Assembly (NCBI GenBank): GCA_023653115.1
Contig: JAMNXO010000004.1
Span: 1-64,000, forward strand
Direction: 5' to 3'
DNA: 64,000 bases
DNA from: Erythrobacter sp.
GTDB lineage: Bacteria > Pseudomonadota > Alphaproteobacteria > Sphingomonadales > Sphingomonadaceae
The position numbers and the translations under genes are program-made. How positions within the stretch are numbered: position 1 is the stretch's first letter; each line of letters starts with the position of its first letter. The notes beneath the pieces are model-generated. The model was given only the letters and a program-made list of their open reading frames with translations, searched no databases and was not told where the DNA came from. This document shows, in pieces, positions 1 through 64,000 of the stretch.

Positions 1-640
1 CGTAGGATGGCCGGAAACAGGTCTAGGATTCGCGAGCGGGTGCCGTCAGGTGGTCACCCTGCGGACAGAGCTTCGATGCAATCCTCGGACTCCTGAGCGA
101 GTCCTACGGGCAGCGACCAAGCAAGTCCTAGGTGGGTGTCAGGTGATGGTGGTGATGGCTGGGAGGGGTAGGACTGAGGCAGGACTGGGGAAGGACTGCT
201 ACTCAGTACTGCTACTCAGTACTGCTATTCCCCTTCTATCTCATCCCTACTATTTCAGTCCTAGGACAGTCCTTAGGGTAGTCCTACTACCCCCCTTACC
301 CCCCACGCTGGGTGGTCGTGACTGAGCGAAGCTCTGGGTGGTCGTCCCTTGGGGAAGCCACTTGGGCGGTCGTATGGGATGCCCCCTCGGGGCAGCCGGT
401 TCCTATGCTATAGGAAGGGGTTAGTGATGCCTTCCGGCGACCACTGGGTCACCTTGCCATCCTCGTAGTGCCCATACCGGAGGATGAAGGCGCAGCGCGC
501 CAAGCCGGTTCCGGTGCTATAGCGTGGGTTTGGTGATCCCCTCGGCTGGCGCGGTCTCTGTGCAATAGGTGTACTTTTGGGAACCCCTCGGCTGGCGGGC
601 CTTGCCCAAGGTACAGAGACAGCGTACAGGAGGGGCAGTT
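1..640. other. Gene-poor repeat-rich left edge
   Basis: No ORF here looks like a real protein. The stretch is dominated by short repeated motifs: AGGACT/AGTCCT in the first 300 bases, a GGGTGGTCGT-like motif three times near 309, 334 and 363, a roughly 45-base imperfect duplication around CCGGTT...GCTATAG (about 394-437 and 500-545), and CCCCTCGGCTGGCG twice near 538 and 584. An inverted pair GTCTCTGT/ACAGAGAC lies at about 554 and 613. The texture differs from every other intergenic region in the window. It may be an eroded mobile element or a structured non-coding region; I cannot assign a function. Confidence 0.5.
168..288. repeat. Three-segment long inverted repeat (AGGACTG/CAGTCCT)
   Basis: Three copies of AGGACTG begin at 170, 181 and 192 (11-base spacing). 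They face complementary copies CAGTCCT at 256, CAGTCCT at 267 and TAGTCCT at 279. The arms can pair as three successive 6-7 bp helices. The loop contains a 13-base tandem repeat (CTGCTACTCAGTA, just over two copies). This could be a folded RNA or a recombination or replication structure; function unknown. Confidence 0.55.
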
Positions 641-1022
641 CAACCAAGGATGAAACGGCAGGATATCAGTAGTTTAGGGCAGGGCTTGTGTCAGTCCCAC
701 CCTCTCCGCCAAGCGTTTTCATTGCCAGCTTATTTCGTAATGGTCCAAGATTGGCATGGAAATGACGACTCTTCGCACCCCAAATTTCCGATAAGATCAG
801 GTTGCTGGAATATGCTTGCCAAGCTCACTTGTGTCGGCGCCAAATGGGGGCAGACTTGGCGGCGCGGCGATGCTGCAGGACGGAAATTCGCCGTGGCCTG
901 AGACTGCGACCCTTTCGCCCCCTGTGAGTTCGAATCCGAGCGGTTCCGGTCGAGCGATTTCTGTCAGATCAGCCCAGTGCGCAGGCAAAGCCATCAGGCT
1001 GCGCCTTTTGCTAGTTCTCCTC
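641..1022. other. Intergenic stretch, no supported gene
   Basis: The short ORFs in both strands show no family resemblance, and base composition drifts from AT-richer (about 660-800) to the high GC of the downstream cluster. The only items I would mark are the tRNA-Ser-like 3' end at about 700 and, beyond this stretch, the palindrome at 1023-1064. A TTCGAAT heptamer near 930 resembles a tRNA T-loop, but the flanking bases do not pair, so no tRNA is called. Confidence 0.5.
701..716 (+). other. tRNA-Ser 3'-end-like fragment, possible att site
   Basis: CACCCTCTCCGCCA looks like the acceptor-stem 3' end of a bacterial serine tRNA including CCA, but no tRNA body precedes it. Integrative elements that insert into tRNA genes leave such 3' fragments at their far end. 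The resemblance is short and could be chance. Confidence 0.25.
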
Positions 1023-1064
1023 CCCAGCGCCTTTATGCAACACACGTTGCATAAAGGCGCTGGG
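1023..1064. promoter_or_regulatory. 19-bp perfect palindrome, putative TetR-type operator
   Basis: Two 19-base arms (CCCAGCGCCTTTATGCAAC and its exact complement) flank a 4-base spacer ACAC. The inner core TATGCAAC-N4-GTTGCATA recurs at 5579-5598 between the divergent Rieske oxygenase genes. It lies about 75 bases before the first FAD gene, where an operator overlapping the promoter is expected. The repeat is directly visible; binding by either local TetR regulator is inference. Confidence 0.75.
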
Positions 1065-1137
1065 CCCCCAATGGTCTCTTAAGAGGCTCGCGGCCCAAGC
1101 GCCTAACGGAAGCAGGCGCAATGCGGAGGAACAGAAA

Positions 1138-2571
1138 ATGAGCGAGTGGGATCGCACGGTTGATGTGGTGGTCGTCGGGCAAGGCATCGCTGGCGTGTGC
1201 GCCGCGCTCGAAGCACACCGGGCCGGGGCCGAAGTGCTCGTGCTTGAACGTGCCGGCGGCGGCGGCGGTGCCAGCGCCCTATCAGAGGGCATTTTCTATC
1301 TCGGCGGGGGAACCCCGGTGCAGCAGGCCTGCGGGTATGAAGACACCGCGCAGAACCTGTACGATTTCCTCCGCGCCAGCACCTCGCACCCCCATGACGG
1401 AGTGGTCCGCACCTTTGCCGATGGCGCGCGTGATCATTTCGACTGGCTGGAACAGCAGGGCGTCCCGTTCACCCGCACGGCCTTCCCCGGCAAGGTCGTT
1501 TCGGTGCGGACGGCTGACTGCCTGCTCACCACCGGCAACGAAAAGATCTGGCCGTTCAAGAATGCGGCACAGCCCGTGCCCCGTGGCCATCAGGCGCGCA
1601 GCGACGAAGTGAACGGCGGGCTCTCGGCGATGCGGGCGCTGCTGGCTACTTGCGAGGCGGAACGTATCGAAACGGTCTGCAATGCCGCAGTGACCGGGCT
1701 GGAAATCGACGCAGCCGGCCGCGTGGTGGGCGTGAGGGCTACCATCGACGGTGCTCAGCGGCGCATCGGCGCGCGCCGCGGAGTGGTGGTCGCCACCGGG
1801 AGCTTCACCAACAATGCCGACCTCGTGCAAAAGTGGCTCCCGCTCCTCAGCGAGACCTCCTCGCCGCTCGGCGTCCCGTCGAACGACGGTGCGGGCCTGG
1901 GGTTGGCGCAGCAGGCCGGCGCCGCGCTCGCCGCTATGGATGGCGTGATTGCAACCGCATCAATCTACCCGCCCGAAAATCTGATCAAAGGCATCGTTGT
2001 GAATGCCGACGGCGAGCGCTTCGTGGCCGAGGACAGCTATCACGGGCGGCTGGCCGGCTTCATCATGGAGCAGCCGGACCAGAAGGCCTACCTGATCGTC
2101 GACAGCGAGATCTTCGCCTATCCCGAGACTGAGGGGGCAAGGCACGTTCTGATCGACGGCTATGAAACCGTGGCCGAGATGGAGCGGGGCCTGAGATTGC
2201 CCCAGGGCGCGCTCGTCGGCACGCTGGACGAGTACAACCGCGATGCGGCGCAGGGGGTAGACACCCGCTTCCACAAGCAGCCGCCGTGGCTCAAACCGCT
2301 CGATCAGGCACCCTACGCCGCGTTCGACATCTCGTTCGACCGCTCGATCTACCACTACATCACTCTCGGCGGAATCGATACGGATGCCCGGGCGCGGGTG
2401 CTCGATCCCTCGGGCAAGCCGATTGCGGGTCTCTATGCCGCAGGTGCCTGCGCGGCGCATATCACGCGGACCGGCAAGGAATATGCCAGCGGCCTCAGTT
2501 TGGGGCCGGGTTCGTTCTTTGGCCGCGTGGCCGGGCGCGAGGCTGCGGCCAACACCGGCGCGTCGCAATGA
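1138..2571 (+). CDS. FAD-dependent dehydrogenase (FAD_binding_2 / fumarate reductase-like)
   Basis: 477 aa. An N-terminal dinucleotide-binding fold is visible (VVVVGQGIAGVCAALEA, then LVLERA), followed by an ALSEGIFYLGG segment and the C-terminal GLYAAGACAA motif that closes the FAD site in the fumarate reductase/3-ketosteroid dehydrogenase family. Such enzymes introduce or reduce a C=C bond next to a carbonyl. GAGGAACAG before the ATG fits a ribosome binding site. It is the first gene after the palindromic operator and overlaps the next gene by ATGA, so the two are likely translated together. Family is firm; substrate is unknown. No signal peptide, so cytoplasmic. Confidence 0.85.
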   Translation: MSEWDRTVDVVVVGQGIAGVCAALEAHRAGAEVLVLERAGGGGGASALSEGIFYLGGGTPVQQACGYEDTAQNLYDFLRASTSHPHDGVVRTFADGARDHFDWLEQQGVPFTRTAFPGKVVSVRTADCLLTTGNEKIWPFKNAAQPVPRGHQARSDEVNGGLSAMRALLATCEAERIETVCNAAVTGLEIDAAGRVVGVRATIDGAQRRIGARRGVVVATGSFTNNADLVQKWLPLLSETSSPLGVPSNDGAGLGLAQQAGAALAAMDGVIATASIYPPENLIKGIVVNADGERFVAEDSYHGRLAGFIMEQPDQKAYLIVDSEIFAYPETEGARHVLIDGYETVAEMERGLRLPQGALVGTLDEYNRDAAQGVDTRFHKQPPWLKPLDQAPYAAFDISFDRSIYHYITLGGIDTDARARVLDPSGKPIAGLYAAGACAAHITRTGKEYASGLSLGPGSFFGRVAGREAAANTGASQ

Positions 2572-4241
2572 ATGCGAGGGACGAGCACGCACATGGCGGC
2601 GGTTATGATTTCATCGTCGTCGGCAGCGGCGCGGCGGGGCTGGTCGGTGCGATTTCGGCGCGGCTCGCTGGACTGCGCCCTCTTATCATAGAGAAGTCCG
2701 ATCGCTGGGGCGGAACCACCGCGCTTTCGGGCGGCGTGCTGTGGATCCCGGCCAATGACGCCATGGTGGCCGAGGGTGCTGACGACCCCATCCACCGGGC
2801 GCGCACCTATCTTGCCGGCCTGCTCGGCCCAGATGCGAACGAACGCGAGCGTGCCAAAGCCGAGGCGTTTCTCGACAATGCCCCGGCAATGACCCGGATG
2901 CTGGCGGGCGAAGGCCTGCAATGGGTCCGCAACCGCGAGCACCCCGATTACTATCCTGACGTTGATGGAGCGGGGTTCGGTCGCACGCTCGAAGCAGCTC
3001 CGATCGACGGGCATCGGCTGGGTGAGCGGCTTGCGACCTTGCGCGCGGTGGAGCTTGATGTCCCGGCACTGACCAGCGACCAGTTCGGGCCGGCGGTTCT
3101 GACCAAGACCGGCATTCGCCCGGCGATGGTGGGTGCGGGCATCATGCTGCGGCATTACCGCGACAAGCTGCGGGGGCACAAACCGCTGGGGTCGGGCCGC
3201 GGACTGATTGCCTCGCTGATGCTGATCGTCGACCGGCTGGGAATTCCGGTCCGGCTGTCCACTGCGCTGGTCGATCTGACAATGGAGCACGGTTCTGTCA
3301 CAGGTGTCCTGGTGGAGCATGATGGCCGGCGCGAGGCCTTGCCCGCACCCGCTGGCGTCCTGCTCGCGGCCGGCGGTTTCGCCCACAACCCGGCGCTGCG
3401 ACGCGAATTGCAGGGCTTTGCCGCTACGTGGAGCAATGCCTCGCCCGACGATCAGGGCGACGCGCTGGTTGCGGCCCGCGCGATCGGCGCCGATACCGAA
3501 CTGCTCGACGATTGCTGGTGGATGCCGACGCTGGAAGTCGGACCGGACACCCGCGCACTCGCGCTCGGCCTGCGTGCTCTGCCGGGCAGCATCGTCGTCG
3601 ACCATCACGGCAAGCGCTATATGGACGAAGCCCGCTCCTACATGGCGACGGGCCGGATCATGCGCGAACACGGCGCAGCGGAACATCGCCACTGGTTGAT
3701 CATGGACGAACGCTTCCTGTCGCGGCACATCTTTCCGGAACTGTCTCCGCCGAGGGCGCGCGCGGCGATGATGGCGGCCGGCACACTCAAGCGCGGCGAA
3801 TCCATCGCAGAACTGGCGGCTGCGTGCGGTCTTGATCCCGCCAACCTGTCTGCCACGGTGGAGCGTTTCAACGGGTTTGCCCGTGCGGGCGTGGATGACG
3901 ATTTCCACCGCGGAGCCACGGCTTACGATCGTTACTGGGCCGATCCGGCGCATAGGTCCAACCCGAGCCTTGGCCCGATCGAGCGCCCGCCGTTCTGGGC
4001 TGCGGTGCTGCGTCCGGGCGATCTCGGCACCAATGGCGGGGTCAAGACCGATGCAGCGGGCAGGGTTCTGGATGGCGCGGAAAGGCCGATCGAAGGGCTC
4101 TATGCCGCCGGTAACGGCAGCGGCTCGCCATTCCGCCGCAGCTATCCCGGGGCAGGGGCCACCATCGGCGCAGCAGCGACCTATGGCTACATCGCTGCGC
4201 GGCACGCCGCCAAGCGCCGGGTCAACGCCCCGCCTGAATGA
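2568..4241 (+). CDS. 3-ketosteroid-delta1-dehydrogenase-like flavoprotein
   Basis: 557 aa from the ATG inside the ATGA overlap; the ORF track extends it wrongly to 2286. It has an N-terminal FAD motif (FIVVGSGAAGLVGAISARLAG), RWGGTTALSGG, and a C-terminal SYPGAGATIGAAATYGYIAARHAA that matches the KstD signature, including a Tyr and Gly corresponding to the catalytic Tyr and oxyanion Gly of known KstDs. KstD enzymes desaturate ring A of 3-oxosteroids; relatives act on other cyclic or unsaturated ketones. Its pairing with a second FAD protein and two Rieske oxygenases supports a catabolic role, but steroid as substrate is a guess. Confidence 0.8.
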   Translation: MNARDEHAHGGGYDFIVVGSGAAGLVGAISARLAGLRPLIIEKSDRWGGTTALSGGVLWIPANDAMVAEGADDPIHRARTYLAGLLGPDANERERAKAEAFLDNAPAMTRMLAGEGLQWVRNREHPDYYPDVDGAGFGRTLEAAPIDGHRLGERLATLRAVELDVPALTSDQFGPAVLTKTGIRPAMVGAGIMLRHYRDKLRGHKPLGSGRGLIASLMLIVDRLGIPVRLSTALVDLTMEHGSVTGVLVEHDGRREALPAPAGVLLAAGGFAHNPALRRELQGFAATWSNASPDDQGDALVAARAIGADTELLDDCWWMPTLEVGPDTRALALGLRALPGSIVVDHHGKRYMDEARSYMATGRIMREHGAAEHRHWLIMDERFLSRHIFPELSPPRARAAMMAAGTLKRGESIAELAAACGLDPANLSATVERFNGFARAGVDDDFHRGATAYDRYWADPAHRSNPSLGPIERPPFWAAVLRPGDLGTNGGVKTDAAGRVLDGAERPIEGLYAAGNGSGSPFRRSYPGAGATIGAAATYGYIAARHAAKRRVNAPPE

Positions 4242-4250
4242 ACGATGCGA

Positions 4251-5549
4251 CTACTCGGCAGCCTCTTGTGCGCCGGCGTGCAACATTTCCAGACGCGGAT
4301 CGTTAGGGAAGACCCATTCCTCGCCGATCACCTGCTCGACCCGAAGTCCTTCGGGCACATTGTCGAGGCCGATCATCCGGTCGCAATGCTGGTGGAACCA
4401 GTAGATGCGCGATTCCTGATAGCTCAGCGGTACGCTCTTGAAGCCGCGGCTTTCCATCGAGCGCTGGATCGCCTCGCCGAACTGGGTGTCTTCCTGGATC
4501 AGCTTGGCCATCGCCCGCCCGTTGGGTGAGGCCTCGTCGGGCACGGTCCACAAGTCGGGAGCCTCGCCATCGCCCCAGTCGGGGGCCATGGTGATGAGCT
4601 CCAGCCGCGTTGTCGTCAGCGAGGTCGGCCAGAAGATCAGCGGCGGGACGAAATAGTTCGACAGGGGCGAGACCCAGTTCGGGAAGATCGTGTAGCTCTG
4701 GGTATGGGTGCGGCCCAGTTCACCGACCGTTTCGATGGCGGTCCAGTTGGGGGCATTGTCGAGCGCGCGGACATGGGTGCCCTGCAATGTGCGCGGGGGC
4801 GGGGCGAGCATCCGCCCGTGTCCGCCTTTGTAGAGGTGGTTGACGTTGCGCTTGGCGTCCACCAGCGGCGCGACCGTGTCGGGGTGGATGAAGGGGACAT
4901 GGTAGACTTCCATGTTGGCCTCCATCGCCACCTTCCAGTTGCAAGCGAGATCGAAACTGTGCCGCGCGGCGAGGCGCAGTTTGTCGAAGCCGAACTCCTC
5001 CCATTCGTCGGCAATGGGGCCGAGGAAGTCGCGCAGGGTCGGTGCATCATCATCGAAATTGACGAAGATGAGGTTCCCGAACATTTCGCAGCGCACCGGG
5101 ATCAGGCCGCGGGTCGCCATGTCGAGATCGACGAAGTCCTGCCGCTCGGGCACGCCGATCAGCGTGCCGTCGGTCTTGTAGGTCCAGGCGTGATAGGGGC
5201 ACACCAGCCGCCGCGCGCAGCCCTTGTCCTCGGTCACTACCGGAGCGCCGCGGTGGCGGCAGGTGTTGTAGAAGGAGCGCATCACGCCGTCAGTGCCGTG
5301 GACGATGATGATCGGATCGCCGGCGTTGTTCCAGCGCATGAAGCTGCCCGGCTCGGGCACTTCATCGAGATGCGCGGCGAACAGCCACGTCTTGCGGAAG
5401 ATTTGCTCCTGTTCGAGCGCATAGAACGCGGGACTGGTGTAGCGCGCGGCAGGCACATCGGGCAGGCGCGGGAAGCCCGGGGGCGGCGCTTTGCGTTGCC
5501 CCTCCCACTCCATCAGCGCCTTCATTGTCGCGATCGTGCCGGAATCCAT
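4251..5549 (-). CDS. Rieske aromatic-ring-hydroxylating oxygenase, alpha subunit type
   Basis: 432 aa. The Rieske [2Fe-2S] motif is CRHRG (C97, H99) with CPYH (C117, H120). The mononuclear iron site is NMEVYHVPFIH, with H217 and H222. The residue usually Asp between the two metal centres is Glu (E214), as in carnitine monooxygenase CntA-like enzymes. No beta subunit, ferredoxin or reductase gene is nearby, so electrons must come from partners elsewhere. The gene is divergent from the second oxygenase, with the shared palindrome 30 bases before its start. It probably hydroxylates or demethylates a pathway substrate; which one is unknown. Confidence 0.88.
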   Translation of the reverse strand: MDSGTIATMKALMEWEGQRKAPPPGFPRLPDVPAARYTSPAFYALEQEQIFRKTWLFAAHLDEVPEPGSFMRWNNAGDPIIIVHGTDGVMRSFYNTCRHRGAPVVTEDKGCARRLVCPYHAWTYKTDGTLIGVPERQDFVDLDMATRGLIPVRCEMFGNLIFVNFDDDAPTLRDFLGPIADEWEEFGFDKLRLAARHSFDLACNWKVAMEANMEVYHVPFIHPDTVAPLVDAKRNVNHLYKGGHGRMLAPPPRTLQGTHVRALDNAPNWTAIETVGELGRTHTQSYTIFPNWVSPLSNYFVPPLIFWPTSLTTTRLELITMAPDWGDGEAPDLWTVPDEASPNGRAMAKLIQEDTQFGEAIQRSMESRGFKSVPLSYQESRIYWFHQHCDRMIGLDNVPEGLRVEQVIGEEWVFPNDPRLEMLHAGAQEAAE

Positions 5550-5578
5550 CGTGCCTCTCCCTGCGAATCATCGGTTAT

Positions 5579-5598
5579 TATGCAACGTATGTTGCATA
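5579..5598. promoter_or_regulatory. Palindromic operator between divergent Rieske genes
   Basis: TATGCAAC-GTAT-GTTGCATA is a perfect 8-bp inverted repeat with a 4-base spacer, the same core and spacing as the palindrome at 1023-1064. It sits 30 bases from the minus-strand start (5549) and 59 from the plus-strand start (5657), so one bound dimer could control both promoters. Regulator identity is inferred from the two TetR genes in the cluster. Confidence 0.75.
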
Positions 5599-5656
5599 TA
5601 GGCTCGGGGATGGCTAGACCTGCGTTCAGCGATGAGTCTTGGGAGAGGGCAGCGCG

Positions 5657-6925
5657 ATGCAAGTGATGGACCTTCGGAAGGGCGCGGCTGCCAGTGCGGA
5701 GCGGGTGAGCGCCGCTGCTCGTGGCGCGCTCGAACAACACGCTGCCGCATTGCTTCGGCACACTGCGGACGGCACTTTCCCGTTGGCGGCGGACGTCATG
5801 GCGCTGAATGCCGATCACTATACTTCGGCCGAGCGGTTCGCAGCCGAGAAGCGGCGCATCTTCCAGCGGGTTCCACTGGTGCTCGCCGCCTCCTGCGAAC
5901 TTCCCAAGGCCGGAGATTACAAGGCGCTCGAAGTCGCGGGCATCCCCGTGCTCCTGGTCAGAGATCGGCAAGGCGAGGCGCACGCGCTCCTGAACGCCTG
6001 CACGCATCGCGGTGCGGCGGTGGCAAGTGGTTGCGGCACAGCGGCACGTTTTACCTGCCCTTACCATGGCTGGACCTTCGCTCAGGATGGTGCGCTCATC
6101 GGTGTCGCCAGTTCGGCCGACTTCGGCGCTGTCGACAAGGCGATGCTGGCGATGAAGCGCTTTCCTGTCGCAGAGCGCGCCGGACTGATCTGGGCGATCC
6201 TTGATCCTGCCAGCCCGCACGACCCTGCAGCCATGCTTAGCGGGATCGACGAACTCGTTGCAGGGTTCGGCCTTGCCGACTGGACGCTGATTGAAAGCCG
6301 CACGCTCCATGGCCCCAACTGGAAACTCGCCTTCGACGCGCATCTTGAGTTCTACCATGTGCCGGTGCTGCACCGGGAGACATTCGGCCCCGAACGTTCG
6401 AACCGCGCCTTCTATTTTGCGCAAGGCCCGCACCAGCGGGTGATCGCGCCGCAAGGCCGCCCCGGGACGTCAGCGCCGGACGATCTCTATGCCCTCGGCC
6501 GACTGCCTGCGGCACATGAGCCGATCGATCCGCTGTTGATGGGCGAGTGGATCCTCTTCCCCGGCACCTCGATCAACACCTTCTACATTGGCGGCATTCG
6601 CTGTGTGCTGGTTTCAATCGTTGTGCCCGGCGCCGAGGTCGGCACCTCGACGACCACCCAGACCTTCCTTGCCGAAACGGCCCCCGATGATGCGACCCGC
6701 GCGGCGATGGGCGAGATGTGCGCCTTCCTTGCGCATGTTGTGGGAGATGAAGACCTGCCCACCTCAGCCTTCCAGCAAAAGGTTATGGCGACCGGTCTCG
6801 TCGGCGAAGTGCGCTTTGGCCGCAACGAAGGCGGCTTGCAGCACTTCCACACCTGGCTCGAACGTGTGATCACGGCGGACGATGCCACTTTGGCGGAACT
6901 TTTGGGGACTTCATGCCAGCTGTAA
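5657..6925 (+). CDS. Rieske oxygenase, alpha subunit type
   Basis: 422 aa. I chose the ATG at 5657 because GGGAGAGGG lies just upstream; the ORF-track start at 5639 would lie before that site. Rieske ligands are CTHRG (C115, H117) and CPYHGW (C134, H137). The catalytic iron region reads DAHLEFYHVPVLH (H234, H239) with Glu (E231) instead of the common bridging Asp. It is clearly divergent in sequence from the minus-strand oxygenase, so the two likely do different steps. The end overlaps the TetR gene by 13 bases, linking enzyme and regulator in one transcript. Confidence 0.87.
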   Translation: MQVMDLRKGAAASAERVSAAARGALEQHAAALLRHTADGTFPLAADVMALNADHYTSAERFAAEKRRIFQRVPLVLAASCELPKAGDYKALEVAGIPVLLVRDRQGEAHALLNACTHRGAAVASGCGTAARFTCPYHGWTFAQDGALIGVASSADFGAVDKAMLAMKRFPVAERAGLIWAILDPASPHDPAAMLSGIDELVAGFGLADWTLIESRTLHGPNWKLAFDAHLEFYHVPVLHRETFGPERSNRAFYFAQGPHQRVIAPQGRPGTSAPDDLYALGRLPAAHEPIDPLLMGEWILFPGTSINTFYIGGIRCVLVSIVVPGAEVGTSTTTQTFLAETAPDDATRAAMGEMCAFLAHVVGDEDLPTSAFQQKVMATGLVGEVRFGRNEGGLQHFHTWLERVITADDATLAELLGTSCQL

Positions 6926-7518
6926 TCGATCACGATGCCCGCCGCACTGCGCTCGCTGAGGTCGCTGCCGATCTGGTGGCAAGCGGCGGCGCCGAGGCCG
7001 CAACCGTGCGTGCGGTGGCCGCTGCGGCCGGTTTCAGCACCAAGGCCGTGACGCATTACTTCCCGGACAAGCGCGCATTGATGCTGCTGACCTATCGCCA
7101 CGCGGCCTTGAGCTCGCAGGCCCGCACCGATGCCTCCCAGCCTGACAGCGGCGGCGACATCAGGGCGTTGCTCCACGCCCTGCTGCCAACCGACCCCAAG
7201 GTGGAGCGCGACTGGCGGGTGTGGTTCTCTTTCTGGGGGATTGCTATCGCCGACCCCGAGTTCGCCGCCGAACAACGCGAGCGGATGCGCGACTTTGTTA
7301 GCCAGATCGCTGCCATCCTCGCGGCCGATCCGGGCTGCGCGCACCTGACTGCGGAGCAACGTCCCGTCATCGCCAGCGCGCTGCTTGCCGCGCTGTTCGG
7401 CACCGTCACCCAGGCGATTTTCGATCCCGAAACATGGCCCGCCGCGCGGCAGGCTGAAGCGATTGACGCGGCGTTGACGCGGATTGCCGGTCTGGTTTTC
7501 GATCACAAGGAGGGATGA
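6913..7518 (+). CDS. TetR/AcrR-family transcriptional regulator
   Basis: 201 aa. The N-terminal helix-turn-helix is clear (ATVRAVAAAAGFSTKAVTHYFPDKRALMLLTY), followed by an all-helical ligand-binding domain resembling BetI-type regulators. It starts inside the end of the Rieske gene (13-base overlap) and is followed after 3 bases by the SDR gene. TetR proteins bind short palindromes and release them on binding a pathway ligand. The TATGCAAC-N4-GTTGCATA sites at 1023 and 5579 are natural candidates for its operator, which would make it self-regulating through the 5579 site. Confidence 0.88.
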   Translation: MPAVIDHDARRTALAEVAADLVASGGAEAATVRAVAAAAGFSTKAVTHYFPDKRALMLLTYRHAALSSQARTDASQPDSGGDIRALLHALLPTDPKVERDWRVWFSFWGIAIADPEFAAEQRERMRDFVSQIAAILAADPGCAHLTAEQRPVIASALLAALFGTVTQAIFDPETWPAARQAEAIDAALTRIAGLVFDHKEG

Positions 7519-7521
7519 GGG

Positions 7522-8277
7522 ATGAGCGGACGTTACGAAGGCAAGACCGTGGCCGTCACCGGCGCGGGCGAGGGCATGGGCCGGGCGATGGCGCTGGCCT
7601 TTGCGCGCGAGGGCGCAGCGGTGATGGCTTGCGACGTCAACGCCGCTGGGCTCGAGGCGACGGCAGCGCAGCTCGGTTCGGCACCCGGCAGCATCGCAAC
7701 GATGATCGTCGATGTGCGTGACGAGGCTGCGGTCGCCACCTTTGCCGGCCGAGCTGCCGAACCTACCGGCGCACTCGATGTGATGATCTGCAATGCCGGG
7801 GTGAAGGGCAACTGGGCCCCGCTCGCCGAACAGCCGCGCGAACAGCTCGATCTGGTCATCGACATCAATCTGAAGGGTGTGGTGCTGTGCATGAAGCACG
7901 CGCTCGCCCACATGATCCCGGCGCGCTCGGGCGTGATCATCAACCTTGCATCGGTCCAGAGCTTCCGCGTCGGCTTCCCGGGGGCGGCGTTCTATTCGGC
8001 GAGCAAGGCGGCGGTCGTGGCGCTGACCCGTGCGGCCGCGCTGGAGAACGGGCAGTTCGGCATCCGCGCTGTCGGCATCGCACCGGGCCCGATCGACACG
8101 CCAATGCTGCGCAGCGCGGGCGGCGACTGGCCGCCCCCGATCATCAATGACGTGCCGCTGGGGCGCATCGGCCACGTCGATGATATCGCCAATGCGGCCC
8201 TGTGGCTTGCCTCCCGTGAGGCGAACTACATCAGCGGTGCCACTCTGACGATCGACGGGGGCTGGCTCGCTCCTTGA
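7522..8277 (+). CDS. Short-chain dehydrogenase/reductase (SDR)
   Basis: 251 aa, typical for classical SDRs. The cofactor motif is TGAGEGMG near residue 14, followed by DV at the end of the acidic strand, NAG near residue 90, and the catalytic Ser (LASVQS) with YSASK. IDGGW at the C-terminus is the usual closing motif. Acidic residues after the Rossmann strand (CDVN) suggest NAD rather than NADP. It oxidises an alcohol or reduces a ketone, most likely an intermediate made by the neighbouring oxygenases. Last gene of the plus-strand operon; GGGATGAGGG before the ATG provides the ribosome site. Confidence 0.88.
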   Translation: MSGRYEGKTVAVTGAGEGMGRAMALAFAREGAAVMACDVNAAGLEATAAQLGSAPGSIATMIVDVRDEAAVATFAGRAAEPTGALDVMICNAGVKGNWAPLAEQPREQLDLVIDINLKGVVLCMKHALAHMIPARSGVIINLASVQSFRVGFPGAAFYSASKAAVVALTRAAALENGQFGIRAVGIAPGPIDTPMLRSAGGDWPPPIINDVPLGRIGHVDDIANAALWLASREANYISGATLTIDGGWLAP

Positions 8278-8543
8278 AGACTGACGCCGTCTTGAAGGTA
8301 GCGGGCCGGCTGCTTCCCGTGACATGAGATGACAGGATGTGGAGTGGCAAACCCAAAGGAGGCTCTTGTGCAATTCTGGTCCAGATCCGTCCGGATAAAG
8401 CAGGAAAGTTTGGGGCCCAAACGGCGTGTCGAACACCCGGTGCGCTCGGCGATCGAATTTCGTTTCCCTCGAAGCCGACGTTCACAAATCGACCTCAAAA
8501 CGTCCCCTCGACTGTCAGCAAAGCCGGTGTCCGGATCTCGTGA
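8278..8543. other. Intergenic stretch between convergent genes
   Basis: No gene is supported. A strong Shine-Dalgarno-like AAAGGAGG precedes a GTG at about 8368 and an in-frame reading to 8613, but the predicted peptide is basic, low in hydrophobic residues and resembles nothing I know, so it is not called. A weak hairpin AAGAC...GTCTT follows the SDR stop codon. Confidence 0.4.
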
Positions 8544-9761
8544 TCAGAGCATGAAAGGCTGTAGCGCCATTATCGCATATGATCGAAATTCATCCTTCGA
8601 TGAACCCTCATAGGTCACACGGCGGCCGATCCCGCGGATGATCGCTGAAAACGCAGCAACCAGCGCCGCCGGCGGCACGAGACCGCCCAGCATCTGCTGC
8701 AACGCCCATGTCCCGCTCGGATCATCCATCGAACGGATCAGGCCGCGCAGGGCAGCATATTCGGGGCCGTTATAGATCGCGCATTCGATCTCGTCATAGG
8801 CGTGCAGAACCGGCTGTTGCCCGCCGAGAATGGCATCGAGCAGGTGGCCAAGCATCACATCGGGTGGGAAGCTTTGCGCCAGCAGTGCAGCCTGATCGCC
8901 GCCCAGCGCCTCGCGCTGGTAGAGGCTGTGTAGTGCCGCGTGGAGCAAACCGCTCTTGGTGCCGAAGACATGGATTACCTTGCCCAGCGTCACTCCGGCC
9001 GCGGCCGCGACGGCGCGGAAAGTCACCCCGGCATAGCCCTGTTCGGCCAGCAGCAACCCCGCAGTGGCGGCCATCCGTGCCGCCAGTGCGCTGTCCGGCA
9101 CCGCGGGCGCATCATAGCACCGGCGGGCGAGGGCGCTGTGGACGGGGCGGACGCGGTCAGGCGCAAGGCGGCCCTCGCGCAGCCAGATAATCAGCGCGGC
9201 CACCGTCTCCTCGAGCAGCGCCCGGTCGAGCGCCGGATTCCACACCAGCAGATGCCGCGCCGTCTCCCCGGCAGCAAAGGCAGCCAGCGTTCCGGCCGCC
9301 TCGCCAAGGCCAATCAGGGCGGCAAGCCTGTGCCAAAAGCCGTCCCACGCTGCCTGCCATGCGGCATTGGGGGCATGGCGCCAGGCCATCGCAAGGCGGC
9401 GCTGGCCCTGCGTCCAGTCTGCGATCACCGTCGCAATCACCGAAGCCTGCAGCGCTGCCGGCAGTGGCTCCTCGGCGAGCGCGGCGAGCGTGGTGATCTG
9501 CTGCGCCATCCAGTCCTGCGCCGCCGCGAGAGCCACCTCCGAGGTGCTGACATACAAGTGTTCCATATCACCGAAGTGATAGTGGATCGCTGATTGTGCT
9601 GCCCCGGCCCTCTGAACCAGCGCACGCACCGAGGTCTCGTCAGCCGGGGCTTCCGCCCAAACCGCCAGTAATGCGTCAATCAAGCGACTCTTTGTCGATT
9701 TTCCGACAGTTTCTTGATCATCATGTGATGTGTCTATGACAATAACTCGGCCAGCATTCAT
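8544..9761 (-). CDS. Tandem double TetR-domain regulator
   Basis: 405 aa, about twice the usual TetR length. The first helix-turn-helix is SVRALVQRAGAAQSAIHYHFGDMEHLY (about residues 40-65), followed by a helical domain. A second complete TetR N-domain follows (LLLAEQGYAGVTFRAVAAAAGVTLGKVIHVFGTKSGLL, about residues 235-275) with its own helical domain. I chose the ATG at 9761 because GCGAGGAAATCC precedes it; 9785 is possible. It is divergent from the TonB receptor gene and probably controls that promoter. A fused regulator could act as a pseudo-dimer on asymmetric sites. Family certain; target inferred. Confidence 0.82.
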   Translation of the reverse strand: MNAGRVIVIDTSHDDQETVGKSTKSRLIDALLAVWAEAPADETSVRALVQRAGAAQSAIHYHFGDMEHLYVSTSEVALAAAQDWMAQQITTLAALAEEPLPAALQASVIATVIADWTQGQRRLAMAWRHAPNAAWQAAWDGFWHRLAALIGLGEAAGTLAAFAAGETARHLLVWNPALDRALLEETVAALIIWLREGRLAPDRVRPVHSALARRCYDAPAVPDSALAARMAATAGLLLAEQGYAGVTFRAVAAAAGVTLGKVIHVFGTKSGLLHAALHSLYQREALGGDQAALLAQSFPPDVMLGHLLDAILGGQQPVLHAYDEIECAIYNGPEYAALRGLIRSMDDPSGTWALQQMLGGLVPPAALVAAFSAIIRGIGRRVTYEGSSKDEFRSYAIMALQPFML

Positions 9762-9799
9762 GGATTTCCTCGCATTTTCCTGCACGGACGAGCGCTTTT

Positions 9800-9835
9800 G
9801 TCACTGTAATCTACCTTACTTACAAGCGTTCTAGT
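9800..9835. promoter_or_regulatory. Divergent promoter region with imperfect inverted repeat
   Basis: Between the double-TetR gene and the TonB receptor gene, TGTAATCTACCTTACTTACA forms an imperfect palindrome (outer TGTAA/TTACA arms). It is a possible operator for the adjacent regulator. Its imperfect symmetry would suit a fused regulator with two non-identical DNA-binding domains. Inference only. Confidence 0.35.
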
Positions 9836-9869
9836 CCAGCCCCGAATCGAAGCAACAGGGGTACCGCCG

Positions 9870-12470
9870 ATGTCTTATGCCACCAAGTCTTTCCGCGTCG
9901 CGCTGCTGAGCTCAGGTGCGCTCGGCGCGCTGTTCCTGGCGCTGCCCGCCGCCGCGCAGGACGGTGCCGCTACCGGGGTGGATGCCGCGGCAGCAGGCGA
10001 GGCTAGCAACGTCATCATCGTCACCGGCTCGATCCGCGATTCGCTTGAGAACGCGACCGCGACCAAGCGCGCCGCGCTCAACGTCACCGACGTCGCCACC
10101 GCGGACTCGGTGGGCCGATTCCCGGACGAAAACATCGCTGCCGCACTCGCGCGCTTGCCGGGCGTGGCGGTGCAGCTCGACCAGGGCCAGGCGCGCTACA
10201 TCCAGGTGCGCGGCGCGCCCAATCGCTGGACCTCGGTGAGCATCGATGGCCTGCCGCAAACCGGCACCGACGAAGGCGGCGGCGAGCGCGCCTTCCGCTT
10301 TGACGCGGTGCCGGCGGTGCTGCTGCAGCAGTTGGTAGTGAACAAGTCGCTCACCCCGGACATCACCGCCGAGGCGATCACCGCGCTGGTCGACCTGCAG
10401 ACCTTCTCGCCGCTCGATGACGGCAAGACCGGCTTCAGCGTGACCGGTGATGCGGGCTATGGCTTCATGGACCTCGGCAGCGGCCAACAGCGGCAGGGAT
10501 CGCTGCGCCTGTCGTGGACCAATGACCGGATCGGCTTCGCCATCGGTGGATCGCATTATCTGCGCGAGCAGGTCACCGACAACCGCGAGGCCGGTTACGA
10601 CGCCAACGGCATTCCGATCGATATCGACATCCGCAATTACGAACTCACCCGTGAAAACAACGGCCTGTTCGGTGCCTTCGAAGTGCGCGCAAGCGAGGAC
10701 CTGAAGTTCTTCGTCAACGGCATCTTCACCGAGTTCCGCGACCGCGAGGAACGCCACGCTTACGAGATCGAAATCGGTGAAGCCGCCGCGCGCGGCACCC
10801 GAGGCTTACTGACCGGCAGCCTGGACAATGTCTCGATCACGACCAACTACAATGACGGGCTCTATCTCAATCAGAACTACATCGGTTCGGCTGGGTTCGA
10901 TTACGACACGGCGGAAGGCGGCATTAAGGGCATTGTCGGCTATACCCGCACTGAAAATACCACCGATCTGCCGCTGATCCAGTCGTCGATTCGCGGGATC
11001 AGCGTCGATTATGATCGCTCGGCCGATCCGCGCTTCCCCACGGTGCGGCTGTTCCGCACCGTCAACACCGGCGGCGTGTTCTCGCGCGGGGCCGAGCTGA
11101 CGTCGATCCCGATCACCGAACAGAACCTGCCGCGCACCGTGTTGATTCCGATTGTGCAGGGCGTGACGTCCGAGGCGTGGTCGGGCAAGCTCGATGCGTG
11201 GAAGCAATTGGACGATCTCAAGATCAGCGCCGGGCTTTATGCCACCACCCGCGACATCGTTGGCAACAACATCGGCATCGGCGGTGTGGTGCCGCTGGCG
11301 GCGACGGGGTTCAACCCCAACGGCTTCGCCACCGACCGGCCTTGGGACACTCAGTTCCCGCTCGGCGTGGGGATCAACTATGTCGATACCCGCGCGATGA
11401 ACCGCGAATTGCAGGCCGCGCTTGGCCGCGCCGGGATCAATCCGGCAAACTTCGTACTGCCAACATCATTCTATGATCAGCAGGAACGCATCATCGCCGG
11501 TTACGCAATGGCCCAGTGGGATGCCGGGCCGCTGCAACTGGTCGCGGGTGTGCGCGCCGAGCAATACGAGATCGACAATGCCGGCACCGTGCTGGTCGGC
11601 GCGGTGCAGACACCGCTGGCCGTGGAGCAGGACTTCTTCGACCTCTTCCCGAGCCTGAACATCCGTTTTGAGGCCAGCGATAATGTCGTGCTGCGCTTTG
11701 GCGGTCAGCGCGGGGTCTCGCGCCCCGCCTATGCCGCGATCCGCGTCGGTGCCTCGATCAGCGACACGGCGGCCACCATCAATGGCGGCAACCCCTTCCT
11801 CACCCCCGAATATACCTGGGGTGTGGACGCGGCGATCGAATACTACTTCGCCAGCAACGGCATCGCCTCGATCAGCGGCTTCCATCGTTGGGTCGAGGAT
11901 GTGCTCTACCAGAGCCAGCAACGGGTCGGCTCGGACCTTTACGACAGTGGCCTGATCGACCGGTCGAACTACCTGCTGGGTTCAACCTTCAACGGCGAGG
12001 AAGGCACGCTTTACGGGGTCGAGTTCAACGTCGAGACGCAGTTCGATTTCCTTCCTGGCGCGCTGGCCGGCCTCGGGGTGCAGGGCAACCTGACGCTGCT
12101 GGGGGGCGATTTCGAGGCGCGCAATGCTGCCGGGCAGCTGCAAACTTTCGCCTTTCAGGGCCTGTCGGACACGGTGATGAACGCCTCGGTGTTCTATGAA
12201 TATGCCGGGTTGAGCCTGCGGGTTGCCTATCAGAAGCGCACAGACTTCCTCGACACCATTGGAGGCCTGGGTTCGGGTGAGTTCCGGCAGGGCTTCGAAA
12301 ACCTCGATGTCACAGCCCGCTATGCGCTGACGCCCAACATCACTCTGTTCGCGGATCTCGCCAATCTGACCGACGAGACCTATGTCGCCTACGAAGGCAT
12401 GCCGGCCACTCCGTCCGAGGTGGAGCGCATTGGCGAGCGTTACCTGTTCGGCGTGCGCTTCAACTTCTGA
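9870..12470 (+). CDS. TonB-dependent outer-membrane receptor
   Basis: 866 aa. A signal peptide (LLSSGALGALFLALPAAAQ) is followed by a TonB-box-like stretch (NVIIVTGS) and a plug domain with DSVGRFPDENIAAALARLPGVAV, a signature of the Xanthomonas-Caulobacter group of receptors (TIGR01782-like). The C-terminus ends in ERYLFGVRFNF, the aromatic-ending strand of outer-membrane barrels. It imports a large or scarce substrate using energy from TonB-ExbBD. It is divergent from the double-TetR regulator and 20 bases upstream of an exported SurE-like nucleotidase, which suggests uptake of a nucleotide or phosphorylated compound, or co-regulation with the upstream catabolic genes. Confidence 0.9.
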   Translation: MSYATKSFRVALLSSGALGALFLALPAAAQDGAATGVDAAAAGEASNVIIVTGSIRDSLENATATKRAALNVTDVATADSVGRFPDENIAAALARLPGVAVQLDQGQARYIQVRGAPNRWTSVSIDGLPQTGTDEGGGERAFRFDAVPAVLLQQLVVNKSLTPDITAEAITALVDLQTFSPLDDGKTGFSVTGDAGYGFMDLGSGQQRQGSLRLSWTNDRIGFAIGGSHYLREQVTDNREAGYDANGIPIDIDIRNYELTRENNGLFGAFEVRASEDLKFFVNGIFTEFRDREERHAYEIEIGEAAARGTRGLLTGSLDNVSITTNYNDGLYLNQNYIGSAGFDYDTAEGGIKGIVGYTRTENTTDLPLIQSSIRGISVDYDRSADPRFPTVRLFRTVNTGGVFSRGAELTSIPITEQNLPRTVLIPIVQGVTSEAWSGKLDAWKQLDDLKISAGLYATTRDIVGNNIGIGGVVPLAATGFNPNGFATDRPWDTQFPLGVGINYVDTRAMNRELQAALGRAGINPANFVLPTSFYDQQERIIAGYAMAQWDAGPLQLVAGVRAEQYEIDNAGTVLVGAVQTPLAVEQDFFDLFPSLNIRFEASDNVVLRFGGQRGVSRPAYAAIRVGASISDTAATINGGNPFLTPEYTWGVDAAIEYYFASNGIASISGFHRWVEDVLYQSQQRVGSDLYDSGLIDRSNYLLGSTFNGEEGTLYGVEFNVETQFDFLPGALAGLGVQGNLTLLGGDFEARNAAGQLQTFAFQGLSDTVMNASVFYEYAGLSLRVAYQKRTDFLDTIGGLGSGEFRQGFENLDVTARYALTPNITLFADLANLTDETYVAYEGMPATPSEVERIGERYLFGVRFNF

Positions 12471-12490
12471 CCAATTCAAGGGGATCTGCC

Positions 12491-13489
12491 ATGCGTCACC
12501 ACCTTACCGCCCTGCTCGCCGCGACTGCGCTGGGCCTTGCCCCGACCGCCGCAGCGGCGCGCAACATCGTCCTGACCAACGACGATGGTCTGACCAGCAA
12601 CCTCGTGGCGCTTTACGAAGCGCTGAAGGCAGCCGGGCATGATGTGGTGGTATCGGTCCCGTGCGTGAACCAGAGCGGGCAGGGCGCTGCACTTGGCATC
12701 GCCCGGCCGGTCGCGCCGATCAAGACGCCCTGCCTTAATGATGCGGCACAGGCCGGCGATCCGGGGGCAGGGCCGATGACCCGCGCAGGTCTGCCTGCGG
12801 GCGACTTCTACTATGTCGATGGCACTCCGGTGGCGGCGCTGCTCCACGGGCTTGAAGTGGTCGGGAAGGCGCGCTGGGGCAAGGCCCCCGATCTGGTGCT
12901 GTCCGGCCCCAATGAAGGGCAAAATGTCGGCGCGATCATTCTCTCCTCGGGCACGGTGAGCGCGGCGCAGTATGCCGCAGTCACCGGCATTCCCGCCATC
13001 GCCCTGAGCGCTGGCTCCGATAGCGAGGCGGCAAGCCTCGACAATCCGGTGTCGGACGCGGTCGCGGGCCGGACGGTTGAGCTTATCACCCATCTCGAAG
13101 CGCGCGCTGGTGCGGGAGCGCTGCTTCCGGCCGGGCTTGCACTCAACGTCAACTTTCCTGACCAACCGGCCGGAGCGCGCTGGCAGCTGGCCGAGATTGG
13201 CACCTACAATGCCTATCAGGTCGGCTTCACCACCGACATGGCAGCCAGCGCCTCGCCGATCATGCAGATGATGGCGAAATCGCGCGGTATGGAAATCCCC
13301 GCGCTTCCAGGCGTCTCCTTCGACTTCAATACCGATGCGCCCGCGCCTGATCAGATGGACGATGAAAGCGTGGTCTATCGCAAGGCAATTGCGGTGAGTC
13401 CGATGCAGGCGGGCTACGCCTATCCGGCCGGCAACGCGGTTTTGAGCGCTGACGAACTCGCGGCGCTGCTGCCCGCGCAGGGCGAATAA
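12491..13489 (+). CDS. Exported SurE-like 5'/3'-nucleotidase
   Basis: 332 aa. An N-terminal signal peptide (LTALLAATALGLAPTAAAA) precedes the SurE fold. Metal ligands are visible: NDDG (the Asp pair), NQSGQG (Ser) and SGPNEGQNVG (Asn). SurE enzymes dephosphorylate nucleoside monophosphates; the classical family is cytoplasmic and about 250 aa, so the export signal and extra length are notable. The gene follows the TonB receptor by 20 bases with AAGGGGATC as ribosome site, and is almost certainly in its operon. A periplasmic phosphatase acting on what the receptor brings in is the likely role. Confidence 0.82.
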   Translation: MRHHLTALLAATALGLAPTAAAARNIVLTNDDGLTSNLVALYEALKAAGHDVVVSVPCVNQSGQGAALGIARPVAPIKTPCLNDAAQAGDPGAGPMTRAGLPAGDFYYVDGTPVAALLHGLEVVGKARWGKAPDLVLSGPNEGQNVGAIILSSGTVSAAQYAAVTGIPAIALSAGSDSEAASLDNPVSDAVAGRTVELITHLEARAGAGALLPAGLALNVNFPDQPAGARWQLAEIGTYNAYQVGFTTDMAASASPIMQMMAKSRGMEIPALPGVSFDFNTDAPAPDQMDDESVVYRKAIAVSPMQAGYAYPAGNAVLSADELAALLPAQGE

Positions 13490-13657
13490 ACATCGAGAAC
13501 CTGACCACGCCTGTGTGAGTATGCGTCTGCCCCGATTCAAGACAACCCTTCCGCGCCCAACACAAACAGCTTGCGGTAGATGCCCGTTAAGTTAACATCT
13601 CCATGTTCTTGCCAGCAAAAACCTTCGCAGCCGCCCCCGCGAGTTAAGGACGTTCCC
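13490..13657. other. Short intergenic region before the signalling island
   Basis: Contains a GTTAAGTTAAC element near 13586 and the probable promoter for the FHA-phosphatase gene. No terminator with a T-run is obvious after the SurE-like gene. The upstream part of the ORF-track reading (13580-13657) is probably not translated. Confidence 0.35.
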
Positions 13658-14773
13658 TTGGCCGAAAGCGAGCAGACCCAGTTTGTAACGCGAGCCGATG
13701 CGGTCAACCATATCAAGGGGGATCGCTTGCATTGCCTTGAACTGCTGAACGGTGGCGAGGTCGAGAGCCGGCATATCGTTGGCCCGCTCGGGCTTAAGGT
13801 TGGTCGGACGGCCCCGGCCGATGTCGTGCTTGCCGATACCGAGGTGTCGCGTTCGCATTGCCTGATCGCATTGAAAGGCGAAGATCTTTACGTCTCGGAT
13901 CTCAACTCCACTAACGGCACCTTCATCGATGGCACGAGGGTAAGCAGCGTAGTGCCACTTCCTGTCGGTTCGATCCTGCAGGTCGGTAATCGCGCCTTCA
14001 AGCACGAGTGGCGCACGCGTGCGGAGATTGCCCACCTCAACGAGTCCGATCACGAACTTGAGAAGGCCGCATCCTACGTCAGGGCCCTGCTGCCGCCAAA
14101 AATTGCCGAAGGCCCGATCAAGGTCGACTGGATCTACAAACCCTCGGCCAAGCTCGGCGGAGATGCCTTCGGGATCGGACAGCTGGGCGAGAACCTTTAC
14201 GTCGCCTATCTGGTCGATGTTGCAGGGCACGGCACGGGCGCGGCAATGCACGCGGTCGCGATCATGAACCAGCTGCGCCAACGGTCTCTGCCCAATACCG
14301 AGATGGCCCGGCCCGAACTGGTTCTCAGCACCCTGAACGAACTGTTCCAGATGGAAGATCACGCCGGGCTCTATTTCACCATCTGGTACGGGGTTTATGA
14401 TGCTCGAACGCGCCGGCTGGAATTTGCCAGCGGTGGCCATCACCCCGCCTATCTTGTTCCTGCCGACCGTTCCGAGGCGATTCCGCTGCACACCCGCAAT
14501 CCGATCATTGGAGCCATGCCGGCGATGATGTTCCGTCAGGGCGGCATCACCGTGCCCCAAGGGGCGTCGATCTATCTGTTCAGCGATGGCGTGTTCGAAA
14601 TCATCGACACCGACGAGAGGCAATGGGACATCACGGACTTGATCGAACTGATCGTCGATCCGAGCGCCTCGGGCAAGGACGAGCCGCAGCGGCTCTACGA
14701 CACCGTATGCCAGCGCGCCGAGCCGAGCACGATGGACGACGATTTTTCGCTGATGATCGTAACATTCGAATAG
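13658..14773 (+). CDS. FHA-domain SpoIIE/RsbU-type protein phosphatase
   Basis: 371 aa from a TTG start preceded by TTAAGGA; the ORF-track ATG at 13580 gives an implausible Pro/Gln-rich leader. The N-terminal half is an FHA domain (LKVGRTAPADVVLADTEVSRSHCLI, DLNSTNGTFIDG), which binds phosphothreonine. The C-terminal half is a PPM/SpoIIE phosphatase (GGDAFGIGQLGENLYVAYLVDVAGHGTGAA; DDDFSLMIV with metal-binding Asp). RsbU-type enzymes dephosphorylate STAS proteins, and a STAS gene follows. The FHA domain suggests recruitment by a phosphorylated partner, plausibly the Ser/Thr kinase encoded nearby. Confidence 0.88.
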   Translation: MAESEQTQFVTRADAVNHIKGDRLHCLELLNGGEVESRHIVGPLGLKVGRTAPADVVLADTEVSRSHCLIALKGEDLYVSDLNSTNGTFIDGTRVSSVVPLPVGSILQVGNRAFKHEWRTRAEIAHLNESDHELEKAASYVRALLPPKIAEGPIKVDWIYKPSAKLGGDAFGIGQLGENLYVAYLVDVAGHGTGAAMHAVAIMNQLRQRSLPNTEMARPELVLSTLNELFQMEDHAGLYFTIWYGVYDARTRRLEFASGGHHPAYLVPADRSEAIPLHTRNPIIGAMPAMMFRQGGITVPQGASIYLFSDGVFEIIDTDERQWDITDLIELIVDPSASGKDEPQRLYDTVCQRAEPSTMDDDFSLMIVTFE

Positions 14774-14791
14774 CGTGTCGAAGGGGGCAAA

Positions 14792-15130
14792 ATGACTTTG
14801 GTGATCACGGATCTATCGGGCGTAACCAAGGCGGAACTGTCGGGGCGGCTCGATACCGCAAACGTCAACGAGCTTGAGCTGAAGTTTTCTGCCGGGGTCA
14901 TGCCCAAATCCCAGCCGACAATTGTCGATCTCACGCAAGTGACGTTCATCGCTTCGCTCGGCATCAGAATGCTGCTGACTGCCGCGCGTGGCCTTAGCCG
15001 GAGAGGCGCTAAGCTCGTTATGTTCGGCGCTAATCCAGCGGTCATTGAGATCTTCGAAATGAGCGCGCTTTCGGACATCATCCCGGTCGTCCCGACCGAA
15101 GCGGATGCCATCGCGGCGGTCAGCGGCTGA
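14792..15130 (+). CDS. STAS-domain anti-sigma-factor antagonist-like protein
   Basis: 112 aa, a single STAS domain. The conserved strand-loop-helix that carries the phosphorylatable Ser reads VTFIASLGIRMLLTAARGL, with Ser in the IASLG position expected for RsbV/SpoIIAA. It lies 18 bases after the FHA-phosphatase gene and 33 before the HATPase gene. In partner-switching systems the unphosphorylated STAS protein binds the kinase and frees its target; the phosphatase resets it. Role by analogy is strong; the final target is unknown. Confidence 0.87.
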   Translation: MTLVITDLSGVTKAELSGRLDTANVNELELKFSAGVMPKSQPTIVDLTQVTFIASLGIRMLLTAARGLSRRGAKLVMFGANPAVIEIFEMSALSDIIPVVPTEADAIAAVSG

Positions 15131-15163
15131 CGACAGGCCCCGCGCGATTCAGGCGAACCGCTC

Positions 15164-15568
15164 ATGGACAAGGGAATTTCTCTGGAGCTGCCCAAAGCGC
15201 TGACCTCCGTCGAGGAAGGGCGGCTTGCGGTGTTGGCCTATCTCGAACCCTTCGGGGTTGCCAGCGCTGTCATCAACCGGCTCGAGGTGGTCCTCGAGGA
15301 ACTGGTGAGCAATGTTGTGCGTCACGCGCAGGATGCGACCCACGTCCGACTTTCGGCCGCAATGTTCGAGAACGGGGTGTGTCTGTGCGTGGAGGATGAC
15401 GGGGCCGCCTTTGACCCGCTCGCCTCCGCAGGGCCGCAGCCTTTCGACACGCTGGAAGACGCGCATATCGGGGGCCTCGGCATCCCGCTGGTGAAGCGGC
15501 TGTCGCGATCACTCGCTTACGAGCGGGCCGGTAACGTCAACCTTGTGCGTGCGGTGATTGCGACGTGA
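15164..15568 (+). CDS. RsbW/SpoIIAB-like HATPase serine kinase
   Basis: 134 aa. A GHKL ATPase fold is seen: N-box VVLEELVSNVVRHAQ, CVEDDGAAFDPL (G1 box, DDG) and GGLGIPLVKRLS (G2 box). This is the size and layout of anti-sigma serine kinases, which phosphorylate the STAS partner and may hold a sigma factor. No sigma-factor gene is adjacent, so it may act on a distant sigma factor or another protein. It completes a phosphatase-STAS-kinase set in one operon. Confidence 0.87.
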   Translation: MDKGISLELPKALTSVEEGRLAVLAYLEPFGVASAVINRLEVVLEELVSNVVRHAQDATHVRLSAAMFENGVCLCVEDDGAAFDPLASAGPQPFDTLEDAHIGGLGIPLVKRLSRSLAYERAGNVNLVRAVIAT

Positions 15569-15576
15569 TGTCGTGA

Positions 15577-15591
15577 GGCGGCAGCGCCGCC
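15577..15591. terminator. Short hairpin between convergent genes
   Basis: GGCGGC-AGC-GCCGCC forms a 6-bp GC stem in the 25-base gap between the HATPase stop and the kinase stop. There is no clear T-run on either side, so it is a weak candidate for a shared terminator. Confidence 0.35.
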
Positions 15592-15593
15592 GG

Positions 15594-17951
15594 TCACTTG
15601 AGCGAGGCCTTCGAATCCGCCAGCATGGTATTCAGATAGCCCAGCGTCTGGCGTGCCTTTGCGACTGACTGCCGCGCCTCCGCGTCCGACCTGATGCCCT
15701 TCATCGACCGCGACAGCGTATCGAGATAGGTCTGATAACTCTTTGCCGACTGGGCGTTTTGCTGCCTGATGCGGAACTTCTCCTGCTCATCCTCGGCGGC
15801 GTTGGCATCGGGGCGCGAGCGATCGCCCAGACGGATGACGTCGCGCGCCACACCGTTGGCCTTTTTGACGACCGACGCAAATTCCCTGAGCGTCGCAGCA
15901 GACACTGCCGCTTCCGGTGCGGCACCCTTGGCAGAATCCGCTGGCACAGCCTGCTCCAGCACCGGTGCACCTGCGGAAGGCTTGGGCACAGCTTGCTGCG
16001 TCTGCGCTGCATCCGACGCGCCAGCCTTCGGTTGAAGATCGCTACCGGCCGGCCCGGCGCGATAGGCTTCTGCCAGCTTCGCGGCATAGGCCCGCGCATC
16101 GGCAAGGGCGTTTCGGGCCAGCACGAGCGCTTCGCTCCCGGTCGCGGCCTGCCCGATCGCAGTCATTGCGCTTTCCACCCCGCTGCGCCGCTGCTGCAGG
16201 GCTGCGGCGATTCGACGCTGACCTGCACTCGCGCCCCGGGCCGCTTCGGTTCGCCGCGGATCGGTCCATGGTATCTGCCGGCTTGCCCGCCGCGCCTTTG
16301 CCGCGACATCGGCGGCCGTGGCTTTGGTGAAAGCGAGGAGCGCCGGTTTGGCGACCGCATCGATCTCCGCCTGCGCAGCCGCAGCTGTGCCGGAACCCGC
16401 TTCGAGAGCCGTGATCCGCCTCGCAGCCGCAGCCAAGGGATCGGAGGCGCTCGCAGGCAGGCCCGCACGCTTCGCCTCCTCGGCGAGGCTTCCTATCGCG
16501 CTGCCGAGCGCGGCCGCCTCGGGGGGCTGATCCGACGGCGTGGTTGGGAAGAGGCTATCCGCCGCGGCGGCTGCTTCCTGCGGTGTTGTGGAGGTCGATG
16601 ACGCTGGGGCGCTGCTCATCACATACCAGGTGCCGCCCGCGAGCACTATGGCGACAGCGGCCATGCCGGCATAAATCATGGGGGAGCCGGTCTTCGGCTT
16701 GGCCGCAGAACCGGACGCCTCATTGCCCGTCTTGGGAGACGCAGAGACCGCGGATGGGGGAGTAACCGGCGAAGAACTGTCCGCGCCTTGCGCTGCATCC
16801 TTCGCGTTGCCGTCATTGTTCTCCGGCACCGCGTCCGGTAGTGGTCCGGCAATCGGCTTCTTGGCTCTGGTGTTCATGCCCGCAAGCGTGAATTCGGCCT
16901 CGCTCGGGCTATCCGGTACTGCGGTTTCAATCCGCGCCCCGGTCTCAAAGCCTGGAGGGGGAGGCGCAACAGGCACAATCCGTTCGGACGATGCCGCGAA
17001 GCTGCCGATCCTTGTTTTGTCGTCCTCGTCGTCATCCCGAACTTGGGTCGTTTCGGCGGCACCGTCGGGCCGGTCAAACAGGGCGAGCCATTCCGAGATC
17101 GATCGCGGGCGTTCATCGGGCCGGATCGCCATGGCCGCGTCCACCGCAGCGAGGAACGACCTGCTGAACCCCGGCCAGTCACCCTCGCTCAGCGGCTTGC
17201 TGGCACTGCCGTGCAGCCGTTCGAGGACTTCGGCCGGCTTTTCCCCGGCAACGCATTCGTAGAGAACCACGCCGAGCGCGTAGATGTCGGTCCACGGACC
17301 CTGCTCGTAGGTCTTCACATATTGTTCGATCGCGGCATAGGGCGGGGTGTGGAACGTCACCGAAGTGCTTGTCGCGTCTCCGGATTCGAACCGGGCCGAA
17401 CCGAAATCGATCAAGACCGGCCGGTTGTCATGCCCAACGAGAATGTTCGGCGGCTTGATGTCGCGGTGGAGCACGCCCACGCGGTGGGCCCGTTCGAGCC
17501 CTTCAGCGATCGGGCGGATCAGCGCTGAGAGACTCGCTTCGTTGAAGCGCCGGCCTTCCTTGAGAAGCCTGGAAAGCGAGACCCCATCCTCGAAATCCAT
17601 GACCATGTAAGCCGAGCCGTGAATCTCGAACAGGCTGCGGACGCTGACGATGTTCGGGTGCCGGGAGGGGGTGGACAGGTTCCAGAGAAGCTTGGCCTCT
17701 TCGACGAACTTCTTGAGGCCCAGCGCGTGGACTTCCTCCGCGTCAGAGTCGACCGGCACAATTGTCGCATCGTCCTGCCGTTCGCTGATCGCGCTCGGGA
17801 AATACTCCTTGATGGCGACCAGCTCGTCAAAATAGATCCCGCGCGCCTTGTAGACGATACCGAAACCGCCCACGCCAAGAACATCTTCGAGCCGCCATTC
17901 CCGCAGCACAGTACCCGGCGGGAGCGCCTTATTGCTGTAGACCTTGCTCAT
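15594..17951 (-). CDS. Membrane Ser/Thr protein kinase (PknB-like)
   Basis: 785 aa from the ATG at 17951; the ORF-track extension to 18440 overlaps the divergent PP2C gene. An N-terminal eukaryotic-type kinase domain (about 20-280) shows GVGGFG, VAIKEYF (ATP Lys), VLHRDIKPPNILV and LIDFGSARF. A Pro/Ala-rich linker leads to one membrane span near residue 425 (MIYAGMAAVAIVLAGGTWYVM), then a long Ala-rich, probably coiled-coil C-terminal region in the periplasm. No PASTA repeats are visible. It is divergent from a PP2C phosphatase and convergent with the partner-switch operon; it could phosphorylate the ligand of the FHA domain. Confidence 0.9.
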   Translation of the reverse strand: MSKVYSNKALPPGTVLREWRLEDVLGVGGFGIVYKARGIYFDELVAIKEYFPSAISERQDDATIVPVDSDAEEVHALGLKKFVEEAKLLWNLSTPSRHPNIVSVRSLFEIHGSAYMVMDFEDGVSLSRLLKEGRRFNEASLSALIRPIAEGLERAHRVGVLHRDIKPPNILVGHDNRPVLIDFGSARFESGDATSTSVTFHTPPYAAIEQYVKTYEQGPWTDIYALGVVLYECVAGEKPAEVLERLHGSASKPLSEGDWPGFSRSFLAAVDAAMAIRPDERPRSISEWLALFDRPDGAAETTQVRDDDEDDKTRIGSFAASSERIVPVAPPPPGFETGARIETAVPDSPSEAEFTLAGMNTRAKKPIAGPLPDAVPENNDGNAKDAAQGADSSSPVTPPSAVSASPKTGNEASGSAAKPKTGSPMIYAGMAAVAIVLAGGTWYVMSSAPASSTSTTPQEAAAAADSLFPTTPSDQPPEAAALGSAIGSLAEEAKRAGLPASASDPLAAAARRITALEAGSGTAAAAQAEIDAVAKPALLAFTKATAADVAAKARRASRQIPWTDPRRTEAARGASAGQRRIAAALQQRRSGVESAMTAIGQAATGSEALVLARNALADARAYAAKLAEAYRAGPAGSDLQPKAGASDAAQTQQAVPKPSAGAPVLEQAVPADSAKGAAPEAAVSAATLREFASVVKKANGVARDVIRLGDRSRPDANAAEDEQEKFRIRQQNAQSAKSYQTYLDTLSRSMKGIRSDAEARQSVAKARQTLGYLNTMLADSKASLK

Positions 17952-18048
17952 TGCTTGGAGACCACCAGAAGGGTAACATTTGTAAACTAATTTTGCACGG
18001 CATGCGGATACTTGCCAGTAAAATCCGAGAGCCGCTACGGGAGTGTTC

Positions 18049-18768
18049 ATGACGCCATTCGAGTGCACCTCACGCACGCACGTGGGGCACAAGCGCAAGC
18101 TGAACGAGGATGCGCTGCTGTGCTCTCCGGCTGATCGCATCTGGGTGGTCGCCGACGGGATGGGCGGCCATGAGGCCGGCGAGGTCGCGAGCCAAATGGT
18201 CATCGCAGAGCTGGCCGGGCTAACGCCGGCTGACAGCCTGACGATGCGGGTCGGAAAGGCGATTGGCGCGCTCGAAGCCGTGAACGCCGCACTGATCGAG
18301 TTGGCGCTGTCGATAGGCAAGGACAGAACGATCGGATCGACGGTCGTCGGCCTGATCACTGAGGGTTCCGAACTCGGCTGTTTCTGGGCCGGAGACAGCC
18401 GCGCCCTGCGCTTGCGAGGCGGCGAAGTTACGCAGATCACGCGCGATCACAGCCTTGTGCAAGAGCTCGTCGAGGCGGGAATGCTCGAGGCCGAACGGGC
18501 CGACGATCATCCCAATGCCAACATCCTCACCCGTGCGGTCGGCGCGGCGAAATCGTTGCAGGTTGACCACGTCAGAGGCACTGTCTTGGCAGGCGATATC
18601 TATCTTCTGGCGAGCGACGGCCTCACCCGTCTCGTCAAGCCGGAAGAAATGGTCCCGATCTTGTCAGGTCCGGAGCTCGAAGAGGCGGCTGACCGGATGC
18701 TGGATCTCGCCCTCTCCCGGGGTGCGTCCGATAACGTATCCTTCGTGATTGTCCGGTTCGTCTCTTAG
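18049..18768 (+). CDS. PP2C-family Ser/Thr protein phosphatase
   Basis: 239 aa from the ATG at 18049 (ACGGGAG upstream); the track uses a GTG two codons earlier. PPM motifs are complete: RKLNEDA, WVVADGMGGHEAGEVAS (metal Asp), GCFWAGDSRALRLR, ITRDHS, LASDGLTRLV and GASDNVSFVIV. This is the usual soluble PppA/Stp type that reverses eukaryotic-like kinases. The head-to-head arrangement with the kinase gene is the standard kinase/phosphatase pairing. Confidence 0.92.
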   Translation: MTPFECTSRTHVGHKRKLNEDALLCSPADRIWVVADGMGGHEAGEVASQMVIAELAGLTPADSLTMRVGKAIGALEAVNAALIELALSIGKDRTIGSTVVGLITEGSELGCFWAGDSRALRLRGGEVTQITRDHSLVQELVEAGMLEAERADDHPNANILTRAVGAAKSLQVDHVRGTVLAGDIYLLASDGLTRLVKPEEMVPILSGPELEEAADRMLDLALSRGASDNVSFVIVRFVS

Positions 18769-18837
18769 TCCCGGCGCTGACCCGGCGGAATTCGGATTTG
18801 CGAAGGGTAAGCGTTGGTTACTGCGCCAGATTTTCCC

Positions 18838-20541
18838 TCAGCCGAAGCTGGTTCCGTCATTCCCCCGGGCAATGGGAAGCCGGTTGACGATGAACGTCCG
18901 GAAGGCGCGGTGACGGACGGTGTCCACGGCGATGAAGGTCGCCTCGCCGTGGCCGTGTTGAAGGTCGAGCCGGACATAGCCCTGATGCATATTGTCGGTC
19001 CAGACCACCTCGGGAATGTGATCGATGAACGCCTGGTCGAGTGCCCGTGACAGCGCATCGCCGAACCCGCTTTCGACAAAATCGCCCGGCGAGGTGATGC
19101 CGGCCGTGCCGAGTTCGATACCCGCTGGACGCCCTGCCGCATCCTTGAGGCTGTTGGCCCAGAAGCTGTGGCTGTCGCCGGTGAGGAAGATGAGATCGCC
19201 AGCACCAGCCTGCCGCGACAGATCGTAAAGCCGCTCGCGCGCCCACGGATAGCCGTCCCAGGTATCGGGGTAGAACGGCAGGCCGGCGCCCCCCTTGGCG
19301 GCCAGCTGCTTGGCATTGTCGAGCGCGGGGCCGCTGAAGGGCGCGGCTGGTGCCATGGGATCGGGCAGGACGCCCAGTTTGACCAGGTCGGGCACATCGG
19401 TGCGCGCGATCGGGATGGCATTGCCGATCAGCCGCCACGGCTGCCCTGCCGCGACTGACTGTGACAGGCTGCGGGTCAGATCGGCCTCGCATTCCGCCGA
19501 GATCATCCGCCGGCCCGGTGCACCCAGCACATCGCGGCGGAATTGCGCAATGGCCTCGGCATCACCGGTCTGCGCCATCACCGGGGCATAGTCGATCTGC
19601 TCGGCCCGCGCGGTATGGCGGGTTTCCAGCGTCGCCAGTGTTGCCAGATCGCCAAAGCTGTAGCTGCGCCAGAACTGCGCTCGCGTTGCATCCGGCCGAT
19701 CGAGCCATTCGGGCTCGCGCACCGGCATCCATTCGAAATAGGCCCGGATCGAGGCCTCGCGGCGCGCTGCCCAGTCGCCTTCGCGGTCGGGCTGATGGTT
19801 CTGCGCGCCGCCAGTCCACGGATTGTTGGCGCTCTCGTGATCGTCCCAGCACGCCATGAAGGTGTGGGCCGCGTGCATCGCCTGTGCGCCGGCGTCGGTC
19901 TTGTATTGCGCGTGGCGGCGGCGATAGTCCGAGAGGGTGACGATCTCGTGCGCCGGATCATGCCGCCGACCAAGCGCGCGGCCCGCATCATCTCCCCAGC
20001 CGTCCTGACCATATTCGTAGATGTAGTCGCCGGTGTGCAGCACAAAATCCACCGACGGATCATGCGCGATGGCCTCGTAGGCGTTGAAATATCCAAAGGC
20101 GTAGTTGGAACAGGAGGCAAGCGCGATACCCAGTCGGTCGAGCCTGCCTACAGGAAGCGTGCGGGCGCGTCCGACAGGCGAGGTCTCGCTATCGAGGCGG
20201 AAGCGGTAGTAATAGGTCTGGCCCGGTTGCAACCCGCCAGCCAGCCATTTGACGGTGTGATCCCGGTCGGGGCCAGTGGCGATTTCGGTGCGCGCCGCGA
20301 TCGAAGCGAAATCCAGATCCCGCGCGATTTCTCCCACCAAGGTCACATCGCCCGAGGTGGTGACGCGGGTCCACAGCACCACGCTGGTCGCATCGGGATC
20401 GCCGCTGGCAACCCCATGCCGGAAGGGCCCTTCGCTAGCCGCCAAGACCGTATCCGGCAGAGACAGTGCAGCTGTTCCCGCCGCAAGGCTACCGAGCGAG
20501 GCACGGCGCGTTATCGCGGCCTTCAAAGGATTAACGATCAC
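18838..20541 (-). CDS. Tat-exported PhoD-like alkaline phosphatase D
   Basis: 567 aa from a GTG at 20541, preceded by GGCGAGGAGA; the longer ORF start at 20601 overlaps the terminator of the upstream gene. A Tat signal (ITRRASLGSLAAGTAALSL) targets it to the periplasm folded. PhoD features are present: HGVASGDPDATSVVLWTRV, CSNYAFGYFNAY (iron-binding Cys), HTGDYIYEYG, WDDHESANN and LTGDSHSFWAN. PhoD enzymes release phosphate from mono- and diesters. It lies downstream of a TonB receptor on the same strand, so the pair may take up and hydrolyse phosphoesters, possibly under phosphate limitation, though I saw no convincing Pho box. Confidence 0.9.
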   Translation of the reverse strand: MIVNPLKAAITRRASLGSLAAGTAALSLPDTVLAASEGPFRHGVASGDPDATSVVLWTRVTTSGDVTLVGEIARDLDFASIAARTEIATGPDRDHTVKWLAGGLQPGQTYYYRFRLDSETSPVGRARTLPVGRLDRLGIALASCSNYAFGYFNAYEAIAHDPSVDFVLHTGDYIYEYGQDGWGDDAGRALGRRHDPAHEIVTLSDYRRRHAQYKTDAGAQAMHAAHTFMACWDDHESANNPWTGGAQNHQPDREGDWAARREASIRAYFEWMPVREPEWLDRPDATRAQFWRSYSFGDLATLATLETRHTARAEQIDYAPVMAQTGDAEAIAQFRRDVLGAPGRRMISAECEADLTRSLSQSVAAGQPWRLIGNAIPIARTDVPDLVKLGVLPDPMAPAAPFSGPALDNAKQLAAKGGAGLPFYPDTWDGYPWARERLYDLSRQAGAGDLIFLTGDSHSFWANSLKDAAGRPAGIELGTAGITSPGDFVESGFGDALSRALDQAFIDHIPEVVWTDNMHQGYVRLDLQHGHGEATFIAVDTVRHRAFRTFIVNRLPIARGNDGTSFG

Positions 20542-20599
20542 GGGCAGTCTCCTCGCCGAAGCGGTTATCACGGATGAGTGGACCGGCGGACCCCCGGCC

Positions 20600-20636
20600 A
20601 AAAAGCAAGGGCCGGCAGGAATAGTCCCGCCGGCCC
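20600..20636 (-). terminator. Rho-independent terminator after TonB receptor gene
   Basis: Read on the minus strand, GGGCCGGC and GCCGGCCC form an 8-bp perfect stem with a 12-base loop, followed by TTGCTTTTT. It lies about 20 bases past the TonB receptor stop codon and before the phoD-like gene, so phoD transcription from the receptor promoter is probably reduced. Confidence 0.8.
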
Positions 20637-20655
20637 CCGGTTGTCATGCTCAGGA

Positions 20656-23001
20656 TCAGAAGTCCTTGCGCAGCGTCACGAAGAACTGCTGCGGAGCGCC
20701 TGCCAGCAGGGTCTGGTTGTCGCCGGCAAAGCCAAAGCCGTTCGAACCGATCGTGCCGACATATTCCTCGTCGAACAGGTTGGTCACCGTGCCTTCGATC
20801 GCCAGCCCGTCGAGCAAGCGGTTGTCGCTCTGCAGGCGGAAGCCGATCAGAGCGTCGACCAGCACGCGTCCATCCACCGACTGGTCGTTCGAGAAGGTGA
20901 AGAACCGCTGCGAGGTGTAGTTGGCATTGCCGCGCGCGTAGAACGAGCCATTGTCATAGGCGAGTTCGAGGTTGGCGATGCTTTCCGGGCTGTCGACCAC
21001 GGTCTTCCCGTCGATTGCCTGCACCACGGTGCCGGCCTGGTTGACGACGTCGTTCTGATAGGTGTTGTCGTTATAGGCGTAGCTGCCGGTGATGGTGAAG
21101 TCGGCAACCGGCTGCCACTGCACGCCGATTTCGGCGCCGATCGAACGCACATCGCCCACGTTGGACAGCAGCGGCGCGTTACCGACGATGCCGGGGCCCT
21201 GCGGAACAGCCAGCAGACGGTTGCTGAAGTTCACGAGATAGCCTGCGATCACGCCGGTAAGTGCGCCCTCGCCGAAGCGGAAGCCCAGCTCGAAGGTATC
21301 GGTTTGTTCCGGTTCGATCTGGTCACGCAGCGCGGCAAAGCCGGCCGCCGAGGTTGCGAACGGGCCAGTGGTGGCCGCTGCGGTGAAGGCCCGCTGGTTC
21401 TGGGTGAAGCTGGCGAAGATTTCGTTGCCGCCGCCCAGCTTGTAGAGCACGCCGACCTGCGGAAGGAAGAAGTCCTCGCTCTTGATCTCGCCCAGTGCAA
21501 GCGGTCCGGGAACGGGGTTGATCGGGGTCGCTTCCAGCTTGACCGACTGTCCCTTGAACCCGGCGGTGACGGTGAGTGCGTCGCTCACGTCCCACTGGTC
21601 CTGCACCGCATACTGGAAGGTGGTGGTGTTGTAGGCGTTGTTCCACTGGGTGAAGAACGGGTTCGACTGATAGGTGAGCGCGGAAGTGCTCGGCTCGGTC
21701 AGGCTGGTGCCGATGGTGTAGAAGCGGCGGGCCTGTTCGAAGTCGTTGTTCTCGTACCACAGGTTGACGCGCACAGTGTGGGCGCCAAGTTCGGCAACGA
21801 GATCGCCGAGCACGCCGATGCGCTCGATTTCATACTCGGTGGTGCGGAAGCTGAGCGGCAGGCCGCCCGGGCTGGCGCGGTAGGGCGTGATCCACGAACC
21901 CTGGCCCTTGTTGGTGTGGTAATAGCCCTGCAGGCCGAGCGTGACGTTGTCGCCCACCATCTGATCGATCCGCGCGCTGGCCAGCCAGTCGCGGCGCAGG
22001 CCGGCGGCATCATAATAGGCATCGTCAACCGTGCGGATCGGCGCAGGATAGGTGGTGCCGAAGGTGTTCGAGGCGACCACAACGCCGGTGTCGCCGCGGT
22101 TGGCGCCGATGAAGGCAAGCTGCACCGCCAGCGGCCAGTTGTCCGAGACGTTGTCCCAATCAAGCCCGAGCCGGTCGATCATCTCGAGGCTGAGATCCTG
22201 ATAATCGCTTTCCTTGCGATCGGAGAAATTGACGAAGGCAGTGAAGGTGGTCGAGGGCGAGAAATCGGCGACCAGCTTGGCATTCACCTGGGTCGCGCGC
22301 TGCGTACCTGCGCCCTTCCACTTCTCGGCATCGATGTGGGATGCACTGATGTAGGCCTTGAAGCCGCCGAGATCGCCGGTGTCGAGCGTGCCGTAAACGC
22401 GCAGGGTGTCGCTGTCGCCATAGGTGACATTGCCGGCGATGCCGAGTTCGTCCTGCGGATCGCGGCTGAAGAATTCGATCGTGCCGCCGAGGTTCGAGGT
22501 CGAGGCGGTGCCGAGCGAGCCCGCACCCTGGCTTACGCGGGTGCTGCCGATGTTGTCGGCGATGATCGCGCGGCTGATGTGCAGGCCGTTGGTGTTGCCG
22601 TAGCTCATATCGCCGAGCGGCACGCCGTCGAGGGTGAAGCCGAGCTGGTTCTGGTTGAAGCCGCGCAGCGTGATGCGGGTCGACCATTCATAGGTCCCGA
22701 AGGGATCGGCCGACTGGAAGTTGACACCCGGCAGCTTGCGGAGCGCGATGAAGGGGCTGGAACCGGCGGTGGTCAGCTGGATGTCATCGGCCGCGATCTC
22801 GGTCACCTGGCGGACTTCGCCCTTGCCGTAGACGACGATTTCGCCGGCTTCGGCGGGCGCTTCTGCGGAATCGGTGGCACCGACGACGGTTTGGGCCGCG
22901 GCCTCAACCTCGGCTTCAGCGGCGAAGGCGTGCGACGGGACGGCGATGCCGATCATCGCCGCGCTGGAAAGAAATGCGATCCGCAAAGTGGTAGAATTCA
23001 T
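20656..23001 (-). CDS. TonB-dependent outer-membrane receptor
   Basis: 781 aa from the ATG at 23001, which begins a normal signal peptide (LRIAFLSSAAMIGIAVPSHAFA). A TonB-box-like segment (GEIVVYGKGEV) precedes the plug (LRKLPGVNFQSADPFGTYEWSTRITLRGFNQNQLGFTLDGVPLGD). The barrel ends in QQFFVTLRKDF, with terminal Phe. It is a siderophore/phytase-type receptor by plug layout; substrate unknown. The PhoD gene downstream suggests a phosphoester. The upstream region carries GTTGCATAAAGG (about 23084), which matches one half of the palindrome at 1023-1064. Confidence 0.9.
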   Translation of the reverse strand: MNSTTLRIAFLSSAAMIGIAVPSHAFAAEAEVEAAAQTVVGATDSAEAPAEAGEIVVYGKGEVRQVTEIAADDIQLTTAGSSPFIALRKLPGVNFQSADPFGTYEWSTRITLRGFNQNQLGFTLDGVPLGDMSYGNTNGLHISRAIIADNIGSTRVSQGAGSLGTASTSNLGGTIEFFSRDPQDELGIAGNVTYGDSDTLRVYGTLDTGDLGGFKAYISASHIDAEKWKGAGTQRATQVNAKLVADFSPSTTFTAFVNFSDRKESDYQDLSLEMIDRLGLDWDNVSDNWPLAVQLAFIGANRGDTGVVVASNTFGTTYPAPIRTVDDAYYDAAGLRRDWLASARIDQMVGDNVTLGLQGYYHTNKGQGSWITPYRASPGGLPLSFRTTEYEIERIGVLGDLVAELGAHTVRVNLWYENNDFEQARRFYTIGTSLTEPSTSALTYQSNPFFTQWNNAYNTTTFQYAVQDQWDVSDALTVTAGFKGQSVKLEATPINPVPGPLALGEIKSEDFFLPQVGVLYKLGGGNEIFASFTQNQRAFTAAATTGPFATSAAGFAALRDQIEPEQTDTFELGFRFGEGALTGVIAGYLVNFSNRLLAVPQGPGIVGNAPLLSNVGDVRSIGAEIGVQWQPVADFTITGSYAYNDNTYQNDVVNQAGTVVQAIDGKTVVDSPESIANLELAYDNGSFYARGNANYTSQRFFTFSNDQSVDGRVLVDALIGFRLQSDNRLLDGLAIEGTVTNLFDEEYVGTIGSNGFGFAGDNQTLLAGAPQQFFVTLRKDF

Positions 23002-23198
23002 GTCGGGGTGCCCCTGCTTGTGTTGTTGTAGCAGCGGCCGCCTAGGCTCCCGATGTTGCAGTTCCGCCAAACTTCGGTTGCATAAAGGGGACGGAAAAAT
23101 GACTGTTCTGCGGCGTTGCAAAGGCGTCACAGTATGCCTGCCGGCTTAGGCCTTTGCCAAAGCCGCCGCGGGCAGGGTTGCAAACCCAAGCCTTTTTC

Positions 23199-23944
23199 TC
23201 AGCTGCCCACAATTCCGGCCTTGTCCGCAGGTGTCGCGACCGGTTGATCCTTGTCGACCCGCTCGGAGTAGCGATCGACCAGCTGATCGGCGTGCGGGCG
23301 CAGCAGCACCGTGAAGCGCACCAGTTCCTCCATCACATCGACGATCCGGTCATAATAGCTCGACGGCTTCATCCGTCCCGCCTCGTCGAATTCCTCATAG
23401 GCTTTGGCAATCGAGGACTGGTTGGGAATGGTCACCATCCGCATCCAACGGCCGAGAATGCGCAGCGTGTTGACCGTATTGAAGCTCTGCGATCCGGCGC
23501 AGACTTGCATCACGGCCAGCGTGCGGCCCTGTGTCGGGCGCAGGCCTTTGTAGGCGAGCGGCAGGTGATCGATCTGGGCCTTCATGATCCCGGTGATCGT
23601 GCCGTGACGTTCCGGGCTGCACCACACTTGCGCTTCTGACCAAAGCGAATGTTCGCGCAGTTCGTGGACCGCAGGGTGATCATCGGCGGCATACAGATCG
23701 GGCGGCGGCAGGTCGGACGGATCGAAGATGCGCGTCTCGCACCCGAACAATTGCAGCAGCCGCGCAGCTTCCTCAACCGCGAGGCGCGAGAAGGAGCGTT
23801 CGCGCAGCGAGCCATAAAGCAGCAGCACGCGCGGCGGCGGGACAAGCTCGCCCAAGCCGAGCGCCGGGCGAGCGTGGACATATTCGGGCTTCAGCGCCGG
23901 GAGATATGCTGGATCTGGCAAAGTGCGCAGCCGCGGAAAATCAC

Positions 23945-23948
<4 letters not shown>
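23199..23948 (-). CDS. arsH: ArsH NADPH-dependent FMN reductase / organoarsenical oxidase
   Basis: 249 aa, the usual length. The flavodoxin-like FMN-binding loop is [20 protein letters not shown], and the ArsH-specific stretches [21 protein letters not shown] and [21 protein letters not shown] are present. ArsH oxidises trivalent organoarsenicals and reduces flavins. It is the last gene of the ars operon and overlaps acr3 by 4 bases. Confidence 0.93.
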
Positions 23949-24996
<1,048 letters not shown>

Positions 24997-25000
<4 letters not shown>

Positions 25001-25506
25001 GTTGCAGCGCCTTCCATCGCGCCGATTTCAGCAAGGGCTGCCTTGAATGCGAGCGTGTCCATTCCCGCTCGATCAAGCGCAAGGAATGCCCTGACCCGCA
25101 TTTCCAGCAAGCGCCAGGTTTCCTCGAACGCGGCATCGATTTCGGCCACGGTGCCGCTGGCGTCAGCCGGATCGGGCAAGCCCCAATGGGCCCTTAAAGG
25201 GCTGCCGAGGAACACCGGGCAGGCTTCACCCGCAGCATTACCGCACACGGTAATGGCGAGATCGACCGATGGGCTGCCCGGGGCGGTAAACTCGTCCCAG
25301 CTTTTCGATCGGAACGCAGCCGTATCGATCCCGCGCCGGGCCAGCAGCCGAAGCGCGCCGGGATGCGGCACACCCTTGGGCTTGCTACCGGCGCTGAACG
25401 CTTGCACCCAGCCTTTTCCGAGGTGGTTGAACAGCGCCTCGCCAAGGATCGAGCGGGCGCTGTTGCCGGTGCACAGGACCAAGACAGTAAAGGGCGTGAC
25501 GGTCAT
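24997..25506 (-). CDS. arsC: Arsenate reductase, LMW-phosphatase type
   Basis: 169 aa. The N-terminal P-loop is CTGNSARS (C-X5-R), and [13 protein letters not shown] supplies the resolving cysteines, so this is the thioredoxin-coupled ArsC class. It reduces arsenate to arsenite for ACR3. A C-terminal helical extension reaches beyond the usual 130-140 aa. Second gene of the operon, 8 bases after arsR. Thioredoxin reductase is encoded elsewhere in the window at 38016. Confidence 0.92.
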
Positions 25507-25514
25507 CCTTGGCC

Positions 25515-25877
25515 TCAGATATTGACGGGTTGGTTGGCAGGGCAGATCAGATCACCGAGGAGATCACCGCACATTTCGGGTGCCCCTTGGCAGCAATCCT
25601 GCATCAGAAAGGTGAGCAGGCGGCGCATTCCGGCAAAGTCTGCGCGGTAACGGATCAGGCGACTTTCGCGGGCGGACTGCACCAGCGCGGCGCGTTCCAG
25701 CGTGGCTAGGTGATGGGACATGGTGGACGGCGGAACACCGCAGTGCTGGGATAGGGCTCCCGCGATCATCCCCTCCGGCCCGGCTTTCACTAAGGCACGG
25801 AACGCAGACAGGCGCGTTTCATGGGCGAGCGCGCCAAGCGCATCGACCGCCCAGACCTGCGTATTAAGATCGTCCAC
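25515..25877 (-). CDS. arsR: ArsR-family arsenic-responsive repressor
   Basis: 120 aa from a GTG at 25877, preceded by AAAGGTGG; the track starts three codons earlier. The winged helix-turn-helix shows ALSQHCGVPPSTMSHHLATLERAALV. A C-terminal cysteine group (C95, C96 and C103 in DCCQGAPEMC) resembles the Cys95/96/102 arsenite site of the Acidithiobacillus-type ArsR rather than the CVC site of plasmid R773. It should repress the operon until arsenite binds. Two palindromes lie directly upstream. Confidence 0.92.
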   Translation of the reverse strand: MDDLNTQVWAVDALGALAHETRLSAFRALVKAGPEGMIAGALSQHCGVPPSTMSHHLATLERAALVQSARESRLIRYRADFAGMRRLLTFLMQDCCQGAPEMCGDLLGDLICPANQPVNI

Positions 25878-25888
25878 TTTTACCACCT

Positions 25889-25904
25889 TTCGATGACGAT
25901 CGAA
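25889..25904. promoter_or_regulatory. ArsR operator candidate 1
   Basis: TTCGAT-GACG-ATCGAA, a perfect 6-bp inverted repeat with a 4-base spacer, 12 bases before the arsR start codon and next to its ribosome site. Binding there would block transcription of the ars operon. Confidence 0.65.
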
Positions 25905-25935
25905 TTAAGGGCTGTGCGAGCGGCGTCAATCCAAA

Positions 25936-25953
25936 TTTCGAAAAATATCGAAA
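25936..25953. promoter_or_regulatory. ArsR operator candidate 2
   Basis: TTTCGA-AAAATA-TCGAAA, a perfect 6-bp inverted repeat with a 6-base AT-rich spacer. It shares the TTCGA/TCGAA half-site with the first palindrome 47 bases away and lies in the AT-rich promoter region between arsR and the divergent membrane gene. Confidence 0.6.
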
Positions 25954-26044
25954 CATAGGCGGGCGCTTCCCGCGATGGCCGAGGCAAGCTGCGTCAGCCT
26001 ATCCCTTCTCGACAATCACAGCCCTTTGAACCAGTGATGGCCGG

Positions 26045-26791
26045 ATGAAATCATCACCGCACGCTGCGCGTCCAGCTTGGCCGTTCTTGGCCTGGTCATC
26101 TGTTGCGCTGGTGGGGGTAGCAGCCCCTGTTCTTGCCATGCTGCTGATTGCCGATGCGCCTTCTCACACGTCGCTTGCCGCAGTTGGTGGCCCAATCCTG
26201 GCGGTTGGCCTGATGGGTGTCGGCATGATCGGAGCGGCGGCTGCCGGGCGTCTCTGGATTGGCGTTCTTATGGCTCTGCTGGCGGGGGCGGGCCTTGTCC
26301 TGATTGTGCGTGCGCTTGGCTTGCCCGCCCTGACACATCCCGTTGCAACAGGGTTTGCTGTGATCATCGCCAGTGTCAGCTTTGCTGCGCGGGGCACCCT
26401 GTTTGCCCGCAGCGCCTCAGATAAGGGTTGGCTGATCGCTCTGTCGGTGGTGGCCGGCGAGGCTGCCGTTCTGATCACCGCCTCGGCCATGCCGGACGCT
26501 TTGCCGGACTGGCTGCTGGTGCTGTTGCCAGCCCAATGGGCCAGCGTGGCAATCCAGACGGCGCTGGCCGGAGGCGGCACGCGTGCGGCAAGTTCGGTCT
26601 TGGTCGCCCTTGCCGGCACTGCCGCGGCAACGCTGCTGGTGGTCTGGCTGTGGCCGCGCCGCTGGCCTTACATGATCATGTTCACGGTGTGGCTCGGTCT
26701 CTCCGCGCTTGTCTGGTACCGGCCTGGCCCACCGCTGCTCCATGCCGACGTTGCCCTCGGCGGGGCACCTGCCGAGCAGTTTGCCCCATGA
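26045..26791 (+). CDS. Hypothetical multi-pass membrane protein
   Basis: 248 aa with about seven hydrophobic segments, starting with VALVGVAAPVLAMLLIA and ending before a short soluble tail. A basic N-terminus (KSSPHAARPAW) points to an inside start. I do not recognise the family. It is divergent from the ars operon and shares its upstream region, so arsenic control is possible but unsupported by any motif in the protein. Codon use matches the neighbours. Confidence 0.6.
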   Translation: MKSSPHAARPAWPFLAWSSVALVGVAAPVLAMLLIADAPSHTSLAAVGGPILAVGLMGVGMIGAAAAGRLWIGVLMALLAGAGLVLIVRALGLPALTHPVATGFAVIIASVSFAARGTLFARSASDKGWLIALSVVAGEAAVLITASAMPDALPDWLLVLLPAQWASVAIQTALAGGGTRAASSVLVALAGTAAATLLVVWLWPRRWPYMIMFTVWLGLSALVWYRPGPPLLHADVALGGAPAEQFAP

Positions 26792-26831
26792 CCCTAGCTC
26801 ATGAGGAGAGAGCGGCGTCAGATCGCCGTCC

Positions 26832-27605
26832 CTAGATAATCGGCCAGGCCTTGTAGATGCTGTAGGTGCTGGTCACGATCAGCACGACGGCCACCGCGAG
26901 CAACAAAGTGCGCGGCTGGACGCGGCTGGCAAGCACCGCTCCGAACGGCGCGGCGATCACCCCGCCGATGATCAGCCCCACGGTGATCAGCGTGAAGGCG
27001 GCAAAGCCGAGTGTGGCGATGAAAGTGATCGAGATCGACAGGGTCAGCAGAAACTCGGCCGAATTGACTGTGCCGATGACCTTGCGCGGATCGCCGCCCT
27101 GAAACAGCAGTTTCGAGGTCACCACCGGCCCCCATCCGCCGCCGCCTGCGGCATCAAGGAAGCCTCCGGCAAAGGCCAGAGGACGGGTGTAGCGCGGGTT
27201 CTCGAACTTGGGTTTGGAAAGCCGGATCGCGCGCCACAACAGGTAGAACCCGATTCCCGTGAGATACAGCATCACAAATGGCCGGGCGGCCGAGGCATCG
27301 ACGCTCGACAGCAGGTAGGCTCCCGTAACCCCGCCTAGCACGCCGAACGGGACCAGCCGCCAGAACAGTCGCCAATCGACATTGCGGTGCCAGATATGGC
27401 TCGCGCCCGAAGCGCCGGTGGTGAACAACTCGACCAGATGGACGCTGGCCGAGGCCGTGGCAGGCGGCACGCCCAAGGCGCTCACCAGCAAGGTCTGGGT
27501 GATCACCCCGAACGCCATGCCCAGCGCCCCATCGATCATCTGCGCAGCCATGCCGATCGCGATAAACGGCGCGATGTCGACGAGGAGCGTGGCAATATCG
27601 GGCAC
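26832..27605 (-). CDS. TauE/SafE-family anion (sulfite) exporter-like permease
   Basis: 257 aa from a GTG at 27605 with TGAGGA eight bases upstream; the ORF-track start adds 64 residues without membrane character. Eight or so hydrophobic segments are seen, with the duplicated family motif GAFxG-like stretches MIDGALGMAFGVITQTLL and LDAAGGGGWGPVVTSKLL. Family members move sulfite, sulfoacetate or related organic anions. No sulfur-metabolism gene is adjacent, so substrate is open. Confidence 0.82.
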   Translation of the reverse strand: MPDIATLLVDIAPFIAIGMAAQMIDGALGMAFGVITQTLLVSALGVPPATASASVHLVELFTTGASGASHIWHRNVDWRLFWRLVPFGVLGGVTGAYLLSSVDASAARPFVMLYLTGIGFYLLWRAIRLSKPKFENPRYTRPLAFAGGFLDAAGGGGWGPVVTSKLLFQGGDPRKVIGTVNSAEFLLTLSISITFIATLGFAAFTLITVGLIIGGVIAAPFGAVLASRVQPRTLLLAVAVVLIVTSTYSIYKAWPII

Positions 27606-27859
27606 CAGAAATGTCCTCAGCGGGAAACGGGGGTGATCGGGATCGGAATGCGACGTCGCAATCGCGTCCTCTGGACGGAAACAAAGGCGAAAATTGGACA
27701 AGTGCCGGTCAACGGCACCGGTGGAGGGCGAGGGCAAGGGCAGCGGCCAACCACTTGCCCGGCCGGATTTCGCAAGATCAACCGCCGTTGCCGCCACCGC
27801 CGCCGCTCCCCCAATCGCCCGATATTCCCTAAGCTTGCCGCCTCGGGCATAGGCCAGTG

Positions 27860-28978
27860 ATGATCAGATTCGGGCCGATGAGCATCACGCTGCTGATTTG
27901 CGGTATGCAAGGCCTCTTGCTTGCTGCGCTGTTGCTGCGGGCGCGGCGCAATCATGCTGCAAACCGCTGGCTGGCGTTGCTGATCCTCGCTGTGACAGCG
28001 CTGATGACGCCCTATATCATCGGTTATGCCGGGTTTTACGACCGGTGGCCGTGGCTCAGTTTTGCGCCGCTGGCCTATACGCTGGCGTTCGGACCGCTGC
28101 TCTATTGCTACACCGCCACGCTGATCGGCGCACCGCCCGCCCGGCTGTGGCCGCATTTCGTGCCGGTGGCGTTGCAGTTCCTCGCCTATGCGCTGGTCTT
28201 CCCGTTCCCGCTGGAGACCAAGAACTGGTGGAACACCATCATCCACGAGCCGGTGATCGATCCGCTGTTCGATTTCGCCGCTCTGGCGAGCATCGCGGCC
28301 TATAGCGCGGCGGCGTATCTGCGTTATCGCAGTTACCGCGTGTGGCTGGACGAGAACCGCACTGACGGGGTCGATTACGCGCCTGACTGGATCCGCAACT
28401 TCATCGCCGCGCTGGCGATCATCGCGCTGATCTGGGCAGGGTTCGTGGTGGCCAACCAGATCGATCCGGCGCGCGATTACTTCGACCAGTTCCCGCTTTA
28501 TGTCGCCTTCTCGGGGCTGGTGCTTTACCTCGGCATCGGCGGATGGCGGCATTCGGAGACCGAATTTCCGCCCGTCACCCCGCCTGCACCGACCGAGCCA
28601 GCCGATCTTGCCGCACCGGGGCGAGACTGGGCCGCGCAAGGTTCTGCGTGGCTGGCGCGGATTGCGGCGGAGGAATTGTGGCGCGATCCGGCGCTCACGC
28701 TGGCCGGGCTGGCGCGAACCCTCGGCACCAACACAACTTATCTTTCGCGCGGACTGGGCGCGGCGGCGGGCGAGAACTTCAACGCTATCATCAATCGCCA
28801 CCGTGTCGCGGCATTGCAGGACTTGCTTGCGCAGCCAAGCGAACAGCGCGATCTGCTGACGCTGGCTTTCGAGGCCGGGTTCAATTCCAAGGCCAGTTTC
28901 AACCGTGCCTTTGCCGATTTTGCAGGCATGAGCCCGAGTGCGTGGCGGCTCAAATCACAAAAATCGTTGCCTGTCTGA
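27860..28978 (+). CDS. Membrane-anchored AraC-family regulator
   Basis: 372 aa. The N-terminal two-thirds holds about seven hydrophobic segments (for example MQGLLLAALLL, FIAALAIIALIWAGFVVANQI). The last 100 residues form an AraC-type double helix-turn-helix (LTLAGLARTLGTNTTYLSRGLG, LLTLAFEAGFNSKASFNRAFADFAGMSPSAWR). Such 7TM-AraC proteins sense an extracytoplasmic or membrane cue. It is 70 bases upstream of an exported S41 hydrolase gene on the same strand, which is its likely target or operon partner. Confidence 0.87.
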   Translation: MIRFGPMSITLLICGMQGLLLAALLLRARRNHAANRWLALLILAVTALMTPYIIGYAGFYDRWPWLSFAPLAYTLAFGPLLYCYTATLIGAPPARLWPHFVPVALQFLAYALVFPFPLETKNWWNTIIHEPVIDPLFDFAALASIAAYSAAAYLRYRSYRVWLDENRTDGVDYAPDWIRNFIAALAIIALIWAGFVVANQIDPARDYFDQFPLYVAFSGLVLYLGIGGWRHSETEFPPVTPPAPTEPADLAAPGRDWAAQGSAWLARIAAEELWRDPALTLAGLARTLGTNTTYLSRGLGAAAGENFNAIINRHRVAALQDLLAQPSEQRDLLTLAFEAGFNSKASFNRAFADFAGMSPSAWRLKSQKSLPV

Positions 28979-29047
28979 CGATTGAGGCGCGCCGGCATCG
29001 CGCTTGGGCCAGTGGGGTTTCGTCACCGAACAACTGGAGCGATCCCC

Positions 29048-31030
29048 ATGAAAAGCCTCTCTCTTGCCGCCGCCGCCCTGCTGGCACTGCCGCTTCCCAT
29101 CACCGCTGCCGCGGCTGAACCTGCCGCGGCCGAAGCGCCTGCGGCGCCGCGCTACACCCCGCGGGTGCTCACCGCTGCCGAAGCATCCAGCGATGCTGCC
29201 TTGCTGCGCCGCGCGCTGGAGACGGTGCATCCCGGTCTCTATCGCTATGCCTCCAAGGCCGAGATCGACGCGGCGTTTGCCCGGCTGGAAGCGGCGGCCG
29301 CTGCGCCGATCACCGAACTGGCGCTGCATGGCGAAATCGCCCGCCTGCTCGCCGCGATCCATTGCGATCACACCAAGGCTGAGATGTCGGAGGAGCTCAA
29401 CACCTTCCGCACCAACAATGCCACCCACTTGCCTCTGCGGTTCCAGCTGATCGAGGGGCGGATGATCGTGGCCTCCACCGATGGGCAGGCAGGCGCGCCG
29501 CCGGTGGGAAGCGAGATCATCGGCATCAACGGTATGGCGGTGCCCGCGCTGCTGCTCAAACTTGCGCCGCTGGTCTCCTATGACGGCACCACCGATCAGG
29601 CGATCGCCGCCAAGCTGGCTGACGATAGCGATCTGATGGGCGATGACTTCAACGAGAATTACCCCGCGCTTTTCGGCTTTCCCGATCGCTGGCAGGTGGA
29701 ATGGAAGCCGGTCGGCGGCATGGCTGCCACCACCGCCACGCTCACGCCGATCCGGTTCGGGCAGTGGACAAGCCTGGCTGCACCCGGAGCGAAGTATCGC
29801 GGCGAGTTCTACAACAGCATCAGCTGGCGGATGAACGGCAAGACCGCGCGGCTGGGGATCGATACCTTCGTCAATTACCGCAACCCGGTGCAGGCCACGG
29901 CCTTCCTCAGCGGTTTCTTTGCCGCGATGGAGGAAGCCGGTACCGAGCACCTGATCCTCGATCTGCGCAAGAATGGCGGCGGTTCGGAGGATGTCTCGGT
30001 GGCGCTCGGGCGTTACCTCATCGATCAGCCCTTCGTCTGGTCCAAGCCGGTGCGCTACAAGGCGGTGCGTTACGGCGATCTCACGCAATATTTCCAGACC
30101 TGGGGCGATCCCTCGTCGCGCTTCACGCCGCCGCTGACCGATTTCGAGCAAACAGCCGATGGCTGGTTCGATCGGATTCCCCGGCAGCGCGGCGCCGTGC
30201 TGACAGATGGCGATACCACCCTGATGCAACAACCGATTGGCGCCCTCGGCTTTGGCGGACGCCTGACCATCCTCAGCGGCCCGCGCAACGGATCGGGCGC
30301 GACCCGCAGCATTGCGCAGCTGAAGGAAAAAGCCGGGGCGACCATCATCGGCGAAGACAGCGCAGGCAGCGCAGAGGGGCCGACCTCCGGGGCGATCTTC
30401 CTGACAAAGCTGCCCGCCAGCGGCATCAAGGTGCGCATCCCCGAGGCATGGAACCGCACCGCCATTGCCAGCTTTGTGTCGGGCAAGGGCGTCGCAGTGG
30501 ATCAGCTGGTGGTGCCGACACTGGCCGATTTCGAGACCGGGCGTGATCGCACGATTGCTGTGGCGCAAGGCCAGCTTCCCACGCTGACCGATACCGCAGC
30601 GATGGTGAACAAGGCGCTGGCGGGCGATTGGAGCGGCACGCTCGACTACCGCGATTACAGCAAGGACACGCGCGAAACCCTGCCGACCATGATGCAGAGC
30701 GACGGGCAGGTGCTCAGCTGGACCTTTGATGATGGCCCGGGCAAAACCGTGCGTTCGTCAGAGACCTGGACGTTCGATGCTACGGCCAAGGCGCTCACGA
30801 TCACAGCGGGCAAGAATTCGCCCGAGACGTGGCACGTGGTCGAAGCGCGGGCCTCGGCGGATGGCAGTTCGCTCACCATCGTGCTCGACGGCACAAGCCT
30901 GGAGAACGGTCGCAGCGTGATCGCGCGCAAGATCCTCACCCGCGATGCTGGCAGGCTGCGGATCACCAAGCAGACCCGGGTGGCAGGCGAGCCCTTCCTG
31001 ATGCGCCAGAGCTACGAGCTGCGCCAGTAG
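29048..31030 (+). CDS. Exported S41-family peptidase-like protein
   Basis: 660 aa from the ATG at 29048 with GGAGCG upstream; the track begins earlier at 28982. A signal peptide (LSLAAAALLALPLPITAAAA) is followed by a PDZ-like region (PPVGSEIIGINGMAVPALL) and an S41 core (LILDLRKNGGGSEDVSVALGRYL; LSGPRNGSGATRSIAQLKEKAGATIIGEDSAGS). The Ser in the RNGSGAT segment is the likely nucleophile. S41 members include tail-specific proteases and tricorn-like enzymes. The C-terminal 130 residues look like a separate beta-rich domain. Periplasmic or surface location is likely. Confidence 0.82.
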   Translation: MKSLSLAAAALLALPLPITAAAAEPAAAEAPAAPRYTPRVLTAAEASSDAALLRRALETVHPGLYRYASKAEIDAAFARLEAAAAAPITELALHGEIARLLAAIHCDHTKAEMSEELNTFRTNNATHLPLRFQLIEGRMIVASTDGQAGAPPVGSEIIGINGMAVPALLLKLAPLVSYDGTTDQAIAAKLADDSDLMGDDFNENYPALFGFPDRWQVEWKPVGGMAATTATLTPIRFGQWTSLAAPGAKYRGEFYNSISWRMNGKTARLGIDTFVNYRNPVQATAFLSGFFAAMEEAGTEHLILDLRKNGGGSEDVSVALGRYLIDQPFVWSKPVRYKAVRYGDLTQYFQTWGDPSSRFTPPLTDFEQTADGWFDRIPRQRGAVLTDGDTTLMQQPIGALGFGGRLTILSGPRNGSGATRSIAQLKEKAGATIIGEDSAGSAEGPTSGAIFLTKLPASGIKVRIPEAWNRTAIASFVSGKGVAVDQLVVPTLADFETGRDRTIAVAQGQLPTLTDTAAMVNKALAGDWSGTLDYRDYSKDTRETLPTMMQSDGQVLSWTFDDGPGKTVRSSETWTFDATAKALTITAGKNSPETWHVVEARASADGSSLTIVLDGTSLENGRSVIARKILTRDAGRLRITKQTRVAGEPFLMRQSYELRQ

Positions 31031-31049
31031 GCGGGGCCACAAATGCAAA

Positions 31050-31080
31050 CGGCGGAGCAACCCAAAGGACTGCTCCGCCG
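31050..31080. terminator. Bidirectional terminator-like hairpin
   Basis: CGGCGGAGCA and TGCTCCGCCG form a perfect 10-bp stem with an 11-base loop, centred between the convergent S41 and TonB receptor genes. On the minus strand it is followed by TTTGCATTTG. It probably ends both transcripts. Confidence 0.7.
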
Positions 31081-31107
31081 CTGCAATGTGTGCCGGAAGG
31101 CGCGTTC

Positions 31108-34100
31108 TTACATCGTCGCGCGCAGGCCGAGGAAGAAGAAGGTCCCCACCGGGCTGACCGGGAAGGCCTGCTCGGTGATGAAGGGCTTCTTGTTGAACAC
31201 GTTGTTCACCCCGCCATAGACCTCGAAATTCTCGCTCGCCTCGTAGCTGAAGGCAATGTCGTGAATGAAGGTGTCGTTGGCAAGGCCGTTGCTGGGCGAG
31301 AAGGTGTCAGTGCCGCTCGGGCCGACTTCTTCGATTTCCACCGCGCGCAGACCCTGCTGGTCAAGCCAGGTGGTCGACCAGGTCAGGCTGAGGCCCTGCC
31401 AATCCCACGTGAACGCACCGCGTGCGGCCCATTCGGGGCGCTGGAGTTCGCCCAGTTCGGGATCGACGAGGGTCGGATCGCCCGGATCGAAGAAGTTGTC
31501 GAGCTTGTCCACCCAGGTCGCGCTGGCATCGATCCGGAAGCCGTGATCGCCCAGATCGAACCCGTAGCGCAGCGCCGCCTCGACCCCGGCGGTTTCAACC
31601 CGCGCGAAGTTGACAGCAGTCTGGCGCAGGAAGGTGAAGCCACCGGTGTTGGGGTTGCGGCTGATGAGATCGCAGAACCCGTTGGCGATGCTGGCACTAT
31701 CGACGCAGTTGTCGACGATGTCCTGCGCCGCGACCGCGTTGATCGCATCCTCGATTTCGATGTTGTAGTAATCGACGCTGACCACCAGCCCGGGCACGAA
31801 GCGCGGAGTGATCTGGGTGCCCACCGTGAAGGTGGTGGCGGTTTCTTCCTGCAGGCCCGGGTTGCCGCTGATGGTGCCCGAGAAGCGCGCGGTCAGCGGA
31901 TCGACATAGCTGTAGGTGCCCGTGCCCAGGGTCGGATCGAAGCCGATCTGCTGGAAGAAGGCGGTGCAGTTGGCCTGCCGCAGCGCCGGATCCTCACCGG
32001 TGACGAGGTTGTTGACGTCGCACGGATCGAACGGGCGGAAGAAGGCCCCTTGCGCCGGGTTGAACAGTTCGTTGATGTTCGGCGCACGCACCGCGACAGC
32101 ATAGGTGCCGCGGAACAGGATGTCCCGGCTCGGCGCGTAAAGTCCGCTCACGTTCCAGGTAAAGGTGCTGCCAACGGTCGAGTAGTTCGAGTAGCGCGCT
32201 GCCCCGTTCAGTTCGAGCGTTTCGGCAAAGGGCACACCGGCCAGGATCGGCAGGTTGATTTCGCCAAACAGGTCATAAACGGTGAATTCGCCGCCCGAGT
32301 TGTTCAGGATCGAGGCCGGATCGAACACCAGCGAGTTCTGCGCAAAGCCGAGATCTCGCAGCAGATCGCCGGCATTGGCATCGGGCGTGGTCACCGGGAT
32401 GATCCCGATTTCCAGCGGATCGATGGTCGACTTGCTGACTTCCTCGCGGAATTCGAAGCCCGCGGCAAAGCCGATCGGCCCGCCCGGCAGTTCGAGGAAG
32501 GCGCCGGTGTCGCCCGTCAGGATGACGTCGAACACCATCTGCTCAAGCTCGTCGACATTGACCGTGGTGGTGGTGATGAAGTCGATCGCTTCCTGGCTGA
32601 TCGCGCCCACTCCGCCAAGCACGTTGGCCGGACGGCACTGGCCATCACCCGGGTTGAAGGTGAAGAAGCCCGGATCGCCTGCCGGAATGCCGAAAGGCGT
32701 GGTCGCCGGTGCGGTGGGATCGATGTCCGAGCGGCAGATTGCCTGGCCATTCGGGCCGCGCACCACGTCGATTGCGGCGTAGAAGCGGTCCATGATCACG
32801 CGGTTGCGATCGAAGCTGGTCTGCTTGAACTTGCCGTAATTGCCGGTGATTTCATAGGCAAAGTGATCGGTAATGTCGCCCTTCACCCCGGCCACGAAGC
32901 GCAGCGTCTCGAATTCGTTGCGGTTGCGGTTAGGGCCAAGGTCGGCCGGGTCGCGGGTCAGGTAGAAGCCGCGCTGGGTGCCGTCACCGAAGAACAGCTC
33001 GCCCACGAACGGACGCATCTGGGTGGTGATGAAGGGGTTATCTTCGCGGATCGTCAGCAGATCGTAGAAGGTGTTGGGCTGGGCCTGGAATTCGGCGGTG
33101 TTCGAGACATACTTGCCCTCGAAGAAGAACGTCGCTTCCGACGACAGCTCGTAGGACGCATTGACGTTGACCGACCAACGCTCGGTTTCCGGGATCAGCG
33201 AGTTTTCGTTGAAGCTGTTGGGGATGCCCGGGCCGCCAAAGGCATTGAACAGGCCGGTCGTGGCGCCGTCCTGGTAAACCGAGAGCGAGCCATCGGCGTT
33301 GATCGTGGCGCAGCCGCCGGCCAGACCGAAGGCGCCATTGTTGAAGGTGCTGTTGAAGCCGACCGAGCTTTCAAGACAATCGGGCGTGCCGTTGTTGTTG
33401 ATGTCCGGACCATCGGACAGGCCGATATCGCCCGGCGCGATCACGCCGCCGGCCGAGGACAGCGAGAAGGTGGGCTGGCGGGCGATGAGGCGCCGCGGCG
33501 AGTTGGTCGCGCGGTCGATCAGCGCCTGCTCGGCAGCGGTCAGCACCGGCGCGACACCGAAGAAATCGGTGTAATCGGCGATGAAGTTTGCGGCCGAAGG
33601 GATCGGGAAGCCCTGCGGGAAGCCGCCTGCGCCAACCGCGAAGAAATTGCGGAAGTTGGGCGTGCTGGAGGAGATGTCGCCGGACTGGAAGAACAGCGCC
33701 GGGTTGCCCTGATCGTCGGCGATGCCGTTGTCGCGCGAGAAGCCGCGGTCGCCGAACTGCACTTCATCATTGCGGGCATATTCGCCCGAGATGGTGATAT
33801 TGCCGCGGCCATCGGCGAAATTGGTGCCCCAGGTCAGGTCACCATTGATGCGCCAGGCATCGCCCTTGGACGAAATGCCGGACTGGATATTGCCCTGCAA
33901 GCCCTCGAAATCTTCGCGCAGCACGAAGTTGACGACGCCGGTGACAGCATCGGCACCATAGATCGACGAGGCGCCGCCGGTGAGCACTTCGACCCGCTCG
34001 ATCAGCGCGCTGGGGATGGAGCTGACGTCAACCGCCTGCTCGCCTGCAACGCCCGAGACGTGACGGCGACCATTGACCAGCACCAGCGTGCGGTTCGAGC

Positions 34101-34461
34101 CGAGGCCGCGCAGGTTGAGGATCGACTGACCCACCGCTTCCGAGAACACCCCGTCGATCGAGCCGTCGACCGAAGTCGAGGTCGAAAGGGCCGGGATATC
34201 GCGCAGGGTGTCGACTACGTCGGAAGTGCCCGAACGCTGGAGTTCCTCGGCGGTGACCGCGAGGATCGGTGCGGGCGAGCCGATGTTGGGATCGCGGGCG
34301 ATGCGCGAGCCGGTGACGACGATCTGGTCTTCATCTGCCGGAGCATCGGCAGGAGCGGTGTCCTGCGCCTGTGCGGCAGCGGGAACGAGTGCTGTTACGA
34401 ACAGCGCAGCAGCCAAAGCCCCGAGCGAGGCGGTTTGACGGGAATGGGTCGAATAACGCAT
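31108..34461 (-). CDS. Large TonB-dependent outer-membrane receptor
   Basis: 1117 aa from the ATG at 34461, with CGAGGA upstream. Signal peptide TASLGALAAALFVTALVPAAAQA; TonB-box region DQIVVTGSRIARD; plug with VLVNGRRHVSG and GGASSIYGADAVTGVVNF; the barrel ends FFFLGLRATM. The plug features match the large RagA/oligopeptide-type receptors common in sphingomonads. Around residue 350 there is DINNNGTPDCLE, which fits the calcium-binding DxNxNGxxDxxE loop and is unusual in this family. Substrate unknown; the convergent S41 hydrolase hints at peptides. Confidence 0.88.
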   Translation of the reverse strand: MRYSTHSRQTASLGALAAALFVTALVPAAAQAQDTAPADAPADEDQIVVTGSRIARDPNIGSPAPILAVTAEELQRSGTSDVVDTLRDIPALSTSTSVDGSIDGVFSEAVGQSILNLRGLGSNRTLVLVNGRRHVSGVAGEQAVDVSSIPSALIERVEVLTGGASSIYGADAVTGVVNFVLREDFEGLQGNIQSGISSKGDAWRINGDLTWGTNFADGRGNITISGEYARNDEVQFGDRGFSRDNGIADDQGNPALFFQSGDISSSTPNFRNFFAVGAGGFPQGFPIPSAANFIADYTDFFGVAPVLTAAEQALIDRATNSPRRLIARQPTFSLSSAGGVIAPGDIGLSDGPDINNNGTPDCLESSVGFNSTFNNGAFGLAGGCATINADGSLSVYQDGATTGLFNAFGGPGIPNSFNENSLIPETERWSVNVNASYELSSEATFFFEGKYVSNTAEFQAQPNTFYDLLTIREDNPFITTQMRPFVGELFFGDGTQRGFYLTRDPADLGPNRNRNEFETLRFVAGVKGDITDHFAYEITGNYGKFKQTSFDRNRVIMDRFYAAIDVVRGPNGQAICRSDIDPTAPATTPFGIPAGDPGFFTFNPGDGQCRPANVLGGVGAISQEAIDFITTTTVNVDELEQMVFDVILTGDTGAFLELPGGPIGFAAGFEFREEVSKSTIDPLEIGIIPVTTPDANAGDLLRDLGFAQNSLVFDPASILNNSGGEFTVYDLFGEINLPILAGVPFAETLELNGAARYSNYSTVGSTFTWNVSGLYAPSRDILFRGTYAVAVRAPNINELFNPAQGAFFRPFDPCDVNNLVTGEDPALRQANCTAFFQQIGFDPTLGTGTYSYVDPLTARFSGTISGNPGLQEETATTFTVGTQITPRFVPGLVVSVDYYNIEIEDAINAVAAQDIVDNCVDSASIANGFCDLISRNPNTGGFTFLRQTAVNFARVETAGVEAALRYGFDLGDHGFRIDASATWVDKLDNFFDPGDPTLVDPELGELQRPEWAARGAFTWDWQGLSLTWSTTWLDQQGLRAVEIEEVGPSGTDTFSPSNGLANDTFIHDIAFSYEASENFEVYGGVNNVFNKKPFITEQAFPVSPVGTFFFLGLRATM

Positions 34462-34856
34462 TGTGAGTCCTCGCGCCGGCGTGCAACCGTTGAACGGCAC
34501 TCCAGAGCCACGCCGTAGAAGCTCGGGTACCGTGTGATCTCCGGAACACTGGCGTGCGACAAAAGTGCCGCGCGCCGGGCAATCACGGAGCGGTTCATCC
34601 TGCGAAAGGCGAGGCCCCGGATTTCCTCCGGGTCTCAGATCACCTTGTCGATGTTGGACTGTCTTTTCCGACAGTTCCAAACCGAAAAATGCCGCAGCCG
34701 ATGCGCGGTGGCAACCCGTCGCAGCTGCGTTAATGCGCATCCGCAGGCTTTTGAAGCCAAGGTGTAACCTGATGGCAACATCGCGGAGCGCTGCCTCATG
34801 GCCGCCTCGATTTTGCGGCTTCGCCTCACCCCCCGGCCTCTGCTAGCACGCTTTGC
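34462..34856. promoter_or_regulatory. Divergent promoter region (TonB receptor / acyl-CoA dehydrogenase)
   Basis: 395 bases without a gene. Small symmetric elements include ACTGTC-TTTTCC-GACAGT near 34663 and CCCGGA-TTTCC-TCCGGG near 34616. Either could be a regulatory site for the TonB receptor gene. No RNA gene is recognised. Confidence 0.4.
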
Positions 34857-36515
34857 ATGAGTGAATGGATCATCGAAGCGCGCGCTGCGATCGTATCGGC
34901 GCGCGGCTATTGCGAGGCGGTGCGGGGCAGCCTGTCGGGGCGGGTGGCGTCTGCGGGCGCGCCCGATCCGGCGCTGCTGGAACGCGAACAGCACGCGGTG
35001 CATGGCTATGCCTGGGCCGCTGCAACCCTCGCCGCGATCGAGGCGACTGCGGACTGGGCTTCGCGCGCCGAGGCAGCGGGCCGGTTCGGCGCCGCAGAGG
35101 AATTGACGCTCAGGATCGGGCTAGGCGAGGCGTTGGGCCAGCTTTGCTTCGGTCTCGCCATGAGCGCGAGCGAAGTGGTGCGCCCTAGCGCTTTCGGCTG
35201 CGAGGCCGAGGCCCGCGCGCTGGCGGACGAACCGGCGGTCACGCGGTTTCTCGCCCATGGCAGCACCGCCGAAACCCGCGCTGCGCTCGCCGCGCTGCTG
35301 GCAGATGGCGTGCGGCCGGACGAAATGCTCGGCGACGAGACGCTTGATCTGGTGCGGACCAGCTTTCGCGCCTTCACCGCCGAAAAGATCACGCCCCACG
35401 CCCATGCGTGGCATCTGGCCGACGCGCTGATCCCCGATGATGTGATTGCCGAAATGGCCGCACTTGGCGTGTTCGGAGTGTGCATCCCGGAAACCCACGG
35501 CGGGCTCGGTATGGGCAAGCTGGCAATGGCGGTGGTCTCGGAGGAGCTGTCGCGCGGGTGGATCTGCGCCGGAAGCCTTGGCACCCGTTCGGAGATTGCA
35601 GGCGAGCTGATTACCCATAATGGCACGGCGGAGCAAAAAGCGCGCCTGCTGCCGCGCATTGCCGATGGTTCGTGCCTGCCCACTGCTGTTTTCACCGAGC
35701 CCGATACCGGATCAGACCTTGCCGCCGTGCGCACCCGCGCAGTGCGCCAGGACGATGGCAGCTGGCAGATCACCGGTGCAAAAACCTGGATCACGCACGC
35801 CGCCCGCGCCGATCTGATGACGATGCTGGTGCGCACCGATCCCGCCAGCCCCGGCTACGGCGGCCTGTCGATGTTGCTCGCCGAAAAGACCCGTGGCACC
35901 GACATCACACCGTTCCCCGATACCGGCATCGATGGCAGCGAGATCGAAGTGCTCGGCTATCGCGGCATGAAGGAATATGCGCTCGGGTTTGATGGTTTTG
36001 CTGTGGCAGCGGACGGCTTGCTCGGCGGGCAGGAGGGGCAGGGGTTCAAGCAACTGATGCGCACCTTCGAAGGCGCCCGCATCCAGACCGCCGCGCGCGC
36101 GATCGGCGTGGCCTGGAACGCGTTCGATCTGGCGCTCGACTATGCGCAAGGGCGCAAGCAGTTCGGCCAGCCGCTCACCGCCTTTCCGCGCGTGGCAGAC
36201 AAGCTGGCGCTGATGGTGGCCGATATCGTCATGGCGCGCGAGCTGACCTATTTTGCCGCCCGCGCCAAGGATCGTGAGGCGCGCTGCGATATCGAGGCGG
36301 GCATGGCCAAGCTGCTTGCTGCGCGCACCGCATGGGCGGCAGCGGACAATGCGGTGCAGATCCACGGCGGCAATGGCTATGCGCTCGAATATCCAATCAG
36401 CCGGGTGCTGTGCGATGCGCGGATTCTCAACATCTTCGAAGGCGCAGCGGAGATTCAGGCTCAAGTGATCGGGCGCGGGTTGCTGGCCGCTCAGGCGCAG
36501 GCACGCGCGGCCTAG
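34857..36515 (+). CDS. Acyl-CoA dehydrogenase with N-terminal extension (methylsuccinyl-CoA dehydrogenase-like)
   Basis: 552 aa, against about 380-400 for ordinary acyl-CoA dehydrogenases. The first 150 residues are a helical extension; the FAD-dependent core follows with [33 protein letters not shown]-like flavin contacts, [24 protein letters not shown] and the catalytic Glu in [10 protein letters not shown]. Length and extension match (2S)-methylsuccinyl-CoA dehydrogenase of the ethylmalonyl-CoA pathway, but no other gene of that pathway is nearby, so a general long acyl-CoA dehydrogenase remains possible. It ends overlapping the convergent response regulator by 4 bases. Confidence 0.82.
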
Positions 36516-36973
36516 ATCATCCGCCGCGCCATCGCCATCGGCGGCGCAGGGCAGGCGTCATCAATCGCCAGCGCGGTCCTGAGATCGACATGGCGCGGAC
36601 GATCACCGCGCACCCGGATCATCCAACCGACCCGCTGCACCAGCACCGCCGGGTCAAACGGCTTGCGGATGAAATCCTGCGCCCCGGCATAGATCGCCTG
36701 GGCTTCATCCGCCGCGCCGTTCATTGCGGTGAACATGATTACCGGCAGATCGTAGAACTGCGCTGACTGGCGCAGCCGCCGCAGCAGGGTGAGGCCGGAT
36801 TGCCCGGGCATGGTGTGATCGAGCAGCAGCACATCGGGGCGCTTGCGCTGGACACAGGCCCACGCTTCCTCGGCACTGGTAACCCAGCCGCAGGCGTGTC
36901 CGGCGTCGATCAGCACCTCGCTTGCCAGCTCGGCGATCAGTTCGTCATCATCGGCAATCAGAATGCGGGCCAT
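36512..36973 (-). CDS. Single-domain response regulator
   Basis: 153 aa from the ATG at 36973; the ORF-track start adds 33 unlikely residues. A CheY-like receiver shows ADDDE (acidic pocket), [10 protein letters not shown] (phospho-Asp), MFTAM and FIRKPFD (conserved Lys). A 30-residue tail (after RVRGD) has no known domain. No histidine kinase is adjacent, so it is an orphan regulator whose partner is elsewhere. Confidence 0.88.
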
Positions 36974-37142
36974 GCAATCGGGGGCCTTTGCGTCAGTCAG
37001 GTTCAGCAAACCGATTAACCACGCCATGCCCAACGCCGCCTTCGCGCGGGCCTGCGCAGTTTCCCCTATCAACGGCAGCGGACTGACGCAGGCGCGGGGC
37101 TCGCCTTGCTCCCGTCATCCGGCGCTGCCACTGTCGCAGCCT

Positions 37143-37958
37143 ATGATTCGCGACATTCCGAGCACCGCTGCCGAGGCACCTGCCATCGGCCCCTTCCTGC
37201 CGACCGAGGGCATCCACAATCTGCGCGATTATGGCGGCTACGCCGTGCCGGGCGGCGGACGGGTGCGCACCGGCCTGCTGTTCCGATCGGGCCAGCACAT
37301 GGAGGCGAGCGACGCTGATCTGGCGCTGATCCACGCGCTCGACATCCGCACCATCATCGATCTGCGCGGCACCAGCGAGCGCACCGGCTTTCCCTGCCGC
37401 CGCCATCCGGAGTTTGCCGCACAGGTGATCGCGCATGACGGCGAGACCAGCAATTCCCCGCCGCATGAAGGCGGGGGCGGCAAGGTGGTGATGACGGCGC
37501 AGCGCGCGCGCGAGCGGATGCTGGCGGTCTATACCCGGATGCCGGTGAACCCCGCGATGATCGCGATGTTCACCCGCTATTTCGCCGCCCTGGACGAGCG
37601 CGACGGTGGCAGCCTTGTGCATTGCTTTGCCGGGAAGGATCGCACCGGTATCGCCGCCAGCCTGCTGCTCCACGTGCTCGGCGTTCACCGCGACGATGTG
37701 GTGGCCGAGTTCCTGCGCACCAATGATGCGCCCACCCGCGAGGTGCTGGAACGCCAGTCGCTGCCCCGCATGGTCGAGCATTATGGCGATATCGAACCCG
37801 AGGCGCTGCACAACCTGATGGGGGTGCTGCCCGAATATATCGACACCTATTTTGCCGAGGTGACCCGCGACTTTGGTTCGATCGACGCCTATCTTGCCGC
37901 AAGATTAGGTGTGGACGAGGCAAGGAAAGCTCGTCTGCGCGAACGCCTCGTGGCGTGA
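37143..37958 (+). CDS. Tyrosine/dual-specificity-like protein phosphatase
   Basis: 271 aa from the ATG at 37143; the longer ORF includes non-coding sequence. The active site is HCFAGKDRTGIAA (H-C-X5-R-T) near residue 160, preceded by NLRDYGGY and RTGLLFRSGQ, typical of the bacterial Tyr/lipid phosphatase group (Y_phosphatase3). Substrates may be phosphotyrosine or phosphoinositide-like lipids. Cytoplasmic, no signal peptide. Confidence 0.87.
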   Translation: MIRDIPSTAAEAPAIGPFLPTEGIHNLRDYGGYAVPGGGRVRTGLLFRSGQHMEASDADLALIHALDIRTIIDLRGTSERTGFPCRRHPEFAAQVIAHDGETSNSPPHEGGGGKVVMTAQRARERMLAVYTRMPVNPAMIAMFTRYFAALDERDGGSLVHCFAGKDRTGIAASLLLHVLGVHRDDVVAEFLRTNDAPTREVLERQSLPRMVEHYGDIEPEALHNLMGVLPEYIDTYFAEVTRDFGSIDAYLAARLGVDEARKARLRERLVA

Positions 37959-38015
37959 CAATCGCCGCGCGCGCTCCCATATCGCGGCCCTGAGATTCAC
38001 GAGAGGCACCCTACC

Positions 38016-38993
38016 ATGGCCACCCATCATACCAAGATGCTCATCATCGGCTCCGGCCCGGCGGGCTATTCTGCCGCGATCTATGCCGCGCGCGCCATGC
38101 TCGAGCCGATTGTGGTGCAGGGCCTGCAGCCCGGCGGCCAGCTCACCATCACCACCGATGTTGAAAACTATCCTGGTTTCCGCGACGTGGTGCAGGGCCC
38201 TTGGCTGATGGAAGAGATGAAGGCGCAGGCCGAGCACGTTGGCACGCGCATGATGTGGGACACGATTGTTTCGGTCGATCTGGAAAACGGCGCGCCGTTC
38301 CGTGCGATTGGCGACAGCGGCGATGAATATATCGGCGAAAGTCTGTTGATCTGCACCGGCGCGCAGGCCAAGTGGCTGGGCGCGCCGGGCGAGATAGAGC
38401 TGGGCGGCAAGGGCGTATCGGCTTGCGCGACCTGCGACGGGTTCTTCTACCGCGGCAAGAAAGTCGCTGTGATCGGCGGCGGGAATACTGCGGTGGAAGA
38501 GGCGCTCTACCTCACCAACCATTCCGACGATGTCACGCTGATCCATCGCCGCGACACCTTGCGCGCCGAGAAGATCCTGCAGGAACGCCTGTTCAACAAC
38601 CCCAAGATCACCGTGCTGTGGGACAAGGCGGTGGACAGCTTCGTGGCCGGCGAAAACGGTATGCTGCACCACTTGGCGCTGACCGATACCGTCACCGGGG
38701 AGGCGTCGACCATCGAGGTTGACGGCGCGTTTGTCGCGATCGGTCATGCGCCGGCGACCGAGCTGTTCAAGGGCAAGCTGCCGATGGACGACAGCGGCTA
38801 TCTGCTGACCGAGCCCGGCACGCCCAAGACCGTGATCCCCGGCGTATTTGCCGCTGGTGACGTGACCGATCACGTTTATCGTCAGGCGGTAACAGCGGCG
38901 GGCATGGGCTGCATGGCCGCGCTCGATGGCGAGCGTTACCTTGCCGCTCGCGCCCATGCCACAGCGGCGAAGCAGACCGAGGCGGCGGAGTAG
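38016..38993 (+). CDS. trxB: Thioredoxin reductase
   Basis: 325 aa. FAD motif IGSGPAGYSAAIYAARA at the N-terminus, redox pair CATCDG near residue 138, NADPH motif VIGGGNTAVEEALYL, and GVFAAGDVTDHVYRQAVTAAGMGC at the C-terminus. It reduces thioredoxin with NADPH, which in turn serves the thioredoxin-type ArsC encoded earlier. GAGAGGCACC precedes the ATG. Confidence 0.95.
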   Translation: MATHHTKMLIIGSGPAGYSAAIYAARAMLEPIVVQGLQPGGQLTITTDVENYPGFRDVVQGPWLMEEMKAQAEHVGTRMMWDTIVSVDLENGAPFRAIGDSGDEYIGESLLICTGAQAKWLGAPGEIELGGKGVSACATCDGFFYRGKKVAVIGGGNTAVEEALYLTNHSDDVTLIHRRDTLRAEKILQERLFNNPKITVLWDKAVDSFVAGENGMLHHLALTDTVTGEASTIEVDGAFVAIGHAPATELFKGKLPMDDSGYLLTEPGTPKTVIPGVFAAGDVTDHVYRQAVTAAGMGCMAALDGERYLAARAHATAAKQTEAAE

Positions 38994-39016
38994 AATCCCG
39001 CCGCCCGGCGCACTTC

Positions 39017-39463
39017 TCAGCCGTGAAGGTGCAGATCGAACACCGCAATCGCGGCGTGCAGGATCAGCGCCATCAGCACCAGTGATGACAGCGCGAACAG
39101 CGCGAAACGGATCATCACGCGGTTGAAGGTCGCCTGCACGATCGAGTGCGCCACCCGCAGGCCGACGTAGGCCCAGGCGAGCGTGGTGTTGAACCCGTCG
39201 CCTTGGGCGATGATCGCCAGCACGATCGCCACCGCGTAGAACAGTGTCGGGGCTTCGTGGAGATGGTTGTAATTGTCCGCCTTCCAGCTGACCGTATCGG
39301 GCAGCAGGCCGCGCAGGCTCGAGCCTTCGCCGCCGACGAGGTTCTTGGCGTCGATCCCGGCCTTGTTCATCGCCGGAATGCGGGTGGCATACATACACAC
39401 CCACATCACCATGGTCCAAGCGAGCAGCGCGACGACGGGCTGCAGAATATCCATTCCGATCAT
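39017..39463 (-). CDS. MAPEG-family membrane protein
   Basis: 148 aa with four membrane segments. The motif NYNHLHEAPTLFYAVAIVLA, near the middle, resembles the second-helix region of MAPEG proteins (microsomal glutathione transferase and eicosanoid enzyme relatives). It follows a homologous gene after 10 bases, so the pair is a tandem duplication. Function in bacteria is unclear; glutathione-linked detoxification is the usual suggestion. Confidence 0.82.
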   Translation of the reverse strand: MIGMDILQPVVALLAWTMVMWVCMYATRIPAMNKAGIDAKNLVGGEGSSLRGLLPDTVSWKADNYNHLHEAPTLFYAVAIVLAIIAQGDGFNTTLAWAYVGLRVAHSIVQATFNRVMIRFALFALSSLVLMALILHAAIAVFDLHLHG

Positions 39464-39473
39464 GATTGTGTCC

Positions 39474-39929
39474 TTATGCCGGGAGTGCGGAAGGGTCGGC
39501 CAGCAGCGTTGCCATCACCGCCCGCACGGCGAGCACGCCCAGCGCAGTGGTGCTGGTGATGAACAGCGCGAAACGCACCGGGATGGTGTTGACCAGGTTC
39601 TGCCACAGCGAATGCACAATCCGAAGGGCGACGTAGACCCAGGCCAGCGTCACATCGAGCGCGGCTGGCCCCATGATCGCGAGGATCATCACCGTGGCAT
39701 AGAACAGCGTCGGCTGTTCGTGCAGGTGGGTGTGGTTATGTGCGGGCCAGTTGGCCTTGTCGGGCAGCACGCCCTCCAGATCATTGCCGCGCACGCCGGT
39801 CTTGTTGGGCAGCACCGACTTGTCTGCGACCTTGGCGACCGCGCCGAACCGCGCCGGAATGATCCATAGCAACACGATCAGCGTCCACACCACCAACACG
39901 GCGGCGGGCGCCAGCATTTGCGCTTGCAT
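39474..39929 (-). CDS. MAPEG-family membrane protein (paralogue)
   Basis: 151 aa, four membrane segments, with HNHTHLHEQPTLFYATVMILAIMG aligning with the same region of the downstream paralogue. Both keep the E-x-P-T-L-F-Y core but differ elsewhere, so the duplication is old. First gene of the two-gene unit. Confidence 0.82.
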   Translation of the reverse strand: MQAQMLAPAAVLVVWTLIVLLWIIPARFGAVAKVADKSVLPNKTGVRGNDLEGVLPDKANWPAHNHTHLHEQPTLFYATVMILAIMGPAALDVTLAWVYVALRIVHSLWQNLVNTIPVRFALFITSTTALGVLAVRAVMATLLADPSALPA

Positions 39930-39998
39930 CGATTGATCCCCTCTCGATTGCCTCTTGGGGCTTACCTGCGAGAGCGGGGAATGATTGTCAATTGCAAC

Positions 39999-40640
39999 CT
40001 ATTCTGCGGTGAGCACGTGCAGCTGGAAATAGCCCAACGGCCCGCGGGTGCTGGCAAGGCTGAGCCCGCGCGTAGCAGCGATGCGGGCGGCGACCTGCGA
40101 CATGGTGGCCCGCGGCTCGACATGGAACTTGGCGAGCCATGCGCGCAAACCGGCGGCAAGAGGGCGGGGCAGGCCGGCCAGATCGCCGAAATCGACAATA
40201 TGCAGCGCGCCGCCGGGTGCCAATTGGCCCGCGGCGTGATCGAACGCACCTTCCCAATCAGGGATCATCGAGAGCGAATAGGACAGCACGATCCGGTCAA
40301 ACTGCGGCTCGCCCAGCAGGCTTTGCGGATCGAACGAACAGGCATCGCCTTCACCCAGCTGCGCCTCGGCCCCCAAAGCGGCGCGCGCGCTTTTGAGCAT
40401 TTCGGCCGAGATATCGAGCCCGAACAGGCGCACACCCGGCCACGCCTTGGCGATCTTGGCAAGGTTGCGGCCCGTCCCGCAGGCGACTTCGAGCACGCGC
40501 ATCCCCGGCTTGGCCGCCAGTCCTGCGATCAGCGTGTCCCGCCCGAAGAGGTAATATTTGCGGGTGAAATCATAGATATGGCGCTGCCCGCGATAGACCT
40601 CGTCCATCAGCGCGGCATGGGAGGCGTTGGCTGATGCCAT
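39999..40640 (-). CDS. btaB: BtaB-like betaine-lipid N-methyltransferase
   Basis: 213 aa from the ATG at 40640, which overlaps the btaA stop (TAATG); the track starts too far upstream. A class I SAM methyltransferase fold is visible: VLEVACGTGRNLAKIAKAWPG, LFGLDISAEML, and GGALHIVDFGDL. YRGQRHIYDFTRKYYLFGRD at the N-terminus fits BtaB proteins. BtaB adds three methyl groups to diacylglyceryl-homoserine to give the betaine lipid DGTS. The direct coupling to btaA supports the assignment. Confidence 0.85.
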   Translation of the reverse strand: MASANASHAALMDEVYRGQRHIYDFTRKYYLFGRDTLIAGLAAKPGMRVLEVACGTGRNLAKIAKAWPGVRLFGLDISAEMLKSARAALGAEAQLGEGDACSFDPQSLLGEPQFDRIVLSYSLSMIPDWEGAFDHAAGQLAPGGALHIVDFGDLAGLPRPLAAGLRAWLAKFHVEPRATMSQVAARIAATRGLSLASTRGPLGYFQLHVLTAE

Positions 40641-41854
40641 TACACCAGCTCGTAAACGTGCACGCCGCCATAGATCGACGAGCGATCGCGGCGGGTGCAA
40701 TCGGCGGATAGCTCTTCAAGATAGCGCCACTTGCCAAGGATGGCGTCATCCAGCCGACCAGTCAGCAGGCTCGGCTCGGCAGCTGTGCGGAACAGCACGC
40801 GCGCGCCGGGGCGGCTGGCGCGGGTGATGCGGGTCCACAGGTCATCAAGCTGCGCGTTGTTCATCCAGTCCTGCGCGTCGAGCAGCACGAAGCGGTCCAT
40901 GCTCGCTTGCTCGCGCGCGCCGATCCAGTCGACCATATTGGCGCGGACGACCTCGAGCCGCTCGACCCGCTCCTTCATCGCAGTCCAGTTGGCGCGCTGA
41001 AGATAGGGCGGCAGCGGCGCGCTTTCCGAACGGTCATAACCGCGACCGAAGGCCTGCCAGGCGAAGTAGTTGTCCTTCACCTCGAAATCGCAGGCGAGCT
41101 TTTCCAGCCGCCGCCGAAGAACTTCGGCCATGCGCTCATCTCCGGCGAGGTGCTCGAATTGCGCAGGCGGAATGCCGAGGCCGAACAGCGAGGCGGGCTG
41201 ATCGGTGAGCCAGCGGATGAACTTCTTCTCGAACACCGGCGCCAGCTCGCGCTCGAACACCTCGCGCTGTTCTTCCAGCGTCTGGGCTTCGAGCACTCTG
41301 CCCAGATCGATCTTGTAAAGCTTGGCAAAGACGTGCGCGAGGCCGATGAAATTGCCCAGCAATCCCTTTTTGTAAATGCCGCGCGTGAAATAGCTGATGC
41401 GCTTGCGCCCGCGGATGTCGCGCTTTTCCCAATAGGCGCGGCTCTCCGCGTCGAGATGCGGGGCGATCATCTCACGATAAACCGCCGCATTCTCCTTGTG
41501 ATCGGCATGGGCGAAGAAACGGTGGAAACGCTCGTAATTGGGCAGGTGCTGAATCGCCGCAATCTTGAGCTTGCCGAGCGCCACGTGAGCATGATTGAGG
41601 TCAACCGCAGTCACCTGCGCGGGGTTTGCGGTCAGATAGGACAGCGCATTGCAGCTGCCGCTGGCGATGCTCATCACGCGGCTATCGGGCTGGATATCGA
41701 GCCCTTCCATATCGACGACCGGATCTTCCCAGATCTGGGCATAGACCAGACCCTTGAAGGCGAGGGCAAAGGCCTTGTCGAGCAGCTTGTCGCCAAGCCC
41801 TGCATCCTTGCGGATCACAGCATCTTCAATGATCCGCTTTGCCTGTGTTGCCAT
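40640..41854 (-). CDS. btaA: BtaA-like SAM:diacylglycerol 3-amino-3-carboxypropyltransferase (DUF3419)
   Basis: 404 aa. DUF3419 features include FKGLVYAQIWEDPVVDMEGLDIQPDSRVMSIASGSCNALSYL (SAM site), AVDLNHAHVALGKLK, and SMDRFVLLDAQDWMN. BtaA transfers the aminocarboxypropyl group of SAM to diacylglycerol, the first step in phosphorus-free DGTS synthesis. Such lipids replace phospholipids under phosphate limitation. The PhoD gene in the same window would fit that theme. Confidence 0.88.
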   Translation of the reverse strand: MATQAKRIIEDAVIRKDAGLGDKLLDKAFALAFKGLVYAQIWEDPVVDMEGLDIQPDSRVMSIASGSCNALSYLTANPAQVTAVDLNHAHVALGKLKIAAIQHLPNYERFHRFFAHADHKENAAVYREMIAPHLDAESRAYWEKRDIRGRKRISYFTRGIYKKGLLGNFIGLAHVFAKLYKIDLGRVLEAQTLEEQREVFERELAPVFEKKFIRWLTDQPASLFGLGIPPAQFEHLAGDERMAEVLRRRLEKLACDFEVKDNYFAWQAFGRGYDRSESAPLPPYLQRANWTAMKERVERLEVVRANMVDWIGAREQASMDRFVLLDAQDWMNNAQLDDLWTRITRASRPGARVLFRTAAEPSLLTGRLDDAILGKWRYLEELSADCTRRDRSSIYGGVHVYELV

Positions 41855-41947
41855 CTCGAGAATGTCCTTACGTAGCGTCAGGCGGCGGTCATATGGCTGA
41901 AGAATGTCGGCAATGTGACGCTTTCCACAGGCTGTTTGGCCGCAGGT

Positions 41948-42910
41948 CTAGTCTGTGCCCGCGATGGTTGCCGCAAAGGCCGCTGGATCGGCATTGCCGC
42001 CGGTGAGCATGATGACCGTCTTTGCGTCCACCGGCACCTTGCCCGCCAGTGCCGCCGCCAACGCCGCTGCGCCGCCGGGTTCGACCACGAGGCGCAGGTT
42101 GGCAAAAGCAAAGCGCTGGGCCGCGCGTACCTCGGCATCGGTGACCGTCACGCCCGGTTCGGCGCGGCCTTTGAGCAGGCCCAGATTGAGCGCTTTGGTG
42201 ACGTTGGGTTGCAGCGCGTCGCAGATGGTCTTGGGGGCATCGGGCGCGGCGTGGACGAGTTCGCCCGCCGCCATCGCCTGGCCCACCATGTCCCAGCCGA
42301 CCGGTTCGACCGGAAAGACGGCACTATCGGGCGCGCCGAGCGCGAGGCCCGCGGCCAGCCCCCCGCCGCCGCAACAGGTGATGATGCGGGCAGGGGCGCG
42401 GCCCAATTGCGCCGTCGCCTCGATCGCGGCGCTGCCTTGCCCTTCGATCACCCAGGGATCGCCGAAAGCATGGACGAGCGTGCCGCCGCGCTGCGCAATC
42501 AGGTTCGCCGCGACCGCATCGCGATCTTCGCCGGGGCGCTGGTAGAGCACCACTTCGGCCCCCAGCGCCTTGGTGTTGGCGAGTTTCACCTCCGGCGCAT
42601 CATGCGGCATCACGATGGTAGCGCGGACGCCAAGCCGTTGCCCCGCCCATGCCACGCCTTGCGCGTGGTTGCCCGAGGACACCGCCACGACGCCCGCCGC
42701 ACGCTCCTCGGGCGAAAGGTTCGCCAGCCGCCACCATGCACCGCGGATCTTGAACGATCCGATCGGCTGCAGCACCTCGGCCTTCACCCAGGCCTGCACG
42801 CCGTTGATGACGACCGGCAAAAGCGGGGTGGGCGGAAGGATCGCGGCGACCGCATCGGCGGCGGCAAGCACTCCCTCGCGGGTCGGCATTCTGACATCAG
42901 CTTGGATCAT
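41948..42910 (-). CDS. Threonine/serine dehydratase-like PLP enzyme
   Basis: 320 aa from the ATG at 42910; 42928 is the alternative. Fold-type II PLP features: PIGSFKIRGAWW (Schiff-base Lys), VAVSSGNHAQGVAWAG, and CCGGGGLAAGLALG (phosphate cup). There is no C-terminal ACT domain, so it is the short catabolic threonine dehydratase or serine racemase type rather than the allosteric IlvA. It is divergent from the polyamine operon with about 60 bases between. Confidence 0.87.
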   Translation of the reverse strand: MIQADVRMPTREGVLAAADAVAAILPPTPLLPVVINGVQAWVKAEVLQPIGSFKIRGAWWRLANLSPEERAAGVVAVSSGNHAQGVAWAGQRLGVRATIVMPHDAPEVKLANTKALGAEVVLYQRPGEDRDAVAANLIAQRGGTLVHAFGDPWVIEGQGSAAIEATAQLGRAPARIITCCGGGGLAAGLALGAPDSAVFPVEPVGWDMVGQAMAAGELVHAAPDAPKTICDALQPNVTKALNLGLLKGRAEPGVTVTDAEVRAAQRFAFANLRLVVEPGGAAALAAALAGKVPVDAKTVIMLTGGNADPAAFAATIAGTD

Positions 42911-42973
42911 TTGTCCCCGTTCATGCATTCGACTAAGCGCAGCGCAAGATTCGCATTACGAAAGGTTCCTATC

Positions 42974-44200
42974 ATGTCGGCAGCAAAATCCAGCACCGTC
43001 CTTGTTATCGGTGCAGGCGGGGTGAGCTCGGTGTGCGTCCACAAGATGGCGTTCAACCCGGATATCTTCCCCGAAATCCACCTCGCCAGCCGCACGAAGT
43101 CGAAATGCGATGCCATTGCCGCCAGCGTCAAGGAACGCTGCGGGCGCGATGTGGCGACTTACGAGATCGATGCCGAGGAAGTCCCGGCTATGGTCAACCT
43201 GATCCGCAAGACCGGCGCGGGGCTCGTGGTCAACCTCGCGCTGCCCTATCAGGATCTGCCGATCATGGACGCCTGCCTCGAAGCGGGCGTCGATTACCTC
43301 GACACCGCGAATTACGAGCCCAAGGACGAGGCCAAGTTCGAGTATCATTGGCAGTGGGCCTATCAGGACCGCTACAAGAACGCCGGCCTTATGGCGCTGC
43401 TCGGCAGCGGCTTCGATCCGGGCGTGACCAGCGTGTTCACGATGTGGCTCAAGAAGCACAAATTGAAGACCATCCGCCAGCTCGACATTCTCGATTGCAA
43501 CGGCGGCGATCACGGCCAGCATTTCGCCACCAACTTCAACCCGGAAATCAACATCCGCGAAGTGACCGCGCCCGCGCGCCACTGGGAGAACGGCGACTGG
43601 GTCGAGACCCCGGCGATGTCGAACAAGGTCGCCTTCGACTTCGAGGCGGTCGGCCCCAAGAACATGTATCTGATGTATCACGAGGAGCTGGAAAGCCTCG
43701 CCAAGTTCGTCCCCGAACTGGAGCGGGCGCGCTTCTGGATGACCTTTGGCGATCAATACATCACCCACCTTACCGTGCTCCAGAACGTCGGCATGACGAG
43801 TATCGAGCCGGTGCGCTATCAGGGCAAGGACATCATCCCGCTGCAATTCCTCGCCGCGGTGCTGCCGAAGCCTGAAACGCTGGGCGAGACGACCAAGGGC
43901 AACACCAATATCGGCGTGATCGCCACGGGTGAGGCGCTGGACGGCTCGGGCGAGAAGACGTTCTACATCAAGAACATCTGCAGCCATGAAGCCGCCTACG
44001 AGGAAACCGGCAACCAGGCGGTCAGCTATACCACTGGCGTCCCCGCAATGATCGGCGCGGCGATGATGGTGCAAGGGCATTGGCAGGGCGAGGGCGTATT
44101 CAACATCGAACAGCTGGATCCCGATCCCTTCATGGCGATGCTCAACACCCACGGCCTGCCGTGGACGGTCGAGGAAATGGACGGACCGGTGGCGTTCTGA
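42974..44200 (+). CDS. Carboxynorspermidine/carboxyspermidine dehydrogenase
   Basis: 408 aa from the ATG at 42974 with GAAAGG upstream; the ORF track begins 1 kb too early. The N-terminal NAD(P) fold is VLVIGAGGVSSVCVHKMA, with the saccharopine-dehydrogenase family segments LVVNLALPYQDLPIMDACLEAGVDYLDTANYEP and GSGFDPGVTSVF. The enzyme condenses aspartate semialdehyde with putrescine (or diaminopropane) to a carboxylated triamine. The matching decarboxylase lies three genes downstream, which makes this assignment stronger than saccharopine dehydrogenase. Confidence 0.9.
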   Translation: MSAAKSSTVLVIGAGGVSSVCVHKMAFNPDIFPEIHLASRTKSKCDAIAASVKERCGRDVATYEIDAEEVPAMVNLIRKTGAGLVVNLALPYQDLPIMDACLEAGVDYLDTANYEPKDEAKFEYHWQWAYQDRYKNAGLMALLGSGFDPGVTSVFTMWLKKHKLKTIRQLDILDCNGGDHGQHFATNFNPEINIREVTAPARHWENGDWVETPAMSNKVAFDFEAVGPKNMYLMYHEELESLAKFVPELERARFWMTFGDQYITHLTVLQNVGMTSIEPVRYQGKDIIPLQFLAAVLPKPETLGETTKGNTNIGVIATGEALDGSGEKTFYIKNICSHEAAYEETGNQAVSYTTGVPAMIGAAMMVQGHWQGEGVFNIEQLDPDPFMAMLNTHGLPWTVEEMDGPVAF

Positions 44201-45156
44201 TGCACCGCGCGCTCGCGGCGCTGGTCGTTCTGGCACTCGCGGCCTGCACCGCTGCGCCGCCGCGCGAGGAGCTGCCGCAGCTTCCGGTCGATGCGGGCTG
44301 GCCGACCATTCCGGCGGGCGCCAAATTCGGCGAAGTCAGCGCGGTCGATGTCGATGCTGAAGGCAATGTCTGGGTGCTCCACCGCGCCGGGCGGGTGTGG
44401 GAGGAGCCGTTCCCCACCACGCCGATCACCGAGCCCACCGTGTTCAAGTTCGCGCCCGACGGCACATTGCTTGCCAAGTGGGGCGCGGGGCTGTTCATCA
44501 TGCCGCACGGCCTCTCGATCGATGCCGAGGGCAAGGTGTGGATCACCGATGTCGCGCATGAACAGGTGTTCCGCTTCAGTCCCGATGGCGTGCAGGAACT
44601 GGTGATCGGCACGCGCGGCGAAACCGCGCAGGATGCCACGCATTTCGGCCGCCCCGCCGATGTCGCTTTCCTTGGAGCGCGCATTCTGGTTGCCGATGGC
44701 TACGTCAACACCCGCGTTGCCGAGTTCGCGCCGGACGGAAAGTTCATCCGTGACTGGGGCGCGTTCGACGTCGCCCATGCGGTGGCGGTGGACGAGACGC
44801 GCATCTATGTTGCTGATCGCGAGAATGCGCGGATTCAGGTCTTCGATCACTCCGGCAAGCTCGCTGAAAGCCGCGTCTCGCCCGCAGGCCACCACACCTA
44901 CAGCCTCAAGCCTTTGGGCGACGGCCGCCTGTTGGCCGTCGAGGGCCGCGACGGGGCTGATCGCAAGGGCGCGGTGATCCGCATCTATGCTGCCGATGGC
45001 GCAATTGAGGCCTCATACGACATCGGCCTGCCCGGCAAGGACGCGAGCCTCGGGCATGATCTGGCGATCGGGGCGGACGGACACGCCTATGTCACCGATG
45101 TGGCCGGCGGGCGCGTGGTGCGGCTGCGCTTGCCGCCTGCGGGACAAAGCCGGTGA
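44200..45156 (+). CDS. NHL-repeat lipoprotein
   Basis: 318 aa. Signal peptide with lipobox LVVLALAACTA, Cys at about residue 16, so the mature protein is probably lipid-anchored in the periplasm. NHL-type beta-propeller blades recur (VDVDAEGNVWVLHRAGRV, LSIDAEGKVWITDVAHEQVFRF, VAVDETRIYVADRENARIQVFD, LAIGADGHAYVTDVAGGRVVRL). The start shares one base with the preceding stop (TGATG), and the end overlaps the next gene by 4 bases. Related to peptidyl-alpha-hydroxyglycine lyase-like NHL proteins; function here is unknown. Confidence 0.83.
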   Translation: MHRALAALVVLALAACTAAPPREELPQLPVDAGWPTIPAGAKFGEVSAVDVDAEGNVWVLHRAGRVWEEPFPTTPITEPTVFKFAPDGTLLAKWGAGLFIMPHGLSIDAEGKVWITDVAHEQVFRFSPDGVQELVIGTRGETAQDATHFGRPADVAFLGARILVADGYVNTRVAEFAPDGKFIRDWGAFDVAHAVAVDETRIYVADRENARIQVFDHSGKLAESRVSPAGHHTYSLKPLGDGRLLAVEGRDGADRKGAVIRIYAADGAIEASYDIGLPGKDASLGHDLAIGADGHAYVTDVAGGRVVRLRLPPAGQSR

Positions 45157-45506
45157 GCGGTATGAACGCGGTTTGGCCGATCATCCTGCTGGCCGGCTCC
45201 GGCATCGTGATGAATGTCGCGTGGTATTACCACCTCAAGCAGCCCTCATGGGGTATGCTCGCCGCGATCGGGATCGCGTGGGGGATCGCGTTGATCGAAT
45301 ATTGCCTTGCGGTGCCCGCTAACCGGATCGGCATCGCGCATTATTCGCTGGCCGAGTTGAAGACCATACAGGAAGTCCTATCTCTCGCAGCCTTCGTGCT
45401 GGTGGCGTGGGTGCTGTTTGGACAGACACCGGGCCCGAGCCAGCTGGTTGGTTTTGCCCTGATTGCAGGAGGCGCATTCATGATCTTCAAGAGCCCGTTC
45501 GGCTGA
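45153..45506 (+). CDS. DMT-superfamily small membrane protein (DUF486)
   Basis: 117 aa with four hydrophobic helices. YYHLKQPSWGMLAAIGIAWGIALIEYCLAVPANRIG and LAELKTIQEVLSLAAFVLVAWVLFGQ match the DUF486 family related to small drug/metabolite transporters. A GTG start overlaps the upstream stop (GTGA); an ATG three codons later is possible. It sits inside the polyamine operon, so polyamine or precursor transport is possible. Confidence 0.83.
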   Translation: MSGMNAVWPIILLAGSGIVMNVAWYYHLKQPSWGMLAAIGIAWGIALIEYCLAVPANRIGIAHYSLAELKTIQEVLSLAAFVLVAWVLFGQTPGPSQLVGFALIAGGAFMIFKSPFG

Positions 45507-46699
45507 TGCAAACCAAAGCCGGTGATCCGGGCGCCTTCGCCCATTTCGATCTGTCGCGTGTCGATAGCCCCGCCTTCGTGGTCGACGCGGCCAAACTGCG
45601 CGCCAATTGCCGCGTGCTGGCAGGCGTGCGCGATGCGGCGGCGGCGGATGGCGCGGATATCAAGGTGTTTGCGGCGCTCAAGGCGTTCTCGATGTGGTCG
45701 GCCGCGCCGATTATCGGCGAATACCTCGACGGGGTTTCGACCAGCGGGTTGTGGGAAGCGCGGCTCGCGTCCGAGTTCTATGACGGCGAGATCGCCACGT
45801 ATTCCGCAGCCTTCAAGCCCGAGGAGCTGGAAGAAATCTGCCGCCTGTCGGACCACGTGATCTTCAACTCGCCGTTCCAGCACGAACGCGCGCGGCTGAT
45901 CCTCGAACACGCTGCCGCGAACGGTGCGCCTGTCAGCGTGGGCCTGCGAATCAATCCGCAGGTGGCGACCGGCGAGGTCGCCAAATATGATCCCTCTGCG
46001 CCCGGATCGCGGCTCGGTTTCCCGCTCGACCAGCTTACCGAGGAGCACATGGAGGGCGTGGAGGGCATCCACTTCCACAACCTGTGCGAACAGGATTTCG
46101 AACCGCTGAAGTCCACCTGGGACCGGGTGTTCGATGTGATCGAGCCGTTCTTCGGACAGCTCAAGTGGATCAACATGGGCGGCGGCCACCACATCACCCG
46201 CGCCGATTACCAGCGCGAGGAGCTTGTCGAATTCCTCAAGGATGCTGCCGAAGATACCGGCTGCCAGATCATCCTTGAACCGGGCGAGGCCGTGGCGCTC
46301 GATGCGGGCATTCTGGTGGGCACGCTGCTCGATACGATGTTCAATGAAATTCCGGTGGGCATTACCGATATCTCGGCCACCTGCCATATGCCCGATGTGC
46401 TTGAAGCGCCCTATCGTCCGGCGATGCTGGGCGAGTTGAATGATCCCGCCATGATCCCGATCCGGCTGGGCGGCCCGTCCTGCCTCGCGGGCGATGTGAT
46501 CGGCGATTACCGCCTGCCCGTGCCGGCTGAACCGGGCGCGCGCTTCGCCTTCCTCGATCAGGCGCATTACTCGATGGTCAAGACCAACACCTTCAACGGG
46601 GTCGCGCTGCCGAGCATCTGGATGTGGGACAGCGAGAGCGATGCGCTCGACTGCATCAAGCGGTTCGATTACGCAGACTTCAGGGATCGTTTGAGCTGA
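45506..46699 (+). CDS. nspC: Carboxynorspermidine/carboxyspermidine decarboxylase
   Basis: 397 aa from the ATG at 45506 (TGATG overlap); the ORF-track start is too early. Alanine-racemase-fold PLP decarboxylase: the Schiff-base Lys lies in VFAALKAFSMWS, and HFHNLCEQDFEPL, NMGGGHHITRADY, ILEPGEAVALDAG and GGPSCLAGDVIGDY are typical of NspC. It decarboxylates carboxy(nor)spermidine to (nor)spermidine. With the dehydrogenase upstream and ornithine decarboxylase at 49211, the route ornithine-putrescine-carboxyspermidine-spermidine is complete. Confidence 0.92.
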   Translation: MQTKAGDPGAFAHFDLSRVDSPAFVVDAAKLRANCRVLAGVRDAAAADGADIKVFAALKAFSMWSAAPIIGEYLDGVSTSGLWEARLASEFYDGEIATYSAAFKPEELEEICRLSDHVIFNSPFQHERARLILEHAAANGAPVSVGLRINPQVATGEVAKYDPSAPGSRLGFPLDQLTEEHMEGVEGIHFHNLCEQDFEPLKSTWDRVFDVIEPFFGQLKWINMGGGHHITRADYQREELVEFLKDAAEDTGCQIILEPGEAVALDAGILVGTLLDTMFNEIPVGITDISATCHMPDVLEAPYRPAMLGELNDPAMIPIRLGGPSCLAGDVIGDYRLPVPAEPGARFAFLDQAHYSMVKTNTFNGVALPSIWMWDSESDALDCIKRFDYADFRDRLS

Positions 46700-46734
46700 T
46701 CCGGGTGCTCCCGGCCAGTGGTGCGGGAGAGTTT

Positions 46735-47271
46735 ATGCAGTTCGCTTCAATCGTGCTGGCCGGTGCGCTGGCATTGGGCACCGTTTCCGCTCCGGCGGCA
46801 GCGCAGCAATTCGTCCCCGACGAGATCAAGAAATCGGTGGTGAACGAGGATCTCGCCGCTGTGGTCGGCGCGCTGGGCCATCAGGTGCTGGAACAGGGCG
46901 AGGGGGGCAATGTGCTGGTGCTGGCCGAGAACCAGGACCAGATCAAATATGTGCTGCTCGGCACGGCCTGCGACACCAATGGCGTAACGGGATGCCAGGG
47001 CGTGCTGATGCAGGCGCAGTTCGAACTGCCGATCACCACCTCCTACGAAACCGTGGCGCAGGCCAATCTGCAATTCAGCGCGCTCAATGTCTGGGTCGAT
47101 TTCGAGCAGAAGTCGCTGGGCTTCACGCGCTACGTGGTGCTCGATGAAGGTGTGACGATGGCCAATCTGCGCGCCAATGTGGAAGTGCTGATGGGCCTGC
47201 TGGGCGATGCCTATCCGGTTGCTTCGGGCGAGCCGGTGGCAGCTGAACCGGAAGCGGCGCCCGCGTCCTAA
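46735..47271 (+). CDS. Exported YbjN-like hypothetical protein
   Basis: 178 aa from the ATG at 46735 with GCGGGAGA upstream. A signal peptide (IVLAGALALGTVSAPAAAQ) is followed by a compact domain resembling YbjN-type (type III chaperone-like) proteins: LAAVVGALGHQVLEQGEGG, YVLLGTACDTNGVTGCQGVLMQAQFE. A Cys pair (about 15 residues apart) may form a disulfide. Role unknown. It overlaps the convergent DUF3137 gene by 4 bases. Confidence 0.7.
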   Translation: MQFASIVLAGALALGTVSAPAAAQQFVPDEIKKSVVNEDLAAVVGALGHQVLEQGEGGNVLVLAENQDQIKYVLLGTACDTNGVTGCQGVLMQAQFELPITTSYETVAQANLQFSALNVWVDFEQKSLGFTRYVVLDEGVTMANLRANVEVLMGLLGDAYPVASGEPVAAEPEAAPAS

Positions 47272-48329
47272 AGCCCCTTGCGCCCGAAGCCGCCAGCAGG
47301 GCGTTCGATTACCGGTGCGTCAATCGCCTCGCCATGCAAGGCGCGCGTTTCGGGCACAGCCGGTGCGCGCGCTTCGGCTAGCACCCGCCCGCGTTCGTTC
47401 TGGTTGATCGCCAGGGCCAAGCCCGCCAGCGCGGCAAATTGCGCTGCGGCTTCCTCCACCCGCATCCGGTCTTCGCTCGCCTCCATGGTGCCGCTTTCGA
47501 ACAGATTGCTGCCCTCGACCGTGATGATCACCTGTCCGGCGATGAACAGCGCGCGCAGCTCCTTGGCCCCGAAAGCGCGCTCCAGCTTCAGCAGGTGTTC
47601 GACGTAGGAGGGATGCACCAGCACGCGCGCTTCGACCTGATCGTCGCTGAACAGGCCGAACACATCGGCAAAGGCGGGGTGGACCTGATCGACGAAATCG
47701 AGCCGGTGGCCTTCGAAGGTGACCGTGTCCTTGGCACTGCCGAGCCCGAACCACTTGCGGTGTTCGCCCGCGCGCTTGAGCAGGGTGGTGGAACGGAACG
47801 GTCGGCCAAACGCCATCTGGATGATCACCCCGCGAAACACGGTTTCCCAGCGCTGGTTCTTGCCCGCGCCGCGCCGTTCTTCGAGATGGGCTTCGTAGAG
47901 ATTGAACGCATGGCCTTCGAGCGTGCCGAACCAGCGATCCTCGAATTCGGCGCGATCATGCGAGGGCACCAGGCCATACCGCTCGGCGCCCTCGAATTCG
48001 ACGCCGGGCTCGACATCGTGGGAATATTGCACCCCGTGATGGGACGCGATTGCCGTATTGATGCCGACCTTGATGGTGCGCTTGGCCTCGGCGATCGGTT
48101 GATAGCCCCACCAGCCCACCGTGATGATCCCGCCGAAAGTGGCCATGTACCGGATCCCGGATGCGCCCTCCGGCCCGAACCACAGGAACGCCAGCACCGG
48201 CATCAGGATCGCGGCGCCCCACGTCCAGCGCGAGGCGGCCTTCTCCTTGGCGGCGGCGCGCATGGCGGTCTGCCCGTCAAGCCACTGGCCGAGTCCCGCC
48301 TGCATCAGATGATCGACATTCGCCTGCAT
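47268..48329 (-). CDS. DUF3137 membrane protein
   Basis: 353 aa. Two hydrophobic segments near the N-terminus (WGAAILMPVLAFLWF, IRYMATFGGIITVGWWGY) precede a soluble domain with VIIQMAFGRPFRSTTLL and LRALFIAGQVIITVEG. This is the DUF3137 family, which is repeatedly found beside lemA, as here where the two genes are divergent. The function of the pair is not established. Confidence 0.85.
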   Translation of the reverse strand: MQANVDHLMQAGLGQWLDGQTAMRAAAKEKAASRWTWGAAILMPVLAFLWFGPEGASGIRYMATFGGIITVGWWGYQPIAEAKRTIKVGINTAIASHHGVQYSHDVEPGVEFEGAERYGLVPSHDRAEFEDRWFGTLEGHAFNLYEAHLEERRGAGKNQRWETVFRGVIIQMAFGRPFRSTTLLKRAGEHRKWFGLGSAKDTVTFEGHRLDFVDQVHPAFADVFGLFSDDQVEARVLVHPSYVEHLLKLERAFGAKELRALFIAGQVIITVEGSNLFESGTMEASEDRMRVEEAAAQFAALAGLALAINQNERGRVLAEARAPAVPETRALHGEAIDAPVIERPAGGFGRKGL

Positions 48330-48412
48330 CAGTCAGCCCTAGCGTAATCTTGTCTGCATTCCCTTAATGATTGCATATTATAGTCCTGCGCCAACAAAGG
48401 AGCGTTTGCATC
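48330..48412. promoter_or_regulatory. Divergent promoter between DUF3137 and lemA genes
   Basis: 83 AT-richer bases with GCATATTATAG near 48373, a candidate -10 element for the lemA direction. The AAAGGAGCG ribosome site precedes the lemA ATG. Confidence 0.4.
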
Positions 48413-48985
48413 ATGGTTGATATCCTCGGCTGGTTCTGGACCTCGGCGATCCTGGTGATCATGGTTGCCCTCGTGCTGCTGCTTATCGGCATCTACAACA
48501 ATCTCGTCCGGCTGCGGCAGAACGTGCGGCAAGGGGTGGCCGATATCGACGCCCAGTTGCGCCAGCGCCATGATCTGATCCCCAATCTGGTGGAGGCCGT
48601 GAAGGGCTATGCCGGCCATGAAGCGGCCACGCTCGAAGCGGTGATCACCGCGCGCAACGCTGCCGCCAAGGGCGAACCGAGTGCGGCAGGCGAGCAGAAG
48701 CTCAAGATCGCGCTCGATAACCTGCTGGCGCTGGGCGAGGCCTATCCCGATCTGAAGGCGAGCGGCAATTTCCAGTCGCTCCAGAACGAACTCGGCGATG
48801 TCGAGGACAAGCTGGCCGCTGCCCGCCGTGCGCTGAACGCGGCGGCTGCGCGCTTCAATTCGGCGCGCGAATCCTTCCCCGCCGTGCTGTTTGCCGGAAT
48901 GCTCGGCTTCGGCCCGGAAGCCTTCGACCGAATCGCCGAGAGCGAAAAGGGCACTGTCGACCAGACCCCGAAAGTCGCCTTCTGA
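48413..48985 (+). CDS. lemA: LemA-family membrane protein
   Basis: 190 aa from the ATG at 48413 with AAAGGAGCG; the track start lies 14 codons earlier. One membrane span (ILVIMVALVLLLIGIYNNLV) is followed by the LemA helical domain (RQNVRQGVADIDAQLRQRHDLIPNLVEAVKGYAGHEAATLEAVITARN). LemA proteins are inner-membrane proteins with an extracytoplasmic helical bundle. The 3' side is a strong hairpin at 48994. Confidence 0.93.
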   Translation: MVDILGWFWTSAILVIMVALVLLLIGIYNNLVRLRQNVRQGVADIDAQLRQRHDLIPNLVEAVKGYAGHEAATLEAVITARNAAAKGEPSAAGEQKLKIALDNLLALGEAYPDLKASGNFQSLQNELGDVEDKLAAARRALNAAAARFNSARESFPAVLFAGMLGFGPEAFDRIAESEKGTVDQTPKVAF

Positions 48986-48993
48986 TCCTGCGA

Positions 48994-49028
48994 AATGTGA
49001 CGGAAATCCCAGCGATTTCCGTCACATT
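48994..49028. terminator. 15-bp perfect inverted repeat after lemA
   Basis: AATGTGACGGAAATC and its exact complement flank the 5-base loop CCAGC, 8 bases after the lemA stop codon. It can form a very stable hairpin. There is no T-run immediately after it, so it may be a terminator of unusual type, an RNA-stabilising element, or a protein-binding site at the head of the ornithine decarboxylase leader. Confidence 0.6.
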
Positions 49029-49029
49029 C

Positions 49030-49210
49030 CGGTCAAGCTTCCGAGACTGTCTTCAAAAAGTAACATTTGGGCCCGCGCGGGCCCATTTTTCGTTTGCAAT
49101 TCCCCCCCCAAGCCCTATTTGCCCCCTTCCGCTGCCCCAAGGGGACTTCCAAACCGCAAGGCAGCTTGTCGTTTTATGGTTTTCAAAAACCGTTTTGGGG
49201 GTCCCTTGAG
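49030..49210 (+). ncRNA. Structured leader of ornithine decarboxylase gene, possible speF-type RNA
   Basis: About 180 bases precede the decarboxylase start. They contain GGGCCC-GCGC-GGGCCC followed by ATTTTT (about 49070-49090), a GCTGCC/GGCAGC pair (49131 and 49160) enclosing AAGGGGACTTCCAAACCGCAAG, and GGTTTTC-AAAAACC near 49179. A late GGGGGTCCCTTGAG can pair with the earlier CAAGGGGAC, which would mask the start region. The speF RNA family is known upstream of alphaproteobacterial ornithine decarboxylase genes; position and layout fit, but I have not matched it to the family model. Confidence 0.5.
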
Positions 49211-50416
49211 TTGCACATTTATCCCGACGCACTGGCTGTAGTCCGCGACCTTCGTCCGGACGAACCCGTCATCCTCAATCGCCCGCACGCTGCGCGGCGC
49301 GCCGCCCGCTTCTTTGTCGAGAAGTTCCCGGGCAAGGTGCTCTATGCGGTGAAGGCCAACCCGGCACCCGATCTCATTCAGGTGCTGTGGGATGCCGGTG
49401 TGACCCATTACGATGTCGCCTCGATTGCGGAGGTGCGCCTGGTGCGCGCTCTGCTGGCTGACGCCGTGCTGTGCTTCATGCATCCGGTGAAGACCCCGGC
49501 GGCGATCAGCGAAGCCTATTTCGATCACGGCGTCCGCACCTTCAGCCTTGATTCGGTCGAGGAGCTGGAGAAGATCGTCGACGCCTGCCGCAATCCGGCC
49601 ACCGGCGAACCGGCAACGGACCTGCGCCTGTGCGTGCGTCTGCGCGTCTCGTCGGAGTATTCCGAGCTCAGCCTCGCATCGAAGTTCGGCTGCGACCTCG
49701 TCGAAGCGCCTGCCCTGCTGCAGGAAGCCCGCCAGCATTGCGACTGGCTGGGCGTATGCTTCCATGTCGGCAGCCAGGCGATGACCCCGTTTGCCTTCGT
49801 GCAGGCGATGGATAGCACCCGTGCGGCGATTGCCGAAGCATCGGTGGTGATCGACATGATCGACGTGGGCGGGGGCTTCCCGAGCTCGTATCCGGGCCTC
49901 GAGCCGCCGCCGATGGAAGATTACTTCGCGATCATCGCGCGCCACTTCGAAGCCCTGCCGATCGCTTACAACGCCGAGTTGTGGTGCGAGCCCGGCCGTG
50001 CGCTGTCGGCCGAATACAGCTCGATGATCGTGCAGGTAAACAAGCGCCGCGGCGAAGAGCTTTACATCAACGACGGCGCTTATGGCGCGCTCTACGATGC
50101 GGCTCACGTTGCGTGGCGCTTCCCGGTGCGTGCGCTTGAGGACGACCTGATTGAGGACGAGGAAGACTTCGCCTTCTACGGGCCGACCTGCGACGATGCC
50201 GACTACATGAAGGGCCCGTTCCGGCTTCCGGCGGACATTCAGGCAGGCGACTACATCGAAGTCGGGATGCTCGGCGCTTACGGCGCGGCGATGAAGACCG
50301 GTTTCAACGGTTTCGGCGCAGCCCAGGTGGTGATGGTTGCCGACGAGCCGATGATGAGCCTGTTCAACGGCACCCGCGTGCGCGAAGCCAGCGATAATGT
50401 GGTGAGCCTGCGCTGA
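49211..50416 (+). CDS. Ornithine decarboxylase (alanine-racemase-fold PLP type)
   Basis: 401 aa from a TTG at 49211 giving LHIYPDALAVVRDL; the ORF-track extension to 49067 reads through the leader. The PLP Lys is in VLYAVKANPAPDLI, with VCFHVGSQAMTP, DMIDVGGGFPSSYPG, ELWCEPGRALSAEY and FYGPTCDDADYMKGPF as substrate and cofactor motifs of eukaryotic-type ornithine/lysine decarboxylases. It makes putrescine for the carboxyspermidine route encoded upstream. The start codon is uncertain because the ribosome site (GGGGGT) is poor, which is consistent with control through the leader RNA. Confidence 0.88.
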   Translation: MHIYPDALAVVRDLRPDEPVILNRPHAARRAARFFVEKFPGKVLYAVKANPAPDLIQVLWDAGVTHYDVASIAEVRLVRALLADAVLCFMHPVKTPAAISEAYFDHGVRTFSLDSVEELEKIVDACRNPATGEPATDLRLCVRLRVSSEYSELSLASKFGCDLVEAPALLQEARQHCDWLGVCFHVGSQAMTPFAFVQAMDSTRAAIAEASVVIDMIDVGGGFPSSYPGLEPPPMEDYFAIIARHFEALPIAYNAELWCEPGRALSAEYSSMIVQVNKRRGEELYINDGAYGALYDAAHVAWRFPVRALEDDLIEDEEDFAFYGPTCDDADYMKGPFRLPADIQAGDYIEVGMLGAYGAAMKTGFNGFGAAQVVMVADEPMMSLFNGTRVREASDNVVSLR

Positions 50417-50422
50417 TCAAGC

Positions 50423-50449
50423 GCCGTCCCGCCTGCGTGGCGGGACGGC
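50423..50449 (+). terminator. Terminator hairpin after ornithine decarboxylase
   Basis: GCCGTCCCGCC and GGCGGGACGGC form an 11-bp perfect stem with loop TGCGT, 7 bases past the stop codon, followed by AGCTTTGCTGT. It lies between convergent genes and probably serves at least the plus strand. Confidence 0.75.
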
Positions 50450-50477
50450 AGCTTTGCTGTCGCGGGCGGACGCAAGC

Positions 50478-51197
50478 CTAGGTGCGCGCTGACCGATAGC
50501 GGGCGTCGATGACTTCCCAGTCCAGATTGGCCATGAAGGCATCGACATAGCGCGCAGCCGCCGCACCATAGTCCATATGATAGGAGTGCTCATACATATC
50601 GAGCGCGATCAGCGGCGTGCCGCCCGCCGCCCCATGCATATGATCGGACGCCCAGTAATTGTGCAGTGACTGCGTGTGGCGGTTGTAGCTGAGGATGCAC
50701 CAGCCCGAGCCGCCCGCCAGCGACATCGCGGTGCGCCGGAATTCGGCCTCCCACGCATCATAGCTCCCGAACCAGCCGTCCAGCGCTTCATAGATTGATC
50801 CACCCGGATTGCCGTTGCCGCCCAGCGCATCGAAGTAATATTCGTGCAGCACCACCGATCCGGTGCGATGCAACTCCTCGCGCTTCAGCCCGGCATAGGC
50901 AACGGGCGGGAAATCGGGATCGGCCATCGCGGCGGCCAGCCGGGCTTCAATCGTGTTGAGCCCGCGCACCGATCCTTGATAATTATTCTCCCAATGCGAA
51001 GTGATCAGCCGCTCAGACAGTCCCGTAAGCCGGGCTGGATCGAAGCGCAGCGGCTTTGGGGTGTGCTTGCCCGCAAATGCTGCGGATGCAGGCAGGGCGC
51101 TTTGCGCAGCCGCCACGCCGCTCGTGCCGGCCAGCGCGATGCCGGTTGCCGATATCGCGGTTCTGCCGATGGCTTGACGCCGTGTCACATTGTCCAT
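50478..51197 (-). CDS. Tat-exported iron/manganese superoxide dismutase
   Basis: 239 aa from the ATG at 51197 with GGAGAGCG; the track begins 5 codons earlier. A Tat signal (VTRRQAIGRTAISATGIALAG) ends near residue 45. The Fe/Mn-SOD fold follows, with ligands visible in SHWENNYQG (His), VLHEYYFDALG (His) and IALDMYEHSYHMDYG (Asp and His). Fe/Mn-SODs are normally cytoplasmic, so a folded, Tat-exported form is less common. It should remove superoxide in the periplasm. Confidence 0.87.
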   Translation of the reverse strand: MDNVTRRQAIGRTAISATGIALAGTSGVAAAQSALPASAAFAGKHTPKPLRFDPARLTGLSERLITSHWENNYQGSVRGLNTIEARLAAAMADPDFPPVAYAGLKREELHRTGSVVLHEYYFDALGGNGNPGGSIYEALDGWFGSYDAWEAEFRRTAMSLAGGSGWCILSYNRHTQSLHNYWASDHMHGAAGGTPLIALDMYEHSYHMDYGAAAARYVDAFMANLDWEVIDARYRSART

Positions 51198-51343
51198 TTC
51201 GCTCTCCGTCATGCGTGCTTCGGATCAAAACAGTGATGTTGATCGAAACCACGTGCCCGAAGCGACAGTAGGCGCACAACAGGTCGACAATAAGTCCGCT
51301 TGCCTGAATAATCGGCGCGCAAGCCGGGCTGCGCGGCGACCCC

Positions 51344-52036
51344 TCAATCAAACCCCACAAACCGCGCCGCCTCGTCCACGCTCTTGCGCAGGGAGACAAC
51401 CGCGTTGGCGGGGAAATCGGGATCGGGCCAGCCGAGCGCGACTGCTTTCATGATCACCTGATCCTCGGGGATGCCGGCGTGTTCGCGCACCACAGGGCTC
51501 TGCATGATGCCTTGCGAATTGATCACGCAGCCCAGCCCGCGCGACCATGCCGCGTTGACCAGCGCGGTCGTCACCGCGCCGCAATCGAAGGCGGTGTCAT
51601 CGCTGCCAGAAAGCTCGCGGTCATAGGTGACGATCACGCATACCGGCGCATCGAACTGGCGGAAGCCGCGCAGCACCCAGTCTTGCCGCGCATCCTTGTC
51701 GTCGCGCTCGATCCCCATCGCGCCGAACAATTGCTTGGCGACTTCGACCTGCCGTTCGCGGTGGACGCCGGCGAAAGCCTCGCCGCGGCGGAATTCGCGG
51801 CTGTCAGGAACGCCGGCGAGGATGTTCTCGGTGTTGCCGCGCCGGATCCGGTCAAGCGGCTCTCCGGTGATGACATGGAAGTGCCACGGCTGGGTGTTCA
51901 TCGAGGTGGGCGAGCGCATCGCCATGGCGAGCACGTCCTCAATCAGCGCGCGCGGCACCGGCTTGTCGAGATAGCCGCGGATGCTGCGCCGCCCGAGGAC
52001 GACCTCGGCGTAAGTCTGGTCAGGCGTGCCGCCCAT
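51344..52036 (-). CDS. Nitroreductase-family FMN oxidoreductase
   Basis: 230 aa. FMN-binding GRRSIRGYLDKPVP at the N-terminus, SPTSMNTQPWHFHVITG in the middle, and GLGCVINSQGIMQSPVVREHAGIPEDQVIMKAVALGWPD near the C-terminus are the family hallmarks. It reduces nitroaromatics, quinones or flavins with NAD(P)H. Physiological substrate not predictable. Confidence 0.9.
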   Translation of the reverse strand: MGGTPDQTYAEVVLGRRSIRGYLDKPVPRALIEDVLAMAMRSPTSMNTQPWHFHVITGEPLDRIRRGNTENILAGVPDSREFRRGEAFAGVHRERQVEVAKQLFGAMGIERDDKDARQDWVLRGFRQFDAPVCVIVTYDRELSGSDDTAFDCGAVTTALVNAAWSRGLGCVINSQGIMQSPVVREHAGIPEDQVIMKAVALGWPDPDFPANAVVSLRKSVDEAARFVGFD

Positions 52037-52123
52037 GATGCTCTCTCCCGAATCTGTTTTCGGGGAGCAGGACTAGCGACAAATGCCGCGCTCACAAAGA
52101 ACGCTACGGCAGGGCGGGGGCGT

Positions 52124-53344
52124 TCAGGCCGCTTTGGCCAGTTCCAGTTCCAGCCGGTCCCAGATTTCCACCAGGGCCAGCGTCAACTCGTCCATCATCG
52201 CATCGGTGTGATGCGGGCCGGGGGTGAAGCGCAGACGCTCGGTGCCGCGCGGCACGGTGGGGAAGTTGATCGGCTGCACATAGACGCCGTATTCGGCCAG
52301 CAGGATGTCGCTGATCTTCTTAGCGCGCACCGGATCGCCCACCATCAGCGGGACGATATGGGTGACGCTGTCCATCACCGGCAGGCCCGCTTCGGCAAAC
52401 TTCAGCTTGAGCATCGCGGCAGCGCGCTGCTGGGCGTTGCGCTCGACGCTGCTTTCCTTGAGGTGCCGCACCGAGGCCAGCACGCCCGCCACCAGCACCG
52501 GCGAAAGCGACGTGGTGAAGATGAAGCCCGGCGCATAGCTACGGATGCAGTCCACCACCTTCGACGATGAAGCGATATAGCCGCCCATCACGCCGAACGC
52601 CTTGCCCAGCGTGCCTTCGATAATGTCGATCCGGTGCGCGGCATTGTCACGCTCGGAAATCCCGCCACCGCGCGCGCCATACATGCCAACCGCGTGGACT
52701 TCGTCGATATAGGTGAGCGCGTTATATTTCTCGGCCAGATCGCAGATCGCGTGGATCGGGGCGACATCGCCGTCCATCGAATAGACGCTTTCGAAGGCGA
52801 TCAGCTTGGGCGTGTTCGCATCCTCGGCCGCCAGCAGCTCTTCCAGATGCACCACATCATTGTGGCGAAACACGCGCTTCTCGCAGCCCGAATTGCGGAT
52901 GCCGGCGATCATGCTGGCGTGGTTCAGCTCGTCGGAGAAGATCACGCAGCCCGGCAGCAGCTTGGCCAGCGTCGAAAGCGTCGCATCGTTCGAGACATAG
53001 CCCGAGGTGAACAGCAGCGCCGCATCCTTGCCGTGCAGATCGGCCAGTTCATTTTCCAGCTGGACGTGGAGGTGCGTGTTGCCGCCGATATTGCGGGTGC
53101 CGCCCGAGCCTGCGCCGACATCGTGCAGCGCTTCTTCCATCGCGCCGATGACCTTGTCGTGCTGGCCCATGCACAGATAATCGTTCGAGCACCACACCGT
53201 GATCGGCTTGGGCCCGTTATGGCCGTGGAAACAGCGCGCGTTGGGATAGGCGCCCTTGTTGCGCAGAATATCGATGAAGACCCGGTAGCGGCCTTCCTCG
53301 TGCAGGCGGTCGATCGCCTGATCAAAGATCTGATCGTAGTTCAC
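52124..53344 (-). CDS. hemA: 5-aminolevulinate synthase
   Basis: 406 aa. Fold-type I PLP enzyme with [61 protein letters not shown] and the Schiff-base Lys in [16 protein letters not shown]. It condenses glycine and succinyl-CoA, the C4 route to tetrapyrroles used by alphaproteobacteria. Starts with the family-typical [23 protein letters not shown]. Confidence 0.96.
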
Positions 53345-53519
53345 TGCCTGCGTCTCTTGTTTGCGGCGCGCCGTTTCACCGGGGCTGCCTCATGTCCTGC
53401 CTGCTTCACCCGCCAATAACTGCCGAAACGGCGGAAGGTTTCGGAGGATTATTTAGGGACGCGAGGCACGTTTTGCCACAGCGATCTTTGCGAGTGTTTC
53501 GCAAGCCTTGGTGCACAAA

Positions 53520-54314
53520 TCAGAACGCTTCCGCAGCGCCGAAACCGCGCGAAGCCAGCGCGGCTTCAAGGCCTGCCGCACCCGATAGCGGCCCGGTGAC
53601 AATGAAGCGGTTGGGGCCATGGGCGGCAAAGCTCTGCCCTTCGAGCAGGTCAGCGATCCGCCGGGCGATGCCTTGGGCGCCATCGATCTGGCGCACACCC
53701 GGCCCGAAGGCGGCGGCCAGTTCGTCGGCCAGCAGCGGGAAGTGCGTGCAGGCGAGCACCAGCGTGTCGATATCCGCAGCGCCGGGCATGGCGGTGAGCT
53801 GCGCGTGCACCTCCGCGATCAGCGCCGGATCGACCGGCTTGCCGCGCAGCTTGGCTTCGGCCGCCTCCACCAGACCGGGCGCGGCGATCCGCAGCAGGCG
53901 TTTGCCGGTCGCAAATTTGGCCTCGAGATCATCGACATAGGCCTGCCGGATGGTCGCCCCGGTGCCCACGAGGCCGATGGTGCCGGTGCGGGTGAGGGCA
54001 GCGGCGGGCTTGATCGCGGGCACCGTGCCCACCACCGGGATCTCCAGCACATCGCGCACCATGCCGAGCGCGATGGTGGAGGCGGTATTGCAGGCGATAC
54101 AGGCAAGGCGCGGCTGATAACGTTCGGCCATCCGCCCCAGCAATCCCGCCACCCGCGCGGCAATCTGCGCCTCGGTTTTGGTGCCATAGGGCAGGCCTGC
54201 CAGATCGGCGGCGTAGATGACCGGCGCATGGGGCAGCACGTCGCGCAAGGCATCATACACCGTCAGCCCGCCGACGCCGGAATCGAACAGCAGGATCGGG
54301 GAGGATTTGTCCAA
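53520..54314 (-). CDS. murI: Glutamate racemase
   Basis: 264 aa from a TTG at 54314 giving LDKSSPILLFDSGVGGLTVYDAL. Catalytic cysteines lie in CIACNTAST and VLACTHFPLLADEL. It makes D-glutamate for peptidoglycan. The reading frame stays open through an upstream REP-type repeat (MLSLSKH... and PFDKLRASG in the ORF track), which is not real protein. The start codon is uncertain: no ATG is available downstream of the repeat and the ribosome site is weak. Confidence 0.88.
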   Translation of the reverse strand: MDKSSPILLFDSGVGGLTVYDALRDVLPHAPVIYAADLAGLPYGTKTEAQIAARVAGLLGRMAERYQPRLACIACNTASTIALGMVRDVLEIPVVGTVPAIKPAAALTRTGTIGLVGTGATIRQAYVDDLEAKFATGKRLLRIAAPGLVEAAEAKLRGKPVDPALIAEVHAQLTAMPGAADIDTLVLACTHFPLLADELAAAFGPGVRQIDGAQGIARRIADLLEGQSFAAHGPNRFIVTGPLSGAAGLEAALASRGFGAAEAF

Positions 54315-54318
54315 GTTT

Positions 54319-54427
54319 CTCAAAACCCCGCTCGCCCTGAGCTTGTCGAAGGGCTGTTTTTCCTTAGAGGTGTTTGCGCTAGAAGAAGTGCAATGCTTCG
54401 ACAAGCTCAGCATGAACGGGTTTTGAG
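54319..54427. repeat. REP-type inverted repeat pair (REPIN-like) between murI and plsY
   Basis: Two copies of a roughly 36-base element with core CTGAGCTTGTCGAAG (54323-54355) face each other, the second as CTTCGACAAGCTCAGC (54391-54424). Both outer ends share CTCAAAACCC. The unit fills the gap between the divergent starts of murI and plsY. The core is the well-known intergenic repeat that produces spurious LSLSKH / DKLRANG peptides in many proteobacterial annotations. Confidence 0.8.
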
Positions 54428-54429
54428 TG

Positions 54430-55017
54430 ATGAACGCAGTTTTCGCCGCGCTTTTGGGTTTTGCCCTCGGCTCGATACCCTTCGGCCTGATCCTCACCCG
54501 CGCGGCGGGGTTGGGCGATGTCCGCCAGATCGGCAGCGGCTCGATTGGCGCTACCAATGTGCTGCGCACGGGTAACAAGGGGCTGGCTGCAGCAACCGTG
54601 CTGCTGGATGCGGCCAAGGCCGTCATTCCCGTGCTGGTCGCCGGACAGATCTGGCCCGGCACCGAAGGCCTCGCCGGCGTGGCGGCGGTGGCGGGGCATT
54701 GCTTCACCCCGTGGCTCGCTTTCAAGGGCGGCAAGGGCTTTGCCAGCGCGGCAGGAGCATTGGGCGCGCTGGCGTTTCCTGCGTTTTTTGTCTGCGCGAT
54801 GATCTGGATCGCGACCCTCGCCATCAGCCGGATTTCCTCGGTGTCCTCGCTGGTGAGCGTGATCGCCGCGCCGCTGGTGGCCTGGGGCATGGGATTTGGC
54901 CCAGTCATCCTGCCGCTGGTGGCCATCGCCGCCATCGTCATTTTCCAGCACCGCGCTAATATCGGGCGCCTGATGCGGGGGGAGGAGCCCAAGGTCGGCT
55001 CCTCAAGCAAGACATGA
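54430..55017 (+). CDS. plsY: Acyl-phosphate:glycerol-3-phosphate acyltransferase
   Basis: 195 aa from the ATG at 54430, directly after the repeat. Polytopic membrane protein with the three PlsY motifs: ALGSIPFGLILTR, GSGSIGATNVLRTGNKGLA and GHCFTPWLAFKGGKGFA. It catalyses the first acylation in phospholipid synthesis. It begins the plsY-dprA-topA gene order common in alphaproteobacteria. Confidence 0.94.
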   Translation: MNAVFAALLGFALGSIPFGLILTRAAGLGDVRQIGSGSIGATNVLRTGNKGLAAATVLLDAAKAVIPVLVAGQIWPGTEGLAGVAAVAGHCFTPWLAFKGGKGFASAAGALGALAFPAFFVCAMIWIATLAISRISSVSSLVSVIAAPLVAWGMGFGPVILPLVAIAAIVIFQHRANIGRLMRGEEPKVGSSSKT

Positions 55018-55033
55018 CAGAGGCCATCATCTG

Positions 55034-56170
55034 ATGGAGCAAATGGGGTCGCAGCCGGTGCTCAGCCAAAACGAAGCCTTCGCGCGCATTCGCCTGCTGC
55101 GCTCGCCGAACATCGGCCCGGTCAGCTATCGCCAGCTGCTCGCCCGGTTCGGCACGGCGGCGGCGGCGCTGGACGCGCTGCCCGACCTCGCCAGCCGCGG
55201 GCGGGGGCCATATCGCCCCGCTCCTGCCGAGAGCATCGAACGTGAAGTGGCCGCGGTGCGCAAGGCCGGCGCGCGCTACCTGTTCCACGATCAGCCCGAT
55301 TATCCGGCCTTGCTGGCCGAACTCGATTCGGCCCCGCCCATCGTCACCTGCCGCGGGCGGCTGGCGCTGGCGAGCGCACCCTGTGTGGCGCTGGTGGGCG
55401 CGAGGAACGCCAGCGCCGCTGCTGTCAAACTGGCACGCGAATTTGCAGGCGGGCTGGCCGAGGCAGGCTTCACCGTCGTCTCCGGCCTTGCCCGCGGGAT
55501 CGACGGCGCGGCGCATGAAGGCGCGTTCCCGGGCACCATCGGCGTGATCGCCAGCGGCATCGACATCGCCTATCCGCCCCAGCACACCGCCTTGCAGGAA
55601 CGCATCGCCAACGAGGGCCTGCTGGTCGCCGAACAGCCGCCGGGCACCGAGCCACGCGGGCGGCACTTCCCTTCGCGCAACCGCATTATCGCCGGGCTCG
55701 CGCTAGGCACGCTGGTGGTCGAGGCCGCGCCGCAATCGGGCTCGCTGATCACCGCGCGGCTGGCGGGCGAGGCGGGGCGCGAGGTGATGGCGATCCCCGG
55801 CTCCCCGCTCGATGCGCGCGCGCTGGGGTGCAACCAGCTGATCCGCGAAGGGGCGGTGCTGGTGCAGACGCCCGAAGAGGTGGTGGAACTCCTCCAAAGC
55901 TTCACCGGCGCGCCGCGATCGCGCTTCCGGGTGAGCGAGAGCACGGCGGATTTCGACTATGCCGAACTTGCCGAAGCCGAATGGGACGCAAGCGGCACCG
56001 AGGCCATCACGGCTTTGCTCTCCAACGCGCCGGTCGCCATCGACGAGCTGATCCGCCAGTCGGGCATGGGCACTGCCGGGGTGCACATGGCGCTGCTCGA
56101 ACTGGAACTGGCGGGCGAGCTGGAGCGCCACGAGGGCGGGCTTGTCAGGCGCGCCGCCGCCGCCGGTTGA
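55034..56170 (+). CDS. dprA: DNA-processing protein DprA
   Basis: 378 aa. An N-terminal SAM-like region (LLRSPNIGPVSYRQLLARFG) precedes the Rossmann-like DprA core: CVALVGARNASAAAVKLA, VVSGLARGIDGAAHEGA, VIASGIDIAYPPQHTALQERI, FPSRNRIIAGLALGTLVVEAAPQSGSLITARLA. A C-terminal winged-helix segment ends the protein. DprA loads RecA on incoming single-stranded DNA during natural transformation. Confidence 0.94.
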   Translation: MEQMGSQPVLSQNEAFARIRLLRSPNIGPVSYRQLLARFGTAAAALDALPDLASRGRGPYRPAPAESIEREVAAVRKAGARYLFHDQPDYPALLAELDSAPPIVTCRGRLALASAPCVALVGARNASAAAVKLAREFAGGLAEAGFTVVSGLARGIDGAAHEGAFPGTIGVIASGIDIAYPPQHTALQERIANEGLLVAEQPPGTEPRGRHFPSRNRIIAGLALGTLVVEAAPQSGSLITARLAGEAGREVMAIPGSPLDARALGCNQLIREGAVLVQTPEEVVELLQSFTGAPRSRFRVSESTADFDYAELAEAEWDASGTEAITALLSNAPVAIDELIRQSGMGTAGVHMALLELELAGELERHEGGLVRRAAAAG

Positions 56171-56222
56171 CCTCACCCCTCTCGCACCCCAAACCCATTC
56201 CGATGCAGCCAAAGGACGCCGT

Positions 56223-56891
56223 GTGAACGCCAGTTATGCCCCAAGGCAGGAACTCCAATACGGCTTGCTGATCTCGCGCAGTTTCGAGAACCTGTGGCTG
56301 ATCCGGTGGCAGGTGCTGGCCTATCTGCTCGCGGTGGGTTTGCTGGGTTTTGCTATGCCGGTGTTCGGGAACGAGTCCACCGGCTTAATCGGGTTTCTGC
56401 TCTATTTTGCCGGGCAATATTGGCTGTTTCATGCGCTGCTGAAGGCGCGCGGGTTGCTGCAAACTTCGCGCATCCGCATTTTCACTTTCATTGGCCTCGC
56501 CGCGCTCCTGATCCTGCCGATCATCCTCGGCCTTGCTGTGTTGCTGGTGCCGGGGCTGTTTCTCGTTGCACGCTGGATCGCGGCGCCGGCCTTCATCGTG
56601 GCGCGGGGCCAAGGGGCGTTTGCGGCAACCGATGCGAGCGCCGATGCGGTGCGCGGATCAACCACGCGGGTGGCGATGGCTGCGGTGGTGTTGTTCCTGA
56701 TCATGATCGCCTTTTCGGCGGTCATCGAGGGGATCGGGAAGACACTTGGCAGCCTCGATGCCTTCGGGACAGTGGATCCCTTCGATCTGATCGAGGGGCA
56801 CCTGCTCCCGCTGCTGCTGCTCGGCCTGTCGGTGGCTGTCTACGAGCTGGCCGGGCGGAAAGACACCATGATCGAGGACGTGTTCGGCTGA
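56223..56891 (+). CDS. Hypothetical multi-pass membrane protein
   Basis: 222 aa from a GTG at 56223 with AAAGGA seven bases upstream; the ORF-track start would overlap dprA in a Pro-rich leader. About five or six hydrophobic segments are seen, such as LAYLLAVGLLGFAMPVFG, LIGFLLYFAGQYWLFHALL, and LLILPIILGLAVLLVPGLFLVARWIAAPAFIVA. The last resembles membrane-domain proteins with a PGLFLVARW signature that are widespread and of unknown function. Confidence 0.7.
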   Translation: MNASYAPRQELQYGLLISRSFENLWLIRWQVLAYLLAVGLLGFAMPVFGNESTGLIGFLLYFAGQYWLFHALLKARGLLQTSRIRIFTFIGLAALLILPIILGLAVLLVPGLFLVARWIAAPAFIVARGQGAFAATDASADAVRGSTTRVAMAAVVLFLIMIAFSAVIEGIGKTLGSLDAFGTVDPFDLIEGHLLPLLLLGLSVAVYELAGRKDTMIEDVFG

Positions 56892-56988
56892 AATTCCGCG
56901 CGTTTCGCTTCACACAAGGCGCTTGACGGCCTAAGCGGCGCGGCTCCACCCTCGCGCGTACACACGTAAGGGACACCCCGAAAGCATC

Positions 56989-59571
56989 ATGCAGCTCGTT
57001 ATCGTCGAATCCCCCGCCAAGGCGAAGACCATCGAGAAGTATCTCGGCAAGGACTACAAGGTTCTCGCGTCCTATGGCCATGTCCGCGATCTGCCGCCCA
57101 AGGATGGCAGCGTCGATCCGGAGGCGGACTTCGCGATGGAGTGGGAACTCTACCGCGACAAGCAGAGCCGCTTCAAGGAAATCGCCGACGCGGCTAAAAC
57201 CGCCACCCGCCTCGTGCTGGCGACCGACCCTGACCGCGAGGGGGAAGCGATCAGCTGGCACGTGCGCGAATTGCTGGCGAAGCGCAAAAGCCTGCCCAAG
57301 AATGTCGAGCGCGTCACCTTCAACGCGATCACCAAGCAGGCCGTCACCGAAGCGATGGCGCGCCCGCGCGAGCTCGATCAGCCGCTGATCGATGCCTATC
57401 TGGCGCGCCGCGCGCTCGATTACCTGTTCGGCTTCACCCTGTCGCCCGTGCTGTGGCGCAAGCTGCCCGGCGCAAAGAGTGCGGGCCGCGTGCAATCGGT
57501 CGCGCTGCGCCTGATCGTCGAGCGCGAGCGCGAGATCGAGGCCTTCCGCGCGGATGAATACTGGTCGGTGCTGGCGCGGTTGCAGCACGACGGCACGGAG
57601 TTCGATGCGCGGCTGGTGCGGTTCAAGGGCGAGAAGCTTGATCGCCTGAGCCTTGGGGCGGAAGGCATTGCGCTCGAAGCGAAGGCCGCGGTCGAAGCCG
57701 GGCGCTTCACTGTAGAGGGCGTCGAGACCAAGCCGGTCAAGCGCAACCCCGCACCGCCGTTCACCACCTCGACGCTCCAGCAGGAAGCCGCGCGGAAGCT
57801 CGGCTATTCGGCGCAGCACACCATGCGGCTGGCGCAATCGCTCTACGAAGCGGGCGCGATCACCTATATGCGCACTGACGGAGTGCAGATGGACATGAGC
57901 GCGATTTTGGCCGCGCGCGATGCCATCGATGCGCGCTTCAGCCCCGAATATCGCCCCGAAAAGCCGCGGATGTATTCGACCAAGGCGAAGAACGCGCAGG
58001 AAGCCCACGAGGCGATCCGGCCGACCGACTTTACCCGCGAACGTGCCGGCACTGGCGATGAGGCGAAGCTTTACGATCTGATCTTCAAGCGCGCGATGGC
58101 GAGCCAGATGGCGACCGCACAGATGGAGCGCACCACCGTCACGCTGCGCGATGCCACCGGCCAGCACGAGCTGCGCGCCACCGGCCAGGTGATCCGCTTC
58201 CCCGGCTTCCTCGCGGTCTACCAGGAAGGCTTTGACGACAAGGCAGCCTCGGAAGACGAGGATGAGGAAGGCCTGCTGCCGATGCTCAAGGCGGGTGACA
58301 CCCCGGCCAAGCGCGGCGTCGAGGCGACCCAGCATTTCACCCAGCCGCCGCCGCGCTTCTCGGAAGCCAGCCTCGTCAAGCGTCTGGAGGAGCTCGGCAT
58401 CGGGCGCCCGTCCACCTACGCCTCGACCATCCAGACCCTGCGCGACCGCGCCTACGTGCGGATGGAGAAGAACCGCTTCTTCGCCGAGGAGAGCGGCCGG
58501 TTGCTGACCGCCTTCCTCGAACGCTTCTTCCCCACCTATGTCGCCTATGATTTCACCGCCGGGATGGAGGACGAACTCGATGTCGTCTCCGACGGGCGCG
58601 AGGATTACAAGCTGCTGCTCGCCCGCTTCTGGAAGGACTTCAAGCCCAAGGCCGATGAGGTGATGGAGAAGCTCCCCTCGGAAGTGACTGAGGCGCTGGA
58701 CGAATACCTCTCCGACTTCCTGTTTCCGCCGCGCGAAGATGGCTCTGACCCGCGCGACTGCCCGCTCTGCGCCAGCGAAGGCCGCGCCAATGGCCGCTTG
58801 TCCCTGCGCGGCGGTCGCTTTGGTGCCTTTGTGGCCTGCGTGAACTACCCCGAGTGCAAATTCACCCGTCGTTTCGCCCAGCCGGGCGGCGAGGGTGAGG
58901 GCGGGGCGGATGATGGCATCATGGGCCAGCATCCCGAAACCGGCGAGGATATTCACCGCAAGACCGGCCGCTTTGGCCCCTATGTGCAGATGGGCGACGG
59001 CAAGGAAGCCAAGCGCGCGAGCATCCCCAAGGATCTCGACGATTTCGATCTCGATTGGGCGGTGAAGCTGCTCGATCTGCCGCGCATCATCGGCGCACAT
59101 CCCGATACCGGGCTCGAAATTGAAGCCAATATCGGGCGTTACGGGCCTTACCTGCGGCACGATGGCAAGTATGGTAAACTCACCAATACCCGTGAGGTGT
59201 TCGAGGTGGGGATGAACCGTGCGGTCGATATCCTCGCGCAGGCCGCCAATCGCGGCGCGGGCGGTGCGGCGCGGGGCAAGGCGGAAGCCATCGCAACGCT
59301 CGGCGCGCACCCCGTCAGCGGCGGCGAAATCAAGGTCATGCCGGGCCGCTACGGCCCCTACGTGACCGACGGCACCACCAACGCCACCATCCCGCGCGAC
59401 GTAAAGCCCGAGGATGTCACGATCGAAGCGGCTATCGAGCTGATCGACGCGCGCGCCGCCAAGGGTCCGGCGAAGGGTAAGGCCAAAAAGAAGGCTGCGC
59501 CCAAGAAAGCCGCCGCCAAAAAGAAGGCACCTGCCAAGAAAAAGGCACCAGCCAAAAAAGCGGCAAAATAG
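56989..59571 (+). CDS. topA: DNA topoisomerase I
   Basis: 860 aa. The TOPRIM domain begins MQLVIVESPAKAKTIEKYLG and holds ATDPDREGEAISWH; the active Tyr is in ITYMRTDGV near residue 297. PPPRFSEASLVKRLEELGIGRPSTYASTI follows. One clear C4 zinc-finger unit is seen (CPLCASEGRANGR...ACVNYPECKF); other C-terminal repeats lack the cysteines. The end is a 40-residue Lys/Ala/Pro tail (AKKKAPAKKKAPAKKAAK) that likely binds DNA. It relaxes negative supercoils. Confidence 0.96.
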   Translation: MQLVIVESPAKAKTIEKYLGKDYKVLASYGHVRDLPPKDGSVDPEADFAMEWELYRDKQSRFKEIADAAKTATRLVLATDPDREGEAISWHVRELLAKRKSLPKNVERVTFNAITKQAVTEAMARPRELDQPLIDAYLARRALDYLFGFTLSPVLWRKLPGAKSAGRVQSVALRLIVEREREIEAFRADEYWSVLARLQHDGTEFDARLVRFKGEKLDRLSLGAEGIALEAKAAVEAGRFTVEGVETKPVKRNPAPPFTTSTLQQEAARKLGYSAQHTMRLAQSLYEAGAITYMRTDGVQMDMSAILAARDAIDARFSPEYRPEKPRMYSTKAKNAQEAHEAIRPTDFTRERAGTGDEAKLYDLIFKRAMASQMATAQMERTTVTLRDATGQHELRATGQVIRFPGFLAVYQEGFDDKAASEDEDEEGLLPMLKAGDTPAKRGVEATQHFTQPPPRFSEASLVKRLEELGIGRPSTYASTIQTLRDRAYVRMEKNRFFAEESGRLLTAFLERFFPTYVAYDFTAGMEDELDVVSDGREDYKLLLARFWKDFKPKADEVMEKLPSEVTEALDEYLSDFLFPPREDGSDPRDCPLCASEGRANGRLSLRGGRFGAFVACVNYPECKFTRRFAQPGGEGEGGADDGIMGQHPETGEDIHRKTGRFGPYVQMGDGKEAKRASIPKDLDDFDLDWAVKLLDLPRIIGAHPDTGLEIEANIGRYGPYLRHDGKYGKLTNTREVFEVGMNRAVDILAQAANRGAGGAARGKAEAIATLGAHPVSGGEIKVMPGRYGPYVTDGTTNATIPRDVKPEDVTIEAAIELIDARAAKGPAKGKAKKKAAPKKAAAKKKAPAKKKAPAKKAAK

Positions 59572-59660
59572 CCCTGCCTTCGCGCTCTGGCAGCGGGCGC
59601 GTTGGTAAATCATAAAGCATTGCAGCCTATCACCGGTCTCCCGAGACCAGGGGCTGCACC

Positions 59661-59972
59661 GTGATTGAAATCGAAGTCCAGAACGAGACGCATCAGACCC
59701 AGGCCCGCATCCGCTTTGCCGCGGTGCCGCGCATCGGCGAAGGTATTCGCCTGCGCGAGCCGGACGGGCTGTGGGCGAGCTACGACGTGCTCGACGTCTG
59801 GTACCAGAAGGCCGAATTCGGCGATGTCTGGATGCCGTATCTGCATATTCGCATGACGCCGGGCGAAGGCCCGGTGGCGGGCGAGGATCCGTTTTCGGAT
59901 GATTACGCCGCGCGCGCCTACGACGCCGGCTTTGCCACTCTGGGCGGGGAGCACGAACCGTGCAGAATCTGA
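59661..59972 (+). CDS. Small conserved-looking hypothetical protein
   Basis: 103 aa from a GTG. Acidic, no membrane segment, with aromatic-rich middle (LREPDGLWASYDVLDVWYQKAEFGDVWMPYLHIRM). It overlaps the next gene by 13 bases, so translation is probably coupled to the response regulator. I do not recognise the family; it may be a partner of that regulator. Confidence 0.6.
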   Translation: MIEIEVQNETHQTQARIRFAAVPRIGEGIRLREPDGLWASYDVLDVWYQKAEFGDVWMPYLHIRMTPGEGPVAGEDPFSDDYAARAYDAGFATLGGEHEPCRI

Positions 59973-60697
59973 TCAAGCGCAATTCCGGCCCCAATCGCCG
60001 CACCGGCTTTGAAGGCAAGACGCTGGCGGAAAAGCTGGCCGCTGGCGAAAAGGCCCGCGAAGCCGCGCAGGTGGCCGCCGACATGGAAGCCGAGGCTGAG
60101 GCTGAGGCTGAGGCTGAGGCCGAGGCCGACATCATCGTCGAGGCCGAAGCACCGGCAGCGCCCGCGCCCCGGCCGCTGGCCGAAGCCCGCGCCGCGATGC
60201 ACTCGCGCGCGCCCGCCGCGCCCGCTCCCGCACCGGCGCCCGAACCCGCCACGTCCGAAACCGACGCGATTGTCGCCGCTGCCAAGGCCATGCGCGATCG
60301 CTATGCCGGCAATGCCGCCCCCGCGGCGACGGCGCGCACTTGCCTGATCGTCGATGACAGCCGGGTGATCCGCAAGGTCTCCAGCAAGATCGCGCTCAGC
60401 CTCGGCTATGTCCCGGTCGAGGCCGAGAACGGCGAGGAAGCGCTCGCGCGCTGCAAGAAATCGATGCCCGATCTGGTGCTGACGGACTGGAATATGCCCG
60501 AAATGGACGGGATCGAATTCGTCACCAAGCTGCGCGGTATCCCCACGCCGAAGGAGCCGATCGTGGTGTTCTGCACCTCGAACGGCGAGGCCAAGGACAT
60601 CCACGACGGCATCGCGGCCGGCGCGGACGACTACATCGTCAAACCATTCGACGAGGCGGCATTGAAGGCGAAGCTGGAGAAGCTGGGGCGGGGGTGA
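59960..60697 (+). CDS. Response regulator with Glu-Ala-rich N-terminal extension
   Basis: 245 aa. The last 120 residues are a CheY-like receiver (LIVDDSRVIRKVSSKIA, LVLTDWNMPEMDG with phospho-Asp, VFCTSN, DDYIVKPFD). The first 125 residues are low-complexity: Glu-Ala repeats (EA seven times), then Ala/Pro-rich. Single-domain regulators of this type often act in motility or chemotaxis, but no such gene is nearby. The N-terminal region is probably disordered and its repeat could vary in length between strains. Confidence 0.85.
   Translation: MQNLIKRNSGPNRRTGFEGKTLAEKLAAGEKAREAAQVAADMEAEAEAEAEAEAEADIIVEAEAPAAPAPRPLAEARAAMHSRAPAAPAPAPAPEPATSETDAIVAAAKAMRDRYAGNAAPAATARTCLIVDDSRVIRKVSSKIALSLGYVPVEAENGEEALARCKKSMPDLVLTDWNMPEMDGIEFVTKLRGIPTPKEPIVVFCTSNGEAKDIHDGIAAGADDYIVKPFDEAALKAKLEKLGRG
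60086..60127 (+). repeat. Hexanucleotide repeat GAGGCT inside response regulator gene
   Basis: GAAGCC, then GAGGCT four times and GAGGCC twice, encodes seven Glu-Ala pairs. Units of six bases change length without shifting frame. Confidence 0.85.
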
Positions 60698-60718
60698 TTC
60701 TTTCCCGCCTACCATCCA

Positions 60719-60808
60719 TGTCTCCCCGGACCTGATCCGGGGGTCCGCTACCTTCACCTCTGCCATCGCCCCAACAAGCGGGATCCCGCGTCAAGCCCGG
60801 GAAGACGT
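60719..60808. repeat. Second REP-type inverted repeat pair
   Basis: GTCTCCCCGGACCTGATCCGGGGGTCCGCT (from 60719) faces an imperfect inverted copy, AGCGGGATCCCGCGTCAAGCCCGGGAAGAC (to 60807). Each copy is itself partly palindromic. It lies between the convergent response regulator and lipoprotein genes. A different sequence class from the repeat at 54319. Confidence 0.7.
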
Positions 60809-60820
60809 AGTTCGGGTTGG

Positions 60821-61486
60821 CTAGCTGATCGTCAGGCCCATATAGTCGGTCCGCGACCAGCTTCCGTCCGACCGGCGGGTGAAAATCTCGATTCCACTTC
60901 CGCCGCATAGGGGACCGCATCCGGTTGCGGTCCACATGAAGGCCTGACCGCGTTCTAGGTCGACCAGCGGAAGAGAAACGGCGAGCGTGTCATAGGTGTA
61001 GAAAAGACCGTCAGGGGTCACCGGTGGTGTTTCTTGCTTGGGGTCTGGGGTGAAAGCCCGTTTTGCCTTTAGATCCGCAATCGAGGGGCATTGCTCGAAT
61101 AGATTGCGGCCGATCAGGGTGACCAGGGCACGAGCTCGCGCTTGGTTGGCAGGGTCAGTCGCATCGCCTTTTTCACCGTTGAGGAGGTATGCGATTGCAA
61201 ATGATGCGTCGTCATCCGTGAGCGGAGGAGCGTATGCCGTTGCGTCTCCAAGGACGATAGGCTTGTCCGACTTATCGAATTGAGCAGCGATGTATTTTGC
61301 AGCGATGGAGCATCCTGTTGCGATTGCCTCGTCGCTTAAATAGGCCGCCTGTCCGTCGGTTCCGGCACTCCGATTTGCGCTTTTGGTGCCGCTAAGCGCC
61401 GACTTAGTGCCTTCTTCATCGGAAGGCGCGCACCCTGTCGCGAGCACCAAGGTTGCGCACATCGACAGGAGTAGCGCAATCCGCAT
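60821..61486 (-). CDS. Hypothetical lipoprotein
   Basis: 221 aa from the ATG at 61486, sharing one base with the era stop (TGATG). A lipoprotein signal ends LVLATGCAPSDEEG. The mature part has four further cysteines (ATGCSIAAKY, FEQCPSI, ATGCGPLCGGSG) that may form disulfides. Codon use and GC are lower than neighbouring genes, hinting at a more recent arrival. I do not recognise the family. Confidence 0.68.
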   Translation of the reverse strand: MRIALLLSMCATLVLATGCAPSDEEGTKSALSGTKSANRSAGTDGQAAYLSDEAIATGCSIAAKYIAAQFDKSDKPIVLGDATAYAPPLTDDDASFAIAYLLNGEKGDATDPANQARARALVTLIGRNLFEQCPSIADLKAKRAFTPDPKQETPPVTPDGLFYTYDTLAVSLPLVDLERGQAFMWTATGCGPLCGGSGIEIFTRRSDGSWSRTDYMGLTIS

Positions 61487-62433
61487 CACCGCACCCAGTC
61501 CAGCCCCATTTCCTCGAACACTTCCTTGTCCTCGGCCCAGTTCTCCAGCACCTTGACGTGGAGGTAGAGGTGCACCGGCACGCCCAGCACTTCGATCAAT
61601 TCCGCGCGCGCCGCCGCGCCGATGGCCTTGATCTTTGATCCGCCCTTGCCGAGCACGATCGCGCGCTGGTTGTCGCGGGTGACGACGATCTGCTGGTGGA
61701 TTTCCACGCTGCCGTCCTTGCGCACCTCGTAACGCTCGGGCCGCACCGCGCTGTCGTAGGGCAGTTCCTCATGGAGCTGCTGGTAGAGCTGTTCGCGGGT
61801 GATTTCGGCGGCGAGCAGGCGTTCGGATGCGTCGGACACCTGATCTTCGGGATACATCCATTCGCCCTCGGGCATCATGCCGGCCAGCGCGTCCTTCAGT
61901 TCCGGCACGCCGTCTCCGGTCAGCGCCGAGACGAAGTAGATCTCGGCAAAATCGACCTTGCCGCCGAGCTCCTGTGCGAGCGCGAGCATGGGCTCTTTCT
62001 TGGCGCGGTCGACCTTGTTGAGGACGAGGATCTTGCGTTCGGGGCGGCCTGCCAGTGCTTCCAGCAGCGGTTCCAGTTCATGGCGGCGTTGCTTGATCGG
62101 ATCGACCAGCAGCAGCACGGCATCGGCGGCTTCCGCGCCTTCCCACGCCGCGCTCACCATCGCGCGGTCGAGCCGGCGCTTGGGCGCGAAGATGCCGGGG
62201 GTGTCGACCAGGATCATCTGCACCGGCACGCCCGCCAATTCGTGCAACGCAATGCCCAGCATCCGCGCGCGGGTGGTCTGCGCCTTGGCGCTGGTGATCG
62301 CGACCTTCTGGCCGACCAGCTGGTTCACCAGCGTCGATTTGCCCGCATTCGGCGCGCCGATCACGGCAACCATGCCGCACCGGGTGGGGCCAGAGGAGGT
62401 GGCGGAGGAGGGGGGAGCTTGTTCGTCCATCAT
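61486..62433 (-). CDS. era: Ribosome-associated GTPase Era
   Basis: 315 aa from the ATG at 62433; the track extends into rnc. GTPase motifs are GAPNAGKSTLVN (G1), TTRAR (G2), LVDTPGIF (G3) and LNKVD (G4). A C-terminal KH domain contains IVLGKGGSKIKAIGAAAR. Era binds the 3' end of 16S rRNA and acts in 30S assembly. It follows rnc closely, the usual order. Confidence 0.95.
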   Translation of the reverse strand: MMDEQAPPSSATSSGPTRCGMVAVIGAPNAGKSTLVNQLVGQKVAITSAKAQTTRARMLGIALHELAGVPVQMILVDTPGIFAPKRRLDRAMVSAAWEGAEAADAVLLLVDPIKQRRHELEPLLEALAGRPERKILVLNKVDRAKKEPMLALAQELGGKVDFAEIYFVSALTGDGVPELKDALAGMMPEGEWMYPEDQVSDASERLLAAEITREQLYQQLHEELPYDSAVRPERYEVRKDGSVEIHQQIVVTRDNQRAIVLGKGGSKIKAIGAAARAELIEVLGVPVHLYLHVKVLENWAEDKEVFEEMGLDWVR

Positions 62434-62449
62434 TGTTCCATTCGGGATA

Positions 62450-63136
62450 TTACCCGTATTGTTCGAGAAATGCCTTGGCGGCGAGCCGTTCGGCCTCGCC
62501 CTTGCTGGTGGCAACCGCTTCGGCCGAGCCGACATTGCGGATGGTGACGCGCACGGTGAAGCGCGCCGCGTGATCGGGGCCGCTGCGTTCGACCACCTCG
62601 TAATGCGGCATGGTCCGGCGGTTGCCCGCGGCCCATTCCTGCAACGCGCTTTTGGGGTGTTTGGCCTTGCCGACATCGCCTTCAAGCTCGCTCGCCCACA
62701 GCCGGTAGATCGCATCGCGCGCGTCGTCAAAGCCGTGCTCGATGAAGCAGGCGCCGATCAGGGCCTCCATCACATCGCCCAAGATCTTGTCGCTATCCGC
62801 GCCGCCATCATCGCGCGCCTGTTTGCCCAAGCGGATGTGAGCGGGCAGGCCGATCTCGCGGGCGATGCGCGCGCAGGTCGCCCCGCTGACAAGCGCATTG
62901 AGGCGCTGCGACAGCTTGCCCTCCGGCCCGTCGCCTGCGCGGTAAAGCCAGCTGGCGACCGACAGGCCGAGCACGCGGTCCCCCAGAAATTCGAGCCGCT
63001 GGTAATCGGTTGCTCCGCCTGCGCCAGCGCCGTTGAAGCTGCCGTGGGTGAGCGCTTCGAGCCACGGGGCCTCGACGTCCACGACAAAGCCAAGTGCGGC
63101 GAGCCATTCGCGGGTGGAAGGATCAAGCCCGCTCAC
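62450..63136 (-). CDS. rnc: Ribonuclease III
   Basis: 228 aa from a GTG at 63136 that overlaps the lepB stop (GTGA). The RNase III signature is RLEFLGDRVLGL, with DVMEALIGACFIEHG supplying the second acidic pair, and a C-terminal double-stranded RNA-binding domain (PKSALQEWAAGNRRTMPHYEVVERSGPDHAARFTVRV). It cleaves double-stranded RNA in rRNA maturation. Confidence 0.94.
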   Translation of the reverse strand: MSGLDPSTREWLAALGFVVDVEAPWLEALTHGSFNGAGAGGATDYQRLEFLGDRVLGLSVASWLYRAGDGPEGKLSQRLNALVSGATCARIAREIGLPAHIRLGKQARDDGGADSDKILGDVMEALIGACFIEHGFDDARDAIYRLWASELEGDVGKAKHPKSALQEWAAGNRRTMPHYEVVERSGPDHAARFTVRVTIRNVGSAEAVATSKGEAERLAAKAFLEQYG

Positions 63137-63978
63137 AGCGTGCCGCCGATCCGCGCCCAGCGCGCGGCGCTGAACCACGTCCACGGCTTGATCCATTCCG
63201 CGCTGCCATCGGTGGACCACACCACCAGCCCGGCGCGCCCCACCAGCAGATCCTGCGGCACCAGCCCCACGGCATCACCCGCAGCGGCCGGCCAGCGGCT
63301 GTCGCGCGAATTGTCGCGGTTGTCGCCCATCACGAACATGGTCCCTTCCGGCACGCGCACGGGCACGTAGCTGTCGCCTGTGGTGAGCCCGAAATCGAGC
63401 ACGTCGTAGCTGGTGCCGCCGGGCAGGGTTTCGCGGAAGCGGCGATAGCGGCACGCTTCGCGCCCGTCTGCCAGCCGCGTGCTCTCGCCGCCCCATTCGC
63501 AGCCGGTATTGGGCGAAAGCGGGAGCAGGAAATCGGCGATCTGCACCCGCTCCACGAGTGTGCCGTTGAGCACCAGCTGCCCGCCGATCACGCCTATGCT
63601 GTCGCCGGGCAGGGCAATCACCCGCTTGATATAGTCGCGCCCGTCGATCGGGTGCTTGAAGATCACCACGTCCCCGCGTTCGGGGGAGCACGCCATAATG
63701 CGGCCTTCGGGCAAGGGCAGGTCAAACGGCAGCGAATGGCGCGAAAAGCCATAGGGCCATTTGGCAGCGAGCAGATAGTCGCCGTTCATCAGCCGCGGGA
63801 GCATGCTCTCCGACGGGATCGAGAAAGGCGAGAAGGCGAGTGTGCGCAGCAGCAGCACGGCCACGATCAGCTTGACGAGGAACCAGGCAAAGCTGCCCCA
63901 ACTGTCACCCTGACGCGCAGTCTCGCCGCCTTCTGTCCGCATCATTGCGGGTTCGAGAGATTGGCTCTTAACATCCAT
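63133..63978 (-). CDS. lepB: Signal peptidase I
   Basis: 281 aa, complete, with GCAGGAGCA before the ATG. One N-terminal membrane span (FLVKLIVAVLLLRTLAFSPF) leads to the catalytic Ser in FSIPSESMLPRL near residue 54; the catalytic Lys is in GRDYIKRVIALPGD near 113, and FVMGDNRDNSRDSRW is the conserved box E. It removes signal peptides from exported proteins, of which this window encodes many. First gene of lepB-rnc-era. Confidence 0.95.
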   Translation of the reverse strand: MDVKSQSLEPAMMRTEGGETARQGDSWGSFAWFLVKLIVAVLLLRTLAFSPFSIPSESMLPRLMNGDYLLAAKWPYGFSRHSLPFDLPLPEGRIMACSPERGDVVIFKHPIDGRDYIKRVIALPGDSIGVIGGQLVLNGTLVERVQIADFLLPLSPNTGCEWGGESTRLADGREACRYRRFRETLPGGTSYDVLDFGLTTGDSYVPVRVPEGTMFVMGDNRDNSRDSRWPAAAGDAVGLVPQDLLVGRAGLVVWSTDGSAEWIKPWTWFSAARWARIGGTL

Positions 63979-64000
63979 TGCTCCTGCCCTTACTCGGCTC

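Follow-up and report, generated by a model that had tools for sequence, protein, structure and literature searches.

Which regulator reads a rare palindrome that stands before several oxidative catabolic genes, and which of these genes does it join into one regulon? A motif scan of the whole stretch of DNA analysed here (64,000 nt, from here on the window) finds two exact copies of TATGCAAC-N4-GTTGCATA, at 1034-1053 (site 1) and 5579-5598 (site 2), and the chance expectation for this palindrome is 0.04 matches in the window, even when up to three mismatches are allowed. Both copies are intergenic and have the identical core and spacing that an earlier note on this DNA had described. The genome scan proposed in that note was run on the whole assembly (2.4 Mb, 86% complete): the two copies are the sole matches with up to two mismatches, and one further match with three mismatches is present on contig C58. 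With its two 8-bp half-sites, 4 bp apart, the palindrome has a layout that suits a TetR dimer.

Site 1 ends 84 bp upstream of the ATG of FADa (1138), a flavoprotein gene that overlaps with the following gene FADb. Site 2 is placed between two divergent Rieske genes, 29 bp before the ATG of Rieske A (5549, minus strand) and 58 bp before the ATG of Rieske B (5657), and consists of the core with its 8-bp arms alone. At site 1, the core TATGCAACN4GTTGCATA is the centre of a longer perfect inverted repeat with arms at 1023-1041 and 1046-1064; this extended repeat falls within the region that the earlier note had covered and is absent from its text. A scan for the sigma-70 consensus detected no promoter at site 1 or site 2, so that any overlap of the sites with a promoter is putative. 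The features of the locus are listed in Table 1; the start of FADb was set by alignment to a relative and the start of Rieske B was chosen by conservation.

Table 1. Features of the catabolic locus (positions in the window)
Feature	Positions	Strand	Remarks
Conserved block, possible promoter -35 region	996-1016	+	directly upstream of operator 1; identical in relative, flanks diverged
Operator 1, extended: CCCAGCGCCTTTATGCAAC-ACAC-GTTGCATAAAGGCGCTGGG	1023-1064		perfect inverted repeat of two 19-bp arms spaced by 4 bp; kept before the FADa ortholog of genome G401 with one paired arm change
FADa, FAD_binding_2 flavoprotein, PRK07121.1-3 subfamily	1138-2571	+	above cut-off
FADb, FAD_binding_2, 3-ketosteroid-delta1-dehydrogenase-like (KstD-like)	2568-4241	+	below equivalog cut-off
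Rieske A, ring-hydroxylating oxygenase alpha subunit	4251-5549	-	divergent from Rieske B
Operator 2: TATGCAACGTATGTTGCATA	5579-5598		divergent Rieske A/Rieske B promoter region; same position in 7/7 orthologous operons
Rieske B, ring-hydroxylating oxygenase	5657-6925	+	heads TetR operon
TetR 6913, TetR family, BetI-type C-terminal domain	6913-7518	+	overlaps Rieske B end; proposed binder of both operators
SDR oxidoreductase	7522-8277	+	gene 3 of Rieske B-TetR-SDR operon

The gene directly behind Rieske B encodes a TetR family protein (TetR 6913), and the conservation of site 2 was followed together with this gene. In a survey of 401 genomes of the family, the site was present at up to one mismatch in seven genomes, and the reversed pattern, used as control, in five. 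Besides the genome studied here, two genomes of the family encode a TetR ortholog that is 70% or more identical, and each carries the site some 1.3 kb ahead of the TetR start; the remaining four matches do not exceed what the reversed control yields. A protein scan of 84,980 GTDB species genomes identified nine orthologs of TetR 6913 (70-94%), and in seven of these nine genomes the Rieske B-TetR operon is assembled (in one case split across two contigs). In each of the seven assembled operons, the site (zero to two mismatches) precedes Rieske B by 40-58 bp; these loci were fetched through TetR, so the linkage between operon and site is conditional on TetR. The consensus is TRTGCAAC-NNNT-GTTGCAYA, with each outlying position broken in at most one locus: the half-sites hardly vary in sequence, in contrast to the flanks, which are variable except among close relatives. 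Relatives that bear the site include the culturable Novosphingobium huizhouense c7 and N. sediminis NBRC 106119. The two exceptions are L043 (TetR gene at 92%) and L048 (partial match, 75%): both lack an adjacent Rieske B and a site, and they look like relocated or decayed copies. At L043, the ortholog (10001-10785) is accompanied by a truncated SDR and no operator is found genome-wide; this locus is an apparent operon remnant. Homologs of Rieske B of about 50% have no full site at up to three mismatches (13 loci).

The FADa promoter of the nearest relative, Porphyrobacter sp. MCMED-G16, is the main independent test of the link between TetR and site, in one close relative and by sequence comparison. 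In this genome, the FADa and FADb orthologs (94.5% and 92% identical, respectively) are preceded by a second, exact site, at a distance of 18 kb from the Rieske site. The two units are separated there by about 14 kb with other genes, including mannitol dehydrogenase, UxaC, GntR, a glycoside hydrolase, a transporter and a TonB receptor. As the site is kept before FADa despite this rearrangement, it appears to go with the target promoter and not with the neighbourhood, judged from this one close relative. The 19-bp arms are kept too, except for one position at which both arms have changed (CCCAG..CTGGG to CTCAG..CTGAG), and the upstream block, which we consider a possible -35 region, is identical; the rest of the FADa leader has diverged. 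No site was found at up to three mismatches for 19 more distant FADa homologs (46-62%) from genomes without a close TetR ortholog.

The long arms at the FADa promoter also allow readings at the level of RNA. The repeat could serve twice, as TetR operator in the DNA and as leader hairpin in the transcript, which we regard as improbable; if true, the hairpin would be a second layer of control on the flavoprotein pair. About as improbable is a role of site 1 chiefly in RNA, as a hairpin of 19-bp stem and 4-nt loop in the leader of FADa that acts post-transcriptionally, and not as a DNA operator. The predicted fold is indeed very stable (-63.6 kcal/mol for 126 nt, z -7.2), as is that of the relative (-56.7, z -5.6), and the single arm change between the two species is a paired one. 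However, the core of site 1 equals operator 2 in sequence and spacing, and the fold of operator 2 is ordinary (z -0.1); moreover, no terminator-like T run is seen and the hairpin may fall outside the transcript. Since site 2 has the same core without a stable fold, reading site 1 as an operator is enough.

TetR 6913 has the domains expected of such a regulator: the TetR_N helix-turn-helix scores 39.5 bits (Pfam cut-off 24), the TetR_C_6 ligand and dimer domain scores 64.5 bits (cut-off 27), and the best sequence matches in the PDB are TetR family chains. It is below the equivalog cut-offs of both BetI (52 bits versus 201.3) and KstR (20.2 bits versus 280), and choline is not indicated as its ligand because the BetI score is far too low. 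The helix-turn-helix region GFSTKAVTHYF is invariant among the orthologs of TetR 6913. Novosphingobium huizhouense has a paralogous TetR of 49% identity (L085, ~6444) with an almost identical recognition helix (GFSTTAVTHYF; helix-turn-helix FSTTAVTHYFANKR versus FSTKAVTHYFPDKR), and the region between its gene and a divergent KstD-like gene carries a site with two mismatches, TGTGCAACAGCTGTTGTATA. In three loci whose TetRs are 34-40% identical (L024 698, L025 1441 and L014 1349), CAAC-N4-GTTG dyads, among them TTTACAACatgtGTTGTAAT and TTTGCAACaatgGTTGGAAA, lie 40-132 bp upstream of the TetR start codon. The full 16-base motif was not found at up to two mismatches near distant TetRs (28-41%), and once at three mismatches; a plasmid search for TetR 6913 returned only homologs below 60%. 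From the invariant helix-turn-helix, the site of the 49% paralog and the three dyads we infer that the CAAC-N4-GTTG core is tied to this TetR clade.

That the palindrome belongs to a different family of regulators, such as IclR, is highly improbable. The palindrome does resemble IclR group 2 sites (TGRAACA-N1-2-TGTTYCA), and PheR, an IclR repressor from Sphingobium, needs GCAACG and has a footprint that contains ATGCAAC (PMC13273656). Against this, the footprint of PheR differs from the N4-spaced dyad, and the site tracks TetR 6913 and its paralog in differing gene settings. An IclR operator was also rejected on distribution: an IclR protein does not occur wherever the site is conserved, as no IclR_C protein was detected in two of the site-bearing genomes (G403 and G407) and none is near the site in the others. 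The second candidate of the earlier note, a tandem double TetR (8544-9785), is encoded nearby and has two TetR_N domains, but it is extremely unlikely to regulate the palindromes: no homolog of it at E <= 1e-15 was detected in the nine further genomes that encode a TetR 6913 ortholog (the site is present in seven of these), and it is divergent from the TonB receptor at 9870, its more likely target. This receptor (9870-12470) is of the TonB-Xanth-Caul subfamily; the double TetR gene is on the minus strand.

TetR 6913 is thus the likely regulator, because the site is conserved with its ortholog in 7/7 operons and before FADa in the nearest relative. Phylogenetic footprinting gives strong support to what the earlier note had proposed, a shared operator under one regulator with TetR 6913 as candidate. 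Copies, rarity and conservation of the site, with the TetR gene and at two target promoters, are direct readings of the sequence; DNA binding by TetR 6913, repression rather than activation, and an inducer are what we infer. TetR 6913 would very probably act as a homodimeric repressor on the operator TRTGCAAC-N4-GTTGCAYA, with itself and three units under its control and with release by a compound of the pathway. Without inducer, TetR 6913 on operator 2 would block both Rieske A and Rieske B-TetR-SDR, and it would therefore repress itself, while TetR 6913 on operator 1 would block FADa-FADb. Binding of the inducer, probably a substrate or intermediate of the pathway and perhaps steroid-like or alicyclic, would release all three units together.

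The earlier note had also counted three transcripts under one regulator. Three units are probable, with Rieske A, which is divergent from Rieske B, as the third in place of the TonB receptor gene at 23001 to which the note had assigned a half-site. The half-site itself is real: a single GTTGCATA is present at 23077-23084. Membership of the receptor in the regulon does not follow from it and was rejected: the half-site has no dyad partner, four orthologs of the receptor (53%) lack it in their upstream DNA, and the gene comes after an arsenic-resistance operon (arsR-arsC-acr3-arsH). The 8-mer is at chance level, with 0.71 expected in the window, and, apart from the two arms of site 1, the 12-mer GTTGCATAAAGG at this position has no further copy in the genome; some weak binding to the single half-site is conceivable. 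The region 20659-25886 (minus strand) encodes ArsR, ArsC, ACR3 and ArsH, with ArsH and ACR3 above the curated cut-off, followed by the TonB-dependent receptor, which may belong to the arsenic cluster.

In the relatives, the neighbouring genes encode KstD-like flavoproteins, OYE/BaiCD-like reductases, P450s and SDRs, a chemistry that would fit an alicyclic or steroid-like substrate. The locus is most likely a local TetR regulon of an oxidative catabolic cluster, perhaps for a steroid-like compound, as far as gene content can tell. Elsewhere in the window (13580-18440), a SpoIIE phosphatase with FHA domain is followed by a STAS-domain protein, with a large Ser/Thr kinase gene nearby (15594-18440, minus strand); this is a signalling set of the partner-switching type.

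No description of a TetR with the operator TRTGCAAC-N4-GTTGCAYA was found in the literature searched: a search on TetR-Rieske operators of sphingomonads returned no matching operator, and a search by the letters of the motif returned primer matches only. The proposed pair of operator and regulator is new, and the kind of regulation is ordinary local TetR control. What is gained for this TetR clade of sphingomonads, which seems to be uncharacterised and is recognisable by GFSTKAVTHYF, is a specific operator sequence. In addition, two Rieske oxygenases, an SDR and two FAD dehydrogenases are placed in one pathway, which would aid the search for its substrate, and one close relative provides an example of an operator that stays with its target gene through rearrangement.

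In its TetR_N and TetR_C_6 domains, in the position of its gene inside the proposed target operon and in its proposed palindromic operator at a divergent promoter, TetR 6913 is like the autoregulated catabolic TetR repressors with BetI-type C-terminal domain (PF13977). KstR, the TetR regulator of cholesterol catabolism in actinobacteria, controls KstD-like and oxygenase genes and has an operator that differs from TRTGCAAC-N4-GTTGCAYA. The comparison of TetR 6913 with KstR is one of how they work, with KstD-like and oxygenase genes as targets of KstR and as proposed targets of TetR 6913. Among sphingomonads, the TetR protein EGO55_16300 of the bile-salt cluster bsd I of Caenibius tardaugens, a steroid catabolic cluster, was proposed to bind palindromes (PMC12882949), as is TetR 6913; compared by palindromes alone, those of bsd I (ATAGGGCCATTG and GCATGCGGGATGC) are unrelated to the site described here. 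PheR, which represses phenanthrene catabolism in Sphingobium sp. SHPJ-2, is likewise a sphingomonad repressor of a Rieske dioxygenase operon with ATGCAAC in its footprint (PMC13273656), but it is of another protein family, its footprint is not an N4-spaced dyad, and two of the genomes that bear our site have no detected IclR protein.
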